A DNA stretch of 64,000 bases from Rhodococcus phenolicus (GTDB lineage Bacteria; Actinomycetota; Actinomycetes; Mycobacteriales; Mycobacteriaceae): positions 1 through 64,000 of the forward strand of contig NZ_LRRH01000008.1 in assembly GCF_001646785.1 (NCBI RefSeq). The letters are read 5' to 3'. How positions within the stretch are numbered: the first letter of the stretch is position 1; each line of letters starts with the position of its first letter. This document shows positions 1 to 64,000 of the stretch, in pieces. Below the pieces are notes generated by a model. That model made no database searches. It had not been told where the DNA came from and saw nothing but the letters and a program-made list of their open reading frames with translations. The position numbers were made by a program, and so were the translations under genes.

Positions 1-43
1 CCAATATTCGGTCTGACCGGGTGAAGGTTCCCCTCACCCGGGA
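1..43 (-). repeat. Palindromic repeat element, copy 1 (cut by window edge)
   Basis: The first 20 bases are the exact reverse complement of 319-338, and the similarity continues to about base 43 with a few substitutions. This is the same element as at 296-351, in opposite orientation. Its outer arm lies beyond the window start. Confidence 0.8.
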
Positions 44-305
44 GGGCGGGGGCGAGAGGGCAGTCGACCACGCCGCCGAATCCGGTTTCGGCGCGCCGAC
101 GCACCTGCCACCGGTGTTCACCGAGTACGTGCAGAACGTCACGCTGTATCCGGGTGACGTGATCTTCACCGGGACCCCGGCCGGTGTCGGCATGGGCCGC
201 GACCCGCAGCGGTTCCTGCAGCCCGGCGAAACCCTCGACACGCGGATCGAAGGCATCGGCGAGATACGGCAGCGATTCGTCGCAACCCCCGAGCTCACCG
301 GGTGA
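21..305 (+). pseudogene. Fumarylacetoacetate hydrolase family C-terminal fragment
   Basis: Roughly the last 65 residues match the C-terminal part of the FAH fold, with the PGDVIFTGTPAGVG motif followed by a GIGEIR tail. Family members are normally 200-300 residues, so the catalytic N-terminal part is missing. The residues before the match are encoded by palindromic repeat copy 1 and GC-rich linker, not by FAH sequence. The frame is open to the window edge, so the GTG at 21 is only the first possible start and lies in the repeat. It most likely is a remnant cut by the repeat. A complete gene with a diverged middle, starting outside the window, is less likely. Confidence 0.6.
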
Positions 306-351
306 TGGGAGCCTTCGGCCGGTCAGACCGAATATTGGTTCCCATCACCCG
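296..351. repeat. Palindromic repeat element, copy 2 (terminator-like)
   Basis: This 56-base element has a perfect 12-bp outer stem (CGGGTGATGGGA with TCCCATCACCCG) and an inner TTCGG/CCGAA stem. It matches the copy at 54659-54714 at 49 of 56 positions and is inverted relative to bases 1-43. It begins 17 bp past the stop codon of the ptrB-type gene, so it probably ends that transcript. Confidence 0.8.
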
Positions 352-367
352 AAGCCGGGCGATACCG

Positions 368-2509
368 CTACGGTCGGTGGGCACCCGACGTGGCGAGCAC
401 CCACGCGAACTCGAACGCGACCTCGCGCCACTTCTCGTAGCGACCGGACACGCCGCCGTGACCGGCGCTCATCTCCGTCTTGAGAAGCAGCGGTGCGTCG
501 CCGGTCTTGGTGGCGCGCAGCTTGGCGACCCACTTGGCCGGTTCGACGTAGAGCACCCGGGTGTCGTTGATGCTGGTGATCGCGAGGATCGCCGGGTAGT
601 CCTTGGCCTCGACGTTCTCGTACGGGCTGTACGAGCGCATGTACTCGTACACCTCGGGGTTGTCGAGCGGGTTGCCCCACTCGTCCCATTCGATCACCGT
701 CAGCGGCAGTGACGGGTCGAGGATCGAGGTGAGCGGGTCGACGAACGGCACGTTCGCGAGGACGCCCGCGAACAACTCCGGGGCGAGGTTCGCGACCGCC
801 CCCATCAGCAGACCGCCCGCGCTGCCGCCGTCCGCGACCAGCCGATCCGCGGCGGTGACCCCGGTGTCGATCAGGTGCTGCGCGCACGCGACGAAGTCGG
901 TGAAGGTGTTCTTCTTCGCGAGGGTCTTGCCGTTCTCGTACCAGTGCCGGCCCATTTCGCCGCCGCCGCGGACGTGCGCGACGGCGAACACCATGCCGCG
1001 GTCGAGCAGCGACAGCCGCGCCACCGAGAAGCCCGGGTCGATGCTCGCCTCGTACGAGCCGTATCCGTAGAGCAGCGTCGGTGCGGGACCGTCGGCAAGG
1101 TCCTTGCGCCGCACGATCGACAGCGGGATGCGGGTGCCGTCCTGCGCGACCGCCCAGTCGCGGTGCTGCTCGTACGCCGCCGGGTCGAACTCGCCGAGGA
1201 CCGGCTGGGCCTTGCGCAGCAGCATCTCGCCCGTCTCGACGACGCGGTCGTAGACGCGGCTCGGGGTGATGAACGACGTGAAGCCGAGACGCAGCGTCGG
1301 CTGGTTCCATTCGGGATTGGCGCCGGGGCCGACGGAGAACAGTTCCTCGTCGAATTCGAGTTCGGTGAGTTCGCCGTAGCCGTCGTCGGTCAGCGGCCAC
1401 ACCGCGAGCCGGGTCAGTGCCTCACGCCGGTAGCCGAGCACGAGGTGTCCGGCGAACGCGTCGACGTCCTCGAGCCGCACGTCGTCGCGATGCGCGATGA
1501 GGGTGCGCAGCGCCGACGGGTCGTCGACGGGTGCCTCGGCGAGCACGAAGTTCTCCGCCTTGGCACCCGTTTCCGGGTCGATGTCGTTGTGCATCACGAG
1601 GAACCGGTCCTCGCCCGCGACGACCGCGTGCTCGGCGCCGTACTCGACGCCTTCGCGCCGGGGCAGCAGCACACGGAATTCACCTGTGGGATTGTCGGAT
1701 TCGAGAACCCACCCTTCGGTGGTGATCTTCGATCCGATCCAGATCATCAGGTACTTCTCGCTGCGGGTCGAGCCCACCGACACCCAGAACCGCTCGTCGG
1801 GTTCGTGGAATACCTTCACGTCCTCGGCGCGGCCGGTGCCGAGGCGGTGCCGCCACACCGTGTCCGGACGCCACGACTCGTCGACGGTGAGATAGAAGAC
1901 GTGGCTGTGGTCGATCGCCCAGGTCGCGCCCGGTGCGGTGCCCGGGATCTCGTCGGGCAGCAGCTCACCGGTGACCAGGTTCTTGAACCGCAGCGTGTAC
2001 CGCTCGTCGCCGACGACGTCGGTCGAGTACGCGAGCAGCGTGCCGTCGTGGCTGATCGAGAACGCGCCGACGGAGAAGAAATCGTGGCCCTCGGCTTCGG
2101 CGTTGCCGTCGAGCAGGATCTGCTCGCCGGGCAGTTCGACGCCCGGTGCCGGTTCCGGCGGGGTCCAGTCGTCGGGCCCGGCGATCGGGCAGCGGCACTG
2201 GATTCCGTACTGCTGCCCTTCGGCGGTGCGGGCGTAGTACCACCAGTCGCCCAGCCGCGTCGGCACCGACATGTCGGTTTCCTGTGTGCGCGACTTGATC
2301 TCGTCGAAGATCTTCCCGCGCAGTGGGGCCAGGTCCGCGGTCTGCTGGTCGGTCCACGCGTTCTCGGCCTCGAGATAGGCGACGACCTCGGGGCTCTCCT
2401 TGTCGTGCAACCATTCGTACTCGTCGACGAAGGTGTGCCCGTGGTGGGTGCGTTCGAACGGAACCGTCTTGGCGACGGGCGGAGCCGTCAGGGGTGCCGA
2501 TTCCGGCAT
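368..2509 (-). CDS. ptrB: Prolyl oligopeptidase family serine peptidase (oligopeptidase B type)
   Basis: Clan SC, family S9 peptidase of 713 residues, the usual length for oligopeptidase B, a cytoplasmic enzyme that cleaves short peptides after basic residues. An N-terminal beta-propeller region is followed by a C-terminal alpha/beta-hydrolase domain. The nucleophile is Ser563 in GGSAGG, and the likely acid and base are Asp649 (SINDTR) and His684 (AGHGG). The ATG start is chosen because it overlaps the purC stop as TGATG, implying translational coupling. The longer open frame upstream is only a shadow of purC. The purC-ptrB order matches M. tuberculosis Rv0780-Rv0782. Palindromic repeat copy 2 lies just downstream. 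Confidence 0.93.
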   Translation of the reverse strand: MPESAPLTAPPVAKTVPFERTHHGHTFVDEYEWLHDKESPEVVAYLEAENAWTDQQTADLAPLRGKIFDEIKSRTQETDMSVPTRLGDWWYYARTAEGQQYGIQCRCPIAGPDDWTPPEPAPGVELPGEQILLDGNAEAEGHDFFSVGAFSISHDGTLLAYSTDVVGDERYTLRFKNLVTGELLPDEIPGTAPGATWAIDHSHVFYLTVDESWRPDTVWRHRLGTGRAEDVKVFHEPDERFWVSVGSTRSEKYLMIWIGSKITTEGWVLESDNPTGEFRVLLPRREGVEYGAEHAVVAGEDRFLVMHNDIDPETGAKAENFVLAEAPVDDPSALRTLIAHRDDVRLEDVDAFAGHLVLGYRREALTRLAVWPLTDDGYGELTELEFDEELFSVGPGANPEWNQPTLRLGFTSFITPSRVYDRVVETGEMLLRKAQPVLGEFDPAAYEQHRDWAVAQDGTRIPLSIVRRKDLADGPAPTLLYGYGSYEASIDPGFSVARLSLLDRGMVFAVAHVRGGGEMGRHWYENGKTLAKKNTFTDFVACAQHLIDTGVTAADRLVADGGSAGGLLMGAVANLAPELFAGVLANVPFVDPLTSILDPSLPLTVIEWDEWGNPLDNPEVYEYMRSYSPYENVEAKDYPAILAITSINDTRVLYVEPAKWVAKLRATKTGDAPLLLKTEMSAGHGGVSGRYEKWREVAFEFAWVLATSGAHRP

Positions 2510-3399
2510 CAGTGTCCCCCGATCCAGTCGTCGAACGACAACCCGGAGATCCGCTCGTACGCCTCGATGTAGCGGGCGCGGGTCTTGTCGACGATGTGCT
2601 GCGGCAGCGCAGGCGGCGGGGTGTCGGACTTGCGGTCCCAGCCGGATTCGGGTCCGGTCAGCCAGTTGCGGACGATCTGCTTGTCGAAGCTCGCCTGCAC
2701 CTTGCCTTCCTCGTAGTCCTCCGCGGGCCAGTAGCGCGACGAATCCGGGGTGAGCACCTCGTCGGCGAGCACCAGGTTGCCGGCCTTGTCGAGGCCGAAC
2801 TCGAACTTGGTGTCGGCGAGCATGATGCCGCGTTCGTACGCGTAGATCGAGGCGCGGTCGTAGATGTCGAGGGTGTCCTGACGCAGTTTCATCGCCAGGT
2901 TCAGGCCGACCTTCTCGGCGACTGCCTCGAAGCTGATGTTCTCGTCGTGATCGCCGAGGTCGGCCTTGCTGGCCGGAGTGAAGATCGGCTCGGGCAGCCG
3001 GCTCGACTCGACGAGACCCTCGGGCAGCTGCACGCCGCACACCGAGCCGGTGGCCTGGTAGTCGAGCAGGCCGGAGCCGGTGAGATAACCGCGGGCGACG
3101 CATTCGACGGGCACCATCTGCAGCCGCTTGACGACCAGCGCCCGGCCCAGGAGGTCTTCGGGGATGCGCTCGTCGTCGGGTTCACCGGCGAGATGGTTGT
3201 TCGCGTCGAGCAGATTGAAGAAGAACACGCTCATCGCGGTGAGGACCCGGCCCTTGTCGGGGATCGGGGTGGCGAGCACGTGGTCGTAGGCCGAGATCCG
3301 GTCGCTGGCCACGAGCAGCAGGTGCTCGTCGTCGATGACATACAGGTCGCGGACCTTGCCGCCGGCGAGGTGGGAGTAGGACTCGAGTGAAGGACGCAC
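2509..3399 (-). CDS. purC: Phosphoribosylaminoimidazole-succinocarboxamide synthase
   Basis: SAICAR synthetase joins aspartate to CAIR with ATP in de novo purine synthesis. The 296-residue protein has the family's N-terminal GGKVRDLY loop and the SDRISAYD and IPDKGRVL motifs. Length is typical of the actinobacterial monofunctional enzyme. The start is a GTG. The stop overlaps the ptrB start by one base. It is divergent from the exporter gene at 3604. purD and purB lie elsewhere in the same window, so the purine genes are dispersed, as in mycobacteria. Confidence 0.96.
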
Positions 3400-3603
3400 G
3401 GTGCCACCCTAGTGCTCGGAGCCGACATGCACGGCAGGCCGGTGACAGATCTCCCATCGGCCGCACGGGCCCGGCACGATTCCGCCGACCGGGAGAAAAC
3501 CACGCGTTCTCCCGGCAGGCGCTCCCGGAAGGGGGCGAGCAGCCGCGCCGAACATACGATGACGATGCTCGGTGAGAGCACCACGATCGAGGACGGGAGC
3601 ACG

Positions 3604-5022
3604 ATGGCGGCGCCGGCACATGTGGACGTCGGGTTCCGCTCGGAGCGCGGCCCGATCCTGCTGTCCCTGATGCTCGCCACCGCCCTGGTGGCACTCGAGG
3701 GCACCATCCTCGCGACCGCGGTCCCCACGATCGTCGCCGATCTCGGCGGATTCACGCAGTTCCCGTGGCTGTTCTCGAGCTATCTGCTGACGCAGGCGGT
3801 GCTCGTGCCGGTGTACGGCAAACTCTCCGACGTGTTCGGCCGCAAACCGGTCCTGCTGTTCGGTATCGCGTTGTTCGCCCTCGGGTCGTTGCTGTGCGCG
3901 CTGGCGTGGAGCATGCCCGCGCTGATCGCGTTCCGGGCGGTACAAGGAATCGGTGCCGGCGCTGTGCTGCCGATGGCACAGACCATCGCCGGCGACATCT
4001 ACACCGTCGCCGAACGCGCCAAGGCGCAGGGTTACATCGCGAGTGTGTGGGGCATGTCGTCGGTCGTCGGGCCCGCGGTCGGGGGGATCTTCTCCGACTT
4101 CGTGTCCTGGCGCTGGATCTTCTGGGTGAACCTGCCGCTGTGCGCGCTCGCCGCGTGGGTGCTGATCCGCAGCTTCGACGAGACCCGCGCCGACGACCGG
4201 CCGGAACGTTCACGCATCGACTGGGCGGGGGCCACGGTGCTGGCCGGCGCCGCCGGTCTGCTCATCCTCGGACTGCTGGAGGGTGGCCAGGCGTGGGCGT
4301 GGGCGTCGGTGCCGAGCATCGGGATCTTCGCGTGCGCGCTCGCGTTGTTCGCGGTGTTCGCCCTGGTGGAGAAGCGCGCCGCGGACCCGATCCTGCCGAT
4401 GTGGGTGCTCACGCGGCGGGTGCTGCTGTCGACGAGTGCGGTCGCGGCACTGGTCGGGGCGGTGGTGATGGGGCTGACGTCGTACGTTCCCGCGTTCGTG
4501 CAGGGAGCACTCGGGACGACAGCCCTGGTCGCCGGTTTCACCCTGGCGACCCTGACCATCGGCTGGCCGATCGCGGCGTCGCAGTCGGGACGGCTGTACC
4601 TGCGCGTCGGTTTCCGGGCCACCGCCCTGATCGGCGCGGTGCCGGCGATCGCCGGCACGGCCCTGCTGACGCGGCTCGATGCGCACTCGCAGATCTGGCA
4701 CGTCGCGGCGTGCTGCCTGCTCGTCGGGCTCGGCATGGGACTGATCGCCAGCCCCTCGCTGATCGCGGCGCAGGCCAGCGTCGGCTGGTCCGAACGCGGC
4801 GTCGCCACCGGCGCGAACGCGTTCGCCCGCGGTCTGGGCAGCGCGGTCGGGGTCGCGGTGTTCGGGGCGCTGGCCAACGCGGCGGCCGGTGGTACGGATG
4901 CGCCGGACGCCGGGCAGGTCGCCGCGTCGATCGACCCGGTGTTCACGGCGGTACTCGTCGCGACGCTCGCTCTGGCCGTCGCCGCGGCGACGATCCCGCG
5001 ACGCCCGGTCGAGGCATCCTGA
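3604..5022 (+). CDS. MFS drug exporter, EmrB/QacA (DHA2, 14-TM) type
   Basis: This integral membrane protein of about 472 residues shows the DHA2 signature near the N-terminus (EGTILATAVPTIVADLGG) and motif A after TM2 (GKLSDVFGRKPVLL). Many hydrophobic segments follow, consistent with 14 helices and proton-driven export. The ATG at 3604 is preferred because GGGAG lies just upstream. An in-frame ATG at 3559 would add 15 residues and overlaps a possible -10 (TACGAT). Mycobacteria carry emrB (Rv0783c) at the same place beside purC-ptrB, which supports the call. The substrate cannot be deduced. Confidence 0.88.
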   Translation: MAAPAHVDVGFRSERGPILLSLMLATALVALEGTILATAVPTIVADLGGFTQFPWLFSSYLLTQAVLVPVYGKLSDVFGRKPVLLFGIALFALGSLLCALAWSMPALIAFRAVQGIGAGAVLPMAQTIAGDIYTVAERAKAQGYIASVWGMSSVVGPAVGGIFSDFVSWRWIFWVNLPLCALAAWVLIRSFDETRADDRPERSRIDWAGATVLAGAAGLLILGLLEGGQAWAWASVPSIGIFACALALFAVFALVEKRAADPILPMWVLTRRVLLSTSAVAALVGAVVMGLTSYVPAFVQGALGTTALVAGFTLATLTIGWPIAASQSGRLYLRVGFRATALIGAVPAIAGTALLTRLDAHSQIWHVAACCLLVGLGMGLIASPSLIAAQASVGWSERGVATGANAFARGLGSAVGVAVFGALANAAAGGTDAPDAGQVAASIDPVFTAVLVATLALAVAAATIPRRPVEAS

Positions 5023-5058
5023 TCCGATCCTGTCCGCACGAAGCCCGGGCCCACGCGA

Positions 5059-5092
5059 CCGCCGGCCGTCCGTGACGCGGGACGACCGGCGG
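5059..5092. terminator. Bidirectional hairpin terminator
   Basis: Arms CCGCCGGCCGTCC and GGACGACCGGCGG pair over 13 positions with one mismatch around a short loop. It lies between the convergent exporter and hydrolase genes and lacks a U-tract, as is common in high-GC actinobacteria. Confidence 0.65.
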
Positions 5093-5114
5093 CGCCGAGG
5101 GACCGTTCCTCCGT

Positions 5115-6686
5115 TCAGCAGGTGATGTCGCCCTCCGGCACGGTCAGGTCGACGAGGTACGACACGACCGGACTGTCGATGCACCACTGCCCGGTCAGCA
5201 CGACCCCGTGCTGGGTGCCTCGGTAGGTGACGAGGACACCGCCGAGTTGCTTCGCCAGGTCGACGCCGGCCTGGTACGGCGTCGCGGGGTCCTCGGTGGT
5301 GGACACCACCAGCACCGCGGCCAGTCCCGACACCTCGACGGTGTGCGGGGTGCTCGTCGGCGGCACCGGCCAGAACGCACACGGGTCGAGTGGTGCCCGA
5401 CCGGAACCGTGACCGTCGTCGAGGAACGGCGCGGCCTCGCGAAGCCGGGTGTCGAGCTCGCCGAGCTCCGCCCGGTCCGTGGAAACCGGATCGTCGACGC
5501 ACCGCACCGCCGTCAGCGCTTCGGCCGAATTCGAGTAGGCGCCGTCGGCGGAGCGGCCCTCGTATATGTCGGCGAGTGCCAGCAGCGTGTCGCCGTTGCC
5601 CGCGGCCAGTTCGTCGAGCCCGGCCATCACCGGCTCCCACAGGTCCGGCGAATACAGGCCCGCGATCACGCCGGTCATCGCGTCCGGATAGCTCAGGCCA
5701 CGGGGGTCGGCGGTCGCTGCCGGCCGGTCGACGAGCGGATCGACGAGTTCCCGGAACCGCTGCACCGCGCCGGCCGGATCGGCGCCGAGGGGGCATCCGG
5801 CGAGTGTGGTGCACCGCGCGGCGAACTCGTCGAACGCCTGCTGGAATCCGGTCATCTGCTGCAGTACCTGCTCGGCGGAGTCCTGCTGGGGATCGAGCGC
5901 GCCGTCGAGGACCATCGCGCGCACGTTCTGCGGGAACTGCTCCGCGTAGACGGTGCCGAGCCGGGTTCCGTACGAGTATCCGAGGTAGGTGAGCTGCCGG
6001 TCGCCGAGCGCCGCACGGATGACGTCCATGTCCCGAGCGACATCCCGCGTGCCGACGTTCGCCAGCACATCCGTGCCGGTCCGTTCGGCGCACTGCGCCG
6101 CGAACTCCTGCGATTCCTGTTCGGCGGCGGCGACACCCTCCGGGCTGCGGTCGAGGTCGGCGTCGGTCCGCTCTTCGTCCTTCTCCTCCGCGGTCAGGCA
6201 CACGATGGGTGGGGTCGACGCCCCGATGCCGCGCGGGTCGAACCCGACGACGTCGAAATGTTCGGCGAGCGGCGTACCGGAGCCGACGACGGCCATGCCG
6301 AGCCCGGAAGCTCCGGGTCCGCCCGGATTCACGAGCAAGGAACCGGTCTTCTCCCCGGTCGCGGGCACACGGGACACCGCGATCTGCGCGGCCCGCCCGT
6401 GCGGATCGCCGTAGTCGACGGGGACGGTCACCTTCGCGCACTCGAGTGCGCCCAGGTCCGAGCCGTCGGTGGCGAACCCGTCGCACGAGCCCCACTCGAT
6501 CTGCTGGGTGTAGAAATCTTCGAGTCCGGCCGGGATTTCCCCGGTCTCGGATTCCGCTTCGGGTTCCGACGCCGTGGCCTCGCCCGGCCCGACGTAGCCG
6601 GCCACCAGGAACGCCGCGGCTGCCAGGGTCACTGCGGCGGCCGCCCGCCGCAGCGGATGCGTCTCGGAGAACTGTGGAGCCACCAT
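5115..6686 (-). CDS. Secreted alpha/beta hydrolase, TAP-like (tripeptidyl-aminopeptidase type)
   Basis: The 523-residue hydrolase starts at MVAPQF; the frame further upstream is unrelated noncoding sequence. An N-terminal Arg-Arg pair and an Ala-rich hydrophobic segment (about residues 13-40) look like a signal peptide, possibly for a Tat or Sec secreted protein. The oxyanion NPGGPG motif is at 120-125 and the nucleophile elbow GYSYG has Ser238. Cysteine pairs typical of the C-terminal TAP-like domain are present (for example CTTLAGC). Relatives cleave N-terminal tripeptides or hydrolyse ester and amide substrates outside the cell. The exact substrate is unknown. It is monocistronic and convergent with the exporter. 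Confidence 0.87.
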   Translation of the reverse strand: MVAPQFSETHPLRRAAAAVTLAAAAFLVAGYVGPGEATASEPEAESETGEIPAGLEDFYTQQIEWGSCDGFATDGSDLGALECAKVTVPVDYGDPHGRAAQIAVSRVPATGEKTGSLLVNPGGPGASGLGMAVVGSGTPLAEHFDVVGFDPRGIGASTPPIVCLTAEEKDEERTDADLDRSPEGVAAAEQESQEFAAQCAERTGTDVLANVGTRDVARDMDVIRAALGDRQLTYLGYSYGTRLGTVYAEQFPQNVRAMVLDGALDPQQDSAEQVLQQMTGFQQAFDEFAARCTTLAGCPLGADPAGAVQRFRELVDPLVDRPAATADPRGLSYPDAMTGVIAGLYSPDLWEPVMAGLDELAAGNGDTLLALADIYEGRSADGAYSNSAEALTAVRCVDDPVSTDRAELGELDTRLREAAPFLDDGHGSGRAPLDPCAFWPVPPTSTPHTVEVSGLAAVLVVSTTEDPATPYQAGVDLAKQLGGVLVTYRGTQHGVVLTGQWCIDSPVVSYLVDLTVPEGDITC

Positions 6687-6725
6687 GCGATTCGCCTGCC
6701 CTTCAAGATGTTCCGGGCGGACCTG

Positions 6726-6753
6726 CCCGAAGGCCCGAAGCGGAGCCTTCGGG
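6726..6753. terminator. Hairpin downstream of the aryl carrier protein gene
   Basis: Arms CCCGAAGG and CCTTCGGG form a perfect 8-bp stem about 100 bp past the carrier-protein stop. It is probably the end of the siderophore-lipoprotein/ArCP transcript. Confidence 0.45.
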
Positions 6754-6852
6754 TCCTTCGAGCGTCGCGTCGGCAGGCGGGCCGGACCAGCAGCCCTGGG
6801 TGGCGACTGCGGCACCCCCGGTGTTACCGGGAGATACCGGAATGCGGGGCGG

Positions 6853-7074
6853 TCAGGAACGCGTGAGCAGGGTGCACCACTGTTCGAGATCCGGTGCGGA
6901 GGCCAGCGACACGAAGTCGATGTCGGCGCCTGCACCACGCCAGTGTTCGACGAGTGCCATCAGGCGTACCGAGTCGAGTCCCTGGTCGACCAGGCTCGCC
7001 GCCGGGTCCAGTTCGTCGAGTTCCACCTCGAGGATGCGCGCGGTGTCGGCGAGAATGGTGCCGCGATCCAACAT
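6853..7074 (-). CDS. Stand-alone aryl carrier protein (ArCP)
   Basis: This 73-residue four-helix carrier domain has the phosphopantetheine attachment motif GLDSVRLM, with Ser35 as the modified residue. The Arg after DSV and the following EHWR are typical of aryl carrier domains in catecholate siderophore systems (EntB, DhbB C-terminus). It would carry 2,3-dihydroxybenzoate loaded by the AMP ligase at 10244. AAGGAG precedes the ATG. It lies 12 bp after the siderophore-binding lipoprotein gene, apparently in one IdeR-controlled operon. In most pathways this domain is fused to the isochorismatase; here it is separate and in the divergent operon. Confidence 0.88.
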   Translation of the reverse strand: MLDRGTILADTARILEVELDELDPAASLVDQGLDSVRLMALVEHWRGAGADIDFVSLASAPDLEQWCTLLTRS

Positions 7075-7086
7075 GTTTCTCCTTTG

Positions 7087-8097
7087 CTACGAACGTTCCG
7101 GCAGTGCCGCGAGTCCGGTGTCGATGGATTCGAGTGCGAGCAGCGCGGTTTCGTAGGTGGCGGCGTTGGCGTGCCGGACCGGGACGAGGTTGCCCGCTCG
7201 AACCGCGGGCAGATTCTGCCACAGCGGCGAATCGAAGACGGCCTGCAGTTCGGGCGGGACCGACCCGTCGGCGTCGACCCCGTAGACGATCACGTCGGCT
7301 TCGGCGAGGTTGGCGGGCATCTGCTCGAGCGACAGGTACTCGCCGTGGACGTCCTCGGGATCGGCCGGTTCACCGGGGAATTCGAGTCCGAGGTCGTCGA
7401 ACAGGTTGGTGGTGTACGAGGAGGCGTACTCGCGGAAGAACTCGCCCGGCTCGATTCCGCACGCGCTGCACAGTCCCGCGAATTTCAGGTCGCCGAGGGG
7501 GCCCGCATAGGCCTGGGAGATCTCGGCGGCCCGGGCCTCGTAGTCCTGCTTGAACTCGCCGTAGGCGTCCGCCACGCCCGCGGCATCGGCGTACTGTTCG
7601 CCGAGTTCGCGCCATTGGCCGGGGTCGGTCGGACCGAGGAACACGACCGGAGCGAGAGCCTCGAGCTTGGCCATGTCGAGTTCTTCCCTGGCGCGGGCCG
7701 GGACCCCCAGGATGATCAGGTCGGGCCGGGCCGCGGTGACGGCTTCGTAGTCGAGGGCGGCGACGGAGCCGTCGGGTGCGACCTTCGGCAGGGCCTCGTA
7801 CGCGGCGAGTGTCTCCTCGTCCATGTTCTCGATCTCGCGGGTCCATTCGCACACCGCGGCGAGGTCGGCGCCGGCCTGGATCAGCGGCAGGGTCGCGTAG
7901 CCGCACGCGACGATGCGCTGCGGGTCGGCGGGGATCTCGACGGCGCCGTTCTGCGCCTCGAAGGTTCGTGTGGCCGCGGCGTTCTCGGCCTCGTCGCCGC
8001 TGTCGCTGCCGCAGCCGGCGAGACCGACGGTGGTCACCGCAGCCAGACCGAGTACAGCGAGCCTGCGTGCTCCACGTGTTCTACCCGCCCACATCAT
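7087..8097 (-). CDS. Iron-siderophore ABC transporter substrate-binding lipoprotein
   Basis: FepB/FecB-type periplasmic-binding protein of about 336 residues. The N-terminus is a lipoprotein signal ending at a LAGC lipobox, followed by an acidic linker. The mature part has the class III binding-protein layout, with IVACGYATLPL near the start and an internal helix linking two lobes. It should capture the ferric siderophore and pass it to a permease that is not in the window. The start is one of two adjacent ATGs (8097 or 8094) placed after GGGAG; an ATG at 8109 has a weaker site. An IdeR box lies about 50 bp upstream, so iron should repress it. Confidence 0.9.
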   Translation of the reverse strand: MMWAGRTRGARRLAVLGLAAVTTVGLAGCGSDSGDEAENAAATRTFEAQNGAVEIPADPQRIVACGYATLPLIQAGADLAAVCEWTREIENMDEETLAAYEALPKVAPDGSVAALDYEAVTAARPDLIILGVPARAREELDMAKLEALAPVVFLGPTDPGQWRELGEQYADAAGVADAYGEFKQDYEARAAEISQAYAGPLGDLKFAGLCSACGIEPGEFFREYASSYTTNLFDDLGLEFPGEPADPEDVHGEYLSLEQMPANLAEADVIVYGVDADGSVPPELQAVFDSPLWQNLPAVRAGNLVPVRHANAATYETALLALESIDTGLAALPERS

Positions 8098-8145
8098 TTT
8101 CTCCCACATGTCCGTCCGGTCGCCGGGCGCGAACACCCGTTGTAT

Positions 8146-8164
8146 TTTGGTTAGGCTAACCGAA
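8146..8164. promoter_or_regulatory. IdeR iron box (lipoprotein/ArCP operon)
   Basis: The sequence TTTGGTTAGGCTAACCGAA contains the full 13-base core GGTTAGGCTAACC of the mycobacterial IdeR consensus, with near-perfect dyad symmetry. It lies 49 bp upstream of the lipoprotein start on the minus strand. Confidence 0.9.
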
Positions 8165-8249
8165 ATGTGAGGTGGGTCAAGCTCCCGTTTCGCCCGAATT
8201 GCCCGCGCTGGACCCGCAACCCGAGGCGACACGAAAACGGGACGGAACC

Positions 8250-8268
8250 AAAGGTTAGCCTAACCGTA
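8250..8268. promoter_or_regulatory. IdeR iron box (DHB operon)
   Basis: The sequence AAAGGTTAGCCTAACCGTA carries the complete core GGTTAGCCTAACC (IdeR consensus read on the other strand). It lies about 65 bp upstream of the isochorismate synthase start, facing the opposite operon. The two boxes are 104 bp apart, one per promoter. Confidence 0.9.
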
Positions 8269-8332
8269 TATGTTCTTGGTTGGTCGTGTGCCCCGCGCGA
8301 TCGTCCACATCACCGCTACCGAGAGGTGCGTC

Positions 8333-9454
8333 ATGCAGGCACCGGCCCCCGCCGCGCAGGTCACCGGCACGGCACCCTTCGCGCTGTCCCGGCCTCACGG
8401 CACGGTCGTCGCCGAGGGCGTCGCCGACCGCTGGTCCGGCGTCGACGACGCCGCCGCAGCACTGCGCGCCGGGACCGTCCGCGCCGTCGTCGGCGCCCTC
8501 CCGTTCGACCCGGACCACCCCGCGGCACTGACCGCACCCCGCACCCTGACGCACACGCCCACGCCGATTTCCGCCGCCCCCGAGGCGCTCCCCCCGATCG
8601 TCGTCGACGCGGCACTGCCGTCCGAACGCGAGCACCTCGACCGGGTCGCGACCGCCCTGACCCGCCTGCGGTCGGACGACGCGCTCGCCAAGGTCGTCCT
8701 CGCCCGCGCCCTGGTCCTGCGCGCCGAACAGCCGGTCACCGCCGCGCAGCTGCTGCACCGGCTCGCCGGAAACGACCCGAACGGCAACGGTTTCGCCGTC
8801 GACCTCAGCCCCGCGGGCGGGGAATGGAACGGACGGTATCTGGTCGGCGCCAGCCCCGAGGTTCTCATCCGCCGCCGCGGTGACCGGGTCACCGCACATC
8901 CCCTCGCCGGGTCCGCGCCGCGCCACGCCGATCCCGAGACCGACCGCGCCGCCGGCGCGGAGCTCGCCGCGTCCGCCAAGAACCTCGCCGAGCACGCGCA
9001 CGTCGTCGCGGACCTGCGCGCGAGCCTCGAACCGCTGTGCGTCGACCTCGACATCCCGGACCGGCCGCAACTGACGAGCACCCGCCAGCTGTGGCACCTG
9101 GGCACCCCCGTGTCCGGGCGCCTGCGCGACCCGTCCGTCACCGCCCTCGACCTCGCCCTCGCGGTGCATCCGACCCCCGCGATCTGCGGCACCCCCACCG
9201 TCGCCGCCCGCGAACTGATCCGGGACCTCGAGGGCGACCGCGGTTTCTACGCCGGCGCGATCGGCTGGTGCGACGCCGCCGGCGACGGCGAATGGATGGT
9301 CGCGATCCGCTGTGCCGTGCTCGACGCCGACGGCCGCACCGTCACCGCACACGCCGGTGGGGGCATCGTCGCCGCATCCGAACCACAGGACGAACTCGAC
9401 GAGACCACAACGAAATTCGGAACCGTTCTCGACGCATTGGGAGTGCACCGGTGA
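8333..9454 (+). CDS. dhbC: Isochorismate synthase
   Basis: Chorismate-binding enzyme of 373 residues (EntC/DhbC type) converting chorismate to isochorismate, the first step to 2,3-dihydroxybenzoate. Family motifs are visible: KVVLAR near residue 120, HPTPAICGTP and GDRGFYAGAIGW in the C-terminal half. GAGAGG precedes the chosen ATG; in-frame codons upstream run into the IdeR box. The stop overlaps the next gene's GTG start (GTGA). It is the first gene of a four-gene DHB operon. Confidence 0.94.
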   Translation: MQAPAPAAQVTGTAPFALSRPHGTVVAEGVADRWSGVDDAAAALRAGTVRAVVGALPFDPDHPAALTAPRTLTHTPTPISAAPEALPPIVVDAALPSEREHLDRVATALTRLRSDDALAKVVLARALVLRAEQPVTAAQLLHRLAGNDPNGNGFAVDLSPAGGEWNGRYLVGASPEVLIRRRGDRVTAHPLAGSAPRHADPETDRAAGAELAASAKNLAEHAHVVADLRASLEPLCVDLDIPDRPQLTSTRQLWHLGTPVSGRLRDPSVTALDLALAVHPTPAICGTPTVAARELIRDLEGDRGFYAGAIGWCDAAGDGEWMVAIRCAVLDADGRTVTAHAGGGIVAASEPQDELDETTTKFGTVLDALGVHR

Positions 9455-10221
9455 GCACAGCAGTCAGCCTCGTCGTCGGCGCCGCGCAGGGCATCGGCCG
9501 CGCCACCGCCCTCACTCTCGCCCGAGCAGGCCACCGCGTCGTACTCGCCGACCGCGACCCCGAGGGACTGCGCAAGACCGCGGCACTGATCGGTGAGCCC
9601 GTCCCCGTCTTCCCGGTCGACATCCGCGACAGCGACGCCGTGGATTTCACGATCGACAGCATCGAATCCGATCACGGCCCCATCGCGAAACTCGCACACG
9701 TGGCCGGGGTGTTCTCCACCGCCTCGATTCTCGACGGCGACCCCGACGAGTGGCAGCGCATCTACGACGTCAACGTGACCGGCCTGGTGTCGGTGCTGCG
9801 CGCCGTCGGCCGGCGGATGCGCGAGCGCCGGGCCGGGTCGATCGTGGTGGTCGGCTCGAATTCGGCGGGAGTGCCGCGCATCGGCATGGGCGCGTACGGA
9901 TCGTCGAAGGCGGCGGTCTCGATGATCGTGCGTGTCCTGGGACTCGAACTCGCCGAGTTCGGGATCCGCGCCAACATCGTCGCTCCCGGCTCCACCGACA
10001 CGGCGATGCAGCGGTCGCTGTGGGCGGACCCGGACGACGACGCGGGTGCGCTCGGTGCGATCGCCGGCGATCCCACGCAGTTCAAGGTCGGTATCCCGTT
10101 GGGCCGGATCGCCGATCCCGGTGACATCGCCGACTCGATCGAGTTCCTGCTCTCCGATCGTGCCCGGCACATCACCATGCAAGCCCTCTACGTCGACGGT
10201 GGCGCGACCCTGCGCGCCTGA
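9451..10221 (+). CDS. dhbA: 2,3-dihydro-2,3-dihydroxybenzoate dehydrogenase
   Basis: Classical short-chain dehydrogenase of 256 residues that oxidises 2,3-dihydro-DHB to 2,3-DHB with NAD+. The Rossmann glycine motif [10 protein letters not shown] is at residues 10-19. The catalytic tetrad is visible as the Ser of VVGSNSAG and YGSSK (Tyr-x3-Lys). Its assignment as EntA/DhbA rather than a generic SDR rests on its place between dhbC and dhbE. It starts at a GTG that overlaps the dhbC stop by four bases. Confidence 0.92.
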
Positions 10222-10243
10222 CCCTTCCCGAAAGGATCGTTTC

Positions 10244-11893
10244 GTGACAACCGGCCTCCGCCGCACTGCTCTCGCCGACACCGCCCGCCACCCCGAGGAG
10301 TTCGCCGAGCTGTACCGCGGGGCGGGATACTGGACGCCCGAGACCTTCGCGCAGTTCCTCCCGGAACGCGCAGCGCTGTTCGGTGACCGGACCGCCGTCG
10401 TCGGGCTCGATGCGCGCGGCGCGCAGCGGCGCCTGACGTACCGCGAGCTGGACGAGGCCGCGAGCCGGATCGCGTCGGGTCTCGCGGCACTCGGTGTCCG
10501 TGCCGGGGACCGCGTGGTCGTGCAGCTGCCGAACATCGTGGAGTACACCGAGGTGGTGTTCGCCGTTTTCCGGCTCGGCGCACTGCCGGTGTTCGCACTG
10601 CCCGCGCACCGCTCCGCCGAGATCGGGTTCTTCTGCCGGTTCGCCGACGCCGCCGCATACGTCGTCGCCGCGGAGAACGGCGGATTCGACTACCGGGGCC
10701 TGGCCCGCGAAGTGACCGCCGCCCTGGACGTGCCGCCCGCGGTCGTGATCGCCGGGGACGCAGCGGAATTCACCGCCCTGGATGCGCTGCGCGCGCACGA
10801 TCCACTTCCCACCGCGGACGTCGATCCCGAATCGGCGGCCTTCCTTCAACTCTCGGGTGGCACGACGGGCACGCCGAAGCTGATCCCGCGCACCCATTCC
10901 GACTACCTGTACTCGGTACGCGAATCCGCCCGCATCTGCGGAGTCGACGCCGGCACCCGCATGCTGGTGGTGCTGCCGGCCGCCCACAACTTCCCGATGA
11001 GCTCCCCCGGCATCCTCGGCGTGCTGCACAGCGGTGGCACGGTCGTGCTGGCCCCGGATCCCAGCCCCGACACCGCGTTCTCACTGATCGAACGCGAAGC
11101 GATCACGATGGCCTCGCTGGTCCCGCCGTTGGCGATGGCATGGCTGTCCGCGCGGTCCCGCAGCGAGCACGACCTGTCGTCGCTGCAGGTCCTGCAGGTC
11201 GGCGGCGCGAAGTTCCCGGCCGAGGCCGCCAAGCGCGTCCGTCCCGAACTCGGCTGCACACTCCAGCAGGTGTTCGGAATGGCGGAGGGGTTGGTGAACT
11301 ACACGCGCCTCGACGACGACGAGGACACCATCGTCACCACCCAGGGCAGGCCGATCAGCGTGCACGACGAGATCCGTGTCCTCGACGACGACGGCGCTCC
11401 CGTGCCGGCCGGCGGCACCGGCCATCTGCTCACCCGCGGCCCCTACACGATCCGCGGCTACTACAATGCGCCCGAACACAATTCGACCGCGTTCACGGAC
11501 GACGGCTTCTACCGGACCGGCGACATCGTCCGCGTCACCGAGCACGGCTACATCGTCGTGGAAGGTCGCGCCAAGGACCAGATCAACCGGGGCGGCGAGA
11601 AGATCGCCGCCGAGGAGGTCGAGAACCACCTCATCGCCCACCCCGCCGTCCTCGACGCCGCGGTCGTGGCGATGCCCGACCGGTACCTCGGCGAACGCAC
11701 GTGCGCGTTCGTCGTCACCGAGGGCGAGGCCCCGAAAGCACTCGCGCTCAAGGCTTTCCTTCGCGAACGTGGACTGGCCGGATACAAGATCCCGGACAAG
11801 GTGCACTTCGTCGACGCATTCCCGGTGACCGGCGTCGGCAAGATCAGCCGGAACGAACTGCGGCACGCCCTGGCCGCGACCTTCGAGAACTGA
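10244..11893 (+). CDS. dhbE: 2,3-dihydroxybenzoate-AMP ligase
   Basis: Adenylate-forming enzyme of 549 residues that activates DHB and loads it onto an aryl carrier protein. Core motifs occur in order: A3 ([15 protein letters not shown]), A7 (YRTGDIV), A8 ([13 protein letters not shown]) and the A10 lysine (GVGKISR). The N-terminus ([12 protein letters not shown]) is typical of EntE/DhbE. A GTG start follows AAAGGA by seven bases. Its cognate carrier is probably the free ArCP encoded in the divergent operon. Confidence 0.95.
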
Positions 11894-11920
11894 ACCGCCC
11901 CAACCTCAGAAAGCGAGATC

Positions 11921-12589
11921 ATGGCCCTTCCGAAGTCCGTGTCCTACCCGCTGCCCGACGAACAGCCGGCGAACGTGGTGCCGTGGACGATCGATCCGGA
12001 TCGTGCGGTGCTGCTCGTGCACGACATGCAGGAATACTTCGTGCGCTCGTTCGACCGCACGGCCGACCCGCTCGCAACGGTGGTGCCGAACATCGACCGG
12101 ATCCGCGATGCCGCTCGTTCCGCCGGGACGCCGATCGTCTACACGGCCCAGCCGGGAAACCAGGATCCCGCCGATCGCGCTCTGCTGCTCGACTTCTGGG
12201 GACCGGGCCTGACGGCCGATCCGGCCGAGACCGCGATCATCGATGCCCTCGCCCCGCACGAGGACGACATCCTGCTCACCAAGTGGCGCTACAGCGCGTT
12301 CATCCGCACCGACCTGCTCGAGCGGATGCGCGCGTGGGGCCGCGACCAGTTGATCGTCACCGGGGTCTACGCGCACATCGGTTGCCTGACCACCGCGCTC
12401 GACGGGTTCATGAACGACATCCAGGTCTTCTTCGTCTCCGACGGCACCGCCGATTTCTCGCGGCGCGAGCACGTCGACGCGCTGAACTACGTGGCCTCGC
12501 GGTGCGCGGTCGTGCTGCCCACCGGTGAGGTCACCGAAGCGCTCGCGCAGGCGGGCGTCGCCGGGAGTCTCACCCCCGCGCGGGCCTGA
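11921..12589 (+). CDS. Isochorismatase, single domain (no carrier domain)
   Basis: The enzyme removes pyruvate from isochorismate to give 2,3-dihydro-DHB. The 222 residues cover only the isochorismatase fold: VLLVHDMQEYF (catalytic Asp region), LTKWRYSAF (catalytic Lys) and GVYAHIGCLTTALD. EntB and DhbB are about 285-310 residues because they end in a carrier domain, which is absent here. It is the last gene of the DHB operon, 27 bp after dhbE. Its stop lies one base from the stop of the convergent ABC exporter gene. Confidence 0.93.
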   Translation: MALPKSVSYPLPDEQPANVVPWTIDPDRAVLLVHDMQEYFVRSFDRTADPLATVVPNIDRIRDAARSAGTPIVYTAQPGNQDPADRALLLDFWGPGLTADPAETAIIDALAPHEDDILLTKWRYSAFIRTDLLERMRAWGRDQLIVTGVYAHIGCLTTALDGFMNDIQVFFVSDGTADFSRREHVDALNYVASRCAVVLPTGEVTEALAQAGVAGSLTPARA

Positions 12590-12590
12590 C

Positions 12591-14423
12591 CTACGCGGCG
12601 ACGCGCTCGTCGCGCCGCATCGCGAGGTCGGCGTACCGGCCACCGCGTTCGAGCAGGTCGTCGTGGCTGCCGCGTTCGACGATGCGGCCGCGGTCGAGTA
12701 CCGCGATCTCGTCCGCCGCGCGCACCGTCGAAAGTCGATGCGCGATGGTGATCGTGGTGCGGCCGCGGCGGGCGGCGTCGAGCGCCTGCTGCACGGCCCG
12801 TTCGGTTTCGTTGTCGAGGGCACTGGTCGCTTCGTCGAGCACGAGGATGCGCGGGTCGCGCAGCAAAGTCCGGGCGATCGCGAGTCGCTGCTTCTCGCCA
12901 CCGGAGAAACGGTGCCCGCGGGCGCCGACCAGCGTGTCGTAGCCGTCGGGCAGTGATTCGATCAGGTCGTGGATCTGCGCGGCGCGCGCGGCATCCTCGA
13001 TCTCGGCGTCGGTCGCGTCGGGCCGGGCGTAGCGCAGGTTCTCGCGAACGGTCGCGTGCAGCAGGTAGGTCTCCTGCGAGACGACACCGACGAGTGCGGC
13101 GACGTCCGGGAGCGGAAGGTCGCGCAGGTCGACACCGTCGATCGTGACGCGACCGGTCGTCGGGTCGTGGAGCCGCGCAACGAGCGAACCGAGTGTGGTC
13201 TTGCCGGAACCGGTCTCGCCGACGAGAGCGAGCTGCGCGCCGGCCGGGACCTCGAGATCGATGTGGTCGAGCGCGTTCCGGTCCGCACCGGGGTAGCGCA
13301 GGCTCACGTCCTCGAAGCGCACCGCACCGGTGACCCGGTCGAGGTCGAGCCGGACGGGGTCGGCCGGTTCGTCGATCTCCACGATCAGGTCCAGGTATTC
13401 GAAGATGCGGCTGAACAGCGCCAGCGACGCGGTGACGGACACGCCCACGTCGAGCAGGCTCATGAGCGGCCGGAACAGCGCGGCCTGCAGGCCGGTGAAC
13501 GCGACCAGGGTGCCGATGGTCATGCCGCCCGAGGTCGCGGGCAGTCCGGCGACGAGATAGAGCACCGCGGGGATGGCGGCGAACACGATGTTCATGGTGG
13601 CCATGCGCCACCGGCCCGACAGCTGGGCGTGGACCTCGAGGTCGGCGAGTTCCGCGGAGGTGTCCGTGAAGCGGCCGGACATCGACGGTCCGGTACCGAG
13701 CGTCTTGGACAGGAGCACTCCGCTGATGGACAGGCCCTCCTCGATCTGCGTCTGCATGTCGGCGAGGCGACGCTGCTGACGCGCGGTGACCTCGCGGCGC
13801 ATGAGCGCGACCTTGCGGGTCAGCCAGATCGCGGGCGGCAGCACCACGAGCGACAGCAGCGACAGGCGCCAGCTCAGGACGGCCATCGCGACGGCGGTGC
13901 CGATCACGGTGGTGATGTTGGCGGCGATCGACGTGGCGGTGGAGGTCACCACGTTCTGCATTCCGCCGATGTCGTTGGTCAGCCGGGACTGGATCTCGCC
14001 GCCGCGGGTGCGGGTGAAGAAGCCCAGCGACTGACGTTGCAGGTGGGTGAAGACGCGCGTGCGCAGGCCGTGCATGATGCGCTGGCCGACGGTGGTGGAG
14101 ATCCAGGTCTGGGCGACGCCGAGCACCGAGGAGGCGACGGTGACCGCGAGCATGCCTGCGACGACCCACAGCAGCAGCGGCACGTTCCGATCGGGGATGG
14201 CGTGGTCGATGGCCGCGCGGACGAGGAACGGGCTGGCGAGGGAGATCACGGACGAGGTGACGATGAGCGCCACCACGACGGCGATCTGCCAGCGGTAGGG
14301 AGCGAAGAGCGCGCCGATGCGGCGCAGGCTGACGGGTGAGTCCTGGAGCTGGCGTCGATCGAGGGGGTCGACCTTGCCCCGTCGTCCGGGGCCGGGACCG
14401 CCTCCCGGGGGGAGGTGCATCAT
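12591..14423 (-). CDS. ABC exporter, fused TMD-NBD (multidrug/lipid type)
   Basis: The 610-residue half-transporter probably works as a homodimer. Six membrane helices lie in about residues 50-340. The nucleotide-binding domain follows, with Walker A GETGSGKT (402-409), signature FSGGE (about 507), Walker B ILVLDEATS and the switch His in IAHRLS. The start is the first of two consecutive ATGs behind AGGAGG. It is divergent from a MarR gene, with a palindromic operator overlapping the shared promoter region. This suggests it is the regulator's target and exports a toxic compound. Siderophore export is possible given the adjacent DHB operon, but nothing shows it. Confidence 0.9.
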   Translation of the reverse strand: MMHLPPGGGPGPGRRGKVDPLDRRQLQDSPVSLRRIGALFAPYRWQIAVVVALIVTSSVISLASPFLVRAAIDHAIPDRNVPLLLWVVAGMLAVTVASSVLGVAQTWISTTVGQRIMHGLRTRVFTHLQRQSLGFFTRTRGGEIQSRLTNDIGGMQNVVTSTATSIAANITTVIGTAVAMAVLSWRLSLLSLVVLPPAIWLTRKVALMRREVTARQQRRLADMQTQIEEGLSISGVLLSKTLGTGPSMSGRFTDTSAELADLEVHAQLSGRWRMATMNIVFAAIPAVLYLVAGLPATSGGMTIGTLVAFTGLQAALFRPLMSLLDVGVSVTASLALFSRIFEYLDLIVEIDEPADPVRLDLDRVTGAVRFEDVSLRYPGADRNALDHIDLEVPAGAQLALVGETGSGKTTLGSLVARLHDPTTGRVTIDGVDLRDLPLPDVAALVGVVSQETYLLHATVRENLRYARPDATDAEIEDAARAAQIHDLIESLPDGYDTLVGARGHRFSGGEKQRLAIARTLLRDPRILVLDEATSALDNETERAVQQALDAARRGRTTITIAHRLSTVRAADEIAVLDRGRIVERGSHDDLLERGGRYADLAMRRDERVAA

Positions 14424-14454
14424 GAACACCACCTCCTTCTGAGTCGATGGAATG

Positions 14455-14473
14455 TAGTGAGGTTGCCTCACTA
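14455..14473. promoter_or_regulatory. Palindromic operator between ABC exporter and MarR gene
   Basis: TAGTGAGG-TTG-CCTCACTA is a perfect 8-bp inverted repeat with a 3-bp spacer. It lies 32 bp from the exporter start and 35 bp from the marR start, as expected for a divergently acting MarR repressor. Confidence 0.75.
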
Positions 14474-14507
14474 AGAGGTAACCGTCAAGTGGGGTAGGCT
14501 TCATTCC

Positions 14508-14930
14508 ATGGCCGATTCCCCCGCCACGTTGCGCGATCTGCTGATCACGACCACCCGCACGCTGCGACGACGCTGGCACCGGACGCTCGAACCGTGGCAG
14601 TTGTCACCTCACGAGCACCGCGCGCTGCGCGTCGTCGGCCGATCCGACGGGACGCCGCTGCGATTGGGTGAGGTCGCCAAGGCGCTGCGGATCGTGCCGC
14701 GCTCGGCCACCGAGGTGATCGACCGGCTCGAGGCCCGCGGACTCACCGAGCGTCTCCCCGACCCCGCCGACCGGCGCGCGGTGTGCGTGCGGTTGACCGG
14801 CGCGGGCCGGGACTTCGCGCGGCAACTCGACGCGGCCCGCGACGCCGAGGCCGACGAGTTCTTCGCCCCGCTCGACGATCGCGACCGCGCCGATCTCGCG
14901 CGGATCCTCCGGAAGCTCGCCGAACCGTGA
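14508..14930 (+). CDS. MarR family transcriptional regulator
   Basis: The 140-residue winged-helix repressor has a recognition helix around RIVPRSATEVIDRLEARGL and a wing with the family DPADRRAV motif. It probably dimerises on the palindrome at 14455-14473 and controls both itself and the divergent ABC exporter. The stop overlaps a GTG that could start the AlkB-like gene, so the two genes are probably cotranscribed. Confidence 0.9.
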   Translation: MADSPATLRDLLITTTRTLRRRWHRTLEPWQLSPHEHRALRVVGRSDGTPLRLGEVAKALRIVPRSATEVIDRLEARGLTERLPDPADRRAVCVRLTGAGRDFARQLDAARDAEADEFFAPLDDRDRADLARILRKLAEP

Positions 14931-14950
14931 CCGGATCCGGAGCGACGTCG

Positions 14951-15634
14951 ATGACCGATCCCCTCCCCTTCCCCGTTCCGCGGCCACGGCGCGAGGTCGC
15001 GCCCGGTGCGGTGCACGTCCCCGGCTGGCTCGACCTGGACGCGCAGCGTCGGCTCGTCGTCGCGTGCCGCGGCTGGGCGCGTGGCCCGGTCCCGATGCGG
15101 CGCACCGCGCTCCCCGGCGGCGGGCGCATGTCGGTCTCGACGGTCTGCCTCGGCTGGCACTGGACGCCGTACCGGTACACCCGCACCGCGATCGACGTGA
15201 ACGACGCACCCGTGGCACCGATTCCGGAGTGGCTGGCCGACCTCGGTCGCCGGGCGGTGGCCGAGGCCTATCTCGACGCCGGTGCCGCCGACGGCTACGA
15301 ACCCGACGCCGTGCTGATCAACTTCTACACCGGCGATGCCCGGATGGGCATGCACCAGGACAAGGAAGAGCGGGTGAACGCGCCGATCGTCTCCCTCAGC
15401 ATCGGCGACGCGTGCACCTTCCGTTTCGGCAACACCACGGACCGGGGCAGGCCCTACACCGACGTCCGGCTCGAGTCGGGCGACCTGTTCGTTTTCGGCG
15501 GACCGTCCCGCTTCGCGTACCACGGTGTGCCGAAGGTGTTTCCGGACACCGGAGATCCGGGGTCCGGATTGGCGAGCGGTCGCCTCAACCTCACGATGCG
15601 GGCGACCGGACTCGGCACCCCGGCCGGATCATGA
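14951..15634 (+). CDS. AlkB-like 2-oxoglutarate/Fe(II) dioxygenase
   Basis: The 227-residue protein belongs to the AlkB family, which oxidatively demethylates alkylated nucleic acid bases. Iron ligands are visible as His135-x-Asp137 (MHQDKEE) and His191 (AYHGV). The 2-oxoglutarate-binding Arg is in RLNLTMR (211-217), and the YTGDARMG loop precedes the HxD motif. An ATG start with GGAG upstream is chosen. A GTG at 14927 overlapping the MarR stop would add eight residues. Pairing with a MarR gene hints that it belongs to the same stress response. Confidence 0.88.
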   Translation: MTDPLPFPVPRPRREVAPGAVHVPGWLDLDAQRRLVVACRGWARGPVPMRRTALPGGGRMSVSTVCLGWHWTPYRYTRTAIDVNDAPVAPIPEWLADLGRRAVAEAYLDAGAADGYEPDAVLINFYTGDARMGMHQDKEERVNAPIVSLSIGDACTFRFGNTTDRGRPYTDVRLESGDLFVFGGPSRFAYHGVPKVFPDTGDPGSGLASGRLNLTMRATGLGTPAGS

Positions 15635-15735
15635 CCTACGACACACCCGCATTGGTCCATTCGGACGACAGGGTCTGATCACAACCCTGGGTACGCTGCG
15701 ACTGTTCGATGTCATTGCGTACAGGGAGGTTCGGC

Positions 15736-16488
15736 ATGAGCGGCTTCGACGGAACAGTTCGCCGAACCGTCGGTGTGCTCACAGCTGCCCTCGCGATCGG
15801 CGCGGCCTCCACCCTCCTGACACCGGCGCTCGCAGCCGGGACGCCGGCGCAGCCCGGGACCTCGTCGTGCCCGGAACGATTCGTGCTCGCGGTCGACGGC
15901 ACGAAGAACGTCAACTCCGCCGATTCCCTGGACCCGGAGTCACCGCTGGCGCAGATCTCCGAACGCTACCGCCGGCCGGGCACGGTCGTCGAGCACATCC
16001 GCTATCCGGCGGTGGTCGTACCGCTGCCGGACTCGGGCTCGAGCAAGGGGTCGGACGGTGTCGCCTACGACGAGTCGAAGGCCATCGGGCACAGCCGGTT
16101 GCGCGAGGCCGTCGCCCGCGATCACGGAGCCTGCCCGGACTCGGAGATCGTCGTCCTCGGCTATTCGCAGGGAGCGGCGATCGCGGGCGATGTACTGGCC
16201 GAGATCGCCGCGGACGGCTCGGTTCCCCCGGATCGGATCCGGGGCGTGCTCTACGCGGACCCGCGCGACGAGAAGGGCGTCGAGTCGCAGTTCCCCGGGC
16301 AGGTGCTCCCGGGCATCACGCTCACCGGTGGCCGGCACGACTTCGGTTCCATCCGGGTGGACCGCATCTGCCTCGCGGGCGACGCGGTGTGCGACGCGCA
16401 GACACCCGCCGACGGCAAGGGCTGGCTGGTCGAAGACCTCGCCGGATACCTTCTCCTGCACACCGACTATCCCGACTACGATCGCTGA
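15736..16488 (+). CDS. Secreted serine hydrolase, cutinase/PE-PPE-domain type
   Basis: The 250-residue protein has a clear N-terminal signal peptide (TVRRTVGVLTAALAIGAAS, cleavage near residue 35). The nucleophile elbow GYSQGAA has Ser144. A likely Asp is in DAQTPADG and a His in LLLHTDYP. Fold family members hydrolyse cutin, acyl esters or mycolyl-type lipids outside the cell. GGGAGG precedes the ATG. The 3' end overlaps a small convergent open frame by 13 bases. The natural substrate is not evident. Confidence 0.8.
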   Translation: MSGFDGTVRRTVGVLTAALAIGAASTLLTPALAAGTPAQPGTSSCPERFVLAVDGTKNVNSADSLDPESPLAQISERYRRPGTVVEHIRYPAVVVPLPDSGSSKGSDGVAYDESKAIGHSRLREAVARDHGACPDSEIVVLGYSQGAAIAGDVLAEIAADGSVPPDRIRGVLYADPRDEKGVESQFPGQVLPGITLTGGRHDFGSIRVDRICLAGDAVCDAQTPADGKGWLVEDLAGYLLLHTDYPDYDR

Positions 16489-16694
16489 ACCGTCTGCGTT
16501 CCCGGGATCGCACACCGGTCCCGGCGACGGTCGTAGGTGAGGTCGCACAGCTCGATCACCCGGCCCAGCGTGAGGTGGCGGCCGTCGCTGCCGGCCGCCC
16601 GCGAGAAGCGTCCGTCGGGACGCACCCACACGCGGATCGCGGATGCCGCCTCCGAACCCTGAGCGAAGGCGAACTCGACGACGTCATCAATCAC
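16476..16694 (-). CDS. Small hypothetical protein
   Basis: A possible 72-residue protein starting at GTG 16694, with balanced composition (about residues 1-20 hydrophobic/acidic, then VRPDGRF and a LGRVIELCDLTYD segment). I do not recognise a family. The open frame continues upstream, but that part only shadows the divergent regulator. In its favour, a candidate iron box lies immediately upstream and it fills an otherwise empty gap. Against it, the start is weak and the ribosome site poor. Confidence 0.4.
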   Translation of the reverse strand: MIDDVVEFAFAQGSEAASAIRVWVRPDGRFSRAAGSDGRHLTLGRVIELCDLTYDRRRDRCAIPGTQTVQRS

Positions 16695-16713
16695 GTTGGA
16701 TAGGCCAACCTGA
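16695..16713. promoter_or_regulatory. Candidate IdeR-like box
   Basis: GTTGGATAGGCCAACCTGA matches 14 of 19 positions of the IdeR consensus and 11 of 13 core bases. It directly abuts the small minus-strand frame and lies in the region upstream of the OhrR-like gene. Confidence 0.4.
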
Positions 16714-16766
16714 ACCAACTCCGCGATGTGGAGTCGCCTCGGCCGCGACTCGATCCGGCCATCACA

Positions 16767-16782
16767 AGTTCGTGCACTAACT
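16767..16782. promoter_or_regulatory. Palindrome upstream of the OhrR-like gene
   Basis: AGTTCGTGCACTAACT is symmetric at 14 of 16 positions and ends 19 bp before the regulator's ATG. A MarR/OhrR dimer site for autoregulation is the likely role. Confidence 0.5.
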
Positions 16783-16801
16783 GTTGGGTATCCTCGACGA
16801 A

Positions 16802-17290
16802 ATGAGCTCCGACACCGCCGTTCCGTACGTACCGACCCGCGCGGACGACCCCTTGGCGCTCGACCGTCAGGTGTGTTTCGCCCTCGCCGTGGCCAATCGT
16901 GCCGTGCTCGCGGTCTACCGGCCGATCCTCGAGCCGCTCGGCCTGACCCACCCGCAGTATCTGGTGATGCTCGTTCTGTGGGAACAGGCGCCACTGTCCG
17001 TCAAGGAGATCGGCCGGGTCCTGCAACTCGACTCACCGACGCTCTCGCCCCTGCTCAAGCGCCTGCAGGCGCTCGGGCTGCTCACCCGCACGCGCAGCAC
17101 CACCGACGAACGGCAGCTCGTCGTCGACCTCACCGACGAGGGCCGCGCACTGCGCCTCCGCGCCGAGGCCGTCCCCGGCACCGTCGTCGAAACACTCGGT
17201 GTGGACGTCTCCGAACTCGAGGAGTTGCACGCGGTCCTGAGCCGCGTGAACGCCGCCGCGCTCAGAGCCGGAGCATTACAGCACAAGTGA
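16802..17290 (+). CDS. OhrR-like MarR family peroxide sensor
   Basis: The 162-residue regulator resembles OhrR, which senses organic hydroperoxides through a reactive Cys. Here Cys25 sits in the conserved DRQVCFALAVANR helix, followed by YRPILEPLGLTHPQYLVMLVLWE-type sequence and a wing with TTDERQL. The ATG is preferred over an in-frame TTG at 16784. The usual partner ohr gene is not adjacent. The nearest peroxide-handling genes are the convergent encapsulin and DyP. A short palindrome upstream suggests autoregulation. Confidence 0.85.
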   Translation: MSSDTAVPYVPTRADDPLALDRQVCFALAVANRAVLAVYRPILEPLGLTHPQYLVMLVLWEQAPLSVKEIGRVLQLDSPTLSPLLKRLQALGLLTRTRSTTDERQLVVDLTDEGRALRLRAEAVPGTVVETLGVDVSELEELHAVLSRVNAAALRAGALQHK

Positions 17291-17309
17291 CGCGGGTGCC
17301 CTGCACACC

Positions 17310-17341
17310 CGTCGGACGGCCGCGCACGCGACCGCCCGACG
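17310..17341. terminator. Convergent hairpin terminator
   Basis: Arms CGTCGGACGGCCGCG and CGCGACCGCCCGACG pair at 13 of 15 positions. It sits between the convergent OhrR-like and encapsulin genes. Confidence 0.6.
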
Positions 17342-17349
17342 GACCGATG

Positions 17350-18150
17350 TCAGACGGAGCCGAGTGCGACGGACGCCTCACCCGTATAGACGAGGAACGT
17401 CAACGATTCCTGGAAGTACAACCGGACGGTCTCGCTGTCGTGCGACAGGTACCCGATGGACAGGTCCTGACCGATCTGCAGGTCGAAGTCGCCGCCGCGG
17501 GTGCTGAGCACGAACGCACCGTCGATCGCGGGCGCCCAGATGATGTCGCCGTCGATGAGCCGGCGGATCTGCTCCCGGATGGGGTAGCCGTGATCGGCCG
17601 TCTCGCTGACCTTCGTGAACTCGTCGGCGCCGAGCAGCACCGAGTACGGGCCGCCGACACCGGCGAGACGCAGCTCCGACAGTGCCTGGCTGATCGCCTC
17701 GGGGATGTCGCGCGGATCTTCCGGCAGGTGCAGCGGCGGGTTCGACGAACTCGCCCGGATCCCTTCGATACCGGCCGCCGCGTACCCCTCGAAGATGGCG
17801 CGGTCCTCCGCGAAGGCGATCTTCTTCGCGGCCTCCTTCACCGGATCCCAGTCGGAGTCCTGCGCGCCGCGCTCGACGTTGTCGATCTCCTCCCGCGACA
17901 GCGTGAACGGCACACGCAGCTCGACGAGCGGTGCGACCCGGTGCCGCCGCGACTGCACACCGTCGGCGGGCGCGGCGATCGTCTCGGTGCGGCCGAGGCC
18001 CACGGCCGCGAAGTCGGCGCCATGGGGGCCGGAGAAGTCCACCACCGTACGGCCGGCGACGTGCCGTTTGAAGGTGCGGATCGCCTCCTCCTCGATCGAC
18101 GCCCACGCGGCATCGGTGATCGGGGCGAGGTCGCGGTAGAGGTTGTTCAT
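17350..18150 (-). CDS. Type 1 encapsulin shell protein
   Basis: The 266-residue HK97-fold protein forms an icosahedral protein nanocompartment, usually 60 subunits for this length. Typical features are the N-terminal MNNLYRDLAPITDAAW helix that binds cargo peptides, the RTVVDFSGPHG segment, and the C-terminal LYFQESLTFLVYTGEASV strand. Its ATG overlaps the stop of the upstream DyP peroxidase gene by four bases (ATGA), so shell and cargo are translated together. Similar to M. tuberculosis Cfp29 (Rv0798c), which follows its DyP gene in the same way. Confidence 0.95.
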   Translation of the reverse strand: MNNLYRDLAPITDAAWASIEEEAIRTFKRHVAGRTVVDFSGPHGADFAAVGLGRTETIAAPADGVQSRRHRVAPLVELRVPFTLSREEIDNVERGAQDSDWDPVKEAAKKIAFAEDRAIFEGYAAAGIEGIRASSSNPPLHLPEDPRDIPEAISQALSELRLAGVGGPYSVLLGADEFTKVSETADHGYPIREQIRRLIDGDIIWAPAIDGAFVLSTRGGDFDLQIGQDLSIGYLSHDSETVRLYFQESLTFLVYTGEASVALGSV

Positions 18151-19178
18151 CGTGTCGAACTCCTTCTCAGGGTGCCGATTCCGAGTGACCCGTCGACGAC
18201 GGGCTCCGGGCCCGTTTCGGTGTCGGCGGTCGGGTGTGGGGCGGGGAGATCCTCCAGGAATTCGGCGGACGGGCAGAAGAACAGCCCGCCGGTGACCGCC
18301 GTCGAGAAATCGAGGATCCGATCGTGGTTGCCCGGCGGATCGCCCAGGAACATGTTGCGCAGCATCTGCTCGGTGACGTCCGGCGAGGCGGCGTAGCCGA
18401 TGAAGTAGGTGCCGAACTCGCCGCCGCCGACGCTCCCGAACGCCATGTTGGCCCGGACGATCTGCCGTTCGTTGCCGTCCGCGTCCGTGACGGTGTTGAG
18501 CGCGACGTGCGAGTTCGACGGTTTGGCGTCGTCGTCGAGTTCGATGTCGTCGAGTTTGGTCCGCCCGATCGCGCGTTCCTGCTCCTCGACCGTCAACGCG
18601 TTCCAGGACTCGAGATCGTGCAGGTACTTCTGCACGATCACGTAGCTGCCGCCGGCGAACTCGGGGTCCTCGTCGCCCACGAGGGCCGCGGCGACCGCGT
18701 CGTCGTCCTCGGGGTTCTCCGTGCCGTCGACGAACCCCAGCAGGTCGCGCCGGTCGAAATAGCGGAAGCCGTGCACCTCGTCGACGAAGGTCGCGACGCC
18801 GCGCAGCCTGTCATTGATCTTGGCGGCGAGTTCGAAACACAGATCCTGCGAGGACGCCCGGATGTGGAACAGGAGGTCGCCGGGGGTCGACGGAGCATGG
18901 TGCGCACCGCCGTGGAGTTCGGTGAACTCGTGCAGTTCGGCGGGCCGGGGGCCGTCGAAGAGCCGGTCCCACAGCTGGGAACCGACACCGACCACACAGG
19001 ACAGCCCGCCGTCGGGGATCCGGAACCCCACCGCTCGCCGTAGGCCGGCGAGGTCCTCGAGGAGGTCACGGACGTCGGATTCGCCGCCGTCGTCGACGGT
19101 CGCGACGAGGAAGATCGCCGCTTCTGTCAGCGGCGTCAGGATCGGTTGCGCACGGGCCACAAGATCACCGTAGAGCAC
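18147..19178 (-). CDS. DyP-type heme peroxidase, encapsulin cargo
   Basis: Dye-decolourising peroxidase of 343 residues. The distal GFVDGTENP motif has Asp151, the proximal heme ligand is probably His224 (NSHVALNT), and the distal Arg is Arg242 (QIVRANM). The C-terminus has an encapsulation signal, DGSLGIGTLRR (329-339), that docks inside the shell encoded next. The annotated start is a GTG; a second GTG six codons on (VARAQPILTP) matches the N-terminus of characterised homologues and may be the true start. The operon context is DyP then encapsulin, with an ATGA overlap. Confidence 0.94.
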   Translation of the reverse strand: MLYGDLVARAQPILTPLTEAAIFLVATVDDGGESDVRDLLEDLAGLRRAVGFRIPDGGLSCVVGVGSQLWDRLFDGPRPAELHEFTELHGGAHHAPSTPGDLLFHIRASSQDLCFELAAKINDRLRGVATFVDEVHGFRYFDRRDLLGFVDGTENPEDDDAVAAALVGDEDPEFAGGSYVIVQKYLHDLESWNALTVEEQERAIGRTKLDDIELDDDAKPSNSHVALNTVTDADGNERQIVRANMAFGSVGGGEFGTYFIGYAASPDVTEQMLRNMFLGDPPGNHDRILDFSTAVTGGLFFCPSAEFLEDLPAPHPTADTETGPEPVVDGSLGIGTLRRSSTR

Positions 19179-19232
19179 GGGGCCGGACGAATCCGTCCCA
19201 ACTCCCCTTCCGCGGCACCGCCTTCGGTTCCG

Positions 19233-19679
19233 CTACGGGGCGAGCGCGTCCCGGATCGCCGCGGCCGTTCCGTCGAGCACGCTCCGGTTGGGGGTGCGCG
19301 GCACGGCGCGCAAACCGAAACCGTCCCCGCGCCGGCGCGGGATCACGTGCAGGTGGACGTGGAAGACCTCCTGACCGGCGGCCTCCCCGTCGGCGAGGAA
19401 GAGGTTCACACCGTCGACCGGCAGGGCGCCCGAGCGCAACGCGGTGGCGATACGCCGCCCCGCGTCGAAGACCCGGGATCCGTCCTCGGGGTCGAGTCCG
19501 CCCAGTCCCGGCGCGTGACGCTTCGGAACCACGAGCAGATGCCCGGCCGTGAACGGCCGAATGTCCATGAACGCGATCACATCCGGCTCGTCGAGCACCA
19601 CGCTGGCCGGGGCGTCGCCCGCGACGATCGCACAGAACACGCAGCCGGTCACGGCAACCGGGTCACGTTCACGCGACAC
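19233..19679 (-). CDS. HIT family hydrolase
   Basis: Histidine-triad protein of 148 residues, acting on nucleotide phosphoramidates or dinucleotides. The triad HVHLHVIPR is near residue 107, and an N-terminal CVFCAIV segment is typical of HinT-like proteins. The GTG start overlaps the end of the upstream tetR by 11 bases. A later GTG (VTGCVFC) would remove nine residues. It lies between tetR and the DyP gene, all on the minus strand with short gaps. Confidence 0.88.
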   Translation of the reverse strand: MSRERDPVAVTGCVFCAIVAGDAPASVVLDEPDVIAFMDIRPFTAGHLLVVPKRHAPGLGGLDPEDGSRVFDAGRRIATALRSGALPVDGVNLFLADGEAAGQEVFHVHLHVIPRRRGDGFGLRAVPRTPNRSVLDGTAAAIRDALAP

Positions 19680-20292
19680 CCGGCACGGACGCCGGACGAC
19701 GCACCACGTCGAGGATGCGCATCAACTGCGCTTCGACTTCCGGGCGATCCCGGACCGCGTCGTCGCTGTGCGCGAGGTAGAGCATCGCTTCCTCGATCGC
19801 TGCCAGCAACAGGTGTGCCAGCACGGGCGAGGCCTGCTGGGACTCTCCGTTCTCGCGGGCGATCGCGGTCAGCGTCCGCTCGATCCGGCCGATCGTCGAG
19901 TTGCGGTGGGTTTCCCGCACCTCGGTCCAGCCGAGCACGGCCGGCGCCTCGATGAGCAGCAGCCGTCCGGTCGCCGGGTCGTACACCGAGTCCAACGCCG
20001 CCATCACCGTCCGGCTCAAGCCCTCCCACTTGGTCGCCTCGGACTTGTGGGCACCGAGGGTCGCCTCGGCCTCGAGCTGAATCCGCTCGATGACGCCGCG
20101 GAACAGCTCCCGCTTGTTCGCGAAGTGGTGATACAGCGCGCCGCGGGTCACGCCCGCCTGCACCACGATCTCCTCGGTTGCGGCGGCCGCGTAGCCGTCC
20201 CTCAGGAAGATCTCCTGGGCGGCGTCGAGGAGTGCGGCACGGGTGCGCGCCGCGTCTCTGATCCGCCCGGAGTTCTCGTGCTTGTCGGACAA
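19669..20292 (-). CDS. TetR family regulator
   Basis: The 207-residue AcrR-type repressor has an N-terminal helix-turn-helix (ATEEIVVQAGVTRGALYHHF) and a ligand-binding C-terminal half with LLIEAPAVLGW. A TTG start is chosen because GGGGAG lies six bases before it and no ATG or GTG fits. It follows purB by 65 bp and overlaps the HIT gene. Its target is not obvious; the downstream HIT-DyP-encapsulin genes are candidates by position only. Confidence 0.88.
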   Translation of the reverse strand: MSDKHENSGRIRDAARTRAALLDAAQEIFLRDGYAAAATEEIVVQAGVTRGALYHHFANKRELFRGVIERIQLEAEATLGAHKSEATKWEGLSRTVMAALDSVYDPATGRLLLIEAPAVLGWTEVRETHRNSTIGRIERTLTAIARENGESQQASPVLAHLLLAAIEEAMLYLAHSDDAVRDRPEVEAQLMRILDVVRRPASVPGVA

Positions 20293-20357
20293 TTTCTTCT
20301 CCCCTGTTTTTTCTGTTACCCGATCGAACGTCCCCCCGGGCGTGCGACGCGGCTGGT

Positions 20358-21779
20358 TCAGAGAATGGGAGCCGGCGTGTACTTCGCCGCCTCCGGATAG
20401 CGCCCGACGAGTTCCTGCACGGCGTCCACCACGGACGTCACCTGTGCTTCGGCCGCACCGACGAAGGCCGAGCGGTCGGCGAGCGCGGCGTCGAGAGCCT
20501 CGCGGTCGAGCGGCAGACGCTCGTCGGCGGCGAGACGGTCGAGCAGATCGGGTTCGCGGCCCTGCTCGCGCATCGCGAGCGCCACCGCGACCGCGTGCTC
20601 CTTGATGACCTCGTGGGCGGTCTCCCGCCCGACACCGGCCCGCACCGCCGCCATCAGCACCTTGGTTGTGGCGAGGAACGGCAGGTAGCGGTTCAGTTCC
20701 TTCTCGATCACCGCAGGATAGGCGCCGAACTCGGCGAGCACCGTCAGGAACGTCTCCATCTGGCCGTCGATCGCGAAGAACGCGTCGGGCAGCGCGACGC
20801 GGCGCACCACCGAGCAGAACACGTCGCCTTCGTTCCACTGGGCTCCGGCCAGCTCCGCGGCCATCGACGCGTAACCGCGCAGCACCACCTGCAGACCGTT
20901 GACGCGCTCGCACGACCGCGTGTTCATCTTGTGCGGCATCGCCGACGAACCGACCTGCCCGGGCTGGAAGCCCTCGGTGACCAGCTCGTGGCCGGCCATC
21001 AGCCGGATCGTGTGGGCCAGCGACGACGGACCGCTGCCGACCTGGACGAGCGCGGAGAGCACATCGTGGTCCAGCGACCGCGGGTATACCTGCCCGACGC
21101 TGGTGAAGACGTGGGAGAAACCGAGGTGCTCGGCGACCTTCTGCTCGAGCTGCTCGAGCTTGCCGGCGTCCCCGTCGAGCAGGTCGAGCATGTCCTGAGC
21201 GGTGCCCATCGGGCCCTTGATGCCGCGCAGCGGGTAACGGTCGACGAGTTCCCGCAGGCGGGTCAGCGCGATGAGCAGTTCGTCGGCGGCGGACGCGAAC
21301 CGCTTGCCGAGGGTCGTGGCCTGCGCGGCGACGTTGTGGGAACGACCGGCCATGACCACCGCCGAGTACTCGGTGGCACGTTCGGCGAGCCGCGCAGCGA
21401 TCGCGACGCCGTGCGCGTGCACGTGTTCAAGCGACCGCAGTACCTGCAGCTGCTCCACGTTCTCGGTCAGATCGCGGCTGGTCATGCCCTTGTGCACGTG
21501 CTCGTGTCCGGCGAGCGCGTTGAACTCCTCGATGCGGGCCTTCACGTCGTGGCGGGTGACGCGCTCGCGAGCGGCAATCGAGTCGAGATCGACCTTGTCG
21601 ACGACACGCTCGTAGTCGGCGAGCGCCTCGGCCGGAACGTCGATACCCAGCTCCGCCTGTGCCCTCAGCACCGCCAGCCACAACTGCCGTTCGAGCACGA
21701 TCTTGTGCTCCGGTGACCACAGTGCCCGGAGGTCGGGGCTGGCGTATCGGGTTGCAAGGACATTCGGGATCAGGCTCAC
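20358..21779 (-). CDS. purB: Adenylosuccinate lyase
   Basis: The fumarase/aspartase superfamily enzyme of 473 residues splits SAICAR to AICAR and adenylosuccinate to AMP. The superfamily signature SSAMPHKMN (GSSxMPxKxN) is present, with the catalytic-region TSRDLTENVEQ and AGRSHN motifs in the N-terminal half. Length is typical of the actinobacterial enzyme. The start is a GTG (VSLIPNVLATRY). The longer open frame upstream is noncoding. Confidence 0.95.
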   Translation of the reverse strand: MSLIPNVLATRYASPDLRALWSPEHKIVLERQLWLAVLRAQAELGIDVPAEALADYERVVDKVDLDSIAARERVTRHDVKARIEEFNALAGHEHVHKGMTSRDLTENVEQLQVLRSLEHVHAHGVAIAARLAERATEYSAVVMAGRSHNVAAQATTLGKRFASAADELLIALTRLRELVDRYPLRGIKGPMGTAQDMLDLLDGDAGKLEQLEQKVAEHLGFSHVFTSVGQVYPRSLDHDVLSALVQVGSGPSSLAHTIRLMAGHELVTEGFQPGQVGSSAMPHKMNTRSCERVNGLQVVLRGYASMAAELAGAQWNEGDVFCSVVRRVALPDAFFAIDGQMETFLTVLAEFGAYPAVIEKELNRYLPFLATTKVLMAAVRAGVGRETAHEVIKEHAVAVALAMREQGREPDLLDRLAADERLPLDREALDAALADRSAFVGAAEAQVTSVVDAVQELVGRYPEAAKYTPAPIL

Positions 21780-21804
21780 AACCACACAGTTTACGGGTCC
21801 GGGG

Positions 21805-22422
21805 CTACGGATCCGGTTCGGCAGGCGGCGCGACGCTCCCGACGACATCGAGCAGGATGCCCCGCGCGAGCCCGCGCGGATCGGGATCGAGCTCGCCGAG
21901 TGCGCCGAGGACGGCACCGTCGACGGCCGCGACCAGCCTGCGGATCTGCGTCGGCTCCACAGTTCGGCCGCATCGTTCCAGCAGGTCGGTGAGCAGTTCG
22001 TCGATCTGCCGGCGGGCGTGCAGCTGGACGTCGCGCAGCTCGGTGTGCCGGGCGGTGGCGACGCAGCGCTCGTACCGGGAGATCAGTTGCTCGCGCTCGA
22101 GCTCACCGACACCGCGCGGCCCCACCAGCAGGTCGACGATCAGCTCCGCGGTCGACTCCAGACTGCGGTGGAGGGGGGTCACCTCCTCGACCCGCGCACG
22201 CATCAGGTCCAGCTCGCGACTGGAGTTGTACTCGAAGGCGCACACGACGAGCTCGTCCAGGGATTCGAAATAGTAGGTCGTGGACGCGAGAGGCAGGCCC
22301 GCCCGGTTCGCGACGGCGCGGTGGCGGACCGCGTCGATTCCTCCCTCGAGGATCAGTTCGGCTGCCGATTCGACGAGCGCCTGGCGGCGCCGCTCGCCTT
22401 TCGGTGTGGCAGCTGTCGTCAC
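21805..22422 (-). CDS. TetR family regulator
   Basis: The 205-residue repressor has an HTH around VRHRAVANRAGLPLASTTYYF and a C-terminal domain containing a conserved LLVGPRGVGELE stretch. It starts at GTG 22422. A palindrome (CTGTCA-TCG-TGACAG) lies two bases upstream of the start and overlaps the ribosome-binding region, suggesting autorepression. The aminotransferase gene is 64 bp upstream in the same direction. The ligand is unknown. Confidence 0.87.
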   Translation of the reverse strand: MTTAATPKGERRRQALVESAAELILEGGIDAVRHRAVANRAGLPLASTTYYFESLDELVVCAFEYNSSRELDLMRARVEEVTPLHRSLESTAELIVDLLVGPRGVGELEREQLISRYERCVATARHTELRDVQLHARRQIDELLTDLLERCGRTVEPTQIRRLVAAVDGAVLGALGELDPDPRGLARGILLDVVGSVAPPAEPDP

Positions 22423-22423
22423 C

Positions 22424-22438
22424 CTGTCATCGTGACAG
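22424..22438. promoter_or_regulatory. TetR-type palindromic operator
   Basis: CTGTCA-TCG-TGACAG has perfect 6-bp arms. It sits immediately before the tetR start codon, where a bound dimer would block initiation. Confidence 0.55.
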
Positions 22439-22486
22439 TCCGGGCCGTTCCACCAGGGGAAAACGGCCGGACGCACGACCTTCGAC

Positions 22487-23683
22487 TCACGGCACGGCGT
22501 GCCGTCGGGACGAGTGCAACCAGGCGCCCAGGCGCTCGAGGGCGGACTCGATGTCGGCGGTCGCCCCCGCGAACGACAACCGGACCGTCTCGTCACCCCG
22601 GACGGTGTCGAAGTCGATGCCCGGGGCGAGTGCGACGCCCGTGTCGTGCAGCAGTCGCGAACACCATGCGGTGGAGGTCTCGCCGGGCCGCAGCAGGTGC
22701 GCGACGTCCGCATACACGTAGAACGCGCCGTCGGCGGGGGCGAGCTTCGTGATGCCCATCGCCAGCAGTCCCCGCAACAGCAGGTCTCGGTTCGCGGCGT
22801 AACGCGCGACGTGCCCGTCGAGTTCGGCGCGCGCCTCGGCACCGAATGCCTCGATCGCCGCGTACTGCGAGATCGACGGAGGGCACACCGTCATGTTCGA
22901 CGCCAGCCGCTGCAACGGCCGCTGCAGGGACTGCGGCACCAGAATCCAGCCGAGCCGCCAGCCGGTCATCGAGAAGTACTTCGACACCGACCCGACGACC
23001 GCCGATTCGCGGGAGGTCGACCACGCGGTGGAGGTGGCCGGTGTGCCCGGGGTCGCGAACTCGATGCCGTGATAGATCTCGTCGGAGATCAGCAGGGCAC
23101 CGTGCTCGTCGCACCACCGCGCCAGCGCGGCCAGCTCGGCCGGTTCGATCATGGTGCCGGTCGGGTTGGCGGGGCTCGCGACGATCAGACCTGCGGGCGG
23201 GGTGTCGAGCGCGTCGAGCATCGCGACGGTCGGCTGGTAACGGGTCTCCGGGCCGCAGTCCAGCTCGACCACGTTGCACCCGAGCGCCGCGAGCGTGTTG
23301 CGGTACGCCGGATATCCGGGCCGTGCGACGACGACGGTGTCACCGGCGTCGAACGCGGCGAGGAACAACAGCGTGAACGCACCCGACGAACCGGTGGTCA
23401 CCACGACGTCGTCGGCGCCGACGTCGATGCCGTACCGGTCACGGTGGTAGCCGGCGATCGCCTCGCGCAGCGGCAGGATCCCGAACGTCTCGGTGTAGCC
23501 GAGCAGTTCGGCGTCGATCGCACGGTGGGTCGCGCGCAGCACCGGCGCGGGTGCCGGCGTCGACGGTTGCCCGGCGGCCAGCGACAGGACGTCGCCGTGC
23601 GTGCGCTGACGCTCGGCCGCGGCCTTCCACACATCCATGACGTGGAAGGTCTCGATGTTCGATCGCCGGGATTCGTTACGCAC
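22487..23683 (-). CDS. PLP-dependent aminotransferase, class I/II
   Basis: The fold-type I aminotransferase has 398 residues. PLP contacts are visible: TGSSGAF near 105, [18 protein letters not shown] with the pyridine-binding Asp, and the Schiff-base Lys in [15 protein letters not shown]. This layout is typical of aspartate/aromatic or branched-chain-type transaminases of unknown specificity; similar genes sit near purB and purD in mycobacteria. The start is a GTG (VRNESRRSN). Substrates cannot be deduced. Confidence 0.88.
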
Positions 23684-23726
23684 CCTGCCGACGGTAGTCC
23701 CCGCCGGCCGGGCGACGAGCACGAGG

Positions 23727-24980
23727 TCAGACGGTGATGCGCCCCTCGACGGCGGCGAGGCCGATGTCGGTGCGGAAATGACCGCCCGGCAGCTTGATTC
23801 CGCCGAGCGTCGCGTATGCGTGGTCACGGGCCGCGCTCAGGTCGGCACCCACTCCGACCACACTGAGCACGCGACCGCCGGCCGAGACGACCCCGCCGGC
23901 ATCGCCGACCTTGGTCCCGGCGTGCAACACGCCCTCGGCGTCCGCGCCGGTGATGACGTCGCCCGTGCGGGGGCTGGCCGGGTAGTACTCGGCGGCCAGC
24001 ACGACCGTCACCGCGGCACCGTCGCGCCAGCGCAGCGGCGGCAGGTCCGCGAGGACTCCGGTGGCGGTCGCATTCAACGCCTCGCCGAGCGGGGACTCGA
24101 GCAGCGCGAGGACGGCCTGAGTCTCGGGGTCACCGAACCGGCAGTTGAATTCGACGACGGCCGGGCCGTCCTTGCCGATCGCGAGACCGGCGTAGAGCAG
24201 GCCGGAGAAACCGCAGCCACGGTTCACGAGTTCCGCGGCGACCGGCTTGACGACCTCCTCGACGATGACGTCGACGGTCTCGGCCGGCAGCCACGGCAGC
24301 GGCGTGTACGCACCCATGCCCCCGGTGTTGGGACCGGTGTCCCCGTCCCCGACGCGCTTGTGGTCCTGCGCCGGCAGCAGCGGCACCACCGTTTCACCGT
24401 CGACGAGGCAGAACAGCGACACCTCGGGTCCGTCGAGGAAGGATTCGAGCAGCACCGGATGCCCGTTCTCGAGGATCTCGGCGGCGTGGTCGCGCGCCGC
24501 GGCGCGGTCGGTGGTGACGACCACGCCCTTGCCGGCGGCCAGGCCGTCGTCCTTGACGACCCAGGTCGGGCCGAAGCGGTCCAATGCCTCGTCGAGCACG
24601 CCGGGCGAATCGACGACCTCGCTGTGCGCGGTCCGCACACCGGCGGCGTTCATGACGTCCTTGGCGAAGGCCTTCGACCCTTCGATGCGGGCGGCCTCGG
24701 CGGACGGGCCGAAGCACGCGATGCCCGCGGCGCGTACCGCGTCGGCGACACCGAGGACCAGCGGAACCTCGGGCCCGATCACCACGAGGTCGACGTTCTG
24801 CTCCTTTGCGAGCGCGACGACCTGCTCGCCGGAGGCCGCGTCGACCGGGAACTGTTCGGCGATCTGCGCGATGCCGGCGTTGCCGGGCGCGGCGAGCACC
24901 GCGGTCACCCCGGGGTCGCGGGACAGAGCCAGGACGAGAGCATGTTCACGGGCACCGGAGCCGATAACGAGTACGCGCAC
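23727..24980 (-). CDS. purD: Phosphoribosylamine-glycine ligase (GAR synthetase)
   Basis: The ATP-grasp enzyme of 417 residues makes GAR from phosphoribosylamine and glycine. It begins [15 protein letters not shown] at a GTG, the canonical PurD N-terminus. The ATP-grasp parts [14 protein letters not shown], the substrate motif [19 protein letters not shown] and [11 protein letters not shown] follow in order. The long open frame reaching back to about 27170 is a shadow of the neighbouring genes, not a fusion. It is divergent from the HIT gene at 25158. Confidence 0.96.
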
Positions 24981-25157
24981 GCAGCACAGACTACGGGACC
25001 GCAGGGTCCCGGCTTTCCGGCCGGGCGGGCCACCGGATCCGCACCCCGGAAAGTCGCCGGCGCACGGATTGCCCGCGCGCGGCTGCCCATCCGGGGTGCG
25101 GCCACTGCTCGCGACCGGACGCGCGCCGACGCGAAGATCGCGCTTATCCTCCCGGAT

Positions 25158-25583
25158 ATGGCTTCCGTGTTCAGCATGATCATCGCCGGCGACCTGCCGG
25201 GTCGCTTCGTGTGGCAGGACGACGACGTCGTCGCCTTCCTCACCATCAACCCCCTCAACCCGGGTCACGTGCTCGTCGTCCCCCGCGAGGAGGTGGACCA
25301 CTGGCAGAACATCGACGACGCGCTCTGGGCCAAGGTCAACGACGTCGCCCGCATCATGGGCCGGGCCGTGTGCGCCGCGTACGACTCCCCTCGCGCCGGC
25401 CTGCTGATCGCCGGCCTGGAGGTTCCGCACCTGCACCTGCACGTGTTCCCCGCCTACGACCTGGGTGACTTCGACATCTCGAAGGCCGAGCGCGATCCGT
25501 CGCCCGAGGCGCTCGACGAGGCCCGCGACAAGGTGCGCGCGGCGCTGCGGGATCTGGGTTACGGCGCCAACGTCCCGGCCTGA
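25158..25583 (+). CDS. HIT family protein
   Basis: Second HIT protein in the window, 141 residues. The triad is [11 protein letters not shown], preceded by [20 protein letters not shown] and [14 protein letters not shown]. It lacks the zinc-type CxxC pair seen in the other HIT protein. It resembles M. tuberculosis Rv0759c, which also lies beside phoP-phoR. No clear ribosome site precedes the ATG, and TATCCT lies close to it, so a leaderless transcript is possible. The 3' end overlaps the convergent hydrolase gene by 25 bases. Confidence 0.88.
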
Positions 25584-26680
25584 GCCTCGGGGACCGCGGG
25601 TTCCACGCGGTCCCGGCCGTCGCCGTGCGGGTCGTCCAGGAACTGCGCCAGATGCATCCACGACGTGGTGCGCGCGGTGGGTCCGGTGAGCAGACCGAGG
25701 TGACTGCCGGGCGCGGTCGCGAACCGGACGGCCGCGTTCGGCAGGACTCCGGTGATCGCCTCGACGGACGGGACCGGCGCGAGGACGTCCTCGGTGCCGG
25801 CGAGTGCGAGGACCGGCGCGGTGACCGCGGCGAGATCGATCGTGCGATTCCCGAAGCGTGCCTTCCCGGACGCCAGGTCGTTGGCGACGGTCAGGCGCAT
25901 CCCCATCTCGTGGAACAGCTGTCCCGGGTAGCCGAACATGCCGGCCTGGAACCGGTCGACCGATTCCATCCGGGCCAGCTGGTCGGCGTCGGTGATGTTG
26001 CGGACGATGAACCACGGCCGCCGCAGTTCCCGTTCGAGCGCGGTGGCCCGATAACCGATCTGCACGAGCGGCGCCGGGACCCCACCGAGGATGCGTGAAA
26101 CCCCGGCCAGCACGGGATCGCCGACGTATCGGCCCGCGATCCGGGCGAGCGCGACCAGCGGGATCTGCGCGTAGTCGATCGGGGTGCCGAACGCGGTGAT
26201 CGACCGGATCGGAAGCTCCGGGTGCGCGGCGGCGGTGAGCAGCCCGAGCGTCCCGCCGAGGCTCCACGCGACGAGGTCGACGTCGCGGTTGCCGCTGAGC
26301 TCGGACACCCGGTGGATCGCCTCGGGCACGATGTCGTCGATCCACATCTCGAACCCGAGGTCGCGGTCGTCGTGGTTCATCGGCCCGTAGTCGAGGACGT
26401 AGACACTGCGGCCCAGGTCGACCAGGAACTGCACGACGCTCTGGTCGGGCATCAGGTCGTAGCAGCTCGACGGTGCGGCGAGCGGGGTGACGAGCAGCAC
26501 CGGGTCCCCGGCCCGATCCGGGCCGAACCGGCGCAGGGTGCGGTGCGGGCCGTCGCCGACGATCACCGACGGGGTGCGGTGCGGCGGCGCGATCCCGTCG
26601 GAGACGAACAGCGACCACGCGTTGCCCGCAGCGCGGAATGCGATCTCGGTCGCACTGCGTGCCATGTCGGTGATGCCCAT
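25559..26680 (-). CDS. Alpha/beta hydrolase, PhaC-like
   Basis: The 373-residue alpha/beta-hydrolase has strong similarity in layout to class III polyhydroxyalkanoate synthases: [13 protein letters not shown] near the start, [24 protein letters not shown]-type sequence, and the nucleophile elbow AWSLGG. PHA synthases use Cys at this site; here it is Ser, which argues for a hydrolase or lipase role. A likely acid-His pair is in [10 protein letters not shown] and GSHLGLLTG. It lies downstream of phoR on the same strand with a 68-bp gap. Confidence 0.75.
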
Positions 26681-26748
26681 CGTCGGTGTGCCTCCAGGGT
26701 TGCGCGGCCTGCTCCGCAGACACGGTAACGGAGGAACTTACCGAAGAG

Positions 26749-28155
26749 TCAGTCCACCCGGCGGCGCGGCAGCAGCACCCGGAACGTCGCGCCGTGCCCG
26801 ACCTCGCTGTCCACCTCGACGGTGCCGCCGTGTGCGGCGACCAGCGCCGCGACGATCGACAGGCCGAGTCCGCTGCCACCCGACTCGCGGGTGCGCGAAC
26901 TGTCGACCCGGTAGAAGCGTTCGAACACCCGCTCCCGATCCGCTTCGGCCAGGCCGGGCCCGGTGTCGGCGACCTCGAGCACCGCATCGTCGCCGACCGT
27001 CCCCACCCGCACCGTGACCGCCGCATCCGCCGGGGTGTGGGTGATCGCATTGGTGACGAGATTGTCGACGACCTGCCGCAGCCGCACCGCGTCGCCGAGC
27101 ACCTCCGGGGTTCCCGGCCCGTCGATGATCCCGACTCCGATCGTCCGGTCCGGTGCGACGGCACGGGCACCGTGCACGGCGTCGGCGGCGAGCGCGAGCA
27201 GATCCACCGGCTGCCGCTCGATCGGCCGCTGCGCGTCGAGCCGGGCCAGCATGAGCAGATCCTCGACGAGGATTCCCATGCGCCGGGACTCGTTCTCGAT
27301 CCGCGTCATGAGCAGATCGGTGTCGCGGCTGGCGCCCTGCCGGTACAGCTCCGAGAAACCGCGGATCGTGGTCAGCGGCGTGCGTAGCTCGTGCCCGGCG
27401 TCGGCGACGAAGCGGCGCATCTTCTCCTCCGATCGGCGCGCCGACTCCTCCGACGCGGCGGTCGCGGCGAACGCCGACTGGATCTGCGCGAGCATCGTGT
27501 TCAGCGCGACCGACAACCGCCCCACCTCGGTGCGCGGATCCCGCGCGGGTACACGTTCGTGCAGATCACCGCCCGCAATCGCGACCGCGGTGCGTTCCAC
27601 CTCCCGCAGCGGGCGCAGGCTGCGCCGGACGACGAAGTAGCCGGCGACCCCGAGCACGACCAGGACGGCGGCGCCGATCCCGACCTGCAGCACCACGAGC
27701 CGACCGACGGTCTCGTCCGTCTCGTCCAGGCTCATCGCGACGGTGGTGGTGCCGCCGTCCGGGTTGACGGTGGTCAGCAACCGCCATCGGGTGTCGGATC
27801 CGTCGACGGATCCGACGGTCACCGGGTCCGGCGCCGGGGCGTCCGGCAGATCCGGCGAGGCCGACCGGTCGTTGATCGTGACCCGCACCGTGCCGTCCGG
27901 GTTCGTGACCCGCACGTAGAACGGGCTCGGCGGTCGTTCCGGCCCGACCGCCGGAGGCGGCAGCTCCGGGTGTGCACCGAGCGGCCTGGCCCAGCCGTGT
28001 GCGGCGTCGTGCAGGTCGCGGTCGATCCGGCTCAGCAGCGACCCCTGCAGCGCGGACGTCACCGCGACCCCGGACGCCAGCAGACCGAGTCCCGACAACA
28101 CCAGCAGCGCGGCGACGAGGGTGAATCGCAGCGGGAGCGCGGGCAGGCGGCGCAT
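26749..28155 (-). CDS. phoR: Sensor histidine kinase PhoR
   Basis: The 468-residue membrane kinase has two TM segments (about 10-38 and 155-177), an extracytoplasmic sensor of about 115 residues, HAMP linker, and H-box [11 protein letters not shown] with His255. The N ([11 protein letters not shown]), G1 (DTGPGLAE), F (FERFYR) and G2 (GSGLGLSI) boxes follow. Its ATG directly follows the phoP stop with no gap. Pairing with a response regulator very close to mycobacterial PhoP identifies it as PhoR, which in mycobacteria controls lipid, acid-stress and virulence genes. Confidence 0.92.
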
Positions 28156-28863
28156 CTACTTCGGCTCGCGCATCACGTAACCGACGCCGCGCAACGTGTG
28201 GATGAGGGGCGTGTCGCCGGTGTCGACCTTGCGCCGCAGATACGACACGTACGACTCGACGACACCGACCTCTCCCCCGAAGTCGTAGTTCCAGACGTGG
28301 TCGAGGATGCGCGGCTTGCTGAGCACCGTGCCCGCGTTGACCATGAAGTACCGCAGCAGCGTGAACTCGGTGGGCGAGAGCGACACCGGCTGCCCGGCCT
28401 TCCACACCTCGTGGGTCTCGTCGTCGAGTTCGATGTCCGCGAAGGTGATGCGCGACGACCGGTCGGCCTCGGACACCTTCCCGGCGCGCCGCAGGATCGT
28501 GCGCAGCCGCGCGATGACCTCCTCGAGGCTGAACGGCTTGGTCACGTAGTCGTCCGCGCCGAGGGTCAGGCCCGAGACCTTGTCCTCCACGGTGTCCTTC
28601 GCGGTGAGGAACAGGACGGGGGCGTCGGAGCCATCGGCACGCAGCCGGCGCAACATCCCGAATCCGTCCATACCGGGCATCATGACGTCGAGGATCACCG
28701 CGTCCGGCCGGAACGTCCGGGCACGGTCCAGTCCCTCCGCACCGTTGGAGGCGGTCTCGACCTCGAACCCCTGGAACTTGAGGCTCACCGACAGCAGTTC
28801 GACGATGCTCGGCTCGTCGTCGACGATCAGGATTCGGGCTTCGGGAACGGTCACGCCGTCCAT
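28156..28863 (-). CDS. phoP: Response regulator PhoP
   Basis: OmpR/PhoB-type regulator of 235 residues. The receiver has the acidic pair DDE, phospho-acceptor Asp59 (VILDVMMPGMDG) and Lys109 (YVTKPFSLEE). The winged-helix DNA-binding domain includes GQPVSLSPTEFTLLRYF, WNYDFGG, VESYVSYLRRK and HTLRGVGY. Similarity to M. tuberculosis PhoP runs along the whole chain. The ATG start is chosen; a GTG three codons on is possible. A PhoP-type direct repeat lies 36 bp upstream, suggesting autoregulation. Confidence 0.94.
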   Translation of the reverse strand: MDGVTVPEARILIVDDEPSIVELLSVSLKFQGFEVETASNGAEGLDRARTFRPDAVILDVMMPGMDGFGMLRRLRADGSDAPVLFLTAKDTVEDKVSGLTLGADDYVTKPFSLEEVIARLRTILRRAGKVSEADRSSRITFADIELDDETHEVWKAGQPVSLSPTEFTLLRYFMVNAGTVLSKPRILDHVWNYDFGGEVGVVESYVSYLRRKVDTGDTPLIHTLRGVGYVMREPK

Positions 28864-28898
28864 TGTCTCGGGACCGGCTGCACCGTCGCTGCCGGTTT

Positions 28899-28916
28899 CC
28901 TGTGAGAACGCTGGGA
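28899..28916 (-). promoter_or_regulatory. PhoP box upstream of phoP
   Basis: CCTGTGA-GAAC-GCTGGGA matches the 7+4+7 direct repeat bound by mycobacterial PhoP (GCTGTGA twice, 4-bp gap) at 12 of 14 repeat positions. It lies between phoP and the divergent small Cys-rich gene. Confidence 0.55.
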
Positions 28917-28995
28917 GTGTCGGGTGCCCGTGAGAATGCGGCCGTGCCGGGCGCGCCTCGCACAGGTGTCGGACCGCGGTGTTAACAATGGGGGC

Positions 28996-29202
28996 ATGTC
29001 GTGCTCCGCCTGCCTCGCCGAACTGGACCACTGCCACGGAACCCTCGTGGTGCACTCCACCGTCGAGATCGAGTGCACCGATCCGGACTGCATCGATCTG
29101 GCCTCGGTCCGCCACAGCCTCGTGATCGACTGCTCGGAACTGTCCGCCGGCTGCGGCTGCACCGAGCTGCGGATGTCCGTGACGGCGCTGCGAGCTTCCT
29201 GA
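28996..29202 (+). CDS. Small Cys/His-rich protein, unknown function
   Basis: The 68-residue protein starts at an ATG after GGGGG. It has nine cysteines and three histidines: CSAC, CHG, ECTDPDC, DC and a GCGC pair near the C-terminus. This pattern suggests metal binding, probably zinc, or disulfides. I recognise it only as a conserved actinobacterial small protein. It is divergent from phoP across a PhoP-like box and lies 105 bp before the guanidinium exporter gene. Confidence 0.7.
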   Translation: MSCSACLAELDHCHGTLVVHSTVEIECTDPDCIDLASVRHSLVIDCSELSAGCGCTELRMSVTALRAS

Positions 29203-29252
29203 TCCGGCCGGCCCAGGAAAAGTTCGCTAGACTACAGACCGTCGATCGACAT

Positions 29253-29293
29253 CCGGACGAGCGCACCGTACCCGGCCAGCGACAAGACGGTGC
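29253..29293 (+). ncRNA. Guanidine-III riboswitch (ykkC-III)
   Basis: The 41-base segment opens with CCGGACGAGCGCACCGTACC and closes with GACAAGACGGTGC. It reproduces the conserved core and pseudoknot-forming arms of the actinobacterial guanidine-III aptamer: GCACCGT pairs with ACGGTGC, and CCGG with CCGG. The 3' arm ends two bases before the AGGAG ribosome site of the SMR gene at 29307. Guanidine binding would therefore control translation. TAGACT at 29228-29233 is a plausible -10. Confidence 0.9.
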
Positions 29294-29306
29294 ACAGGAG
29301 CTCGTC

Positions 29307-29621
29307 ATGGCTTGGATCGTTCTCGTCGTCTCCGGTGTCCTCGAAGCGGTGTGGGCCACCGCGCTGAGCCGCTCGGCCGGATTCACCCGCCTCGGCCCGA
29401 CCGTCCTCTTCGCCGTCGCCCTGCTGATCAGCATGGCCGGTCTCGCCTACGCGATGCGCACGCTGCCGGTCGGCACGTCGTACGCGATCTGGGTGGGGAT
29501 CGGCGCGGCCCTGACCGTCGGGTTCGCGATGATCACCGGCGCCGAAGGCGTCTCGGTCGTCAAGGTCCTGCTCATCCTCGGGATCGTCGGCTGCGTCATC
29601 GGGCTGAAAGTCTTGCACTGA
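29307..29621 (+). CDS. gdx: Guanidinium exporter, SMR family (Gdx/SugE)
   Basis: The small multidrug resistance family protein of 104 residues has four TM helices and the conserved TM1 glutamate (SGVLEAVWA). The TLPVGTSYAIWVGIGA stretch marks the SugE/Gdx branch rather than EmrE. Gdx proteins exchange protons for guanidinium as antiparallel dimers. The upstream guanidine-III riboswitch independently supports this substrate. The ATG follows AGGAG by six bases. Confidence 0.93.
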   Translation: MAWIVLVVSGVLEAVWATALSRSAGFTRLGPTVLFAVALLISMAGLAYAMRTLPVGTSYAIWVGIGAALTVGFAMITGAEGVSVVKVLLILGIVGCVIGLKVLH

Positions 29622-29659
29622 ACCGACTTCCGCGCAATCGCTGCGGTTAGAGTGAGCGC

Positions 29660-30493
29660 ATGAATCTGGCGTCCGCGCTCGCATTCCCCCTCCGGGTCGG
29701 CCTGACCGCGGCGGACACCGCGCTCGGACTCGCGGAGTCCGTCATCGGCACGGTCCGCGTGGCGGTCTCCCCGACCACCTATTCGACGCTCGGCGCGGTC
29801 GGCCTCACCGACACCCGCGGGACGCTGGGACTGCTGCAGCAGGTGTCGGCGCTGGCGTCGGACGACCGCCCGCTCGCGAATGCGCTGCGTGCGGGTGGTC
29901 CCCTCGACCGGCTTCTCGCGCCGGGCGGCGCGGTGGACCGGCTCACCGCACCCGGCGGCCCCCTCGAACGCCTGCTCGAGGAAGGCGGTCCGCTCGACCG
30001 GATCACCGCACCCGGCGGACCGCTAGACCGGGTCCTGGCCGACGACGGCGCCCTCGACCGGCTGCTCTCGGAAGGTGGCCTGCTCGATCGGCTCACCGCG
30101 GTCGACGGCCCGCTCGAACGCCTGCTCGCGCGCGAGGGCGCGGTCGAGCGGCTCACCGCGCCGGGCGGCATCGTCGACACCGCGATCAAGCCGGGCGGCG
30201 TCGTCGAACGTGCCCTCGCAGAGGGCGGCGTGCTCGACGTCCTGCTCTCCGAACGCGGCGCCCTCGAACGCCTGCTCGCCGAAGGCGGGCCGCTCGACCA
30301 GATCGTCGCGCTGTCGGAAACCCTCGCCCAGCTGACCCCGGGTGTTCAGCAGATGGGTGCGAGCATCGACCTGCTGCAGGAAACCGTGGAGCTGCTGCGC
30401 GGCGCCGTCGGACCCCTCGGCGACCTCGCCGGGAAGCTGCCCGGACGGTGGCTGCGCAGCGGCGGCAAGGGCGAACTGCCCCCGCCCGTCTGA
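29660..30493 (+). CDS. Decapeptide-repeat protein, unknown function
   Basis: The 277-residue protein has three parts. Residues 1-78 are amphipathic and partly hydrophobic (LASALAFPLRVGLTAADTAL). Residues 79-218 form 14 contiguous 10-residue units with consensus G-G-x-(L/V)-(D/E)-R-(L/I/V)-(L/T)-(A/S)-(P/E). The C-terminal part (about 219-277) has a predicted amphipathic helix (MGASIDLLQETVELLRGAVG) and a basic Pro tail. No catalytic motif or clear membrane span is visible. Regular Leu/Val spacing suggests a helical or beta solenoid, possibly a scaffold or lipid-associated protein. I do not recognise a named family. Confidence 0.8.
   Translation: MNLASALAFPLRVGLTAADTALGLAESVIGTVRVAVSPTTYSTLGAVGLTDTRGTLGLLQQVSALASDDRPLANALRAGGPLDRLLAPGGAVDRLTAPGGPLERLLEEGGPLDRITAPGGPLDRVLADDGALDRLLSEGGLLDRLTAVDGPLERLLAREGAVERLTAPGGIVDTAIKPGGVVERALAEGGVLDVLLSERGALERLLAEGGPLDQIVALSETLAQLTPGVQQMGASIDLLQETVELLRGAVGPLGDLAGKLPGRWLRSGGKGELPPPV
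29894..30313 (+). repeat. Coding tandem repeat, 30-bp period, 14 units
   Basis: Fourteen adjacent 30-base units encode the decapeptide array. Units are diverged at the DNA level but keep the Gly-Gly and Asp/Glu-Arg codon blocks. There are no spacers, so it is not a CRISPR. Confidence 0.85.
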
Positions 30494-30542
30494 CCACGGA
30501 TGGACAACCGAGCATCCGACACCGAATCGACCGAGGACGGAC

Positions 30543-30716
30543 ATGAACGGCAAGAGCCGCAGCACATCGAACATTCGTCTCGGCGTGGCCGTGGCGACGA
30601 CGGTGCTCGTCACCACAGCTCTGGCGCTGGTCGCGGCGGACATCCGGTCCGGATCCGGGGTCGGGGCGGACGCATGGCGGGCGGACCCGATCGGACCCGA
30701 CGACCTGGCCGGGTGA
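30543..30716 (+). CDS. Small membrane-anchored protein, hypothetical
   Basis: A predicted 57-residue protein with one hydrophobic segment (about residues 12-33, RLGVAVATTVLVTTALALVA) after a basic N-terminus, then an Asp/Gly-rich tail. GAGGACGGAC precedes the ATG. It could be a single-pass membrane protein or an exported peptide. It follows the repeat-protein gene by 49 bp in the same direction. No family recognised. Confidence 0.45.
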   Translation: MNGKSRSTSNIRLGVAVATTVLVTTALALVAADIRSGSGVGADAWRADPIGPDDLAG

Positions 30717-30741
30717 GGCGAGCCCGCACACGCAGCGATCG

Positions 30742-30816
30742 TGGAGCCCCCTGTCGGGATTGAACCGACGACCTTTCGCTTACAAGGCGAGTGCTCTACC
30801 ACTGAGCTAAGGAGGC
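30742..30816 (-). tRNA. tRNA-Thr (anticodon TGT)
   Basis: The minus strand folds into a complete cloverleaf of 75 nt with encoded CCA. The acceptor stem is GCCTCCT/AGGGGGC, the D arm TAGCTCAGTGGTAGAGCA, the anticodon loop CTTGTAA (anticodon TGT), and the T arm GTCGGTTCAATCCCGAC. TATGAT on the minus strand at 30831-30836 is a plausible -10. Confidence 0.96.
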
Positions 30817-30938
30817 AGTGGAGCGCGCTCATCATATAGGCACCGCGCGTGCCGCGCGCCACCGCCCGGTTTGGTTACGGTGGGTTGCATGATTCACCCG
30901 GTACAGACCCTGATCCCGGTCCCTGGGGGCGCGCGACG

Positions 30939-32435
30939 GTGAATGTGCTGAGTGCGGTTCTCGGAAAACTCGTTCTGGATCGCCGGGCGACCGTCGACGC
31001 CGTGACCGCGGCGCCGGCACCGCTGCAGCCGATCGATCTGACGGACGATGCGACCGTCGCCGAAGCCCTCGACGTCGCGGTCCGGGTCGGTGAGGTGCTC
31101 CTCGCCGCCGGTACGGGCGCGATCGACACGTCGGACCAGGTGCAGTTCGTCGCGGCGACCTACGGGCTGGCCCGGTGCGACGTGGACGTCACCTACAACT
31201 CGATCGTGCTGTCGGCACATCGCGGTCCGACGATGCCGCCGGCGAGCACGATGCGGATCGTGCACTACCGGTCCATGGACTTCACCCGGCTCGCGGCGGT
31301 GGACCGGCTGACGCGCCGGATCCGGCGGGATGCGATCTCACCTGCCCAGGCCCGCGAGGAACTGCTCGCGATCACCTCCGCCCCGCACCCCTACCACCGG
31401 TGGGTCGCGACGTTCGCGTGGTCGGCGATGGCCGCGTCGATCGCGGTGCTGCTCGGCGGTGGCCTGCTCGTCGCGGCGGTCGCGTTCGCGTCGACGCTGG
31501 TGATCGACCGGGTGAACCGGTACCTCAACGGGCTGGGTCTGCCGTTCTTCTTCCAGCACCTGGTCGGCGGCATCATCGCGACCGCCCCGGCGATCACGCT
31601 GTACGCGTTCCGGGAACAGCTGGGCGTCTCGGTGTCACCGGGACTGATCATCGCGGCCGGGGTGACGGTGCTGTTGTCGGGCCTGTCGCTGGTCGGTTCG
31701 GTGCAGGACGCGATCACGGGTGCACCCATCACGGCGTCGGCCCGGTTCTTCGAACTGGTCATGATGACCGGCGGGATCATCGCGGGCGTCGCGACGACGC
31801 TGCGGGTTGCCGCCGTGCTGGGTTCGGAACTTCCGGTCATCAGCTATGTCGCGCCCCCGGATCTGACCCAGTTGCCGACGAAGGTCGCGGCCGGTGCCGC
31901 CGCGTCGCTGTTCTTCGCGCTGGCCTGTTATGCCGAGCGGCGGGCGCTGACGGCGGCGGCGCTGGGCGGTGCGACCGGCGCGCTGGTGTATCAGCTGGCG
32001 CTGGGGTTGAACGTGGGTCCGATCATCGCGTCGGCGACCGCCGCGACGGTGGTCGGCTTCGCCGGTGGCCTGATGGCCCGCCGCGCCCTCACTCCGCCCT
32101 TGGTCGTCGCGGTCGCCGGTATCACACCGCTGCTGCCCGGCCTGGCGCTCTATCGCGGCCTGTACGCGATCCTGCAGTCCGAGCTGCTGGTCGGGCTGAC
32201 AGCCCTGTTCGCCGCGTTCGGGATCGGCTGCGGGCTGGCGGCCGGGGTCACGCTCGGCGAGTGGATGGCCCGTACCGCGCGTTACCCGCGGAGCATGCGC
32301 CGGTCGGGTGGGCTGCGCCGTCCGTCGCTGCGCCGGACCCGGGCGCGGCGGACGCGGGCGGATGAGCTCGCCCCGGAAACGGCGAAAGTCACGCCGCGCT
32401 TCGTTCGCTTGCGGCGTGACTTTCGGAGAAGCTGA
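30939..32435 (+). CDS. thrE: Threonine/serine exporter family protein (ThrE-like)
   Basis: The 498-residue membrane protein has two parts as in C. glutamicum ThrE: a soluble N-terminal DUF1212-type domain (about 1-150) with GTGAIDTSDQVQF and DVTYNSIVLS, and about ten TM helices after residue 170. It would export threonine or serine by proton antiport. The GTG start overlaps the stop of a possible 17-codon leader frame (30889-30942) as GTGA; an upstream GTG at 30849 is an alternative. The last codons run through a perfect 14-bp hairpin that probably terminates transcription. A tRNA-Thr gene is divergent. Confidence 0.82.
   Translation: MNVLSAVLGKLVLDRRATVDAVTAAPAPLQPIDLTDDATVAEALDVAVRVGEVLLAAGTGAIDTSDQVQFVAATYGLARCDVDVTYNSIVLSAHRGPTMPPASTMRIVHYRSMDFTRLAAVDRLTRRIRRDAISPAQAREELLAITSAPHPYHRWVATFAWSAMAASIAVLLGGGLLVAAVAFASTLVIDRVNRYLNGLGLPFFFQHLVGGIIATAPAITLYAFREQLGVSVSPGLIIAAGVTVLLSGLSLVGSVQDAITGAPITASARFFELVMMTGGIIAGVATTLRVAAVLGSELPVISYVAPPDLTQLPTKVAAGAAASLFFALACYAERRALTAAALGGATGALVYQLALGLNVGPIIASATAATVVGFAGGLMARRALTPPLVVAVAGITPLLPGLALYRGLYAILQSELLVGLTALFAAFGIGCGLAAGVTLGEWMARTARYPRSMRRSGGLRRPSLRRTRARRTRADELAPETAKVTPRFVRLRRDFRRS
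32384..32424. terminator. Strong hairpin inside the 3' end of the exporter gene
   Basis: GAAAGTCACGCCGC and GCGGCGTGACTTTC form a perfect 14-bp stem with a 13-base loop. It serves the convergent exporter and mbtH transcripts; the two stop codons are only three bases apart. Confidence 0.8.
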
Positions 32436-32438
32436 AGG

Positions 32439-32678
32439 TCAGGCGTTGCCCTGACGAGCCTTCTCGTCGGCTTCCATGGCGTCGCGGAGGCTCTTCGGAC
32501 GCATGTCGGTCCAGTTCTGCTCGACGTACTCGACGCACGCAGCGCGCGATTCCTCGCCGAACACGACTCGCCATCCCTGCGGGACCTCAGCGAAGGTCGG
32601 CCACAGCGAATACTGCTCCTCGTCGTTCACGAGGACGTAGAAACGGCCGTCTTCGTCATCAAATGGATTCGTGCTCAT
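32439..32678 (-). CDS. mbtH: MbtH-like protein
   Basis: The 79-residue MbtH protein activates and stabilises NRPS adenylation domains. The family signature is clear: [24 protein letters not shown], then [10 protein letters not shown], and [12 protein letters not shown] near the end. Its ATG overlaps the stop of the ornithine monooxygenase gene by four bases (ATGA). No NRPS gene is present in the window, so it probably serves an assembly line encoded elsewhere. Confidence 0.95.
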
Positions 32679-34054
32679 CTCGCCTCACTTGTTGCGTAGG
32701 TGTGCTGGTCGGGAATCCTACCAAGGAGCGGGAGCTCGCCATGGGCGCCCGGCGGGTTCGCCCGGCGTCGTTCCAGCACTGCACCGAGGATCTCACCGGC
32801 CCGGATCGCCGAGTTCGACAGCAGCGACGCGGTGATGCCGTGGGTCTTCTCGGTGCCGCCCTGCAGATAGATTCCGCCGTCCACGCCGGCGGGGGCGGGC
32901 AACCGGTAGTCGCGGTCGACCTGGTGCAACGGCATGTCGGCGGGCGCGAGCTCTCCGAGCAGCGGGGCCAGCGGCGCCGGCGTGAAGCCCGTGGCGAGGA
33001 CGACGGCGTCGCACACGAGGGTGTCGGTGAGTCCGTCGAGTCCGCTGCGCACCTGCACCTCGATGCCGGTCGCGGTCTCGTCGATGCCGGTGACCTCCGA
33101 GGCCCGGCGCATGAACAGGCGTCGCTTGCCCGAGACGCGCTCGCGGTATTCGGTGGCGTAGATCTCGGCGATCAGGTCGGGATCGACGACCGAGTAGTTG
33201 GTGCTGCGATGCAGTTCGAGCAGCCGCTCGCGTTCCGCGTGGGGGGCAGCGTGGAGTTCGTCGACGGTGCCCGGATCGAAGATCCGGTTCGCGTAGGGGC
33301 TGTCGTCGGCCGGGCTGTACCCGAATCGGTTGAAGACGTTGTGCACCTCGGCGCCGGGGTAGTTGCTGTGCAGGTACTGCACGACCTCGGCGGCGGACTG
33401 CCCGGCACCGACCACGACGAACCGCTGGTGCACCGGCGCCGGCATCTCGGCGAGGTGGAACAGGAACTGATGGTTGTGGAAGCAGCGGGCGGATTCGGCG
33501 GCCCACTCGGGGATCCGGGCGCGCAGTCCGATACCCAGGACGATGTTGCGGGCGTGGACGACATCGCCGGACGCGGTGCGCACCGCGAACAGCTCCGCGT
33601 TGCCTGCACCCTCACGGACGGCATCGACGCCGGTGATCTCGGTGCCGTAGCGGATGTCGGCATCGACTCGCCCCGCCGCCCACTGCAGGTAGTCCTGGAA
33701 CTCGTGACGCGTGGGGAAGAAGGTCTGGTGATTCACGAAGTCGACGAGGCGACCGCGATCGTGAAGGTACGAGAAGAAGCTGTAGCTGCTCGTCGGATTC
33801 CGGAAGGTCACCAGGTCCTTCGGGAATGCGATCTGCATCGTCGCGCCTTCGAGGAGCATCCCTGGATGCCAGGAGAACGACGGCTGCTTCTCGAAGAATC
33901 GCGCCCGGACCGGGGACTCGGACGCGGCGGCGTTGTGCTCTTCGATCGCGATGCTCAACGCCAGGTTGGCGGGACCGAACCCGATACCGACGATGTCGAG
34001 AACCTCCCCCGGGGCCTCGGATTCGTCGCTGGGTGTGCTGGATCGATCGGTCAT
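32675..34054 (-). CDS. L-ornithine/lysine N-monooxygenase (siderophore)
   Basis: Flavin-dependent N-hydroxylating monooxygenase (SidA/PvdA/IucD family) of 459 residues. The FAD site [11 protein letters not shown] is at 23-33, the NADPH site [12 protein letters not shown] in the middle and the ATGFTP motif near the C-terminus, with [14 protein letters not shown] typical of the family. It makes an N-hydroxy amino acid, usually N5-hydroxyornithine, for hydroxamate siderophores. GAGAGAG precedes the chosen ATG. Two iron-box-like sequences lie 50-100 bp upstream. It is translationally coupled to mbtH. Confidence 0.92.
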
Positions 34055-34106
34055 CAGTCTCTCTCGTGCTCGGGGGCCACAGCCGCAGGCGGGTTCGATC
34101 GACACG

Positions 34107-34151
34107 GCAAAGATAGCTCAGGCTATCCTTGGTTCGGTGAGCCTACCAATA
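34107..34151. promoter_or_regulatory. Two overlapping IdeR-like boxes upstream of the monooxygenase
   Basis: On the minus strand GGATAGCCTGAGC, and on the plus strand GGTGAGCCTACCA, each match 10 of 13 bases of the IdeR core. Their close pairing in front of a siderophore gene supports iron control, though each site is weaker than those at 8.1-8.3 kb. Confidence 0.6.
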
Positions 34152-34275
34152 CTTGCGGTTGTGGTGGGGTGCTCCGTCCGGCGTTTCTCCGACAACGGCA
34201 ACACCCCCGAAACGAGTTGAGCGCGGCGGGATCACGTTCGATCCCACCGCGCCCGGTCGTCGCGAGTCCGTGGCC

Positions 34276-35076
34276 TCAGCCGGCGAGGAAGTCCAGCACC
34301 ACCTTGTTCACTGCCTCGGGCCGCTCGAGATATCCGTAGTGACCGGCATCCGGGATCTCCTCGTACACGGCGTTCGGGATCGCGTCGGCAACCTCCTTCG
34401 ACAGGTACGCCGGGATCATCCGGTCGTCGGCGAACCCGACCGCAAGGCACGGCACCGTCACGGCACGGTAGGCGGAACGCCGATCGAACTCGCGGTCCAT
34501 CGAGAGCTGCGCCCGCACACCGGCCGACGTCTTGCCCCCGGTGAACTCGAAGACGTCGAGCCAGTCCCGCGCGGTGTTCACGTCCACGAGCGAGGCCGGC
34601 GACAGGTTCATCACCGCGGTGACCGCGGCCCGGTACTTGGCCGGCAGTTCGACACCGCTGTCGAACAACTGGCGCTCCCCCTCCGTCAGGGTCAGCTGGA
34701 ACTGGTCCATCCGGGCGTGCCCGGCAAGGAATACGGCCTTGCGCACGAGATCCGGCCGGGCCAGCGCGAGTTCCTGCGCGACACGCGCACCCATCGAAGT
34801 GCCGACGACATACGCCGGCCCGCCGAGCAGTTCGATCAGACCGGCGGTGTCGGCGACGAGGTCGTCGATCGTCATTCCCCCGACGCTCTCCCCCGACGGC
34901 GCGATCCCGCGATTGTCGAACGTGGCGACCCGGTACCCGGCCTTGACCAGCGCCGGCACCTGATGCAGGTCCCACACGCGGCCGGGGCTCCCCGTTCCCA
35001 TGATGAGTACCACGAGGTCTCCGGTCCCCTTGACCTGGTAGTTCAGCGGGATTCCGTTGATCGTCGCGATGGGCAT
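34276..35076 (-). CDS. Alpha/beta hydrolase
   Basis: The 266-residue cytoplasmic alpha/beta-hydrolase begins MPIATINGIPLNYQV. The oxyanion region is IMGTGSPGRVW, the nucleophile elbow VGTSMGARVA, the acid probably in VGFADDRMIP and the base in DAGHYGYLERPE. It resembles enol-lactonase/haloperoxidase-type hydrolases often found beside siderophore or NRPS genes. AGGAAGG precedes the ATG. It lies upstream of the monooxygenase on the same strand, but separated by more than 200 bp containing the iron boxes. Substrate unknown. Confidence 0.85.
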   Translation of the reverse strand: MPIATINGIPLNYQVKGTGDLVVLIMGTGSPGRVWDLHQVPALVKAGYRVATFDNRGIAPSGESVGGMTIDDLVADTAGLIELLGGPAYVVGTSMGARVAQELALARPDLVRKAVFLAGHARMDQFQLTLTEGERQLFDSGVELPAKYRAAVTAVMNLSPASLVDVNTARDWLDVFEFTGGKTSAGVRAQLSMDREFDRRSAYRAVTVPCLAVGFADDRMIPAYLSKEVADAIPNAVYEEIPDAGHYGYLERPEAVNKVVLDFLAG

Positions 35077-35352
35077 GAAGACCTTCCTCGAAAGATGTCG
35101 CTGCGTGACGGCCACGGGGGCACGAGCGCACGGGCCGGGTCCACCGTACCGCGCGGCCCGGTCGCACCGAACGGACCGCGAAAGCCCGCCGGCCGGTGGC
35201 GGACGGCCGGCAGCGCGGTGCCCCCTGATCGATACAGACGCCACCCGGCGCGCGGAGCTCCGGGCGCGGCTGGCGTGCGGCTGTTCGATTCTCCTAGAGT
35301 CGAAGTACGAATGACCTGCTCGAGCCGAGCAGCACTCCCGGGAGGAAACACC

Positions 35353-35526
35353 ATGGCCGCCGACGTGACCACCGACAACGACATCGCCGACGAGGACCTC
35401 GAGCCCGTAGCCGAACAGACCGCACGGCAGGCGCAGCGCGTCGTCGCGGCCTACGCCGAAGACGCCGACGAGTGCCGCATGCTGCTGTCGATGCTCGGCA
35501 TCGGACCGACCGACAAGTCGAACTGA
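35353..35526 (+). CDS. Small acidic protein, hypothetical
   Basis: The 57-residue acidic protein ([20 protein letters not shown] then an Ala/Glu-rich helix and [10 protein letters not shown]) has a very good ribosome site, GGGAGG, before its ATG. It lies 43 bp before otsA and is probably cotranscribed with it. No known domain. It may be a small regulator or partner of trehalose synthesis, but only position suggests that. Confidence 0.65.
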
Positions 35527-35569
35527 CCGTCCGCTCCGAAAGCCACCCAGCCACACAGGAGGACACGAC

Positions 35570-37069
35570 GTGCCCGTAGCCGATCCGACGACCTTCACCG
35601 AATCCGACTTCGTTGTGGTCGCCAACCGGCTGCCCGTCGACCTCGAACGCCTTCCGGACGGCACGACCCGATGGAAGCGCAGTCCCGGCGGTCTCGTCAC
35701 CGCGCTCGAGCCGATCCTGCGCACCCAACGCGGTGCGTGGGTCGGCTGGGCGGGTGTCGCCGACGCCGATCTCGATCCCATCGTCGACGACGACCTGGTG
35801 ATGCACCCCGTGCCGCTCAGCGCACAGGAGATCGCCGACTACTACGAAGGTTTCTCGAACGCCACGTTGTGGCCGCTCTACCACGACGTCATCGTCCGTC
35901 CCGAGTACCACCGCGAGTGGTGGAACGCGTACGTCGAGGTGAACCGCCGGTTCGCGGAAGCGGCAGCGAAGGCCGCCGCGCAGGGCGCGACCGTGTGGGT
36001 CCAGGACTACCAGCTCCAGCTCGTGCCCAAGATGCTGCGGATGCTGCGCCCGGACCTGACGATCGGCTTCTTCCTGCACATCCCGTTCCCGCCCGTCGAG
36101 TTGTTCATGCAGATGCCGTGGCGCACCGAGATCGTCGACGGCCTGCTCGGCGCCGATCTCATCGGCTTCCACCTGCCCGGTGGAGCGCAGAACTTCCTGT
36201 ATCTCGCCCGGCGGCTGGCCGGGCACCAGACCTCCCGCGGCAACGTCGGTGTCCGATCGAAGCTCGGGGTCGTGCAGGTCGGATTCCGCACCGTCCGGGT
36301 CGGCGCGTTCCCCATCTCCATCGCGTCCGGAGAGCTCGACGAACAGTCCCGCCGCAAGTCGATCCGCGACCGCGCCAAGCAGATCCGCAAGGAACTCGGC
36401 AACCCGAAGCGCATCATGCTCGGCGTCGACCGGCTCGACTACACCAAGGGCATCGACGTCCGGCTCGACGCGCTGCACGAACTGATCGCCGAGGATCGCG
36501 TCGACCCGTCCGAGACGGTGATGGTGCAGCTCGCGACACCGAGCCGCGAACGCGTCGAGTCGTACATCCACATGCGCGGTGAGATCGAGAAGATGGTCAG
36601 CCGCATCAACGGCGAATACGCCGAGGTCGGCCGGCCGGTGGTGCACTACATCCACCGTCCGGTCCCCCGCGACGAACTCATCGCGTTCTTCGTCGCCGCC
36701 GACGTCATGCTGGTGACACCGCTGCGCGACGGGATGAACCTCGTCGCCAAGGAGTACGTGGCGTGCCGCAGCGACCTCGGCGGCGCCCTCGTCCTGAGCG
36801 AATTCACCGGTGCCGCAGCTGAATTGCGTCAGGCGTTCCTGTGCAATCCGCACGACCTGGAAAACGTGAAGGATCAGATGGAAGCGGCGCTGTCGCAGCC
36901 CCGCGAAGACGGGCGGCGGCACATGCGGGCCCTGCGACGACAGGTTCTCACGCACGACGTGGACCGCTGGGCACGCGCCTTCCTCGATGCGCTCGCGCAC
37001 GGCGGCGCCGCGGGTCCCGCGCTGATCGCCCCCGCGGAGACACCCGACCAGGAGCTCACCGAGGGGTGA
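35570..37069 (+). CDS. otsA: Trehalose-6-phosphate synthase
   Basis: The GT20 retaining glycosyltransferase of 499 residues makes trehalose-6-phosphate from a nucleotide-glucose and glucose-6-phosphate. Visible are ANRLPVD and SPGGLVTAL near the N-terminus, [14 protein letters not shown], the HIPFPP motif, [14 protein letters not shown] and the sugar-nucleotide motif [14 protein letters not shown]. The start is a GTG after AGGAGG. The mce4 operon ends convergently downstream, the same arrangement as M. tuberculosis otsA (Rv3490) and mce4. Confidence 0.96.
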
Positions 37070-37078
37070 GCCCGGGAT

Positions 37079-37100
37079 CCGGGCAGGTTCGCATGCCCGG
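37079..37100. terminator. Hairpin between otsA and the mce4 operon end
   Basis: CCGGGCA and TGCCCGG form a perfect 7-bp stem nine bases past the otsA stop. Another GC-rich repeat (CGCGCG arms) follows. Confidence 0.5.
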
Positions 37101-37159
37101 TGGACAGCCGCGCGCGTCCGGCAGCGCGCGACCGTCCGCCGCGTGGGCGGATCCCAGGA

Positions 37160-37906
37160 TCAGATCGGGCCCAGCCGGCTGACCAGCCAGCGGCCGTCCT
37201 CCTTCTCCAGTTCCACCCGGACCCGGGAACCGCTGCTGACCGCCTCCGGGTTCTCCGAATTGGTGCTGATCGTGTTGACGAACAACATGGCCACGGCGTG
37301 GTCCGGTTCGGCCGATACGATCGACGACGCCTGCACGACGGCCTGCACGGTGATCGACTTCTCCTTGGCACCGGGAGCGATCACGTTGTTCATCAGATTC
37401 AGGTACTCCTCGCGGAAGTCCCCGGTCAGACCCTCGGCGGCCGCCGCGACCTGCTCGTCGACCTGGTCGTAGCTGTACGCGAGCACGGCGACGGCCTGCT
37501 CCTCGGCAGCCTTCACCGCATCGGTGCGGGCCGCCTCGGCGGCGTTGTCCTGGATCTTGCCCCAGGCCAGCCAGCCCACGACCACGGCGAGCACGACGGC
37601 GACGGCCACCAGAACACCCGCGACCACCGGCGGGACGCCCTTCTTCGCAGGCGCCGTGTCATCGGCAGGCCGCGCCGCGTCCCCGGCCTGCTCACCGGCC
37701 GGGTTCTCCACACTCTCCACAGCGGTACCGGCCGACGCGGGCTCCGCCGCTGCACCGTCCGACGCGGGCTCCGCCGCCGCACCGGCCGACGCGGGCTCCG
37801 CCGCGGTGGCCCCTCCGGGGTCGCCGAGGGACCCACCGCTCTTCGCGAGGATCACGGCCTCGTCGTCCTTGCCGTCGTTCTTCCCTGTCCGGTTCTCGTC
37901 GCTCAC
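37160..37906 (-). CDS. Mce-associated membrane protein
   Basis: The 248-residue protein has a long Ala/Glu/Pro-rich cytoplasmic N-terminus with three copies of a 9-residue repeat (EPASAGAAA-like). One TM helix (about 93-116) follows, then an exported domain with EEYLNLMNNVIAPGAKEK, a hallmark of Mce-associated (Mas) proteins that stabilise Mce complexes. It corresponds by position to Rv3492c. The GTG start overlaps the upstream mas gene stop by four bases. It is the last gene of the mce4 operon. Confidence 0.88.
   Translation of the reverse strand: MSDENRTGKNDGKDDEAVILAKSGGSLGDPGGATAAEPASAGAAAEPASDGAAAEPASAGTAVESVENPAGEQAGDAARPADDTAPAKKGVPPVVAGVLVAVAVVLAVVVGWLAWGKIQDNAAEAARTDAVKAAEEQAVAVLAYSYDQVDEQVAAAAEGLTGDFREEYLNLMNNVIAPGAKEKSITVQAVVQASSIVSAEPDHAVAMLFVNTISTNSENPEAVSSGSRVRVELEKEDGRWLVSRLGPI
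37732..37804 (-). repeat. 27-bp coding repeat in the Mas protein gene
   Basis: Three copies of a 19-base identical segment (CCGACGCGGGCTCCGCCGC) occur at 27-base spacing, encoding a 9-residue Ala/Pro/Glu repeat before the TM helix. Confidence 0.8.
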
Positions 37907-38427
37907 GGTACGAACTCCACCTTCGATGCCAGCAGGCGACCGTTCTCGTCGCAGATCGTCACCCGCAGCCGGAAATCGCGCGGCGCGGCGTCGGACTGGC
38001 CGGCGTTGGACACCATCGCGCGCGAGGCCACCAGCGACGACACGCACGGGCCGTCTTCGGTCTGGATACCTGCCTCGACCACCTCCCCGGTGGTGTCGAC
38101 CCCGGCCTTCTGCACCACTTCCACAAAGGGGCCCTCGCGACCTTCGAACTCGGCCTTGAAGTCCCCGGTGGCACCGTCGAGCAGTCGCTGGACGTCGGCG
38201 TCGGCGGTGGCGCTGTGGATCGTGGTCAGGTTCAGCACCGTCTGCCGCGCCGCCTGCAGATAGGCCTCACGTCGCTCGTCGCGGTCGTTGATCGACTGCC
38301 GGTCGATCAGCAACCACACCCCGGACGCGATGAGGGCGACGATGAGAACCGCCGCGCCGATCGTGACGGGCCGCGTCCAGGACGGACGCGCCGAAGTGCC
38401 CTCCGATGTCTGGTTCTCGTCCGCCAT
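37903..38427 (-). CDS. Mce-associated membrane protein
   Basis: The 174-residue Mas protein has a short basic cytoplasmic tail, one TM helix (about 22-42) and an extracytoplasmic domain with TGDFKAEFEGREGPFVE, the same fold type as the following gene. It corresponds by position to Rv3493c. The ATG shares one base with the mce4F stop (TGATG). It is probably an accessory of the Mce4 steroid importer. Confidence 0.88.
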   Translation of the reverse strand: MADENQTSEGTSARPSWTRPVTIGAAVLIVALIASGVWLLIDRQSINDRDERREAYLQAARQTVLNLTTIHSATADADVQRLLDGATGDFKAEFEGREGPFVEVVQKAGVDTTGEVVEAGIQTEDGPCVSSLVASRAMVSNAGQSDAAPRDFRLRVTICDENGRLLASKVEFVP

Positions 38428-39842
38428 CAGCCTTGCTGCGCCTTCATGTACGTCTCCAAGCTCGTATCTCCCCCCGTGTCCGCGTGGCGGTATACGGTGC
38501 CGTCCGGACCAATGTACGTGCCGGTGGCCGGATCGATCCGGCGCGCGGTCACCCCCGCCGGTGCGGCAGCGCCGGACCCTTCGGAATACGAGGCCGGCTG
38601 GGGAACGTCCCCCGCGGACGCCACCGGCGTCGGCGGACCGTTCCACGGATTGTCGAGGTACTCGGGCTGGTAACCGGTCCGGCACTCGTCCGGTGTGGGG
38701 GCGCGACGACCGGGGTATTCCATGCACGGCACGTTGCGGGCACCGCGCACCGAGTTCGGATCCGATTGGGGCAGTTTGCAGAACAGGTCTCCGGGTGAAT
38801 CGACCATCGACTCGTCGGCGGGGCTGCGCCACTGATCGGGCGGAAGGAATCCGGCCAGGCACGGCGGCGGATCGTGCAGCTGGAGATGGAAGTCGACGAC
38901 CGCGCCGTCCTCGGCCGGTCCGCTGCCGGCGGCGGTGATCAGTGCCGTGGTCATCGGCGGGTACAGCACCAGGATCTGCTCGATGCCGGCGTTGTAGATG
39001 ACACCGACCTCACCGACGCTGACGAGATTCGCGAGCAGCAACGGCAGCGTGGGCTTCAGATCCTGCAGCAGTTGCTCGGCCTCCGCGGCCGCACCGGGAC
39101 CCTTCTCCATCAGCGCCCGCAGATCGGGGTCGCTGGTGCGCAGCCGGTCGGTGAAGGTCACCATGTCCTGTGTCCAGGATCGGATCGAGTCGCTGGTGAC
39201 CACCTGGGTGTCGAGGAGCGGACCGAGTTCGTCGAGCAGTTGCTTCGTGGGCGCGCTGTTGGCGTTGGCCTCCTGCACGAACAGCCGCGTCGAGTCGATC
39301 AGCCGTTGCAGGTCGGGACCGGATCCGTTGAACGCGTTGAACGCCTCGTCCACGACGGTCTGCAGCCGCGTGTCGCTGATGCTCGCGAGCAGCACGTCGG
39401 CCTGGTCGAGCAACGCCCCGACCTCCTGCGGGACCGTCGCCCGATCGACGGGGATCACGTCCCCGTCCGCGAGATAGGCGTCGCCGGAAGCATTCTCGTG
39501 CGGAACCAGGTCGATGAACTGCTCACCGACAGCGGACACACTGCGTACCGCGACATCGACGTCGGCCGGGATCTCGAAGTCGCTGTCGATCGACATCTCC
39601 GCGTCGACACCGGTCGGGTTGAGCGAAACCGACTCGACCACACCGACGTTCGTTCCGCGGTAGGTGACATTGGAATGCCGGTAGAGGCCGCCGGTCGACG
39701 GCAGCTCGGCGATGACCGTGTACCGGCCCACACCGAGCAGCTGCGGTAACCGGACGTACTGCGCCGACATCACGACCAGTCCGATCACGGTGAGGATCGC
39801 GAAGATCACCAACTGGATCCGGACGAACTTCGAAAGCATCAT
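38427..39842 (-). CDS. mce4F: Mce family protein Mce4F
   Basis: The 471-residue protein has an N-terminal TM anchor (VIFAILTVIGLVVMSAQ), an MlaD/Mce domain (about 40-115, GVGRYTVIAELPSTGGLYRH and GTNVGVV), a long helical Mce region, and a Pro-rich C-terminal tail typical of the sixth Mce subunit. Six Mce subunits form the substrate channel between the ABC permease and the envelope. The start overlaps the mce4E stop (ATGA). Confidence 0.93.
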   Translation of the reverse strand: MMLSKFVRIQLVIFAILTVIGLVVMSAQYVRLPQLLGVGRYTVIAELPSTGGLYRHSNVTYRGTNVGVVESVSLNPTGVDAEMSIDSDFEIPADVDVAVRSVSAVGEQFIDLVPHENASGDAYLADGDVIPVDRATVPQEVGALLDQADVLLASISDTRLQTVVDEAFNAFNGSGPDLQRLIDSTRLFVQEANANSAPTKQLLDELGPLLDTQVVTSDSIRSWTQDMVTFTDRLRTSDPDLRALMEKGPGAAAEAEQLLQDLKPTLPLLLANLVSVGEVGVIYNAGIEQILVLYPPMTTALITAAGSGPAEDGAVVDFHLQLHDPPPCLAGFLPPDQWRSPADESMVDSPGDLFCKLPQSDPNSVRGARNVPCMEYPGRRAPTPDECRTGYQPEYLDNPWNGPPTPVASAGDVPQPASYSEGSGAAAPAGVTARRIDPATGTYIGPDGTVYRHADTGGDTSLETYMKAQQG

Positions 39843-41050
39843 GGCGCGGGCACCCCCAGCGGCAGTTCGGGAATGGTGAACTCACCGAGTCCCGGAACGG
39901 TCACGGTCGCCGGTCCGGGCGCGGTCCGCGGAGCCGGCGGCTGCAGCGGGGCCTGGAACGGATCGACGGCCTGTCCGGCGAGTCCCGCGTCCTGCCCGAG
40001 GATGCCTTCGGGCCCGGCGAGCCGGCCCGCGAGCGGAGTTCCGGTCAGGAAGTTGAGGTCGAGTCGCTCGTTGGTCAGGTCGATGGTCATGGCGAGGTTC
40101 GCATAGTCGCCTCGGATGATGTTGTTGATACCGGCCTGCGGGAACGGATACGTGAGCAGCACCCCCAGTACCTGGGTGAGCGAGCTTCCCGAATCGGCGA
40201 GTGCTCGCAGCGTCGGGGCGAGCGCCTGCAGGTTCGTGTCGAGATCGGCACCGGCGTTCTCGACGAGCCGGCTTGCGACGGAGCTCATCTCACCGAGCGA
40301 CGTCAGCGCGGCGGTCAGATTCGTGCGCTGATCCCCGAGCACGCCGAGGGCCTCCGGCAGTTCGTCGAGGGCACGTTCGAGTGTGTCGGTCTGGTCGTTG
40401 ACGGTCGACGCCAGCCGGTCCATGCCTTCCATCGCCGAGATGATGTCGGTCCGCTGCTGGTCGAGAGTACCGACGAGTTCGTCGAGCCGCGGCATCAGGT
40501 CGCGCAGCGAATCCTCGCGTCCGACCAGGGCCGCGTTCAGTTCGGTGGTGATGTCGTTGATCTGAGCGAGTCCGCCGCCGTTGAGCACCACCGACAGTGA
40601 CGACAGCGTCTGCTCGGTCGTGGGGTAGGCACCGGCTCGTTCGAGCGGGATGACGTCCCCGTCCTCGAGCCGGCCCTGCGGCGGTTCGTCGGTCGGGGCG
40701 GCCAGTTCCAGGTGCTGCGATCCGAGCAGGCTGGTCTGCCCGATGCGGGCGGTGGCGTTCGCGGGAAGTTCGACACCGCCGTCGAGCGCCACGGTCACCA
40801 GCGCGTGCCAGTCCACGACCTCGATGTTCGCGATGCTCCCGACGGTGACGTCGTCGACACGCACCGGCGAGTTCTGGGAGAGCGTGGTGACATTCGGCAT
40901 CTCGATCTGGACCCGGTAGGCGCCGTCGCCGCGCCCGGCGGTGCCGGGCATCGGGACCGAGTTCAGTCCGTTCCACTCGCAACCGGACAGTGTCACGGCG
41001 AACACCGCCAGGGCCGCGACGGCGGTGAGCCGCCTTGCGCGCGTGGTCAT
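39839..41050 (-). CDS. mce4E: Mce family lipoprotein Mce4E
   Basis: The 403-residue Mce protein is a lipoprotein: the signal peptide ends in the lipobox LSGC (Cys near residue 24), as for the fifth gene of each mce operon (LprK type). The Mce domain follows (YRVQIEMPNVTTLSQ, RVDDVTVGSI), then a helical region with repeated Asp/Leu-rich heptads and a Pro-rich tail. It overlaps both neighbours by four bases. Confidence 0.93.
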   Translation of the reverse strand: MTTRARRLTAVAALAVFAVTLSGCEWNGLNSVPMPGTAGRGDGAYRVQIEMPNVTTLSQNSPVRVDDVTVGSIANIEVVDWHALVTVALDGGVELPANATARIGQTSLLGSQHLELAAPTDEPPQGRLEDGDVIPLERAGAYPTTEQTLSSLSVVLNGGGLAQINDITTELNAALVGREDSLRDLMPRLDELVGTLDQQRTDIISAMEGMDRLASTVNDQTDTLERALDELPEALGVLGDQRTNLTAALTSLGEMSSVASRLVENAGADLDTNLQALAPTLRALADSGSSLTQVLGVLLTYPFPQAGINNIIRGDYANLAMTIDLTNERLDLNFLTGTPLAGRLAGPEGILGQDAGLAGQAVDPFQAPLQPPAPRTAPGPATVTVPGLGEFTIPELPLGVPAP

Positions 41051-42372
41051 CGTCCTCCTCCCGGCTGCAGCAACGATCCCAGGTCGCCGGGCACGTCGAC
41101 GCTCGGCAGGCCGGACAGCAGTCCGTCGACCGGGCTCGGTGCGGGCGGCTCCTCCGGGGCGAGTCCGCGTCCGGCCGAGGCCTCTTCGAGCCACGGTTCG
41201 GTGTAGTGGATCTGATCCGGGAACGCCTGTACCCCGGCGATCGGGTTGATCAGGTACGGCAGGTAGTTGCTCGACAGTGATGCCAGTACGGGCCCGAGTT
41301 GCTGGCGGCACAGCTCCTCGCTTCGAGCGGAGGTGGCGTTTGCGGCGGCGCCGACCGACCCGCACATCCATTCGATCGGGTTGCGGCCGTTGCTGATCGA
41401 GAGGGCACCGGTCAGCGAGCCCTGCGCCGGCTTGTAGATGTTGTAGAAGTTCGACAGCGCCGTCGGCCCCGAGTGCAGGACCCGTTCGATCTCGGGTCGT
41501 TTGCGGGCGAGGACCTCGGTGGCGTCGGCGAGTCGCTCGACGGATTCGGTGAGGCCGTCGCGGTTGTCCTGGACGAAGCGCTGCACGTCGCCGACCGCGA
41601 TGTTCAGGTCGGTGAGCGAGGTCCCAAGTTGGTCCGAGCTCGAGGCGAGCACGTCGGACACGGATGCGAGACGGCCACCGAACTGCACGATCTGCTCGTT
41701 GCTCTTCGACAGGACGGAGACGAACGCCTGCAGGTTGCGGACGGTGGAGAACAGGTCGGTGCGTCCGTCGGAGAGGGTCCGCATCGTTTCGGACAGCTCC
41801 CGCAGCGCCTCGCGCACCGCGGTGCCGTTGCCCTCGAGGTTCTCGGCGGCGGTGTCGATGAACCGGCCGAGCGATCCCTGTGGGTCGAGATCCTCCGGCC
41901 CGAGCGCTTCGGTCAAACGCATCAGTTCCGTCTTGATCTCGTCCCATTCGACGGGAGAGGCGGTGCGCGACACAGGGATCGTCGCCTCGTCGGCGATCGC
42001 CTCGCCGCCGGCGTACACCGGGGTGAGCTGGATGAACCGTGCCGAGACCAGGCTCTGGGCGATGATCACGGCCTGGGCGTCGGCCGGCACGTCGACCGAG
42101 TCGTCGACGACCATGGTGACCCGGGACATGTCGTTGCCCGGTTCGATGGCGGTGATCCGCCCGACCGGAACGCCGAGGACCCGGACGTCGTCACCTTCGT
42201 ACAGTCCTGTGGTGGAGACGAATTCGGCGTGGATCGTGCGCTTGCCCCAGCCCGGCAGGACCAGCGCGACGACACCGGCAGCGAGCACCGTGACGATCGC
42301 AGCGGCGATCGCGGGCACCAGCCATTTCGGGCGTCCCGCCTTCTTCCCGTTCTCCATGGTCGTGTCGCTCAT
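41047..42372 (-). CDS. mce4D: Mce family protein Mce4D
   Basis: The 441-residue protein has a cytoplasmic Lys-rich start, TM helix at about 17-41, an MlaD/Mce domain (AEFVSTTGLYEGDDVRVLGV, PVGRI) and a long helical region. The C-terminal extension has WMCGSVGAAANATS and a Pro-rich end. The ATG overlaps the mce4C stop. The longer open frame upstream is a shadow of mce4C. Confidence 0.93.
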   Translation of the reverse strand: MSDTTMENGKKAGRPKWLVPAIAAAIVTVLAAGVVALVLPGWGKRTIHAEFVSTTGLYEGDDVRVLGVPVGRITAIEPGNDMSRVTMVVDDSVDVPADAQAVIIAQSLVSARFIQLTPVYAGGEAIADEATIPVSRTASPVEWDEIKTELMRLTEALGPEDLDPQGSLGRFIDTAAENLEGNGTAVREALRELSETMRTLSDGRTDLFSTVRNLQAFVSVLSKSNEQIVQFGGRLASVSDVLASSSDQLGTSLTDLNIAVGDVQRFVQDNRDGLTESVERLADATEVLARKRPEIERVLHSGPTALSNFYNIYKPAQGSLTGALSISNGRNPIEWMCGSVGAAANATSARSEELCRQQLGPVLASLSSNYLPYLINPIAGVQAFPDQIHYTEPWLEEASAGRGLAPEEPPAPSPVDGLLSGLPSVDVPGDLGSLLQPGGGR

Positions 42373-43427
42373 TCGCCATCCTTCTTGATCGACGGCGGGT
42401 TGTCCGGAATCACGTCCTCCAGGTCCTGGGGCAGAAGCTCGGGCGCGACGAACCCGTCGACGACCGCCTTCCACCACGGGGCGGGCAGGATGTTCGAGAC
42501 GTACGCGTTGAAGAACGGTCCGCTCGCGACGGATTCGCCGAGGGAACTGATGTAGGGGCCGAGACCGTCGAGGGCTTCGGCGATGTTCTCCTTGTTCGCC
42601 TGCAGGTTCGCGGTGACCCGGTTGAGTACCTCGAGCGTCGGTGCCATCTGGGCCTGGTTGTCCTGCACGAGACCGGTCAGTTGCCGCGACACCGACGAGA
42701 CGTTGGTGATGAGTGCGGTGATGGCGTCGCGGCGCAGGCTCAGTTCGCCGAACAGGTCGTTCGCGTCGACGATCAGCTCGTTGATGCGGTCGCTGCGTTC
42801 GGCGAGGATGCCGGTGACGTTCTCGGCGCGACCGAGCAGTTCCTGCAGCGATTCGTCGCGCGCGTTGATCGACTCCGAAAGCCGCCGCATGCCTTCGAGG
42901 GCACCGCTGATCTCGGGAGGGGTGTCCTGCAATGCACCCGACAGCGCATCGAGCGAGTCGTTGATGCCGTCGGTGTCGAGTTCCGACACGGTCGTAGTGA
43001 GGTCTCCGAGGGCGTCGGGCAGCGAGTACGGCGCGTTGGTGCGCTCGACCGGGATCGTCGTGCCGGGCCGCAGCACGCCGTCGCCGGACGGCCGCACAGC
43101 GAGTGACTTGCGGCCGAGGACGGTGTTGGTCTTGATGTCGGCGCCGGTGGCGTCGCCGAGGGCGATGCCGTCGCGCACGGTGAAGGTCACCAGGACTTGT
43201 TGTCCGTCGAGTTCCACGCCGGTGACGGTGCCGACACCGACGCCCGCGAGGCTGACGTCGTCGCCGGCCACCAGACCGCCGGCGTCGGTGAAGTGCGCCG
43301 AGTAGTTCAGTCCACCGGAGATGAACGGGAGCTGGTCGTACTGCAGGCCCGCGAGCACGATCGCGGTGCACACACCGAGGCCGATGACACCGACCTGGAC
43401 TGGGTTGCGTTCACGTGTGGGGCTCAT
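42369..43427 (-). CDS. mce4C: Mce family protein Mce4C
   Basis: The 352-residue subunit has a TM anchor (VGVIGLGVCTAIVLAGL) and Mce domain (YSAHFTDAGGLVAGDDVSLAGV). The following coiled-coil-rich region resembles other Mce proteins (heptad Leu/Ile with Asp/Asn), and the tail is acidic with no Pro-rich extension. The stop overlaps the mce4D start and its own start overlaps the mce4B stop. Confidence 0.93.
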   Translation of the reverse strand: MSPTRERNPVQVGVIGLGVCTAIVLAGLQYDQLPFISGGLNYSAHFTDAGGLVAGDDVSLAGVGVGTVTGVELDGQQVLVTFTVRDGIALGDATGADIKTNTVLGRKSLAVRPSGDGVLRPGTTIPVERTNAPYSLPDALGDLTTTVSELDTDGINDSLDALSGALQDTPPEISGALEGMRRLSESINARDESLQELLGRAENVTGILAERSDRINELIVDANDLFGELSLRRDAITALITNVSSVSRQLTGLVQDNQAQMAPTLEVLNRVTANLQANKENIAEALDGLGPYISSLGESVASGPFFNAYVSNILPAPWWKAVVDGFVAPELLPQDLEDVIPDNPPSIKKDGE

Positions 43428-44452
43428 TCGACCTTTGCACACCTTCCGGTCATCTGCTCCGCCGACGTGAAACGGATCGTCGTCCCGTCCGGTCCGGAGA
43501 ACTTGAACGTGTTGGCGCACAGGAAGAACTGGAAGAAGTTTCCGTACACACCGACACGGATGAGCTTCTTGTAGTCCGACGGCAACCGTTCGAGGGTGCG
43601 ATTGATGTCGTCCTCACCGAGATCGAGCTGCGTCATGGTGCGGTTGGTCTCGGCGATCACCGACTGCAGGTCCGGCCGGGTGTTCTGCAGCAGCGACGCG
43701 AGATCCGCTGTGCCCGCCGCGATCTGCGGGATCGCCGCCCCGATGGGGTCGCGGTCCTCGGCGAGGCCGCCCACGAGCGTGTGCAACCGGTCGATGGTGT
43801 CGGTGAACTGCTGGTCGCGCTCGTCGATCGTGCCCAGCACTGTGTTGAGGTTGTCGATGACCTCCCCGATGAGCTGGTCCCGGTCGGCGAGGGAGTTGGT
43901 GAACGAGTTGGTGTTTCCGAGCAGCGACACCAGCGTGCCCCCCTGCCCCTGGAAGATCTGCAGCAGCGCCCCCGACAGGTCGTTGACCTGCTGCGAATCG
44001 AGTCCCTTGAGCAGCGGCTTGAATCCGCCGAGCAGCAGGTCCAGATCTAGAGCCGGAGCGGTCCGGTCGAGCGGGATGGTCTCCCCGGGCCGCAGCTTCT
44101 CGCCGGTGCTGCCGGGACCTTCGAGCAGTTCCAGGTAGCGGTCGCCGACGAGGTTCTCGTAGCGGACGGTCGCGCGGGTGCTCTGGAGCAGCGTGTACTT
44201 CGAATCGACGTCGAAATCGACCTCGGCGACGTTGCCGTCACCGATGTCGACACTGCCGACCGATCCCACCGGGACACCGGCGATGCGCACCTTGTCTCCG
44301 GACTTCAGGCCGGACACGTCGGTGAACGTCGCGCGGTAACCCTCGCTGCCGGAGAACCGGGCCTGGCTGAACACCACTGCCAGGCCGGCGAAGATCAGAA
44401 CCATCGCGACGGCGAAGGCCGTGAATTTGATCGTGGTTGGTCTCATGGTCAC
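43424..44452 (-). CDS. mce4B: Mce family protein Mce4B
   Basis: The 342-residue subunit has an N-terminal TM segment (FAVAMVLIFAGLAVVF), Mce domain (YRATFTDVSGLKSGDKVRIAGVPVG), long helical region and a short C-terminus ending GRCAKVE. GTG 44452 is chosen because it overlaps the mce4A stop (GTGA) like the other junctions; an ATG two codons later is possible. Confidence 0.93.
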   Translation of the reverse strand: MTMRPTTIKFTAFAVAMVLIFAGLAVVFSQARFSGSEGYRATFTDVSGLKSGDKVRIAGVPVGSVGSVDIGDGNVAEVDFDVDSKYTLLQSTRATVRYENLVGDRYLELLEGPGSTGEKLRPGETIPLDRTAPALDLDLLLGGFKPLLKGLDSQQVNDLSGALLQIFQGQGGTLVSLLGNTNSFTNSLADRDQLIGEVIDNLNTVLGTIDERDQQFTDTIDRLHTLVGGLAEDRDPIGAAIPQIAAGTADLASLLQNTRPDLQSVIAETNRTMTQLDLGEDDINRTLERLPSDYKKLIRVGVYGNFFQFFLCANTFKFSGPDGTTIRFTSAEQMTGRCAKVE

Positions 44453-45627
44453 TGCCCTGCCGCAAGTTCGTCGCCGTACAGGTACTGGAAGATCGTCGGG
44501 TACCGGATCCACGCCTCGGTGGACGGCTTGTAGGGCACCTCACCGGTGTTCGCGACCGCGAACTGGGCGTGTCCGTCCCGCTTCGGGTCGAAGTCCGGCA
44601 GGCCGTAGCAGTTGGGTCCGCCGCTGGCCCCGACGACGGGGAGGTCCTGTTCCTGGTTGTAGATGGTGGCGCCGCCCATGAAGCTGGTGCTGAGCATCAG
44701 CGACGCGTACTTGCCGGTGCCGGCCATCGGCTCGAACGCGATACGCGCGTCGTTGAGTCCGACGATGAAGCACGTCAATTCGGGCGAGTACTCGCCGAGG
44801 AGGGTGGTCGTGTCGGTCAGCAGATCCAGTGAGGTCGTCAGCTGGGCCTCGTTCTCGCCGAGGACGTCGCGGCCGGTGGTCGCCAGACCGGTGACGTTCA
44901 TCAGGAGCAGATCGAGGTTGGCCTGTTCGTCGACGACGGTGTTGCCCACGTCGGTGGCGTTCCCGATGGTGGTCATCAGGTCGGGGGCGGTGTCGGCGTA
45001 GACCCCGGTCACGTCCGCTGCGGTCTCGAGGTCGTATTCCAGCTGCGGCAGAGACGGATTCATCGTCACCAGGTAGTCGTCGACCTCCACCAGCGCGGCA
45101 CCGAGATCGTCACCGCGACCGCGCAGGCCTTCCGAGATCGCACCGAGGGTGGCGTTGAGCTTCTCCGGCTGCACCTGCGCGAGCACGTCGTTCAGGTGCT
45201 CGAAAACGGTGTTGAATTCGACGGTGACGTTCTCGGCAGCGATGACCGCGCCTTCCTGCAGCGGAACCGGCGACGGATCCGCCGGGACGATCAGGTTGAC
45301 GAACTTCGCCCCGAACACGGTGGTCGATTCGATCGTCACCTGCGCGTTCGACGGAATCAGGTGCAGTTGGCCGGGATCCATCGCCAGATCCAGCACCGCA
45401 CCGTCGGGAGTGTGCTCGATGGACGAGACCCGGCCGACCTCGACGCCACGGAGCTTGACCTTGGCGTCGGGTTCCATCACCAGGCCGGAGCGCGCGGCGG
45501 TCACGGTCACCGGGACCGTGTCGGTGAAACCTCCGACGAACTGGGTCAACGCCGCGACGACGAGCACGACGAGACCACCGACCATCCCGAAGGCGGCGAG
45601 CTTCTTCTTCCACGAAGGGGTGTCCAT
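44449..45627 (-). CDS. mce4A: Mce family protein Mce4A
   Basis: First Mce subunit, 392 residues. The TM helix is at about 12-34, the Mce domain is VTVTAARSGLVMEPDAKVKLRGVEVGRV, and the conserved TTVFGAKFVNLIVP segment marks the A subunit. A C-terminal globular part follows (YSPELTCFIVGL, GGPNCYGLPDFDP). It lies nine bases after yrbE4B. Mce4A of Rhodococcus and mycobacteria is part of the sterol importer. Confidence 0.94.
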   Translation of the reverse strand: MDTPSWKKKLAAFGMVGGLVVLVVAALTQFVGGFTDTVPVTVTAARSGLVMEPDAKVKLRGVEVGRVSSIEHTPDGAVLDLAMDPGQLHLIPSNAQVTIESTTVFGAKFVNLIVPADPSPVPLQEGAVIAAENVTVEFNTVFEHLNDVLAQVQPEKLNATLGAISEGLRGRGDDLGAALVEVDDYLVTMNPSLPQLEYDLETAADVTGVYADTAPDLMTTIGNATDVGNTVVDEQANLDLLLMNVTGLATTGRDVLGENEAQLTTSLDLLTDTTTLLGEYSPELTCFIVGLNDARIAFEPMAGTGKYASLMLSTSFMGGATIYNQEQDLPVVGASGGPNCYGLPDFDPKRDGHAQFAVANTGEVPYKPSTEAWIRYPTIFQYLYGDELAAGQ

Positions 45628-45636
45628 GAATGCCGC

Positions 45637-46485
45637 CTATCCCGACAGGTTGAAGTTGCCGGACATCCCGTATACCGCGAGCGAGATGAGGAGCGTGACG
45701 GTGACGACGGCGATCAGGGACGCGCGCACCGCGTTGCCGACGGCGACACCGACACCGACCGGACCGCCGCTCGCGTTGAAGCCGTAGTAGGTGTGGATGA
45801 GCATCACCGCGATGGCCATGACGATGGCCTGCACGAACGACCACAGGATATCGGTGGGGATCAGGAAGGTCTGGAAGTAGTGGTCGTACACACCGGCGGA
45901 CTGACCGTAGAGCACGACCGTCGCGAAACGGCTGGCGATGAACGACGCGATCACCGCGAGCGAGTACAGCGGCACGATCGCGATCATGCCGGCCATCACC
46001 CGGGTGCTCACCAGGTACGGGACGGACGGGATCGCCATCACCTCGAGCGCGTCGATCTCCTCGGAGACCCGCATTGCACCGAGCTGGGCGGTGGAACCGG
46101 CGCCGATGGTCGCCGCGAGCCCGATACCCGCGATGGTAGGAGCGGCGATACGCACGTTGATGAACGCCGCGAAGAAGCCGGTGAGCGCCTCGACGCCGAT
46201 GTTGCCCAGGGAACTGAAGCCCTGCACGGCGATGATGCCACCGGTGAACAGGGTCAGGAAGCCGACGATCACGACGGTGCCGCCGATGACGGCGAGCGCG
46301 CCGGTGCCCATGCTGATCTCGGCGACGAGCCGGACCGTCTCCTTCGGGTAGTGCATCAGCGCGCGCGGTGCGGAGCCGAGTGCACGACCGAAGAACAGGG
46401 CCTGTTCGCCGACGCCGTCGATCGAGTTCGACGCGGCCCGGAAACGTCGGCGCACGCGGGGGAAGCGCCCGGTAATCACTGCCAT
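45637..46485 (-). CDS. yrbE4B: MlaE-family ABC permease YrbE4B
   Basis: The 282-residue permease of the MlaE/YrbE family has about five TM helices and the EQAL-like loop around MRVSEEIDALEVMAIPSVPYLV, which contacts the ATPase (Mkl, encoded elsewhere). Second permease of the Mce4 importer (SupB in R. jostii). It lies 20 bp after yrbE4A. Confidence 0.94.
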   Translation of the reverse strand: MAVITGRFPRVRRRFRAASNSIDGVGEQALFFGRALGSAPRALMHYPKETVRLVAEISMGTGALAVIGGTVVIVGFLTLFTGGIIAVQGFSSLGNIGVEALTGFFAAFINVRIAAPTIAGIGLAATIGAGSTAQLGAMRVSEEIDALEVMAIPSVPYLVSTRVMAGMIAIVPLYSLAVIASFIASRFATVVLYGQSAGVYDHYFQTFLIPTDILWSFVQAIVMAIAVMLIHTYYGFNASGGPVGVGVAVGNAVRASLIAVVTVTLLISLAVYGMSGNFNLSG

Positions 46486-46505
46486 CTACACCACCACCGA
46501 GCAGC

Positions 46506-47270
46506 TCACCCGGCCGTCAGCTTGATGCCGACGGCCGTGACGAGGAGGTTGACCACGAACAGTGCCATGAACGCGAACACGACCGTCTGATTGACGGCGT
46601 CGCCGACGCTCTTGGCACCGCCCTTGACGTTGAGTCCGAGATAGGAGGCGACGAGTCCGGCGATCATGCCGAACAGGCCCGCCTTGACCTGGGAGATCAT
46701 CAGTTCTCCGAAACCGGTGAGCAGCGTGATCCCGTTGACGAAGGCACCCGGGTTCACGTCCTGCAGGAATACCGAGAACGCGAAACCGCCGAGGATGCCG
46801 ATCGAGCACACGAGACCGTTGAGGAGCAGCGCGACGACCGTGGAGGCGAGCACTCGGGGCACGACGAGGCGATGGATCGGGTTGATGCCGAGCACCCGCA
46901 TCGCGTCGATCTCCTCGCGGATGGTCCGGGCCGCGAGGTCCGCGCAGATGGCGGTGGCGCCGGCGCCGGCCACGATGAGGACGGTGACCATCGGCCCGAC
47001 CTGGGTGACCGCGCCGAGTGCCGCGCCCGCGCCGCTGAGGTCGGCGGCGCCGATCTCGCGCAGCAGGATGTTGAGGGTGAAGCTGACCAGAACCGTGAAC
47101 GGCACTGCCACAAGGACCGTCGGAAGGAGTGACACCCGTGCGACGAACCAGGCCTGGTCGATGAATTCGCGCCGTTGGAACGGCCGGGAGAATGCGGCGC
47201 GGGCGGTTTCCCCGGTCATGGCGAAGAGACCGCCGACGGCGCGCAACGGGACCTCGAGGAGGTCTACCAA
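46506..47270 (-). CDS. yrbE4A: MlaE-family ABC permease YrbE4A
   Basis: The 254-residue first permease of the Mce4 complex (SupA in R. jostii) has the loop REEIDAMRVLGINPIHRLVVPR and several long hydrophobic helices. A TTG start is chosen because GGAGGGGAG lies just upstream and no ATG fits. It is the first gene of a ten-gene operon running to 37160. KstR boxes lie 75 and 277 bp upstream. Confidence 0.93.
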   Translation of the reverse strand: MVDLLEVPLRAVGGLFAMTGETARAAFSRPFQRREFIDQAWFVARVSLLPTVLVAVPFTVLVSFTLNILLREIGAADLSGAGAALGAVTQVGPMVTVLIVAGAGATAICADLAARTIREEIDAMRVLGINPIHRLVVPRVLASTVVALLLNGLVCSIGILGGFAFSVFLQDVNPGAFVNGITLLTGFGELMISQVKAGLFGMIAGLVASYLGLNVKGGAKSVGDAVNQTVVFAFMALFVVNLLVTAVGIKLTAG

Positions 47271-47344
47271 CGTCTCCCCTCCGTTCGTTGGTTGGGTCGG
47301 CCAGGAACCGACATGGGCCTCGATGTGACCCGCGTCATATTAAC

Positions 47345-47358
47345 TAGAACGTGTTCAC
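47345..47358. promoter_or_regulatory. KstR box upstream of the mce4 operon
   Basis: TAGAACGTGTTCAC fits the KstR consensus TnnAACnnGTTnnA except the last base. It is 75 bp from the yrbE4A start. Confidence 0.8.
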
Positions 47359-47546
47359 ACTGTCAAAGATGCGCATTGCCGACAATGGCGATATCTGCTG
47401 CACCATCACTGCGCCTCGGATCCGGAATGGAATTCCGGTTCGAATAAGTGGATTTACGTGGAGCTTCACAAATCTTGCTGGCATCGGCCCGAAAACCGGC
47501 CACCTCGTCGGCCGCCCTGGAACAGATCGGTCACGAATCCGAAAAC

Positions 47547-47560
47547 TGGAACAAGTTTCA
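47547..47560. promoter_or_regulatory. Second KstR-type box in the mce4 upstream region
   Basis: TGGAACAAGTTTCA matches TnnAACnnGTTnnA at every fixed base. It is 277 bp upstream of yrbE4A, near the 3' end of hsd4A. Confidence 0.55.
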
Positions 47561-47741
47561 TTGGAAATCGGAAGTGCCGGAGCATGGTTCGCGGGCGCAG
47601 GCGCCCTCGCACATCGACCCTATCCGTGCCGACGGCAGACTGCGGAATATTAACCGAGAAGGACGGTGCCTGTCACTAGCAGTTGCAGAAAAACCTGCGA
47701 CTGTTGCGCACCGGCCCGGACCGGCACCGCCCCGCGGAGGA

Positions 47742-48677
47742 TCAGAGCTTCAACAGCTCGGAAGCCGAGAACATCCGGGCCGGATCGCGGTCCTCGAAGT
47801 AGGCCCCGAGTTCCTGCGCCAGCGCCTCCGGCGTCCACCGGACGTCGGCGTCGAATCGCTGCTCGACGACCGGCGCCGCCATCAACGCGACCATCGGCCC
47901 GTAGACGACGAAGACCTGGCCGTTGACGCGGTCCGCGGCGGGCGAGGCCAGGTACGACACGAGCGTTCCGACATGCTCGGGCGAGAGCGGATCGACCTCG
48001 ACGGCCGGCGCCGCGCCGAACACCGACTCGGTCATCGCCGTCCGGCCGCGCGGGCAGATCGCGTTGGCGCGCACACCGTAGCGCGACAGGCCACGTGCGG
48101 CGGACAGCGTGAGCGAGACGATGCCCGCCTTGGCCGCTCCGTAGTTGGCCTGCCCCTCGGGTCCGAGCAGCCCCGCCTCGGATGCCGTGTTGACGATGCG
48201 GGCGTACACGGGCGCGCCGGCCTTCTTCGACTCGGCCCGCCAGTACGCGGCCGCATTGCGGCACAGCAGGAAATGTCCGCGCAGGTGCACCGCGATCACG
48301 GTGTCCCATTCCTCGTCGGACATGTTGGGCAGCATCCGGTCCCGTACTACACCGGCGTTGTTGACGACGATGTCCAGACTGCCGAACCGATCCTGGGCGG
48401 TGGAGACGAGCGCATCGGCAGTGGCACGGTCGGCGACGCTGCCGGGAACGAACGCGACGTCGCCGCCGATCGCGCGGATCTGCTCGAGCGTGTCCTCGAC
48501 CTCGTCCGCCTCGGCGAGGTCGTTGACGACCACCGTTGCGCCCGCCTGCGCCAGTGCCACCGCCTCGGCGCGGCCGAGTCCCGCCCCGGCGCCGGTCACC
48601 ACGGCGACCTTGCCGGTCAGGTCCGCCCCACGGGGGTCCGTGACGTCATCGGAACCGGCGCTGCCGTCAACACTCAT
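47742..48677 (-). CDS. hsd4A: Steroid side-chain short-chain dehydrogenase (Hsd4A type)
   Basis: The 311-residue SDR has the NAD-binding motif TGAGAGLGRAEA near residue 28, NNAG at 106, and the catalytic Ser166, Tyr179 and Lys183 (NYGAAK). A C-terminal extension of about 60 residues resembles the multifunctional peroxisomal 17-beta-HSD4 type. Position between mce4 and fdxD matches Rv3502c, a KstR-regulated hydroxyacyl-CoA dehydrogenase/17-beta-HSD of cholesterol breakdown. AGGAG precedes the ATG; a GTG three codons upstream is less likely. A KstR box lies upstream. Confidence 0.9.
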   Translation of the reverse strand: MSVDGSAGSDDVTDPRGADLTGKVAVVTGAGAGLGRAEAVALAQAGATVVVNDLAEADEVEDTLEQIRAIGGDVAFVPGSVADRATADALVSTAQDRFGSLDIVVNNAGVVRDRMLPNMSDEEWDTVIAVHLRGHFLLCRNAAAYWRAESKKAGAPVYARIVNTASEAGLLGPEGQANYGAAKAGIVSLTLSAARGLSRYGVRANAICPRGRTAMTESVFGAAPAVEVDPLSPEHVGTLVSYLASPAADRVNGQVFVVYGPMVALMAAPVVEQRFDADVRWTPEALAQELGAYFEDRDPARMFSASELLKL

Positions 48678-48806
48678 GAATCGCACTCCTCGCGACCGTG
48701 GCGGGCCCTGACGGCCAGCCTCTTCGTACCGGCCGTTCCGGCCAACCGCATCGGGCGCACGGGGCGCCCGGCGTTCCGGCGAACGAAACCGGGGACCGTC
48801 GGAATG

Positions 48807-48820
48807 TAGAACGCGTTCTC
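48807..48820. promoter_or_regulatory. KstR box upstream of hsd4A
   Basis: TAGAACGCGTTCTC has the perfect palindromic core AGAACGCGTTCT and fits the KstR consensus except for the last base. Confidence 0.8.
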
Positions 48821-48841
48821 ATTCCTGGCAAGAGCCGGGCG

Positions 48842-49027
48842 TCAGACCTCGGTGAGCGCGGCCCGCGGGCATTGGCTGACGGCCTCGCGCGCGTCGGCCT
48901 CGCGACCCTCCGGAACCGGGTGGACGACGGTCAGTTCGTCGTCGTCGTTCAGATCGAACAGATCCGGCGCGATTCCCACGCACACACCGTTCGCCTCACA
49001 CCGGTCGAAATCGACCTTGATATCCAT
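48842..49027 (-). CDS. fdxD: [3Fe-4S] ferredoxin
   Basis: The 61-residue ferredoxin has Cys10, Cys16 (CEANGVC) and Cys53 (QCP). Three ligands with a missing fourth Cys (C-x5-C and CP) are typical of the 3Fe-4S ferredoxins that serve bacterial P450s. It corresponds to Rv3503c (fdxD) and probably feeds a steroid cytochrome P450 such as CYP125, not in this window. It shares the KstR box at 49108 with the divergent fadE26. Confidence 0.93.
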   Translation of the reverse strand: MDIKVDFDRCEANGVCVGIAPDLFDLNDDDELTVVHPVPEGREADAREAVSQCPRAALTEV

Positions 49028-49107
49028 GCCGGACCCTCGCTTCCCATTCGCACCGCGCCTGTCGGACACCGTCGGCACCACCCCGACCGGAGCCTCGACA
49101 GCTAGGC

Positions 49108-49121
49108 TAGAACGTGTTCCA
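49108..49121. promoter_or_regulatory. KstR box between fdxD and fadE26
   Basis: TAGAACGTGTTCCA matches TnnAACnnGTTnnA exactly. It sits 81 bp from fdxD and 66 bp from fadE26, so it can control both divergent operons. Confidence 0.9.
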
Positions 49122-49186
49122 TTTCTGTGCAATGATTCGGAAACATTGCCGGACCCGTCCCCCGTGGCGACGATTGGAGCGGTTCG

Positions 49187-50365
49187 TTGGACATCACCTA
49201 TACCCCGCAGCAGCAGAAGCTGCGCGAGGAACTGCGCGAGTATTTCGCCGACCTGATGACGCCGGAACGTCGTGAGGCGCTGTCGGCGACGACCGGTGAG
49301 TACGGCACCGGAAACGTGTACCGCGAAGTGGTGCAGCAGATGGGCAAGGACGGCTGGCTGACCCTCGGCTGGCCCGAGGAGTACGGCGGTCAGAACCGTT
49401 CCGCCATGGAACAGTTGATCTTCACCGACGAGGCCGCCGTGGCCGGTGCCCCCGTCCCGTTCCTCACCATCAACTCGGTGGCGCCGACGATCATGCACTA
49501 CGGCACCCCCGAGCAGAAGGCGTTCTTCCTGCCGAAGATCTCCGCGGGCGAACTGCATTTCTCCATCGGCTACTCCGAACCCGGCGCCGGAACCGACCTG
49601 GCGTCGCTGCGCACCACCGCCGTGCGCGACGGTGACGAATGGGTCGTCAACGGCCAGAAGATGTGGACCAGTCTCATCGCCTACGCCGACTACGTGTGGC
49701 TGGCCTGCCGGACGAATCCGGATGTCAAGAAGCACAAGGGAATCAGCGTTCTCATCGTGCCCACCACGGCGGAGGGATTCTCGTACACGCCCGTGCACAC
49801 CATGGCCGGGCCGGACACCAGCGCCACCTACTACCAGGACGTGCGGGTTCCGGCCTCGGCGCTCGTCGGCGAGGAGAACGGCGGCTGGGCGCTGGTCACC
49901 AACCAGCTCAACCACGAACGTGTGGCGCTGACCTCGGCCGGTCCGATCCTCACCGCACTCCAGGAAGTCAGGGCCTGGGCTCAGAACACCACGCTGCCCG
50001 GCGGCCGGCGCGTCATCGACCAGGAATGGGTGCAGGTCAATCTCGCCCGGGTCCACGCGAAGGCCGAATACCTCAAGCTCATGAACTGGGAGATCGCGTC
50101 CGGCACGGCACCCCTGGGGCCCGCGCCCGCGTCGGCGAACAAGGTCTTCGGCACCGAGTTCGCGACCGAGGCCTACCGCCTGCTCATGGAGGTCCTCGGC
50201 CCCGCGGCGACCCTGCGGCAGAACACCCCGGGTGTGCTGCTGCGCGGGCGGATCGAACGCATGCACCGCAGCTCGCTCATCCTGACGTTCGGCGGCGGCA
50301 CCAACGAGGTGCAGCGCGACATCATCGCCATGACCGCCCTCGGCCAGCCACCCGCCAAGCGCTGA
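49187..50365 (+). CDS. fadE26: Acyl-CoA dehydrogenase FadE26 (steroid side chain)
   Basis: The 392-residue flavin acyl-CoA dehydrogenase has the FAD motifs HFSIGYSEPGAGTDLAS and EWVVNGQKMWTS, and C-terminal MHRSSLILTFGGGTNEVQRDIIA. It starts at a TTG following GGAG. With FadE27 it forms the alpha2-beta2 heterotetramer (ChsE4-ChsE5 in M. tuberculosis) that dehydrogenates the sterol side-chain CoA thioester. The two genes are 31 bp apart. The order fadE26-fadE27-fadD17 matches Rv3504-Rv3506. Confidence 0.93.
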   Translation: MDITYTPQQQKLREELREYFADLMTPERREALSATTGEYGTGNVYREVVQQMGKDGWLTLGWPEEYGGQNRSAMEQLIFTDEAAVAGAPVPFLTINSVAPTIMHYGTPEQKAFFLPKISAGELHFSIGYSEPGAGTDLASLRTTAVRDGDEWVVNGQKMWTSLIAYADYVWLACRTNPDVKKHKGISVLIVPTTAEGFSYTPVHTMAGPDTSATYYQDVRVPASALVGEENGGWALVTNQLNHERVALTSAGPILTALQEVRAWAQNTTLPGGRRVIDQEWVQVNLARVHAKAEYLKLMNWEIASGTAPLGPAPASANKVFGTEFATEAYRLLMEVLGPAATLRQNTPGVLLRGRIERMHRSSLILTFGGGTNEVQRDIIAMTALGQPPAKR

Positions 50366-50396
50366 CGCCGCCGCCCCACCACGAGAGGACCCCGCA

Positions 50397-51512
50397 GTGG
50401 ACTTCACGCTCACCGAGGCCCAGCAGGATCTGGCCGGTCTCACCCGCAGCATCGTCACCGAGATCGCCACCAACGAGCACCTCCGCGAACTCGACGCCGC
50501 CGAGGACCGGATCGACCATGCACTCTGGGACGCACTCGCGTCGTCCGGTGTGCTGGGCGCCGCGCTCCCCGAGTCGATCGGCGGCGACGGCTTCGGCCCG
50601 CTCGAGCAGATCAGCATCTGCGCTGAGCTCGGCCGCGGTGTCGCGGCCGTTCCCTTCCTGACCTCCGTCGTCGCGTCCGCGACCGCGTTGGCCGAATTCG
50701 GTACCGCCGCGCAGCGCACCGCCTGGGGCGAACCGGCGGCGACCGGCGAGAAGATCCTCTCCGCCGCGCTGACCGAGGAACTGAACGAGGACCCGACCAC
50801 GCCCACCACACGCGCCGAGAGCGACGGCAACGGCTGGATCCTCGACGGCACCAAGATCGTCGTCGACGCGGCACCGATCGCCGACGTGTTCCTGGTCCCC
50901 GCCTCCACCGGGTCCGGTGTCGTGGTGCTGCTCGTCGACGCGGACGCACCCGGCGTGACCGTCAACCGGCAATCCACCACAGATTTCGGAAGCGCCGGAA
51001 TCGTCGAGCTCGACCGCGTGCGCGTCGGCGGGGACCGAGTTCTCGGCACCGACGGCGTGGCGGTCGCGACCTGGTTGCGCGACCGGACACTGCTCGGGTC
51101 CGCCGCCTACCAGTTCGGCGTCCTCGAACGCGCCCTCGAACTCACCGCCGAGTACGGTCGCGAGCGCGTCCAGTTCGACCGTCCGATCGGCAGTTTCCAG
51201 GCTGTCGCCCAGCGCCTCGCGGACGGCTACATCGACGTCAAGGCCGTTCGGCTGACCCTGTGGCAGGCCGCATTCCGGATCGCGGCGGGGTTGCCGGACA
51301 CCGGTGAGCTGCGTACCGCGGCGTTCTGGGCCGCCGACGCCGGCCACCGCGTCGCCCACACCGCCGTGCACGTGCACGGGGGCGTCGGGCTCGACGAGGA
51401 CCACCCCGTCCACCGCTACTTCCTCGCCGCCAAGCACCACGAGTTCCTGCTCGGTTCGGCGACGACGCAGCTGCGTTCGCTCGGCGCCGCCCTCGCCTCG
51501 GCACCCGCCTGA
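50397..51512 (+). CDS. fadE27: Acyl-CoA dehydrogenase FadE27 (partner subunit)
   Basis: The 371-residue acyl-CoA dehydrogenase is shorter than its partner and diverged. It keeps the ACAD fold (LGAALPESIGGDGFGPLEQ, RVQFDRPIGSFQAVAQRLADG, HVHGGVGL), but some FAD-contact residues of FadE26 are replaced. This fits a heteromeric enzyme with split active-site duties. It starts at GTG and is followed by fadD17. Confidence 0.92.
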   Translation: MDFTLTEAQQDLAGLTRSIVTEIATNEHLRELDAAEDRIDHALWDALASSGVLGAALPESIGGDGFGPLEQISICAELGRGVAAVPFLTSVVASATALAEFGTAAQRTAWGEPAATGEKILSAALTEELNEDPTTPTTRAESDGNGWILDGTKIVVDAAPIADVFLVPASTGSGVVVLLVDADAPGVTVNRQSTTDFGSAGIVELDRVRVGGDRVLGTDGVAVATWLRDRTLLGSAAYQFGVLERALELTAEYGRERVQFDRPIGSFQAVAQRLADGYIDVKAVRLTLWQAAFRIAAGLPDTGELRTAAFWAADAGHRVAHTAVHVHGGVGLDEDHPVHRYFLAAKHHEFLLGSATTQLRSLGAALASAPA

Positions 51513-51575
51513 TCCGGTCCCGCTCGTCGAGATGTCACCTGTACTCCGGCTCCGGCCTGCCCCGAGGATGAACCC

Positions 51576-53207
51576 ATGACGGAAACACCCACGGTGACGG
51601 CACTGCTCACCGCGATGTCCGAGGTCGATGACCGGGGGCTGCGTTTCGAGGACCTGTCCTTGTCGTGGCGCGAGCACGTGCAGCTCGGCCACGACCGGGC
51701 CGCGCTGCTGCGTACGCTGCTCGATCCGGACCGGCCGCGGCACTTCGGGATCCTCATGGACAACGTCCCGGAGTTCTCGCTGCTGCTCGGCGGCGCCGCA
51801 TTCTCCGGATCCGTCGTGGTGGGACTGAACACGACGCGGCGCGGCGACGCCCTCGCCCGCGACATCGCGCTCGCCGACTGCCAGGTGGTGTTCACCGAAC
51901 GGACGCATTCGCACCTGCTCGAGGGGCTCGATCTCGGCGACGTCCGGATCATCGACGTGGATTCCCCCGACTGGACCGACCTTCTGGCACCACACCGTGA
52001 TTCGAGTCCCGACATCGCGTCGGTCTCGCCCGACGATCTGTTCATGCTGATCTTCACGTCCGGCACGAGCGGTGACCCGAAGGCCGTGCGGTGCACCCAT
52101 GCGAAGATCACGGCCCCGGGCCGGATGCTCGCGGAGCGGTTCGGGCTCGGCGCCGACGACGTGGTGTACCTGTCGATGCCGTTGTTCCACTCGAACGCCA
52201 TGATGGCGGGCTGGGCGGTCGCGCTCGCCGGTGGGTGCGCCGTGGCCCTGCGTCGACGGTTCTCCGCGTCCGGTTTCCTGCCGGATCTCAGGAAGTTCGG
52301 TGTCACCTACGCCAACTACGTGGGCAAACCGCTCTCGTACATCGTCGCGACACCCGAGACACCGCTCGATTCCGACAACCGGTTGCGGATCATGTACGGC
52401 AACGAGGGCACCGCGCCTGCGATCGCCGAGTTCCACCGCCGGTTCGACGCGGTCGTCGTCGACGGGTTCGGTTCGACCGAGGGCGGGATCTCGATTCCCG
52501 CGACCCCCGGCGCTCCGGCCGGGTCGCTCGGCAGACTGCCCGACGACATCCACATCCTGCACCCGGAGACCGGAACTCCTTGCCCTCCTGCCGAGTTCGA
52601 CGATCTCGGCCGAATCGTCAACGCCGACGAGGCCACCGGCGAGCTGGTCAACGTCCGCGGGGCCGGACAGTTCGCCGGGTACTACAACAATCCCGAGGCC
52701 GACTCCGAACGTGTCCGGGACGGTCGTTACCACAGCGGCGACCTCGGCTTCCGCGACGCCGAGGGCTTCGTGTACTTCGCAGGCCGCAGTTCGGGCTGGT
52801 TGCGGGTGGACGGTGAGAACATCGGTGCGGCCCCCATCGAACGGGTTCTGCTGCGCTATCCCGGGTTCGCGCAGGCATCGGTGTACGCGGTGCCCGACCG
52901 ATACGTGGGCGACCGGGTGATGGCCGCGGTCATCCCCACCGCGGACGGTCCGTTCGACCCGGTGGCGTTCGCGCGGTTCCTCGACTCGCAGCCCGATCTC
53001 GGTCCCAAACAGTTGCCGACGCTGATCCGCGTCTGCGCCGACTTCCCCCGGACCGCGACGTTCAAGGTGCTCACCCGATCGCTGAGCGCCGAGCGCTGGC
53101 ACTGCGCCGACCCGGTGTGGCTGCGCGAGCGCGGTGACGACGAATTTCAATTGCTGACAGAGGAACTGGCGGTATCGCTCGAATCGGACACCACCCCGGC
53201 CGGGTAG
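51576..53207 (+). CDS. fadD17: Acyl-CoA synthetase FadD17
   Basis: The 543-residue adenylate-forming ligase has the P-loop IFTSGTSGDPKAVR (about 159-172), GFGSTEGG, the YHSGDLGF motif and the hinge/Lys region (TATFKVLTRSL). It activates a sterol side-chain acid or a related fatty acid with CoA. Assignment to FadD17 rests on position after fadE26-fadE27. The ATG lies 63 bp after fadE27. A long hairpin follows the gene. Confidence 0.9.
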   Translation: MTETPTVTALLTAMSEVDDRGLRFEDLSLSWREHVQLGHDRAALLRTLLDPDRPRHFGILMDNVPEFSLLLGGAAFSGSVVVGLNTTRRGDALARDIALADCQVVFTERTHSHLLEGLDLGDVRIIDVDSPDWTDLLAPHRDSSPDIASVSPDDLFMLIFTSGTSGDPKAVRCTHAKITAPGRMLAERFGLGADDVVYLSMPLFHSNAMMAGWAVALAGGCAVALRRRFSASGFLPDLRKFGVTYANYVGKPLSYIVATPETPLDSDNRLRIMYGNEGTAPAIAEFHRRFDAVVVDGFGSTEGGISIPATPGAPAGSLGRLPDDIHILHPETGTPCPPAEFDDLGRIVNADEATGELVNVRGAGQFAGYYNNPEADSERVRDGRYHSGDLGFRDAEGFVYFAGRSSGWLRVDGENIGAAPIERVLLRYPGFAQASVYAVPDRYVGDRVMAAVIPTADGPFDPVAFARFLDSQPDLGPKQLPTLIRVCADFPRTATFKVLTRSLSAERWHCADPVWLRERGDDEFQLLTEELAVSLESDTTPAG

Positions 53208-53333
53208 GCAGCCGACTTCTGCAATCCCCTGCCGCTCCACATACCCTGGAAATGTTCGGGTGACGTGCACGCCGGCGGCGTACACGGACCGTCCTCGCGT
53301 CCCGGCGATGGGCGGCATCGGTCGATCAACGCC

Positions 53334-53375
53334 CTGGGCGTCGGACAGGTACTCGGTACCTGACCCGACGCCCAG
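53334..53375. terminator. Long two-part hairpin after fadD17
   Basis: Outer arms CTGGGCGTCGG/CCGACGCCCAG (11 bp) enclose inner arms CAGGTAC/GTACCTG (7 bp) with a TCG loop and 1-2-base bulges. It is a strong 18-bp structure between the convergent fadD17 and nitronate monooxygenase-like genes. Confidence 0.75.
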
Positions 53376-53443
53376 TCGCCGCCGATGCAGCCGTCGCTGT
53401 TCGGGATACGGAACGGGTGCTTCCCCGCGCCGCACCGGCAGGA

Positions 53444-54574
53444 TCAGGCGTTCGCAGCCTCGTTGAACTCTTCGAGGGTGCCCGTCGCGTCGAGGTACTC
53501 CTGCACCCACCGCTCGATGACCGCGGCGGACTTCTCGACCTTGGTGAGCTGACCCACGACCTGGCCGACAGGGTTGAACGCAACGTCGACGGTCTCGTCC
53601 GGGTACTTGTGGGTCGCGGCGACCGCCATACCGGACACCATGTACTGCAACGGCATTCCCAGCGGCTCGGGATTTCCTTCCTTCTCCCACGCCTCGGTCC
53701 AGTCGTTGCGCAGCATGCGGCACGGCTTGCCGGTGAACGAACGGCTGCGGACGGTGTCGCGACTGGTGGCCTTCGCGTAGGCCGCCTGCTGGACGGCGGT
53801 GTTCTCCGCCTCCTCGACCATCAGCCACTGCGAGCCGGACCACGCGCCCTGAGCGCCCAGCGCGAGTGCGGCGGCGATCTGCTGGCCGCTGCCGATACCA
53901 CCCGCGGCGAGGACCGGGATCGGCGCGACCTCCTTGACGACCTGCGGCCACAGAACGATCGAACCCACCTCACCGCAGTGGCCGCCGCCCTCGCCGCCCT
54001 GCGCGATGATGATGTCGACGCCGGCGTCGGCGTGCTTACGGGCCTGCGCGGGCGAACCGCACAGCGCGGCGACCTTGCGGCCCGCATCGTGGATGTGGGC
54101 GATCATGTCCGCCGGCGGAGTGCCCAGCGCGTTGGCGATGAGTGTGACCTTCGGATGCTGCAACGCGATCTCGACCTGAGGGGTCGCGGTCGCCTCGGTC
54201 CATCCCAGAAGCTGCAACGCGTTATCGTCGCCCTCGGGCAGTGGCACGCCGTGGTCGGTGAGGATCTTGCGCCCGAAATCGAGGGTTTCCTGCGGCACCA
54301 TCGACTGCAGCATCTTCGTGAGCTCTTCGGCGGACAGGTTGGAGTCCATGCCCTCGTACTTGTTCGGGATCACGATGTCGACACCGTACGGATGGTCGCC
54401 GATGTGCTCGTCGATCCAGTTCAGCTCCACTTCGAGCTGTTCGGGCGTGAACCCGACGGCGCCGAGGACGCCGAAACCACCGGCCTTGGAGACGGCCACG
54501 ACGACATCGCGGCAGTGGGTGAACGCGAAGATGGGGAACTCGATTCCGAGTTCGTCGCAGAGCGGGGTGTGCAT
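53444..54574 (-). CDS. Nitronate monooxygenase-like FMN oxidoreductase, paralog 1
   Basis: The 376-residue TIM-barrel flavoprotein of the 2-nitropropane dioxygenase/NMO family has FMN-binding segments ANALGTPPADM, IIAQGGEGGGH and PVLAAGGIGSGQQI. Related enzymes in steroid catabolism include IpdC, acting on late ring C/D intermediates. Its upstream KstR box ties it to cholesterol breakdown. CGAAGGAG precedes the ATG. A second paralog lies at 61948. The true substrate is uncertain. Confidence 0.85.
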   Translation of the reverse strand: MHTPLCDELGIEFPIFAFTHCRDVVVAVSKAGGFGVLGAVGFTPEQLEVELNWIDEHIGDHPYGVDIVIPNKYEGMDSNLSAEELTKMLQSMVPQETLDFGRKILTDHGVPLPEGDDNALQLLGWTEATATPQVEIALQHPKVTLIANALGTPPADMIAHIHDAGRKVAALCGSPAQARKHADAGVDIIIAQGGEGGGHCGEVGSIVLWPQVVKEVAPIPVLAAGGIGSGQQIAAALALGAQGAWSGSQWLMVEEAENTAVQQAAYAKATSRDTVRSRSFTGKPCRMLRNDWTEAWEKEGNPEPLGMPLQYMVSGMAVAATHKYPDETVDVAFNPVGQVVGQLTKVEKSAAVIERWVQEYLDATGTLEEFNEAANA

Positions 54575-54606
54575 TCGGCACTCCTTCGAGGACGCGAGTC
54601 GCATAC

Positions 54607-54620
54607 TGGAACGTGTTCTA
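54607..54620. promoter_or_regulatory. KstR box upstream of NMO-like paralog 1
   Basis: TGGAACGTGTTCTA matches TnnAACnnGTTnnA exactly, 33 bp before the start codon on the minus strand. Confidence 0.88.
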
Positions 54621-54658
54621 CTCTAGTTGCGCGCCGACGAAATAGGGAGACCCCGCAC

Positions 54659-54714
54659 CACCGGGTGGTGGGAACCTTCAGCCGGTCAGGCCGAATGCTG
54701 GTTCCCCTCACCCG
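54659..54714. repeat. Palindromic repeat element, copy 3 (terminator-like)
   Basis: The 56-base element is identical to the copy at 296-351 in 49 positions. It lies 28 bp past the stop of the CoA-transferase gene, again directly downstream of a minus-strand gene, so it may act as that transcript's terminator. Confidence 0.8.
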
Positions 54715-54742
54715 GGAGCGGGGGCCGATGGTGGTCCGGGAA

Positions 54743-55984
54743 TCAGATCGTGCCGGCGTCCCTCAGGGCCGCCCGCTGCTGCTCCGTGAGGCCGAGCAGG
54801 TCACCCCACACCGCCGCGTTGTCGTAACCGGCGACCGGCGCACCGGCACGACGCACGGCGCCGGGGGTTCCGGCGAGCACCGGGACGACGCCGGGCCCGA
54901 GAATCTCCGCTCCCGTTCGCTCGTCGTGATGCTCGACGAGCATGCCGCGCGCACGGAACTGTTCGTCCGCGGCGACCTCCGCGACGGTGTTGACCGGTCC
55001 GGCAACCACACCGGCGGCGGCGAGATGTTCGAGCAGATCGGCGAGCTTCCACCGGGCCGCCCACGCACCGATGAGATCGTCCAGCTCGTCCTGGTGGACG
55101 CCACGCGCCAGGTGATCGGCGAAGCGCACGTCGTCGGCCAGTTCGGGCCGGTCCATCGCGACGCACAGCCGGCGGAACACGGTGTCCTGGTTGGCGGCGA
55201 TGACGATCCACATGTCGTCGCCGGTCCGGTACAGGTTCGACGGGGCGATACCCTCGAGCCGGGTCCCCGACGGTCCGCGCACCACCCCGGCGGCGTCGTA
55301 GTCGGGGATCACCGATTCCTGGATGGCCAGGCAGGACTCGGTGAGCGCCACGTCGACGACCTGCCCCCGTCCGGTGCGTTCGCGGGAGACGAGCGCCGCG
55401 AGGATGCCCTGGACCGCAAACATCCCGGCGAGGGAATCCCCGAGGGACAGCGCCAGCCGCGGCGGGGCCTGCCCCGGATAGCCGTTGAGGTGCCGCAAGC
55501 CGGATTCCGCCTCGGCCACCGAGGCGTAGCCGGCCTGCCCCGCCTTGGGACCGGTCTGCCCGTAACCGGACACACGGGCCAGCACGAGCCCCGGGTTGAT
55601 CTCGGACAGCACGTCGTATCCGAGACCCCATTTCTCGAGGGTGCCGGGACGGAAGTTCTCTACGATGACGTCCGATTCGGCGACCAGCCGCCGGAACAGG
55701 TCCTGCCCGGCGGGCGACCGCAGGTCCAGAGTCACACAGCGCTTGTTCCGGGCGTGGACGGTCCAGAAGAACCGGTGACCGTCCCGCTCGCCCTGCCCCC
55801 ACGTGCGCAGGGGGTCGGGGCGGGCGGGATCCTCGATCTTGATGACATCGGCTCCCATGTCGCCGAGCAGCCGCCCGGCGAACGGGCCGGCGATCAGAGT
55901 GCCCAGTTCGAGTACCCTGATGCCGTCGAGCGCGCCCGTCGTCTGCGGCGCCGATTCGCTGTTTGCCGAGTCAAGCTGTGTCAC
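54743..55984 (-). CDS. CaiB/BaiF family CoA-transferase (class III)
   Basis: The 413-residue class III CoA-transferase has ALDGIRVLELGTLIAGPFAGRLLGDMGADVIKIE at the N-terminus and the catalytic Asp region SLGDSLAGMF. The partner motif WIVIAANQDTVFRRL follows. It moves CoA between acids or acts as an alpha-methylacyl-CoA racemase-like enzyme. The GTG start lies inside the tail of the ALDH remnant. It closes the minus-strand operon that begins with the multicopper oxidase. A racemase role would fit branched isoprenoid acyl chains, but that is not shown. Confidence 0.88.
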   Translation of the reverse strand: MTQLDSANSESAPQTTGALDGIRVLELGTLIAGPFAGRLLGDMGADVIKIEDPARPDPLRTWGQGERDGHRFFWTVHARNKRCVTLDLRSPAGQDLFRRLVAESDVIVENFRPGTLEKWGLGYDVLSEINPGLVLARVSGYGQTGPKAGQAGYASVAEAESGLRHLNGYPGQAPPRLALSLGDSLAGMFAVQGILAALVSRERTGRGQVVDVALTESCLAIQESVIPDYDAAGVVRGPSGTRLEGIAPSNLYRTGDDMWIVIAANQDTVFRRLCVAMDRPELADDVRFADHLARGVHQDELDDLIGAWAARWKLADLLEHLAAAGVVAGPVNTVAEVAADEQFRARGMLVEHHDERTGAEILGPGVVPVLAGTPGAVRRAGAPVAGYDNAAVWGDLLGLTEQQRAALRDAGTI

Positions 55985-56400
55985 TGCCGTTTTCCGTTCG
56001 TCTCGCGGGTCGATACCCCAGGTGGACCGTCTTCACCTCGACAAACGCCTCGAGACCGCTGCGGCCGATACCGCTGACCTCACGTCCGCCCCAGGGCAGG
56101 CTCGGGTCGGGGACGCCCCAGCCGTTGACCCACACGGTACCGACCCGCAGTTGCGGGATCACGCTGTGCACGCCCAGTTGCCGGCGTCGATGCGCCGGAA
56201 CGCGGGGTGTGCGGCGGACCGCATGATCCGGTACGTCCACGTGTGCCGGTTGATTCCACGCGGTCGGTGAGCGCCGTCGCGGAATGCTGCTCGGCGTACA
56301 GACCGTAGGGGGCGCGCTGCGGCGAATTCTGCCCCCCACGGCAACGTCCCCTCGATCGCCTCGGTGCGGTGTTCGTTGCCGAACACGAGGTCCGACGAAC
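55971..56400 (-). pseudogene. Aldehyde dehydrogenase C-terminal remnant
   Basis: About the last 65 residues in one frame match the ALDH C-terminus: LRVGTVWVNGWG, LPWGGREVSGIGR and VEVKTVHLGY. Upstream the similarity continues only in pieces in other frames (YGLYAEQHS, for example), so at least one frameshift and loss of most of the gene have occurred. The catalytic Cys and NAD domain are absent. It fills the gap between the CrtC-like gene and the CoA-transferase, overlapping the latter's start. Confidence 0.75.
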
Positions 56401-56406
56401 CGGCCG

Positions 56407-57462
56407 TCACGTGAGGGCAACCATCTCGTGCAGCGTCGCGCCGTGCCGCTCGTGGGTCAGACCGTCGACGGTCACCGCCAGGTCGAAGTCGGAACGGAAC
56501 CGGAAATATCCGGGCCGGCCGACGAACCGGTTGACGATCGGCTTGAGCAACGGACTCGCCGCCAGCGGGATGTCCTCGAGCAGGTTGTGTGCGTGCACGA
56601 TCTCCCGCACGTTCAGTCTGACGTCGAGGACATCCGGAACACGGATGCGCAGCCACGTCGGATAGGTGCGGTCGGCGACCGAGTCGAACACGGTGGGCCC
56701 CTCGGTCATCTCGACCTCACCGTTGCTGACCACCACATTCCCGTTGTGTGCGATCATCACCGGCTGCGACCAGTGGTGCCCGTACTTCTTCTGGGTGTGG
56801 ACCATCGCGTAGACCAGGGTGAAATCATCGGTGTACAACCGACCCCAGTACCACTTGTCGATGATCCGTTTCATGTCACCCACACCCCAGTTGTGGTCGT
56901 GATAGCCACGGCCCGCAACAGTGGTGGTCTCGCCGTCGATGGTCACGGTTCCCGCGACCTTCGCGCGCGGTGCGCCGACGACCCAGGCGAAGAACTCGCG
57001 ATCGTTGTAGCTCGTCTGCCCGCGGCCCGGCATCCACGGCGGAACTTCGGCAGCGAACGTGAGGTCGAATCCGAGGTCGCCCTCGGCGACTTTCACCCGG
57101 TACACGGGCAGCCCGTCCTCTTCCCCGGTCAGCCGCGCGAAGTTCGTGCCCACCCGGACATCGCACCTGTCGGTGGCGACCGCGAGATCCGCATCGGTGA
57201 ACTGTCGCACCACCTCCCGGCGCTTGCCGTCGGGGCTGTAGACGTGGATCTCCACGCCCGGCTTGCGGTGCACCAGTTCCCGGGTTTGGAGCATCGCCAC
57301 GACGATGCGGCCGTCGTCGAGATGCGCGTCGAAGTACCAGTGTTCGAATGCGTGCTTGTCGGTCGACGGGTGCGCCCCGTTGTCACTCGGCGCGACGGTG
57401 GTGATCTCACCGTCGCGTCGACCCGGTCCGTTCCATGCCTCGACGATCTGCAGTGCGGCCAC
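56407..57462 (-). CDS. CrtC/AttH lipocalin-like protein (carotenoid hydratase family)
   Basis: The 351-residue protein has the layout of the hydroxyneurosporene synthase (CrtC)/AttH family, a double beta-barrel of lipocalin type. Visible are HAFEHWYFDAHLDDGRIVV near residue 37, the GRGYHDHNWGVG motif in the middle, and WYWGRLYTDDFTLVYAMV. CrtC proteins add water to isoprenoid double bonds; other members have unknown roles. The GTG start follows AAGGGGG. It is third of the functional genes in the accessory operon. Confidence 0.8.
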   Translation of the reverse strand: MAALQIVEAWNGPGRRDGEITTVAPSDNGAHPSTDKHAFEHWYFDAHLDDGRIVVAMLQTRELVHRKPGVEIHVYSPDGKRREVVRQFTDADLAVATDRCDVRVGTNFARLTGEEDGLPVYRVKVAEGDLGFDLTFAAEVPPWMPGRGQTSYNDREFFAWVVGAPRAKVAGTVTIDGETTTVAGRGYHDHNWGVGDMKRIIDKWYWGRLYTDDFTLVYAMVHTQKKYGHHWSQPVMIAHNGNVVVSNGEVEMTEGPTVFDSVADRTYPTWLRIRVPDVLDVRLNVREIVHAHNLLEDIPLAASPLLKPIVNRFVGRPGYFRFRSDFDLAVTVDGLTHERHGATLHEMVALT

Positions 57463-57508
57463 AGTGCCCCCTTCTCGATGATGATGTCCGCGACGCGATG
57501 TACTCGTA

Positions 57509-57549
57509 CGTCAACGACGCAGTGCCCACGTGCGTCAACGACGCAGTGC
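57509..57549 (-). repeat. Short tandem duplication at the oxygenase stop codon
   Basis: The 17-base segment CGTCAACGACGCAGTGC occurs twice at 24-base spacing. The second copy (57533-57549) holds the end and stop of the MpaB-type gene; the first is just downstream. Confidence 0.8.
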
Positions 57550-58812
57550 GCTGCTGGCGTCGAATTGCGCTTCCCGCCCCTGCATCTGGGCGCGATACCA
57601 GTTCTCGCGATGGGTAATCATGACCTTCTCCTGTATCCGGGCGACGCCGGGCACGAAGCGGCGGGCGAGTTCCATCGCGGTGATGAGCGGGAACCGGGCG
57701 ATCGGGATGATCATCCACGGCAGCACCTTCGGCATCGAGTACTTGCGCCGGGTGCCGGGTGCCATGTAGATCGCCGAGTACACCGAATTGATGCGGAAGT
57801 TGTAGGCCTCCCGCAGCCGGGTGAGACCACGGTGGCCGTCGCGGGGCGCGAACGCCTGCGGGTACGACTCGATGAGTTCCTTGCCGTGCCGGCCGGAATC
57901 GTGCGAGCGCGACACCACCGTCGTAGCCAGCGCCCGCAGACTGTCGCCGATCGTCTCCGGGTACCAGCGCAGCCGCACCCCGAGCAGGTAGCCCATGTAC
58001 TTCTGGAAGTGGATGAGCGCCCGGATCTCCCGCGGGGTGGTCTGGTAGCCGAGCACCCACAGCGCCAGCCCGGGGGTGACGCTGCCCGCGATGAGCGTGA
58101 GCATCATGTAGGTCTGGCTGATCGGCAAACCCCACTTGGACCGGTCCCATTCGGGATGGCTCGCCACCCGCGACCGGACGGACACGTGCATCACACGTAC
58201 CTTCAGCGCCGTGGCCCGGCCCTTCGATCCGGGAGTGAGCAGCGCACCGGGTTCGGAAACGTCCATCCAGAACCGGCAGGTCTCGAGAAAGCGGCGCAGC
58301 GCGTTGTCCCCGGCGTAGCCACCGGCGAGCGACAGCGGTGTCGCGACCGCCGCCTCGGTGTAGATCTCGAGCGTCTCGGCTCCGGCGAAGCTGAACAGCA
58401 TCGTGCCCCAGCGTCGCCAGATCGCCGCTCCCTGCTCGACAAGTTCCGGCCGCACCCAATCGGGTACGGATTCGAATTCCTCGAACAGCGCGCGCATCGA
58501 TGCGGGAGCGTCCGGCACCGCGTCGATACCGTCGGCGAGCGCGACGTCGAGCATCTCGCGAGCCCGTGTCGGTCCGGTCTCGCCGTGGTAGACGTCCTCG
58601 ACGAATCGCTCGGCGATGGGGTCGCCGCTGTAGAGGTCGTTGCACAGGGCGCGGGCCTGCTCGTCGGTCGGCAGAATATCGAACCCGGTGAGCCTCAGAA
58701 CGAGTCGGCGCACCCGCTGGACACGCTCGGTCGCAACGGAATCCCAGTAGGGGAACGCGGACGGGCAACGGTCCGTCCCATCGGGTGTCTCACGAGCGAG
58801 CGTGCCGGTCAT
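57535..58812 (-). CDS. MpaB/latex-clearing-protein family oxygenase (DUF2236)
   Basis: The 425-residue protein belongs to the DUF2236 family, which includes the rubber oxygenase Lcp (cleaves polyisoprene) and fungal MpaB (cleaves a farnesyl side chain). Family landmarks are GGYAGDNALRRFLETCRFW, KVRVMHVSVRS with a probable heme-region His, PEWDRSKWGLPISQTYMMLT and GYQTTPREIRALIHFQKYMGYLLG. There is no signal peptide, unlike secreted Lcp, so it should act in the cytoplasm. The ATG overlaps the stop of the 65-aa gene (ATGA). The substrate is unknown. Confidence 0.83.
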   Translation of the reverse strand: MTGTLARETPDGTDRCPSAFPYWDSVATERVQRVRRLVLRLTGFDILPTDEQARALCNDLYSGDPIAERFVEDVYHGETGPTRAREMLDVALADGIDAVPDAPASMRALFEEFESVPDWVRPELVEQGAAIWRRWGTMLFSFAGAETLEIYTEAAVATPLSLAGGYAGDNALRRFLETCRFWMDVSEPGALLTPGSKGRATALKVRVMHVSVRSRVASHPEWDRSKWGLPISQTYMMLTLIAGSVTPGLALWVLGYQTTPREIRALIHFQKYMGYLLGVRLRWYPETIGDSLRALATTVVSRSHDSGRHGKELIESYPQAFAPRDGHRGLTRLREAYNFRINSVYSAIYMAPGTRRKYSMPKVLPWMIIPIARFPLITAMELARRFVPGVARIQEKVMITHRENWYRAQMQGREAQFDASSALRR

Positions 58813-59006
58813 GCCGGGGCCTCCTGGCTGCGATCGTCGAGAACGGTACGGCCGATCCAGCCGGCGAGGCGGGAGACGACATCGTCCAGCCCACCGGGCT
58901 GATCCACCGGAAGGTGGTCGAGGTCGCGCATCTCGATCAGTTCGGCGTCGTCCGGCAGCGCAGCGCGCATGAGTCGCGAGTCGCGGATCTGTGTCGTGGA
59001 AGTCAT
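58809..59006 (-). CDS. 65-residue protein resembling an alpha/beta-hydrolase tail
   Basis: The small protein overlaps both neighbours by four bases (ATGA at each end), which strongly supports translation. Its sequence ELIEMRDLDHLPVDQPGGL followed by VVSRLAGWIG resembles the C-terminal end of alpha/beta hydrolases, including the catalytic-His segment (here DHLP), but no hydrolase core is encoded. It may be the stable remnant of a hydrolase or a small partner of the oxygenase or multicopper oxidase. Confidence 0.6.
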   Translation of the reverse strand: MTSTTQIRDSRLMRAALPDDAELIEMRDLDHLPVDQPGGLDDVVSRLAGWIGRTVLDDRSQEAPA

Positions 59007-60805
59007 GTCACCGTCCGATATTTCAGCATCATGTCGTGGTCTTCGTGATCGAGGATGTGGCAGTGCCACACGTACCCCTGCAGCGTGCGCGTCCCCGGGT
59101 GATCGTGGTGAGTCGCCGTCCCGTGGCCGTCGATGCCCTGGATCAGGTCGGTGGTGAAGGTGGCATCGGGGTCGAAGCCGAGTTCTTCCGCCGTCGGAAA
59201 TCGAATCACGATGCGGGTGACGGAGTTCGGATCACACACGACGGTGTCCTTGAAGCCGGTCTCCCACGGCTCGGGCCCTCGGAGCGGTTCGACGACGAAC
59301 GGGTCCGGGTCCGGTGTCCATTTGATGCCGAGGGGCGGTTGCGGCTCACGTGCACACATCGCGAGGGTGTTGATCGCCTGCCGTCCGAGAATCCGGAACG
59401 TCACCAGGTGCAGGTGCACCGGATGCGGGTCCGCGGTCGCATTGACGATGTTCCACTGCTCGACGGTGCCCTGCCGCGGCATCTCGATGTCGTCGCTGTG
59501 GAATCGAAGGTTGTTGAGCGACATGATGGACGGCGGCAGGCGCAGATCCGAGGGCTGACTGAGCGACACGTTCCGGACGACCTGCGGCGCCGGGACCGGT
59601 CCCATGGCGTGGGGTTGCCCCGTTCCACCGCGAAGGGTCGCGGGAACCGGGCCGGGGAACCCGCGCACCGCGCCGGCCCGGAAACGCAGGAACACTGGCA
59701 TGCGCACGGCGCCGATCTGCGCGGCCTGGGGCGCGGCGTCCTCGGTGTTGCGGAGTTCGACGGTGGCGCCGGGATCGAGCAACGCGAAATCGACCAGCAG
59801 ATCGGCACGTTCGCCGGGCGCGAGCCGGACCCGTGTGGTCGTGGCCGGCGCGTCGAGCAGTCCGCCTTCCATACCGACGACCCAGAACACCATGCCGTTG
59901 GAGAAGCTCAGGTCCCACACGCTGAACGAGGCGGCGTTGAGCAGCCGCAGCCGATAGAGCCCACGCGCAACGCGGGTCTCGGGCCAGATCTTGCCGTTGA
60001 CGACACCGACGTCGCCGACCGCCCCACCTTCCCAGCGGCCCTGTGGCACGGCCGGTGTGGAGCGGATCGATTGCGAGCCGTCACTGTTCACGATCTTCTC
60101 CTGCAGCACCAGCGGCAGGTCGAACTCACCGGAGGGCAAGCCGAGGGGGTTGCCTGCCTCGCCGGTATCGAACTCGTCGCGCAACTCGTAGATCCCGGCG
60201 AGTCCGGCGTAGACGTTGAGGCGGGTGATCGCCATCGCGTGGTCGTGGTACCACAGCATCCCGGCTTCCTGACGGTTCGGGAAGCGGTAGGTCATTCCCT
60301 GACCGGGCCGGGAGATCAGCTCCGGATGGCCGTCGGAGGCGGGTGGGGTCACTCCGCCGTGCAGGTGCAGCGACATCGGGATCTCGACACGGTCGCGTTC
60401 GCTGAGACCGTGCAGCGAGGTGTCGATGTCCGGCGCGAAAGGATGGGCACCCGAGCGGTTTCGGAAGCGGATCTCGGTCGGCTGACCGCGGTGCGCGGTG
60501 ATGACGGGGTCCAGGTAGCCGTCACCGTAGGCGAGAGTCGCGCCGGGCGGAAGGTCGCGGTGGAAGCTGTGGGAGGAACTGACGGCGTCGATCGCGATGC
60601 GCGAACCGGAAACCCGATCGAGCATCGGCAGTTCGTCGACGAAGGGTGCGAGTGTCGGCGAGCGGAACAGGAGCGGCCGGCCGATGTCGGGGCCGTCGGC
60701 CAGGGCACGACCGGCGAGGAGCCCGGTCGCACCGGCCCCTGCCCCCACGGCGATTCCCGTGAGAAGTGTTCTACGACTGATGTTTCGCATCGAGAAAGCT
60801 TCCAT
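59003..60805 (-). CDS. Tat-exported multicopper oxidase
   Basis: The 600-residue multicopper oxidase has an N-terminal twin-arginine signal (SRRTLLTG) ending near residue 40. Copper ligands occur in order: HLHGG, WYHDHAM, HPVHLHL near 520, and the T1/T3 motif WHCHILDHEDHDMM at the C-terminus. Such enzymes oxidise phenols, metals or polymers with oxygen outside the membrane. ATG 60805 or the ATG five codons on may start it. A promoter with an internal palindrome lies 54-81 bp upstream. It is the first gene of the accessory operon. Confidence 0.9.
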   Translation of the reverse strand: MEAFSMRNISRRTLLTGIAVGAGAGATGLLAGRALADGPDIGRPLLFRSPTLAPFVDELPMLDRVSGSRIAIDAVSSSHSFHRDLPPGATLAYGDGYLDPVITAHRGQPTEIRFRNRSGAHPFAPDIDTSLHGLSERDRVEIPMSLHLHGGVTPPASDGHPELISRPGQGMTYRFPNRQEAGMLWYHDHAMAITRLNVYAGLAGIYELRDEFDTGEAGNPLGLPSGEFDLPLVLQEKIVNSDGSQSIRSTPAVPQGRWEGGAVGDVGVVNGKIWPETRVARGLYRLRLLNAASFSVWDLSFSNGMVFWVVGMEGGLLDAPATTTRVRLAPGERADLLVDFALLDPGATVELRNTEDAAPQAAQIGAVRMPVFLRFRAGAVRGFPGPVPATLRGGTGQPHAMGPVPAPQVVRNVSLSQPSDLRLPPSIMSLNNLRFHSDDIEMPRQGTVEQWNIVNATADPHPVHLHLVTFRILGRQAINTLAMCAREPQPPLGIKWTPDPDPFVVEPLRGPEPWETGFKDTVVCDPNSVTRIVIRFPTAEELGFDPDATFTTDLIQGIDGHGTATHHDHPGTRTLQGYVWHCHILDHEDHDMMLKYRTVT

Positions 60806-60858
60806 GATGAGCCCTGCGCGGACGAGGAGGAAGAACAGCCGATCGTGATCCGAGCCAC

Positions 60859-60886
60859 ACAGTACCATAGGGTATGGTTCAGTCAA
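60859..60886 (-). promoter_or_regulatory. Promoter with embedded palindromic operator
   Basis: On the minus strand TTGACT (-35, 60881-60886) and TACTGT (-10, 60859-60864) are 16 bp apart. The spacer holds the perfect palindrome ACCATA-GGG-TATGGT (60864-60878). A bound dimer, possibly the divergent TetR, would block the multicopper oxidase operon. Confidence 0.6.
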
Positions 60887-61255
60887 GACGGCCGCGACCA
60901 GGCGCGACGAGGTCGATCCCGAATCCCTCCAGGAGAGATCCGGTGCGCCACCACGACGACCGAAGGTGAACTGCGCGAGTAGTTTTCGAATCGTCCCCGC
61001 TCGCCGTCGTCGCAACGGCCGTGTGCTTTCCCCGCCGGCGCCGGCGCGGCACCCACGACGGAATCGGTGGTTCCCGCCACCGGGCATCCCCGGCCGGGAC
61101 GACGGTGGTCACACGGCAGGATCACGATCCGGGCGACTGCGCCGGGCCCTTCGCCCTCCCCACGACCCTCTGGTGCGCGGTCTCACGCTCGACGCGGTCC
61201 GGGACGGCACCGTGTAGGCTCGGCGCGGTCGAGGACAGACGAAGGAGTGGTGGAC
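60887..61255. other. Divergent intergenic region
   Basis: About 370 bases between the operon promoter and the tetR start contain no convincing gene; open frames here are Arg-rich and shadow-like. I see no further palindrome or clear plus-strand promoter beyond a weak TAGGCT near 61215. Confidence 0.5.
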
Positions 61256-61837
61256 GTGGCGCGCCAACCGTCGGAGACCGAGCGTTCGGCCGAACGACGC
61301 CGGCGGCTCTCGCTCGAGGACTGGACCGAGGCCGGTCTGCACGTGCTTGTCACCGAAGGCCTTGCCGCCGTGAAGATCTCCCGCCTCTGCAAAGATCTCG
61401 GTGTCACCAAGGGCAGTTTCTACTGGCATTTCGACGACATCGACCAGCTGATGAAGGGCATCGCGACGCGCTACGCGTCCCAGGACAACGACGCCGCCCG
61501 CGGCCTGACCAGCCTCGAGGAGCTGCCGGTCCGCGAACGGCTGGCACGGATGGGCACCATGCTCGTCGACGACCGTGCGTGGGCCGCGGAAGCAGCGGTC
61601 CGCGAATGGGCCCGCAGCGATCCGAAGATCGCCGAATCCGTGCGCGCCCTCGATCAGCGGATCATGACCGTGGTGCAGAACGCGTTCCGCGAACTGGGTT
61701 TCGACGAACGCGGCGCCCGTGTCCGCGCCGGAACCCTCGTCTACGCGGGCATCGGATTCGTCTACGGCCGGGACAGCCTCCCCACGCCCACCGTCGACGA
61801 GATCCAGGAACTCCTCGCCGTCCTCACCGCCCGCTGA
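61256..61837 (+). CDS. TetR family regulator
   Basis: The 193-residue repressor has the HTH KISRLCKDLGVTKGSFYWHF and a C-terminal domain of all-helical type with REWARSDPKIAESV, as in the KstR-like/AcrR subgroup. GTG 61256 is chosen because AAGGAG lies eight bases before it. It is divergent from the multicopper oxidase operon and is the natural candidate to bind the ACCATAGGGTATGGT palindrome. A strong terminator follows. Confidence 0.88.
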   Translation: MARQPSETERSAERRRRLSLEDWTEAGLHVLVTEGLAAVKISRLCKDLGVTKGSFYWHFDDIDQLMKGIATRYASQDNDAARGLTSLEELPVRERLARMGTMLVDDRAWAAEAAVREWARSDPKIAESVRALDQRIMTVVQNAFRELGFDERGARVRAGTLVYAGIGFVYGRDSLPTPTVDEIQELLAVLTAR

Positions 61838-61895
61838 CGTTCACACGAGCAGAGACACGGACCGGAGGCGCCGGCTCCGGGTGGGCAGAAACGGC

Positions 61896-61930
61896 AAGTG
61901 CCCGGGACGGATTTCCCGTCCCGGGCACTT
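61896..61930. terminator. Bidirectional terminator
   Basis: AAGTGCCCGGGACGG and CCGTCCCGGGCACTT form a perfect 15-bp stem with a 5-base loop, between the convergent tetR and second NMO-like gene. Confidence 0.85.
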
Positions 61931-61947
61931 CACCGTCCCCCGAGTCC

Positions 61948-63060
61948 CTACCGCGCCGCGTCGAGGCGGTCGACGGTCCTGTCGTATTCGTCCACGAGTT
62001 CTGCGATGATCTCGGCGACGGGCCGGATCTCGTTCATACGACCGACGATCTGACCCGCCGGCATCGCGACGACCTCGGGGTCGCTGCCCGCCGAGATCCG
62101 CTGATGCGCTTCGCTGACGAGGATGTTCTGCAGGGGCATCGGCAGCGGTGCCGGTGCATCCGGCTTCGCCCACGCGTCGGTCCACTTCGTCTTGAGCAGC
62201 CGGGCGGGCTTACCCGAGTAGATCCGCGAGCGCACCGTGTCCGCGGAGGTCGCGCCGAGCAGCGCCCGCTGGATCGCGGTGGGTCCCTTGTCCGCGCCAC
62301 CGAGCTTGTACTCGGAGGTGGTGAGCCAGTAGGACCCCATCCATACGCCGGACGCCCCCAGCGCCAGCGCCGCCGCGACCTGACGGCCGGACCCGATACC
62401 ACCGGCCGCGAGAACCGACGCGGAATCACCCAGCGCGTCGACGATTTCGGGCCACAACACCATCGAGGCGATCTCGCCGGTGTGACCGCCGGCTTCGTAT
62501 CCCTGCGCGATGACGATGTCGACGCCGTTCTCGACGTGGCGCTTCGCGTGGTCGACGGCGCCGGCGAGCGCCGCGACCGGCACACCGTGTTCGTGCGCGA
62601 GGTCGATGACGTCCTTCGGCGGGGAACCGAGCGCGTTGGCGATCAGCGCCGGCCGGTGCGCGAGGGCGACGTCGACGTGCGAGCGAGCCACCGAATGCAA
62701 CCACCCCAGGACACCGGTGGCGCGTTCTGCGTCGTCTCCGAGCGGGGGCACACCCAGTTCCGTGAGGGTCCGGTCCACGAATGCACGGTGCTCGGCCGGG
62801 ATGAGCTTGTCGAGATCGACCGCAGCGCCCTCGGTCGGGACCTTCGCGGGCATCACGATGTCGACGCCGTACGGCTTGCCGTCGGTGTTCTCGTCCATCC
62901 ATGTGAGCGTGTCGTCGAGCTCGTCCGGATCGTTGAACCGCACGCATCCGAGCACGCCGAGGCCCCCGGCCCGGCTGATGGCCGCGGCCACGTGCTCGGA
63001 GGGGGTGAACCCGAAGATCGGGTAGTCGATTCCGAACTTCTTGCTGAGATCGGTGTGCAT
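61948..63060 (-). CDS. Nitronate monooxygenase-like FMN oxidoreductase, paralog 2
   Basis: The 370-residue FMN TIM-barrel protein of the same subfamily as the gene at 53444 shares MHTDL-type start, YPIFGFTPSEHVAAAISRAGG, ANALGSPPKDV, IVIAQGYEAGGHTGE and SVLAAGGIGSGRQV. It lies 13 bp after the acyl-CoA synthetase gene and is probably cotranscribed with it, placing it in steroid side-chain or ring degradation. Its promoter lies outside the window. Confidence 0.86.
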   Translation of the reverse strand: MHTDLSKKFGIDYPIFGFTPSEHVAAAISRAGGLGVLGCVRFNDPDELDDTLTWMDENTDGKPYGVDIVMPAKVPTEGAAVDLDKLIPAEHRAFVDRTLTELGVPPLGDDAERATGVLGWLHSVARSHVDVALAHRPALIANALGSPPKDVIDLAHEHGVPVAALAGAVDHAKRHVENGVDIVIAQGYEAGGHTGEIASMVLWPEIVDALGDSASVLAAGGIGSGRQVAAALALGASGVWMGSYWLTTSEYKLGGADKGPTAIQRALLGATSADTVRSRIYSGKPARLLKTKWTDAWAKPDAPAPLPMPLQNILVSEAHQRISAGSDPEVVAMPAGQIVGRMNEIRPVAEIIAELVDEYDRTVDRLDAAR

Positions 63061-63073
63061 CGCCGGTACCCCT

Positions 63074-64000
63074 CTACCCGGCCGCGACGGCGGAGCCGTT
63101 GACGTAGTCGTCGTCCGCCGGACGCGACTCGGTCTGCTCGTGGGCCCACCGGTAGTCGGGCTTGCCCGCCGGGGAACGCTTGATCTCGTCGACGTACCAG
63201 ACACTGCGCGGCACCTTGTATCCGGCGATCAGCGTGCGGCAGGCGTCCGCGAGCGACTTTGCGGACGGACGCTCACCGTCGCGGGCCGCGATGACCGCGG
63301 CGACACGCTGGCCCCAGCGTTCGTCGGGAACACCGACGACGAGGACGTCGAACACGTCCGGATGCGACTTGAGCGCGGCCTCGACTTCCTCGGGGTAGAT
63401 CTTCTCGCCGCCGCTGTTGATGGAGACCGAACCGCGGCCGAGCATCGTGACGCTGCCGTCCTCCTCGACCTGTGCGTAGTCCCCGGGGATCGAGTATCGG
63501 ACACCGTTGATCTCGCGGAAGGTGGCCGCGGTCTTGGCTTCGTCCTTGTAGTAGCCGATCGGGATGTGGCCGCTGCGGGCGATCTGGCCGATCTTGCCGG
63601 AGCCCGGTTCGACCGGGTTGCCGTCGTCGTCGAGCACCGAGGTGGAAGCGTCGATCTTCACGGTGGGGGCACCGACGTGCGACTGCCCCTTGGTGACGAA
63701 TCCGATTCCACCGAAGCCTGTTTCGGAGGAACCGATGGAGTCGGAGATCACCCGGTTCGGGAGCAGGTCGAGGAACTTGTCCTTGAGCGCCGGCGAGAAC
63801 AGCGCCGCGCTCGAACCGATGAAGAACAGGCTCGAAAGATCGTAGGGCTGTCCGGTTTCCGGGTTTCCCTCGTCGAGAGCGTCGAGCATCGGCTGCGCCA
63901 TCGCGTCGCCGGTGATGAAGATGAGGTTGACCTTGTGCGCGTCGATGGTCTGCCACACGGCGTGGCCGCTGAACTCGGCGAGCAGGACGGCCTTGCCGCC
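63074..64000 (-). CDS. fadD19: Steroid acyl-CoA synthetase, FadD19-like (5' end outside window)
   Basis: The 308 visible C-terminal residues of an adenylate-forming ligase include IGSSETGFGG, the YSIPGDYAQ motif (A7 region), SVSINSGGEKIYPEEVE (A8), and the Lys region RSPAGKPDYRWA (A10). The frame runs off the window edge, so the P-loop is not seen. The sequence and the position beyond fadD17 fit FadD19, which activates the C26 or C24-branched sterol side chain. Identification by homology is likely but unproven here. Confidence 0.85.
   Translation of the reverse strand, partial: GGKAVLLAEFSGHAVWQTIDAHKVNLIFITGDAMAQPMLDALDEGNPETGQPYDLSSLFFIGSSAALFSPALKDKFLDLLPNRVISDSIGSSETGFGGIGFVTKGQSHVGAPTVKIDASTSVLDDDGNPVEPGSGKIGQIARSGHIPIGYYKDEAKTAATFREINGVRYSIPGDYAQVEEDGSVTMLGRGSVSINSGGEKIYPEEVEAALKSHPDVFDVLVVGVPDERWGQRVAAVIAARDGERPSAKSLADACRTLIAGYKVPRSVWYVDEIKRSPAGKPDYRWAHEQTESRPADDDYVNGSAVAAG

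Follow-up and report, generated by a model that had tools for sequence, protein, structure and literature searches.

What does the minus-strand gene cluster in the cholesterol region of Rhodococcus phenolicus act on, and how much of it is still functional? We examined the locus in a window of 64,000 nucleotides (contig NZ_LRRH01000008.1, assembly GCF_001646785.1), in which a preliminary description, made from the sequence alone, had proposed an inserted six-gene oxidative operon. The features of the locus are these:

61256..61837, plus strand: TetR-family regulator, divergent (PF00440, 1.5e-8; start uncertain, with GTG also at 61247 and 61250)
60864..60878, strand not applicable: operator palindrome ACCATA-N3-TATGGT, unique in the genome
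59003..60805, minus strand: twin-arginine multicopper oxidase (MCO), intact, CotA/phenoxazinone-synthase-like, with SRRTLL motif and copper-ligand motifs
58809..59006, minus strand: alpha/beta-hydrolase (ABH) remnant, 65 aa, from alignment to positions 8832–9989 of relative L003
57535..58812, minus strand: MpaB/Lcp-family oxygenase, intact, predicted b-haem (PF09995, 4.5e-14)
56407..57462, minus strand: CrtC/kievitone-hydratase-like lipocalin-fold protein, intact (PF07143)
56166..56410, minus strand: homogentisate-dioxygenase homologue (HGD), pseudogene remnant (N-terminal ~80 codons, indels)
56010..56172, minus strand: aldehyde dehydrogenase (ALDH) pseudogene remnant, C-terminal end, stop codon lost
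54743..55984, minus strand: family III CoA-transferase, intact (PF02515, 4.4e-125)
53444..54604, minus strand: NMO1, nitronate-monooxygenase-family flavoprotein (flank; PF03060)
53208..53443, strand not applicable: site of yrbE/mceA-F in relatives, operon absent in the window

Domain matches, with the twin-arginine and copper-ligand motifs, bear out the MCO, MpaB/Lcp, CrtC-type and CoA-transferase genes named previously. The first three frames are joined by 4-bp overlaps (ATGA at 59003–59006 and 58809–58812), and the TetR gene diverges from them, as described. The operon is real, yet two of its six presumed genes are scars.

The first scar is the 65-aa frame, which had been counted as a gene of its own. 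Aligned to L003, it has the residues MTSTTQIR running straight into the ~57 codons that end ABH—the two termini fused around an internal deletion of ~0.97 kb—and has lost the catalytic Ser; S123, D327 and H356 are invariant in intact ABH copies. On this alignment we rejected the notion that it is a genuine protein or an accessory subunit. It is the sole trace of ABH in the R. phenolicus genome, and a profile search with ABH returned no named subfamily. The second scar, described as an ALDH remnant, does hold the C-terminal end of ALDH, but that end is fused to an N-terminal HGD remnant across a deletion of ~2.4 kb; the fusion is frameshifted, with small indels in its HGD part. The cluster mce operon is likewise missing; a search of the genome for its MceF gave no match above 43% identity. 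Errors of assembly in a strain with a complete operon could be invoked, the genome being a draft of 232 contigs. We give this reading next to no credence: the remnants carry several independent small indels and a lost stop codon beyond clean joins, the missing genes lie nowhere else in the assembly, and sister genomes show the locus at different stages of decay.

The retained cluster genes have dN/dS values of 0.08–0.14 (MCO 0.14, against HM1), compared with 0.52 for the ABH scrap. The strain has kept TetR, MCO, MpaB and the CrtC-like protein, which by this measure are still under purifying selection. The window also serves as a caution that a "compact operon" in a single genome may be partly dead.

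In close relatives the order is TetR, divergent from MCO, ABH, MpaB/Lcp oxygenase, CrtC-like protein, HGD, ALDH, CoA-transferase and NMO, accompanied by a dedicated mce lipid-import operon; a divergent TetR orthologue is present in most of them. Rhodococcus coprophilus (L006) is one intact relative that can be cultivated. The idea of an inserted accessory operon fails within the genus, because scars of the block persist in sister genomes and the adjoining mce operon has also been lost. A recent mobile insertion was rejected on the ALDH fragments in sister genomes L197–L200 and the lack of plasmid matches for MpaB. By these comparisons the locus is an ancestral block that has eroded repeatedly within the genus.

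Co-occurrence of the genes in other genera, a check proposed earlier, proved to be conserved. Full-length HGD matches (n = 20 in a 151-genome family sample) are single-copy and all adjoin ABH and MpaB; among 80 MpaB loci, ABH occurs in 18, HGD in 17 and both in 15 (Fisher P = 1.5e-11, uncorrected for relatedness). Of the full loci, 27 of 34 have an mce operon within the flank retrieved, vs. 6 of 64 reduced loci; it directly follows MCO in L139 and L069. Many Nocardia retain only TetR-MpaB or TetR-MCO-MpaB-CrtC, which suggests that the upper part is useful without ring cleavage. Linkage of the CoA-transferase to the cluster is frequent, not constant; it and one NMO survive in genomes where the rest has been deleted, so neither need be a pathway member. 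The gene set is widespread and apparently undescribed.

The palindrome reported inside the promoter is perfect (ACCATA-CCC-TATGGT), has a TTGACT-like −35 on one side and a weak −10 on the other, and was absent from 100 of 100 shuffles; a sigma-70 scan at the operon promoter found nothing. ACCATA-N3-TATGGT occurs once per genome in all 11 cluster-bearing genomes of the genus and in none of the six without the cluster. A wider regulon search in the genus returned only this one exact copy per genome, and hence no additional exact targets. Near-copies precede the split units in other genera, and the exact operator stands upstream of yrbE in L144. These signs of common regulation agree with the earlier expectation of shared control, and the locus is probably under TetR repression.

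In intact relatives HGD exceeds the TIGR01015 cut-off (608 vs. 511 bits) and keeps the Fe ligands H331, E337 and H367. The cluster HGDs form one clade (100/100), and in 55 of 55 (some species counted twice) His replaces Tyr346, which we take to be a functionally needed residue. Tyr346 is present in the human and Pseudomonas enzymes, in 27 of 27 Streptomyces-type proteins and in L156. The cluster enzyme is therefore predicted to combine the same fold and metal site with an altered pocket. The best NCBIfam match of the ALDH of intact relatives is phenylacetaldehyde dehydrogenase (StyD; 615 bits, under the cut-off of 800).

Because HGD scores above the homogentisate-dioxygenase cut-off, homogentisate itself may be its substrate, and HGD, ALDH and ABH might represent an ordinary tyrosine or phenylacetate pathway that drifted beside MpaB. 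The cluster, however, has no fumarylacetoacetase (FahA). No match over cut-off for 4-hydroxyphenylpyruvate dioxygenase (HPD) was obtained in 8 of the 20 genomes that carry full-length cluster HGD, and none for FahA in 7; in the remaining carriers these genes lie elsewhere, unlinked to the cluster. The window's genome has a separate MarR/HGD′/FahA locus, its HGD′ being 24% identical. Given these observations and the universal Tyr346His replacement, we rejected the ordinary pathway as quite improbable.

The upper enzymes point to an isoprenoid double bond. The oxygenase has the Lcp fold (TM 0.63/0.70) and PF09995, and its conserved R174, T178 and H209 align with Lcp R164, T168 and H198. At the position of Lys167, the distal haem ligand of Lcp, stands a Glu177 that is invariant in 54 sequences, and no twin-arginine motif is visible by eye near the N terminus. 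A sequence search of the PDB with the CrtC-like protein (model pLDDT 93) matched kievitone hydratase alone (7a0q/7a0t), an enzyme that adds water to the prenyl group of a phenol and detoxifies a phytoalexin (PMC5805349). The CrtC-like protein falls far below the carotenoid 1,2-hydratase CrtC equivalog (NF045922, 26 vs. 400 bits), with only the PF07143 domain passing; 25-phosphosteroid lyase is another CrtC-fold relative. The MCO, its copper ligands intact, matches CotA best in the PDB and PhsA best in NCBIfam, below both the PhsA (O-aminophenol oxidase; 198 vs. 950 bits) and CueO (148 vs. 525) cut-offs.

The preliminary description had proposed degradation of an isoprenoid or sterol-like polymer. 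Its chemistry, MpaB- and CrtC-type action on an isoprenoid double bond, stands as a prediction; its polymer or sterol substrate fits poorly with HGD and ABH. The two enzyme families, the phosphosteroid lyase relative and the placement of the locus within the cholesterol region of this genus would suit a substrate that is purely isoprenoid (polyisoprene, squalene, carotenoid) or a sterol side chain. Mce4-type transporters import sterols, and the cluster Mce proteins carry Mce4_CUP1 domains. We nevertheless find such a substrate unlikely. A ring dioxygenase of HGD type sits beside MpaB in each of the 20 family genomes that have HGD. Unlike secreted rubber oxygenase, the oxygenase lacks the Lys ligand and shows no twin-arginine motif by eye. 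Other genera do not share the cholesterol-region position, and there the locus is not flanked by fadD17/fadD19. HGD and ABH in the intact operon point to an aromatic head (hydroquinone or phenol) bearing an isoprenoid tail, and away from squalene, polyisoprene, carotenoid or sterol.

We give about even chances to the window holding a partly pseudogenized copy of a conserved catabolic locus for a lipophilic aromatic with a prenyl or alkenyl side chain, the likeliest being prenyl-hydroquinones or chromanols related to tocopherol and plastoquinone. The broader class, lipophilic prenyl or alkenyl hydroquinones or phenols, is moderately supported over isoprenoid polymers and sterols. What the sequences show directly is gene content, decay, linkage, a distinct HGD clade and, at the sequence level, operator specificity; from gene families, order and regulation, we infer the exact substrate and the following reactions. 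Exported MCO would act first by oxidizing the phenol, so that a chromanol, for instance, would be opened to its quinone (step 1), and the dedicated Mce transporter would import the compound (step 2). The CrtC/kievitone-hydratase-like enzyme would add or remove water at a side-chain double bond (step 3), and the MpaB/Lcp-type haem oxygenase would cleave the ring-proximal C=C to yield an arylacetaldehyde plus an isoprenoid ketone (step 4). ALDH would yield an arylacetic acid, a homogentisate analogue (step 5), whose ring the variant HGD would open (step 6), with ABH replacing fumarylacetoacetase to cleave the product (step 7). Ligand would free TetR from ACCATA-N3-TATGGT, switching the units on.

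Since this strain has its mce operon, ABH, HGD and ALDH deleted or dead, it would retain no more than partial oxidation or detoxification (steps 1, 3 and 4). In another reading, TetR-MCO-MpaB-CrtC detoxifies a prenylated antimicrobial (phytoalexin or meroterpenoid), and ring cleavage is a catabolic extra that lineages gain or lose. TetR control, the phytoalexin-detoxifying role of kievitone hydratase (PMC5805349), the reduced Nocardia loci and the constraint on the window's retained genes despite dead lower genes all suit it. The linkage of the full set to a dedicated Mce importer (27 of 34 loci) suggests feeding over defense, and we regard detoxification as possible but the lesser prospect.

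On the catabolic reading, the gene set probably lets soil actinobacteria import and dismantle oily isoprenoid-tailed phenols and quinones, such as relatives of vitamin E or plastoquinone. Plant litter is rich in prenylquinones and tocopherols. Only tentatively do we propose that an entire, as yet undescribed actinobacterial pathway is specified by the intact locus: Mce import and mineralization of tocopherol/plastoquinone-type prenylquinones, reversing vitamin E biosynthesis to a homogentisate analogue opened by the Tyr346His dioxygenase. The literature searched yielded no bacterial pathway for these compounds, and no direct precedent, either way, for their catabolism in actinobacteria or for a related cluster. 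The locus brings together named enzymes, a regulator with a single operator site, a ring dioxygenase of variant type and an orphan Mce importer, and their substrates become open to joint testing. One branch of the MpaB/DUF2236 family, which is large and mostly uncharacterized, would also gain a function.

Several components resemble known systems and depart from them. The oxygenase shares with Lcp K30 (PDB 5o1l/5o1m) the all-helical fold, PF09995 and the R164/T168/H198 equivalents, but has an invariant Glu at the K167 position, no visible twin-arginine motif, 19–20% identity and an operon that also holds aromatic-ring catabolism genes. Fungal MpaB (mycophenolic acid), Gordonia Nro1 and other bacterial C=C-cleaving oxygenases belong to the same family; MpaB itself cuts the farnesyl chain of a phenolic compound at a C=C far from the ring, unlike the ring-proximal cut proposed in step 4, and in the text consulted none is described with an operon holding HGD, ABH or Mce (PMC12724181). 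The CrtC-like protein has the lipocalin-type fold of kievitone hydratase and CrtC at ~15% identity over the fold. CotA/phenoxazinone-synthase-type oxidases are the best matches of the MCO, yet it lies far under the equivalog cut-offs and in a different operon context. The cluster Mce has the yrbE-mce gene set and Mce4_CUP1 domains of the Mce4 sterol importer but is a separate operon, absent from the window's genome, and its MceF and MceD are 40–50% identical to the Mce4 counterparts there. The cluster HGD, finally, exceeds the TIGR01015 cut-off and keeps the Fe ligands and His288 of HmgA (PDB 3zds, 1ey2), but, unlinked to FahA or HPD, it forms a separate clade marked by Tyr346 to His and M364 to W/F.

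The minus-strand operon that the preliminary description placed between fadD17 and fadD19 exists, with its 4-bp gene overlaps and a promoter palindrome lying between a TTGACT-like −35 and a weak −10. Of its six proposed genes four are intact, accompanied by a divergent TetR gene, whereas the 65-aa gene and the "ALDH remnant" are scars of lost genes.

59003-60805, minus strand: twin-arginine multicopper oxidase (MCO), intact
57535-58812, minus strand: MpaB/Lcp-family oxygenase (MpaB), intact
56407-57462, minus strand: CrtC-type protein, intact
54743-55984, minus strand: family III CoA-transferase, intact
Divergent from the minus-strand operon: TetR regulator, intact
60864-60878: palindrome ACCATA-CCC-TATGGT, none expected by chance

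In Rhodococcus sp. HM1, whose MpaB is 94% identical to the window's, and in other relatives, a 385-aa alpha/beta-hydrolase (ABH) holds the place of the 65-aa ORF. Of this hydrolase gene the window retains the first 8 and last ~57 codons; the intervening ~0.97 kb and the catalytic Ser are gone. In the "ALDH remnant", a ~2.4-kb deletion has fused what is left of two genes: ~80 codons from the start of a homogentisate-dioxygenase homologue (HGD) and ~55 from the end of an aldehyde dehydrogenase (ALDH). The HGD part carries a 12-bp deletion and 1-bp indels, and the ALDH part has also lost its stop codon; several small lesions of this kind speak against misassembly. No other copy of the cluster HGD or ABH was found elsewhere in the window's genome. 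We regard this decay and gene content as virtually certain. Relative to HM1, dN/dS is 0.08–0.14 for retained cluster genes vs. 0.52 for the ABH scrap; the upper module may still be in use, e.g., in detoxification, or gene loss may be recent.

Intact relatives (G005, G013, and HM1, the last as far as its genome was fetched) carry a second yrbE-mceA-F operon, separate from Mce4, between fadD17 and a nitronate-monooxygenase-family gene (NMO1). It is missing from the window, where fadD17 ends at 53207 and NMO1 starts at 53444; the best match to HM1 MceF in the window's genome reaches only 43% (Mce4F). A distinct Mce4-type operon (two MlaE permeases, MceA-F) occupies 38427-47270 (minus strand), on the opposite side of fadD17. 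Decay has taken other forms in sister genomes. G017 has lost MCO, ABH, MpaB, and CrtC but still carries TetR and the mce operon along with most of HGD and part of ALDH; in G003, G004, and G016 only an ALDH scrap is left, adjoining an intact CoA-transferase. Across this genus, then, we are looking at an ancestral block that eroded several times rather than at a recent insertion into this strain. At the G017 locus (L197 9101-14893), NMO1 is 99% identical; G017 lacks the exact operator, so its TetR looks orphaned.

MpaB orthologues were gathered from Rhodococcus, Nocardia, Dietzia, Gordonia, Skermania, Antrihabitans, Amycolatopsis, and Aeromicrobium. Their surroundings comprise a full set, with ABH, HGD, and ALDH, and reduced sets: TetR-MpaB (19 loci), TetR-MpaB-CrtC (17), and TetR-MCO-MpaB-CrtC (16), the state the window now resembles. 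Conserved co-occurrence, proposed earlier as a check, holds in other genera. Full-length HGD matches are single-copy and adjoin ABH and MpaB in 20/20 cases (151-genome family sample). The lower module (ABH, HGD, ALDH) has been lost repeatedly, as truncations of these genes in Nocardia vaccinii (L013 12326-13478) and N. gamkensis (L026 9388-14712) indicate. In N. caishijiensis (L074 9234-9850), MCO matches only short pieces in different frames, with MpaB and CrtC intact. An mce operon flanks 27/34 full vs. 6/64 reduced loci, counts that enter some species twice, include truncated contigs, and ignore kinship; at L139 and L069, yrbE directly follows MCO.

The exact 15-bp operator occurs once per genome in 11/11 cluster-bearing genus genomes and in 0/6 cluster-less ones; a reversed control pattern has zero occurrences there. 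Exact or near-copies precede units of split loci (L013, L017, L139, L142), and L144 has an exact copy upstream of its mce operon. At sequence level the operator is very probably cluster-specific, and TetR would repress through it.

Cluster HGDs form one clade (100/100) with Fe ligands kept and Tyr346 replaced by His in 55/55, a position presumably with a role in canonical homogentisate dioxygenase. Tyrosine breakdown is an unlikely role, since some carriers lack both HPD and FahA and the window's genome carries a distant HGD'-FahA-MarR locus of its own. There (L203 6545-10680, contig C157), MarR, a 402-aa divergent HGD homologue, and fumarylacetoacetase lie consecutively, probably the strain's real homogentisate operon; the homologue scores 65 bits against TIGR01015 (cut-off 511), and the standard hmgA model misses it. 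A fragment matching FAA_hydrolase lies at the window's start (123-278, plus strand).

The ALDHs of intact relatives are nearest to phenylacetaldehyde dehydrogenases. A putative route connects every conserved gene: Extracellular MCO could open a chromanol to a quinone, Mce would import the lipophilic substrate, and MpaB-type cleavage of Ar-CH2-CH=C would yield an arylacetaldehyde that goes on to an arylacetic acid; as an analogue of homogentisate, this acid would serve the variant HGD, with ABH standing in for FahA. We give a lipophilic prenyl/alkenyl aromatic substrate an even chance; tocopherol/plastoquinone specifically is a tentative, rather unlikely candidate.

The CrtC-like model (pLDDT 93) matches AttH, kievitone hydratase, Diels-Alderases, and 25-phosphosteroid lyase in structure, and kievitone hydratase, which hydrates prenyl groups on phenols (PMC5805349), is its sole PDB sequence match. 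For the oxygenase model (pLDDT 88), Lcp is the sole structural match in the PDB. Equivalents of Lcp R164, T168, and H198 are kept, but Glu stands at the Lys167 position, so the enzyme may work like Lcp without being an Lcp.
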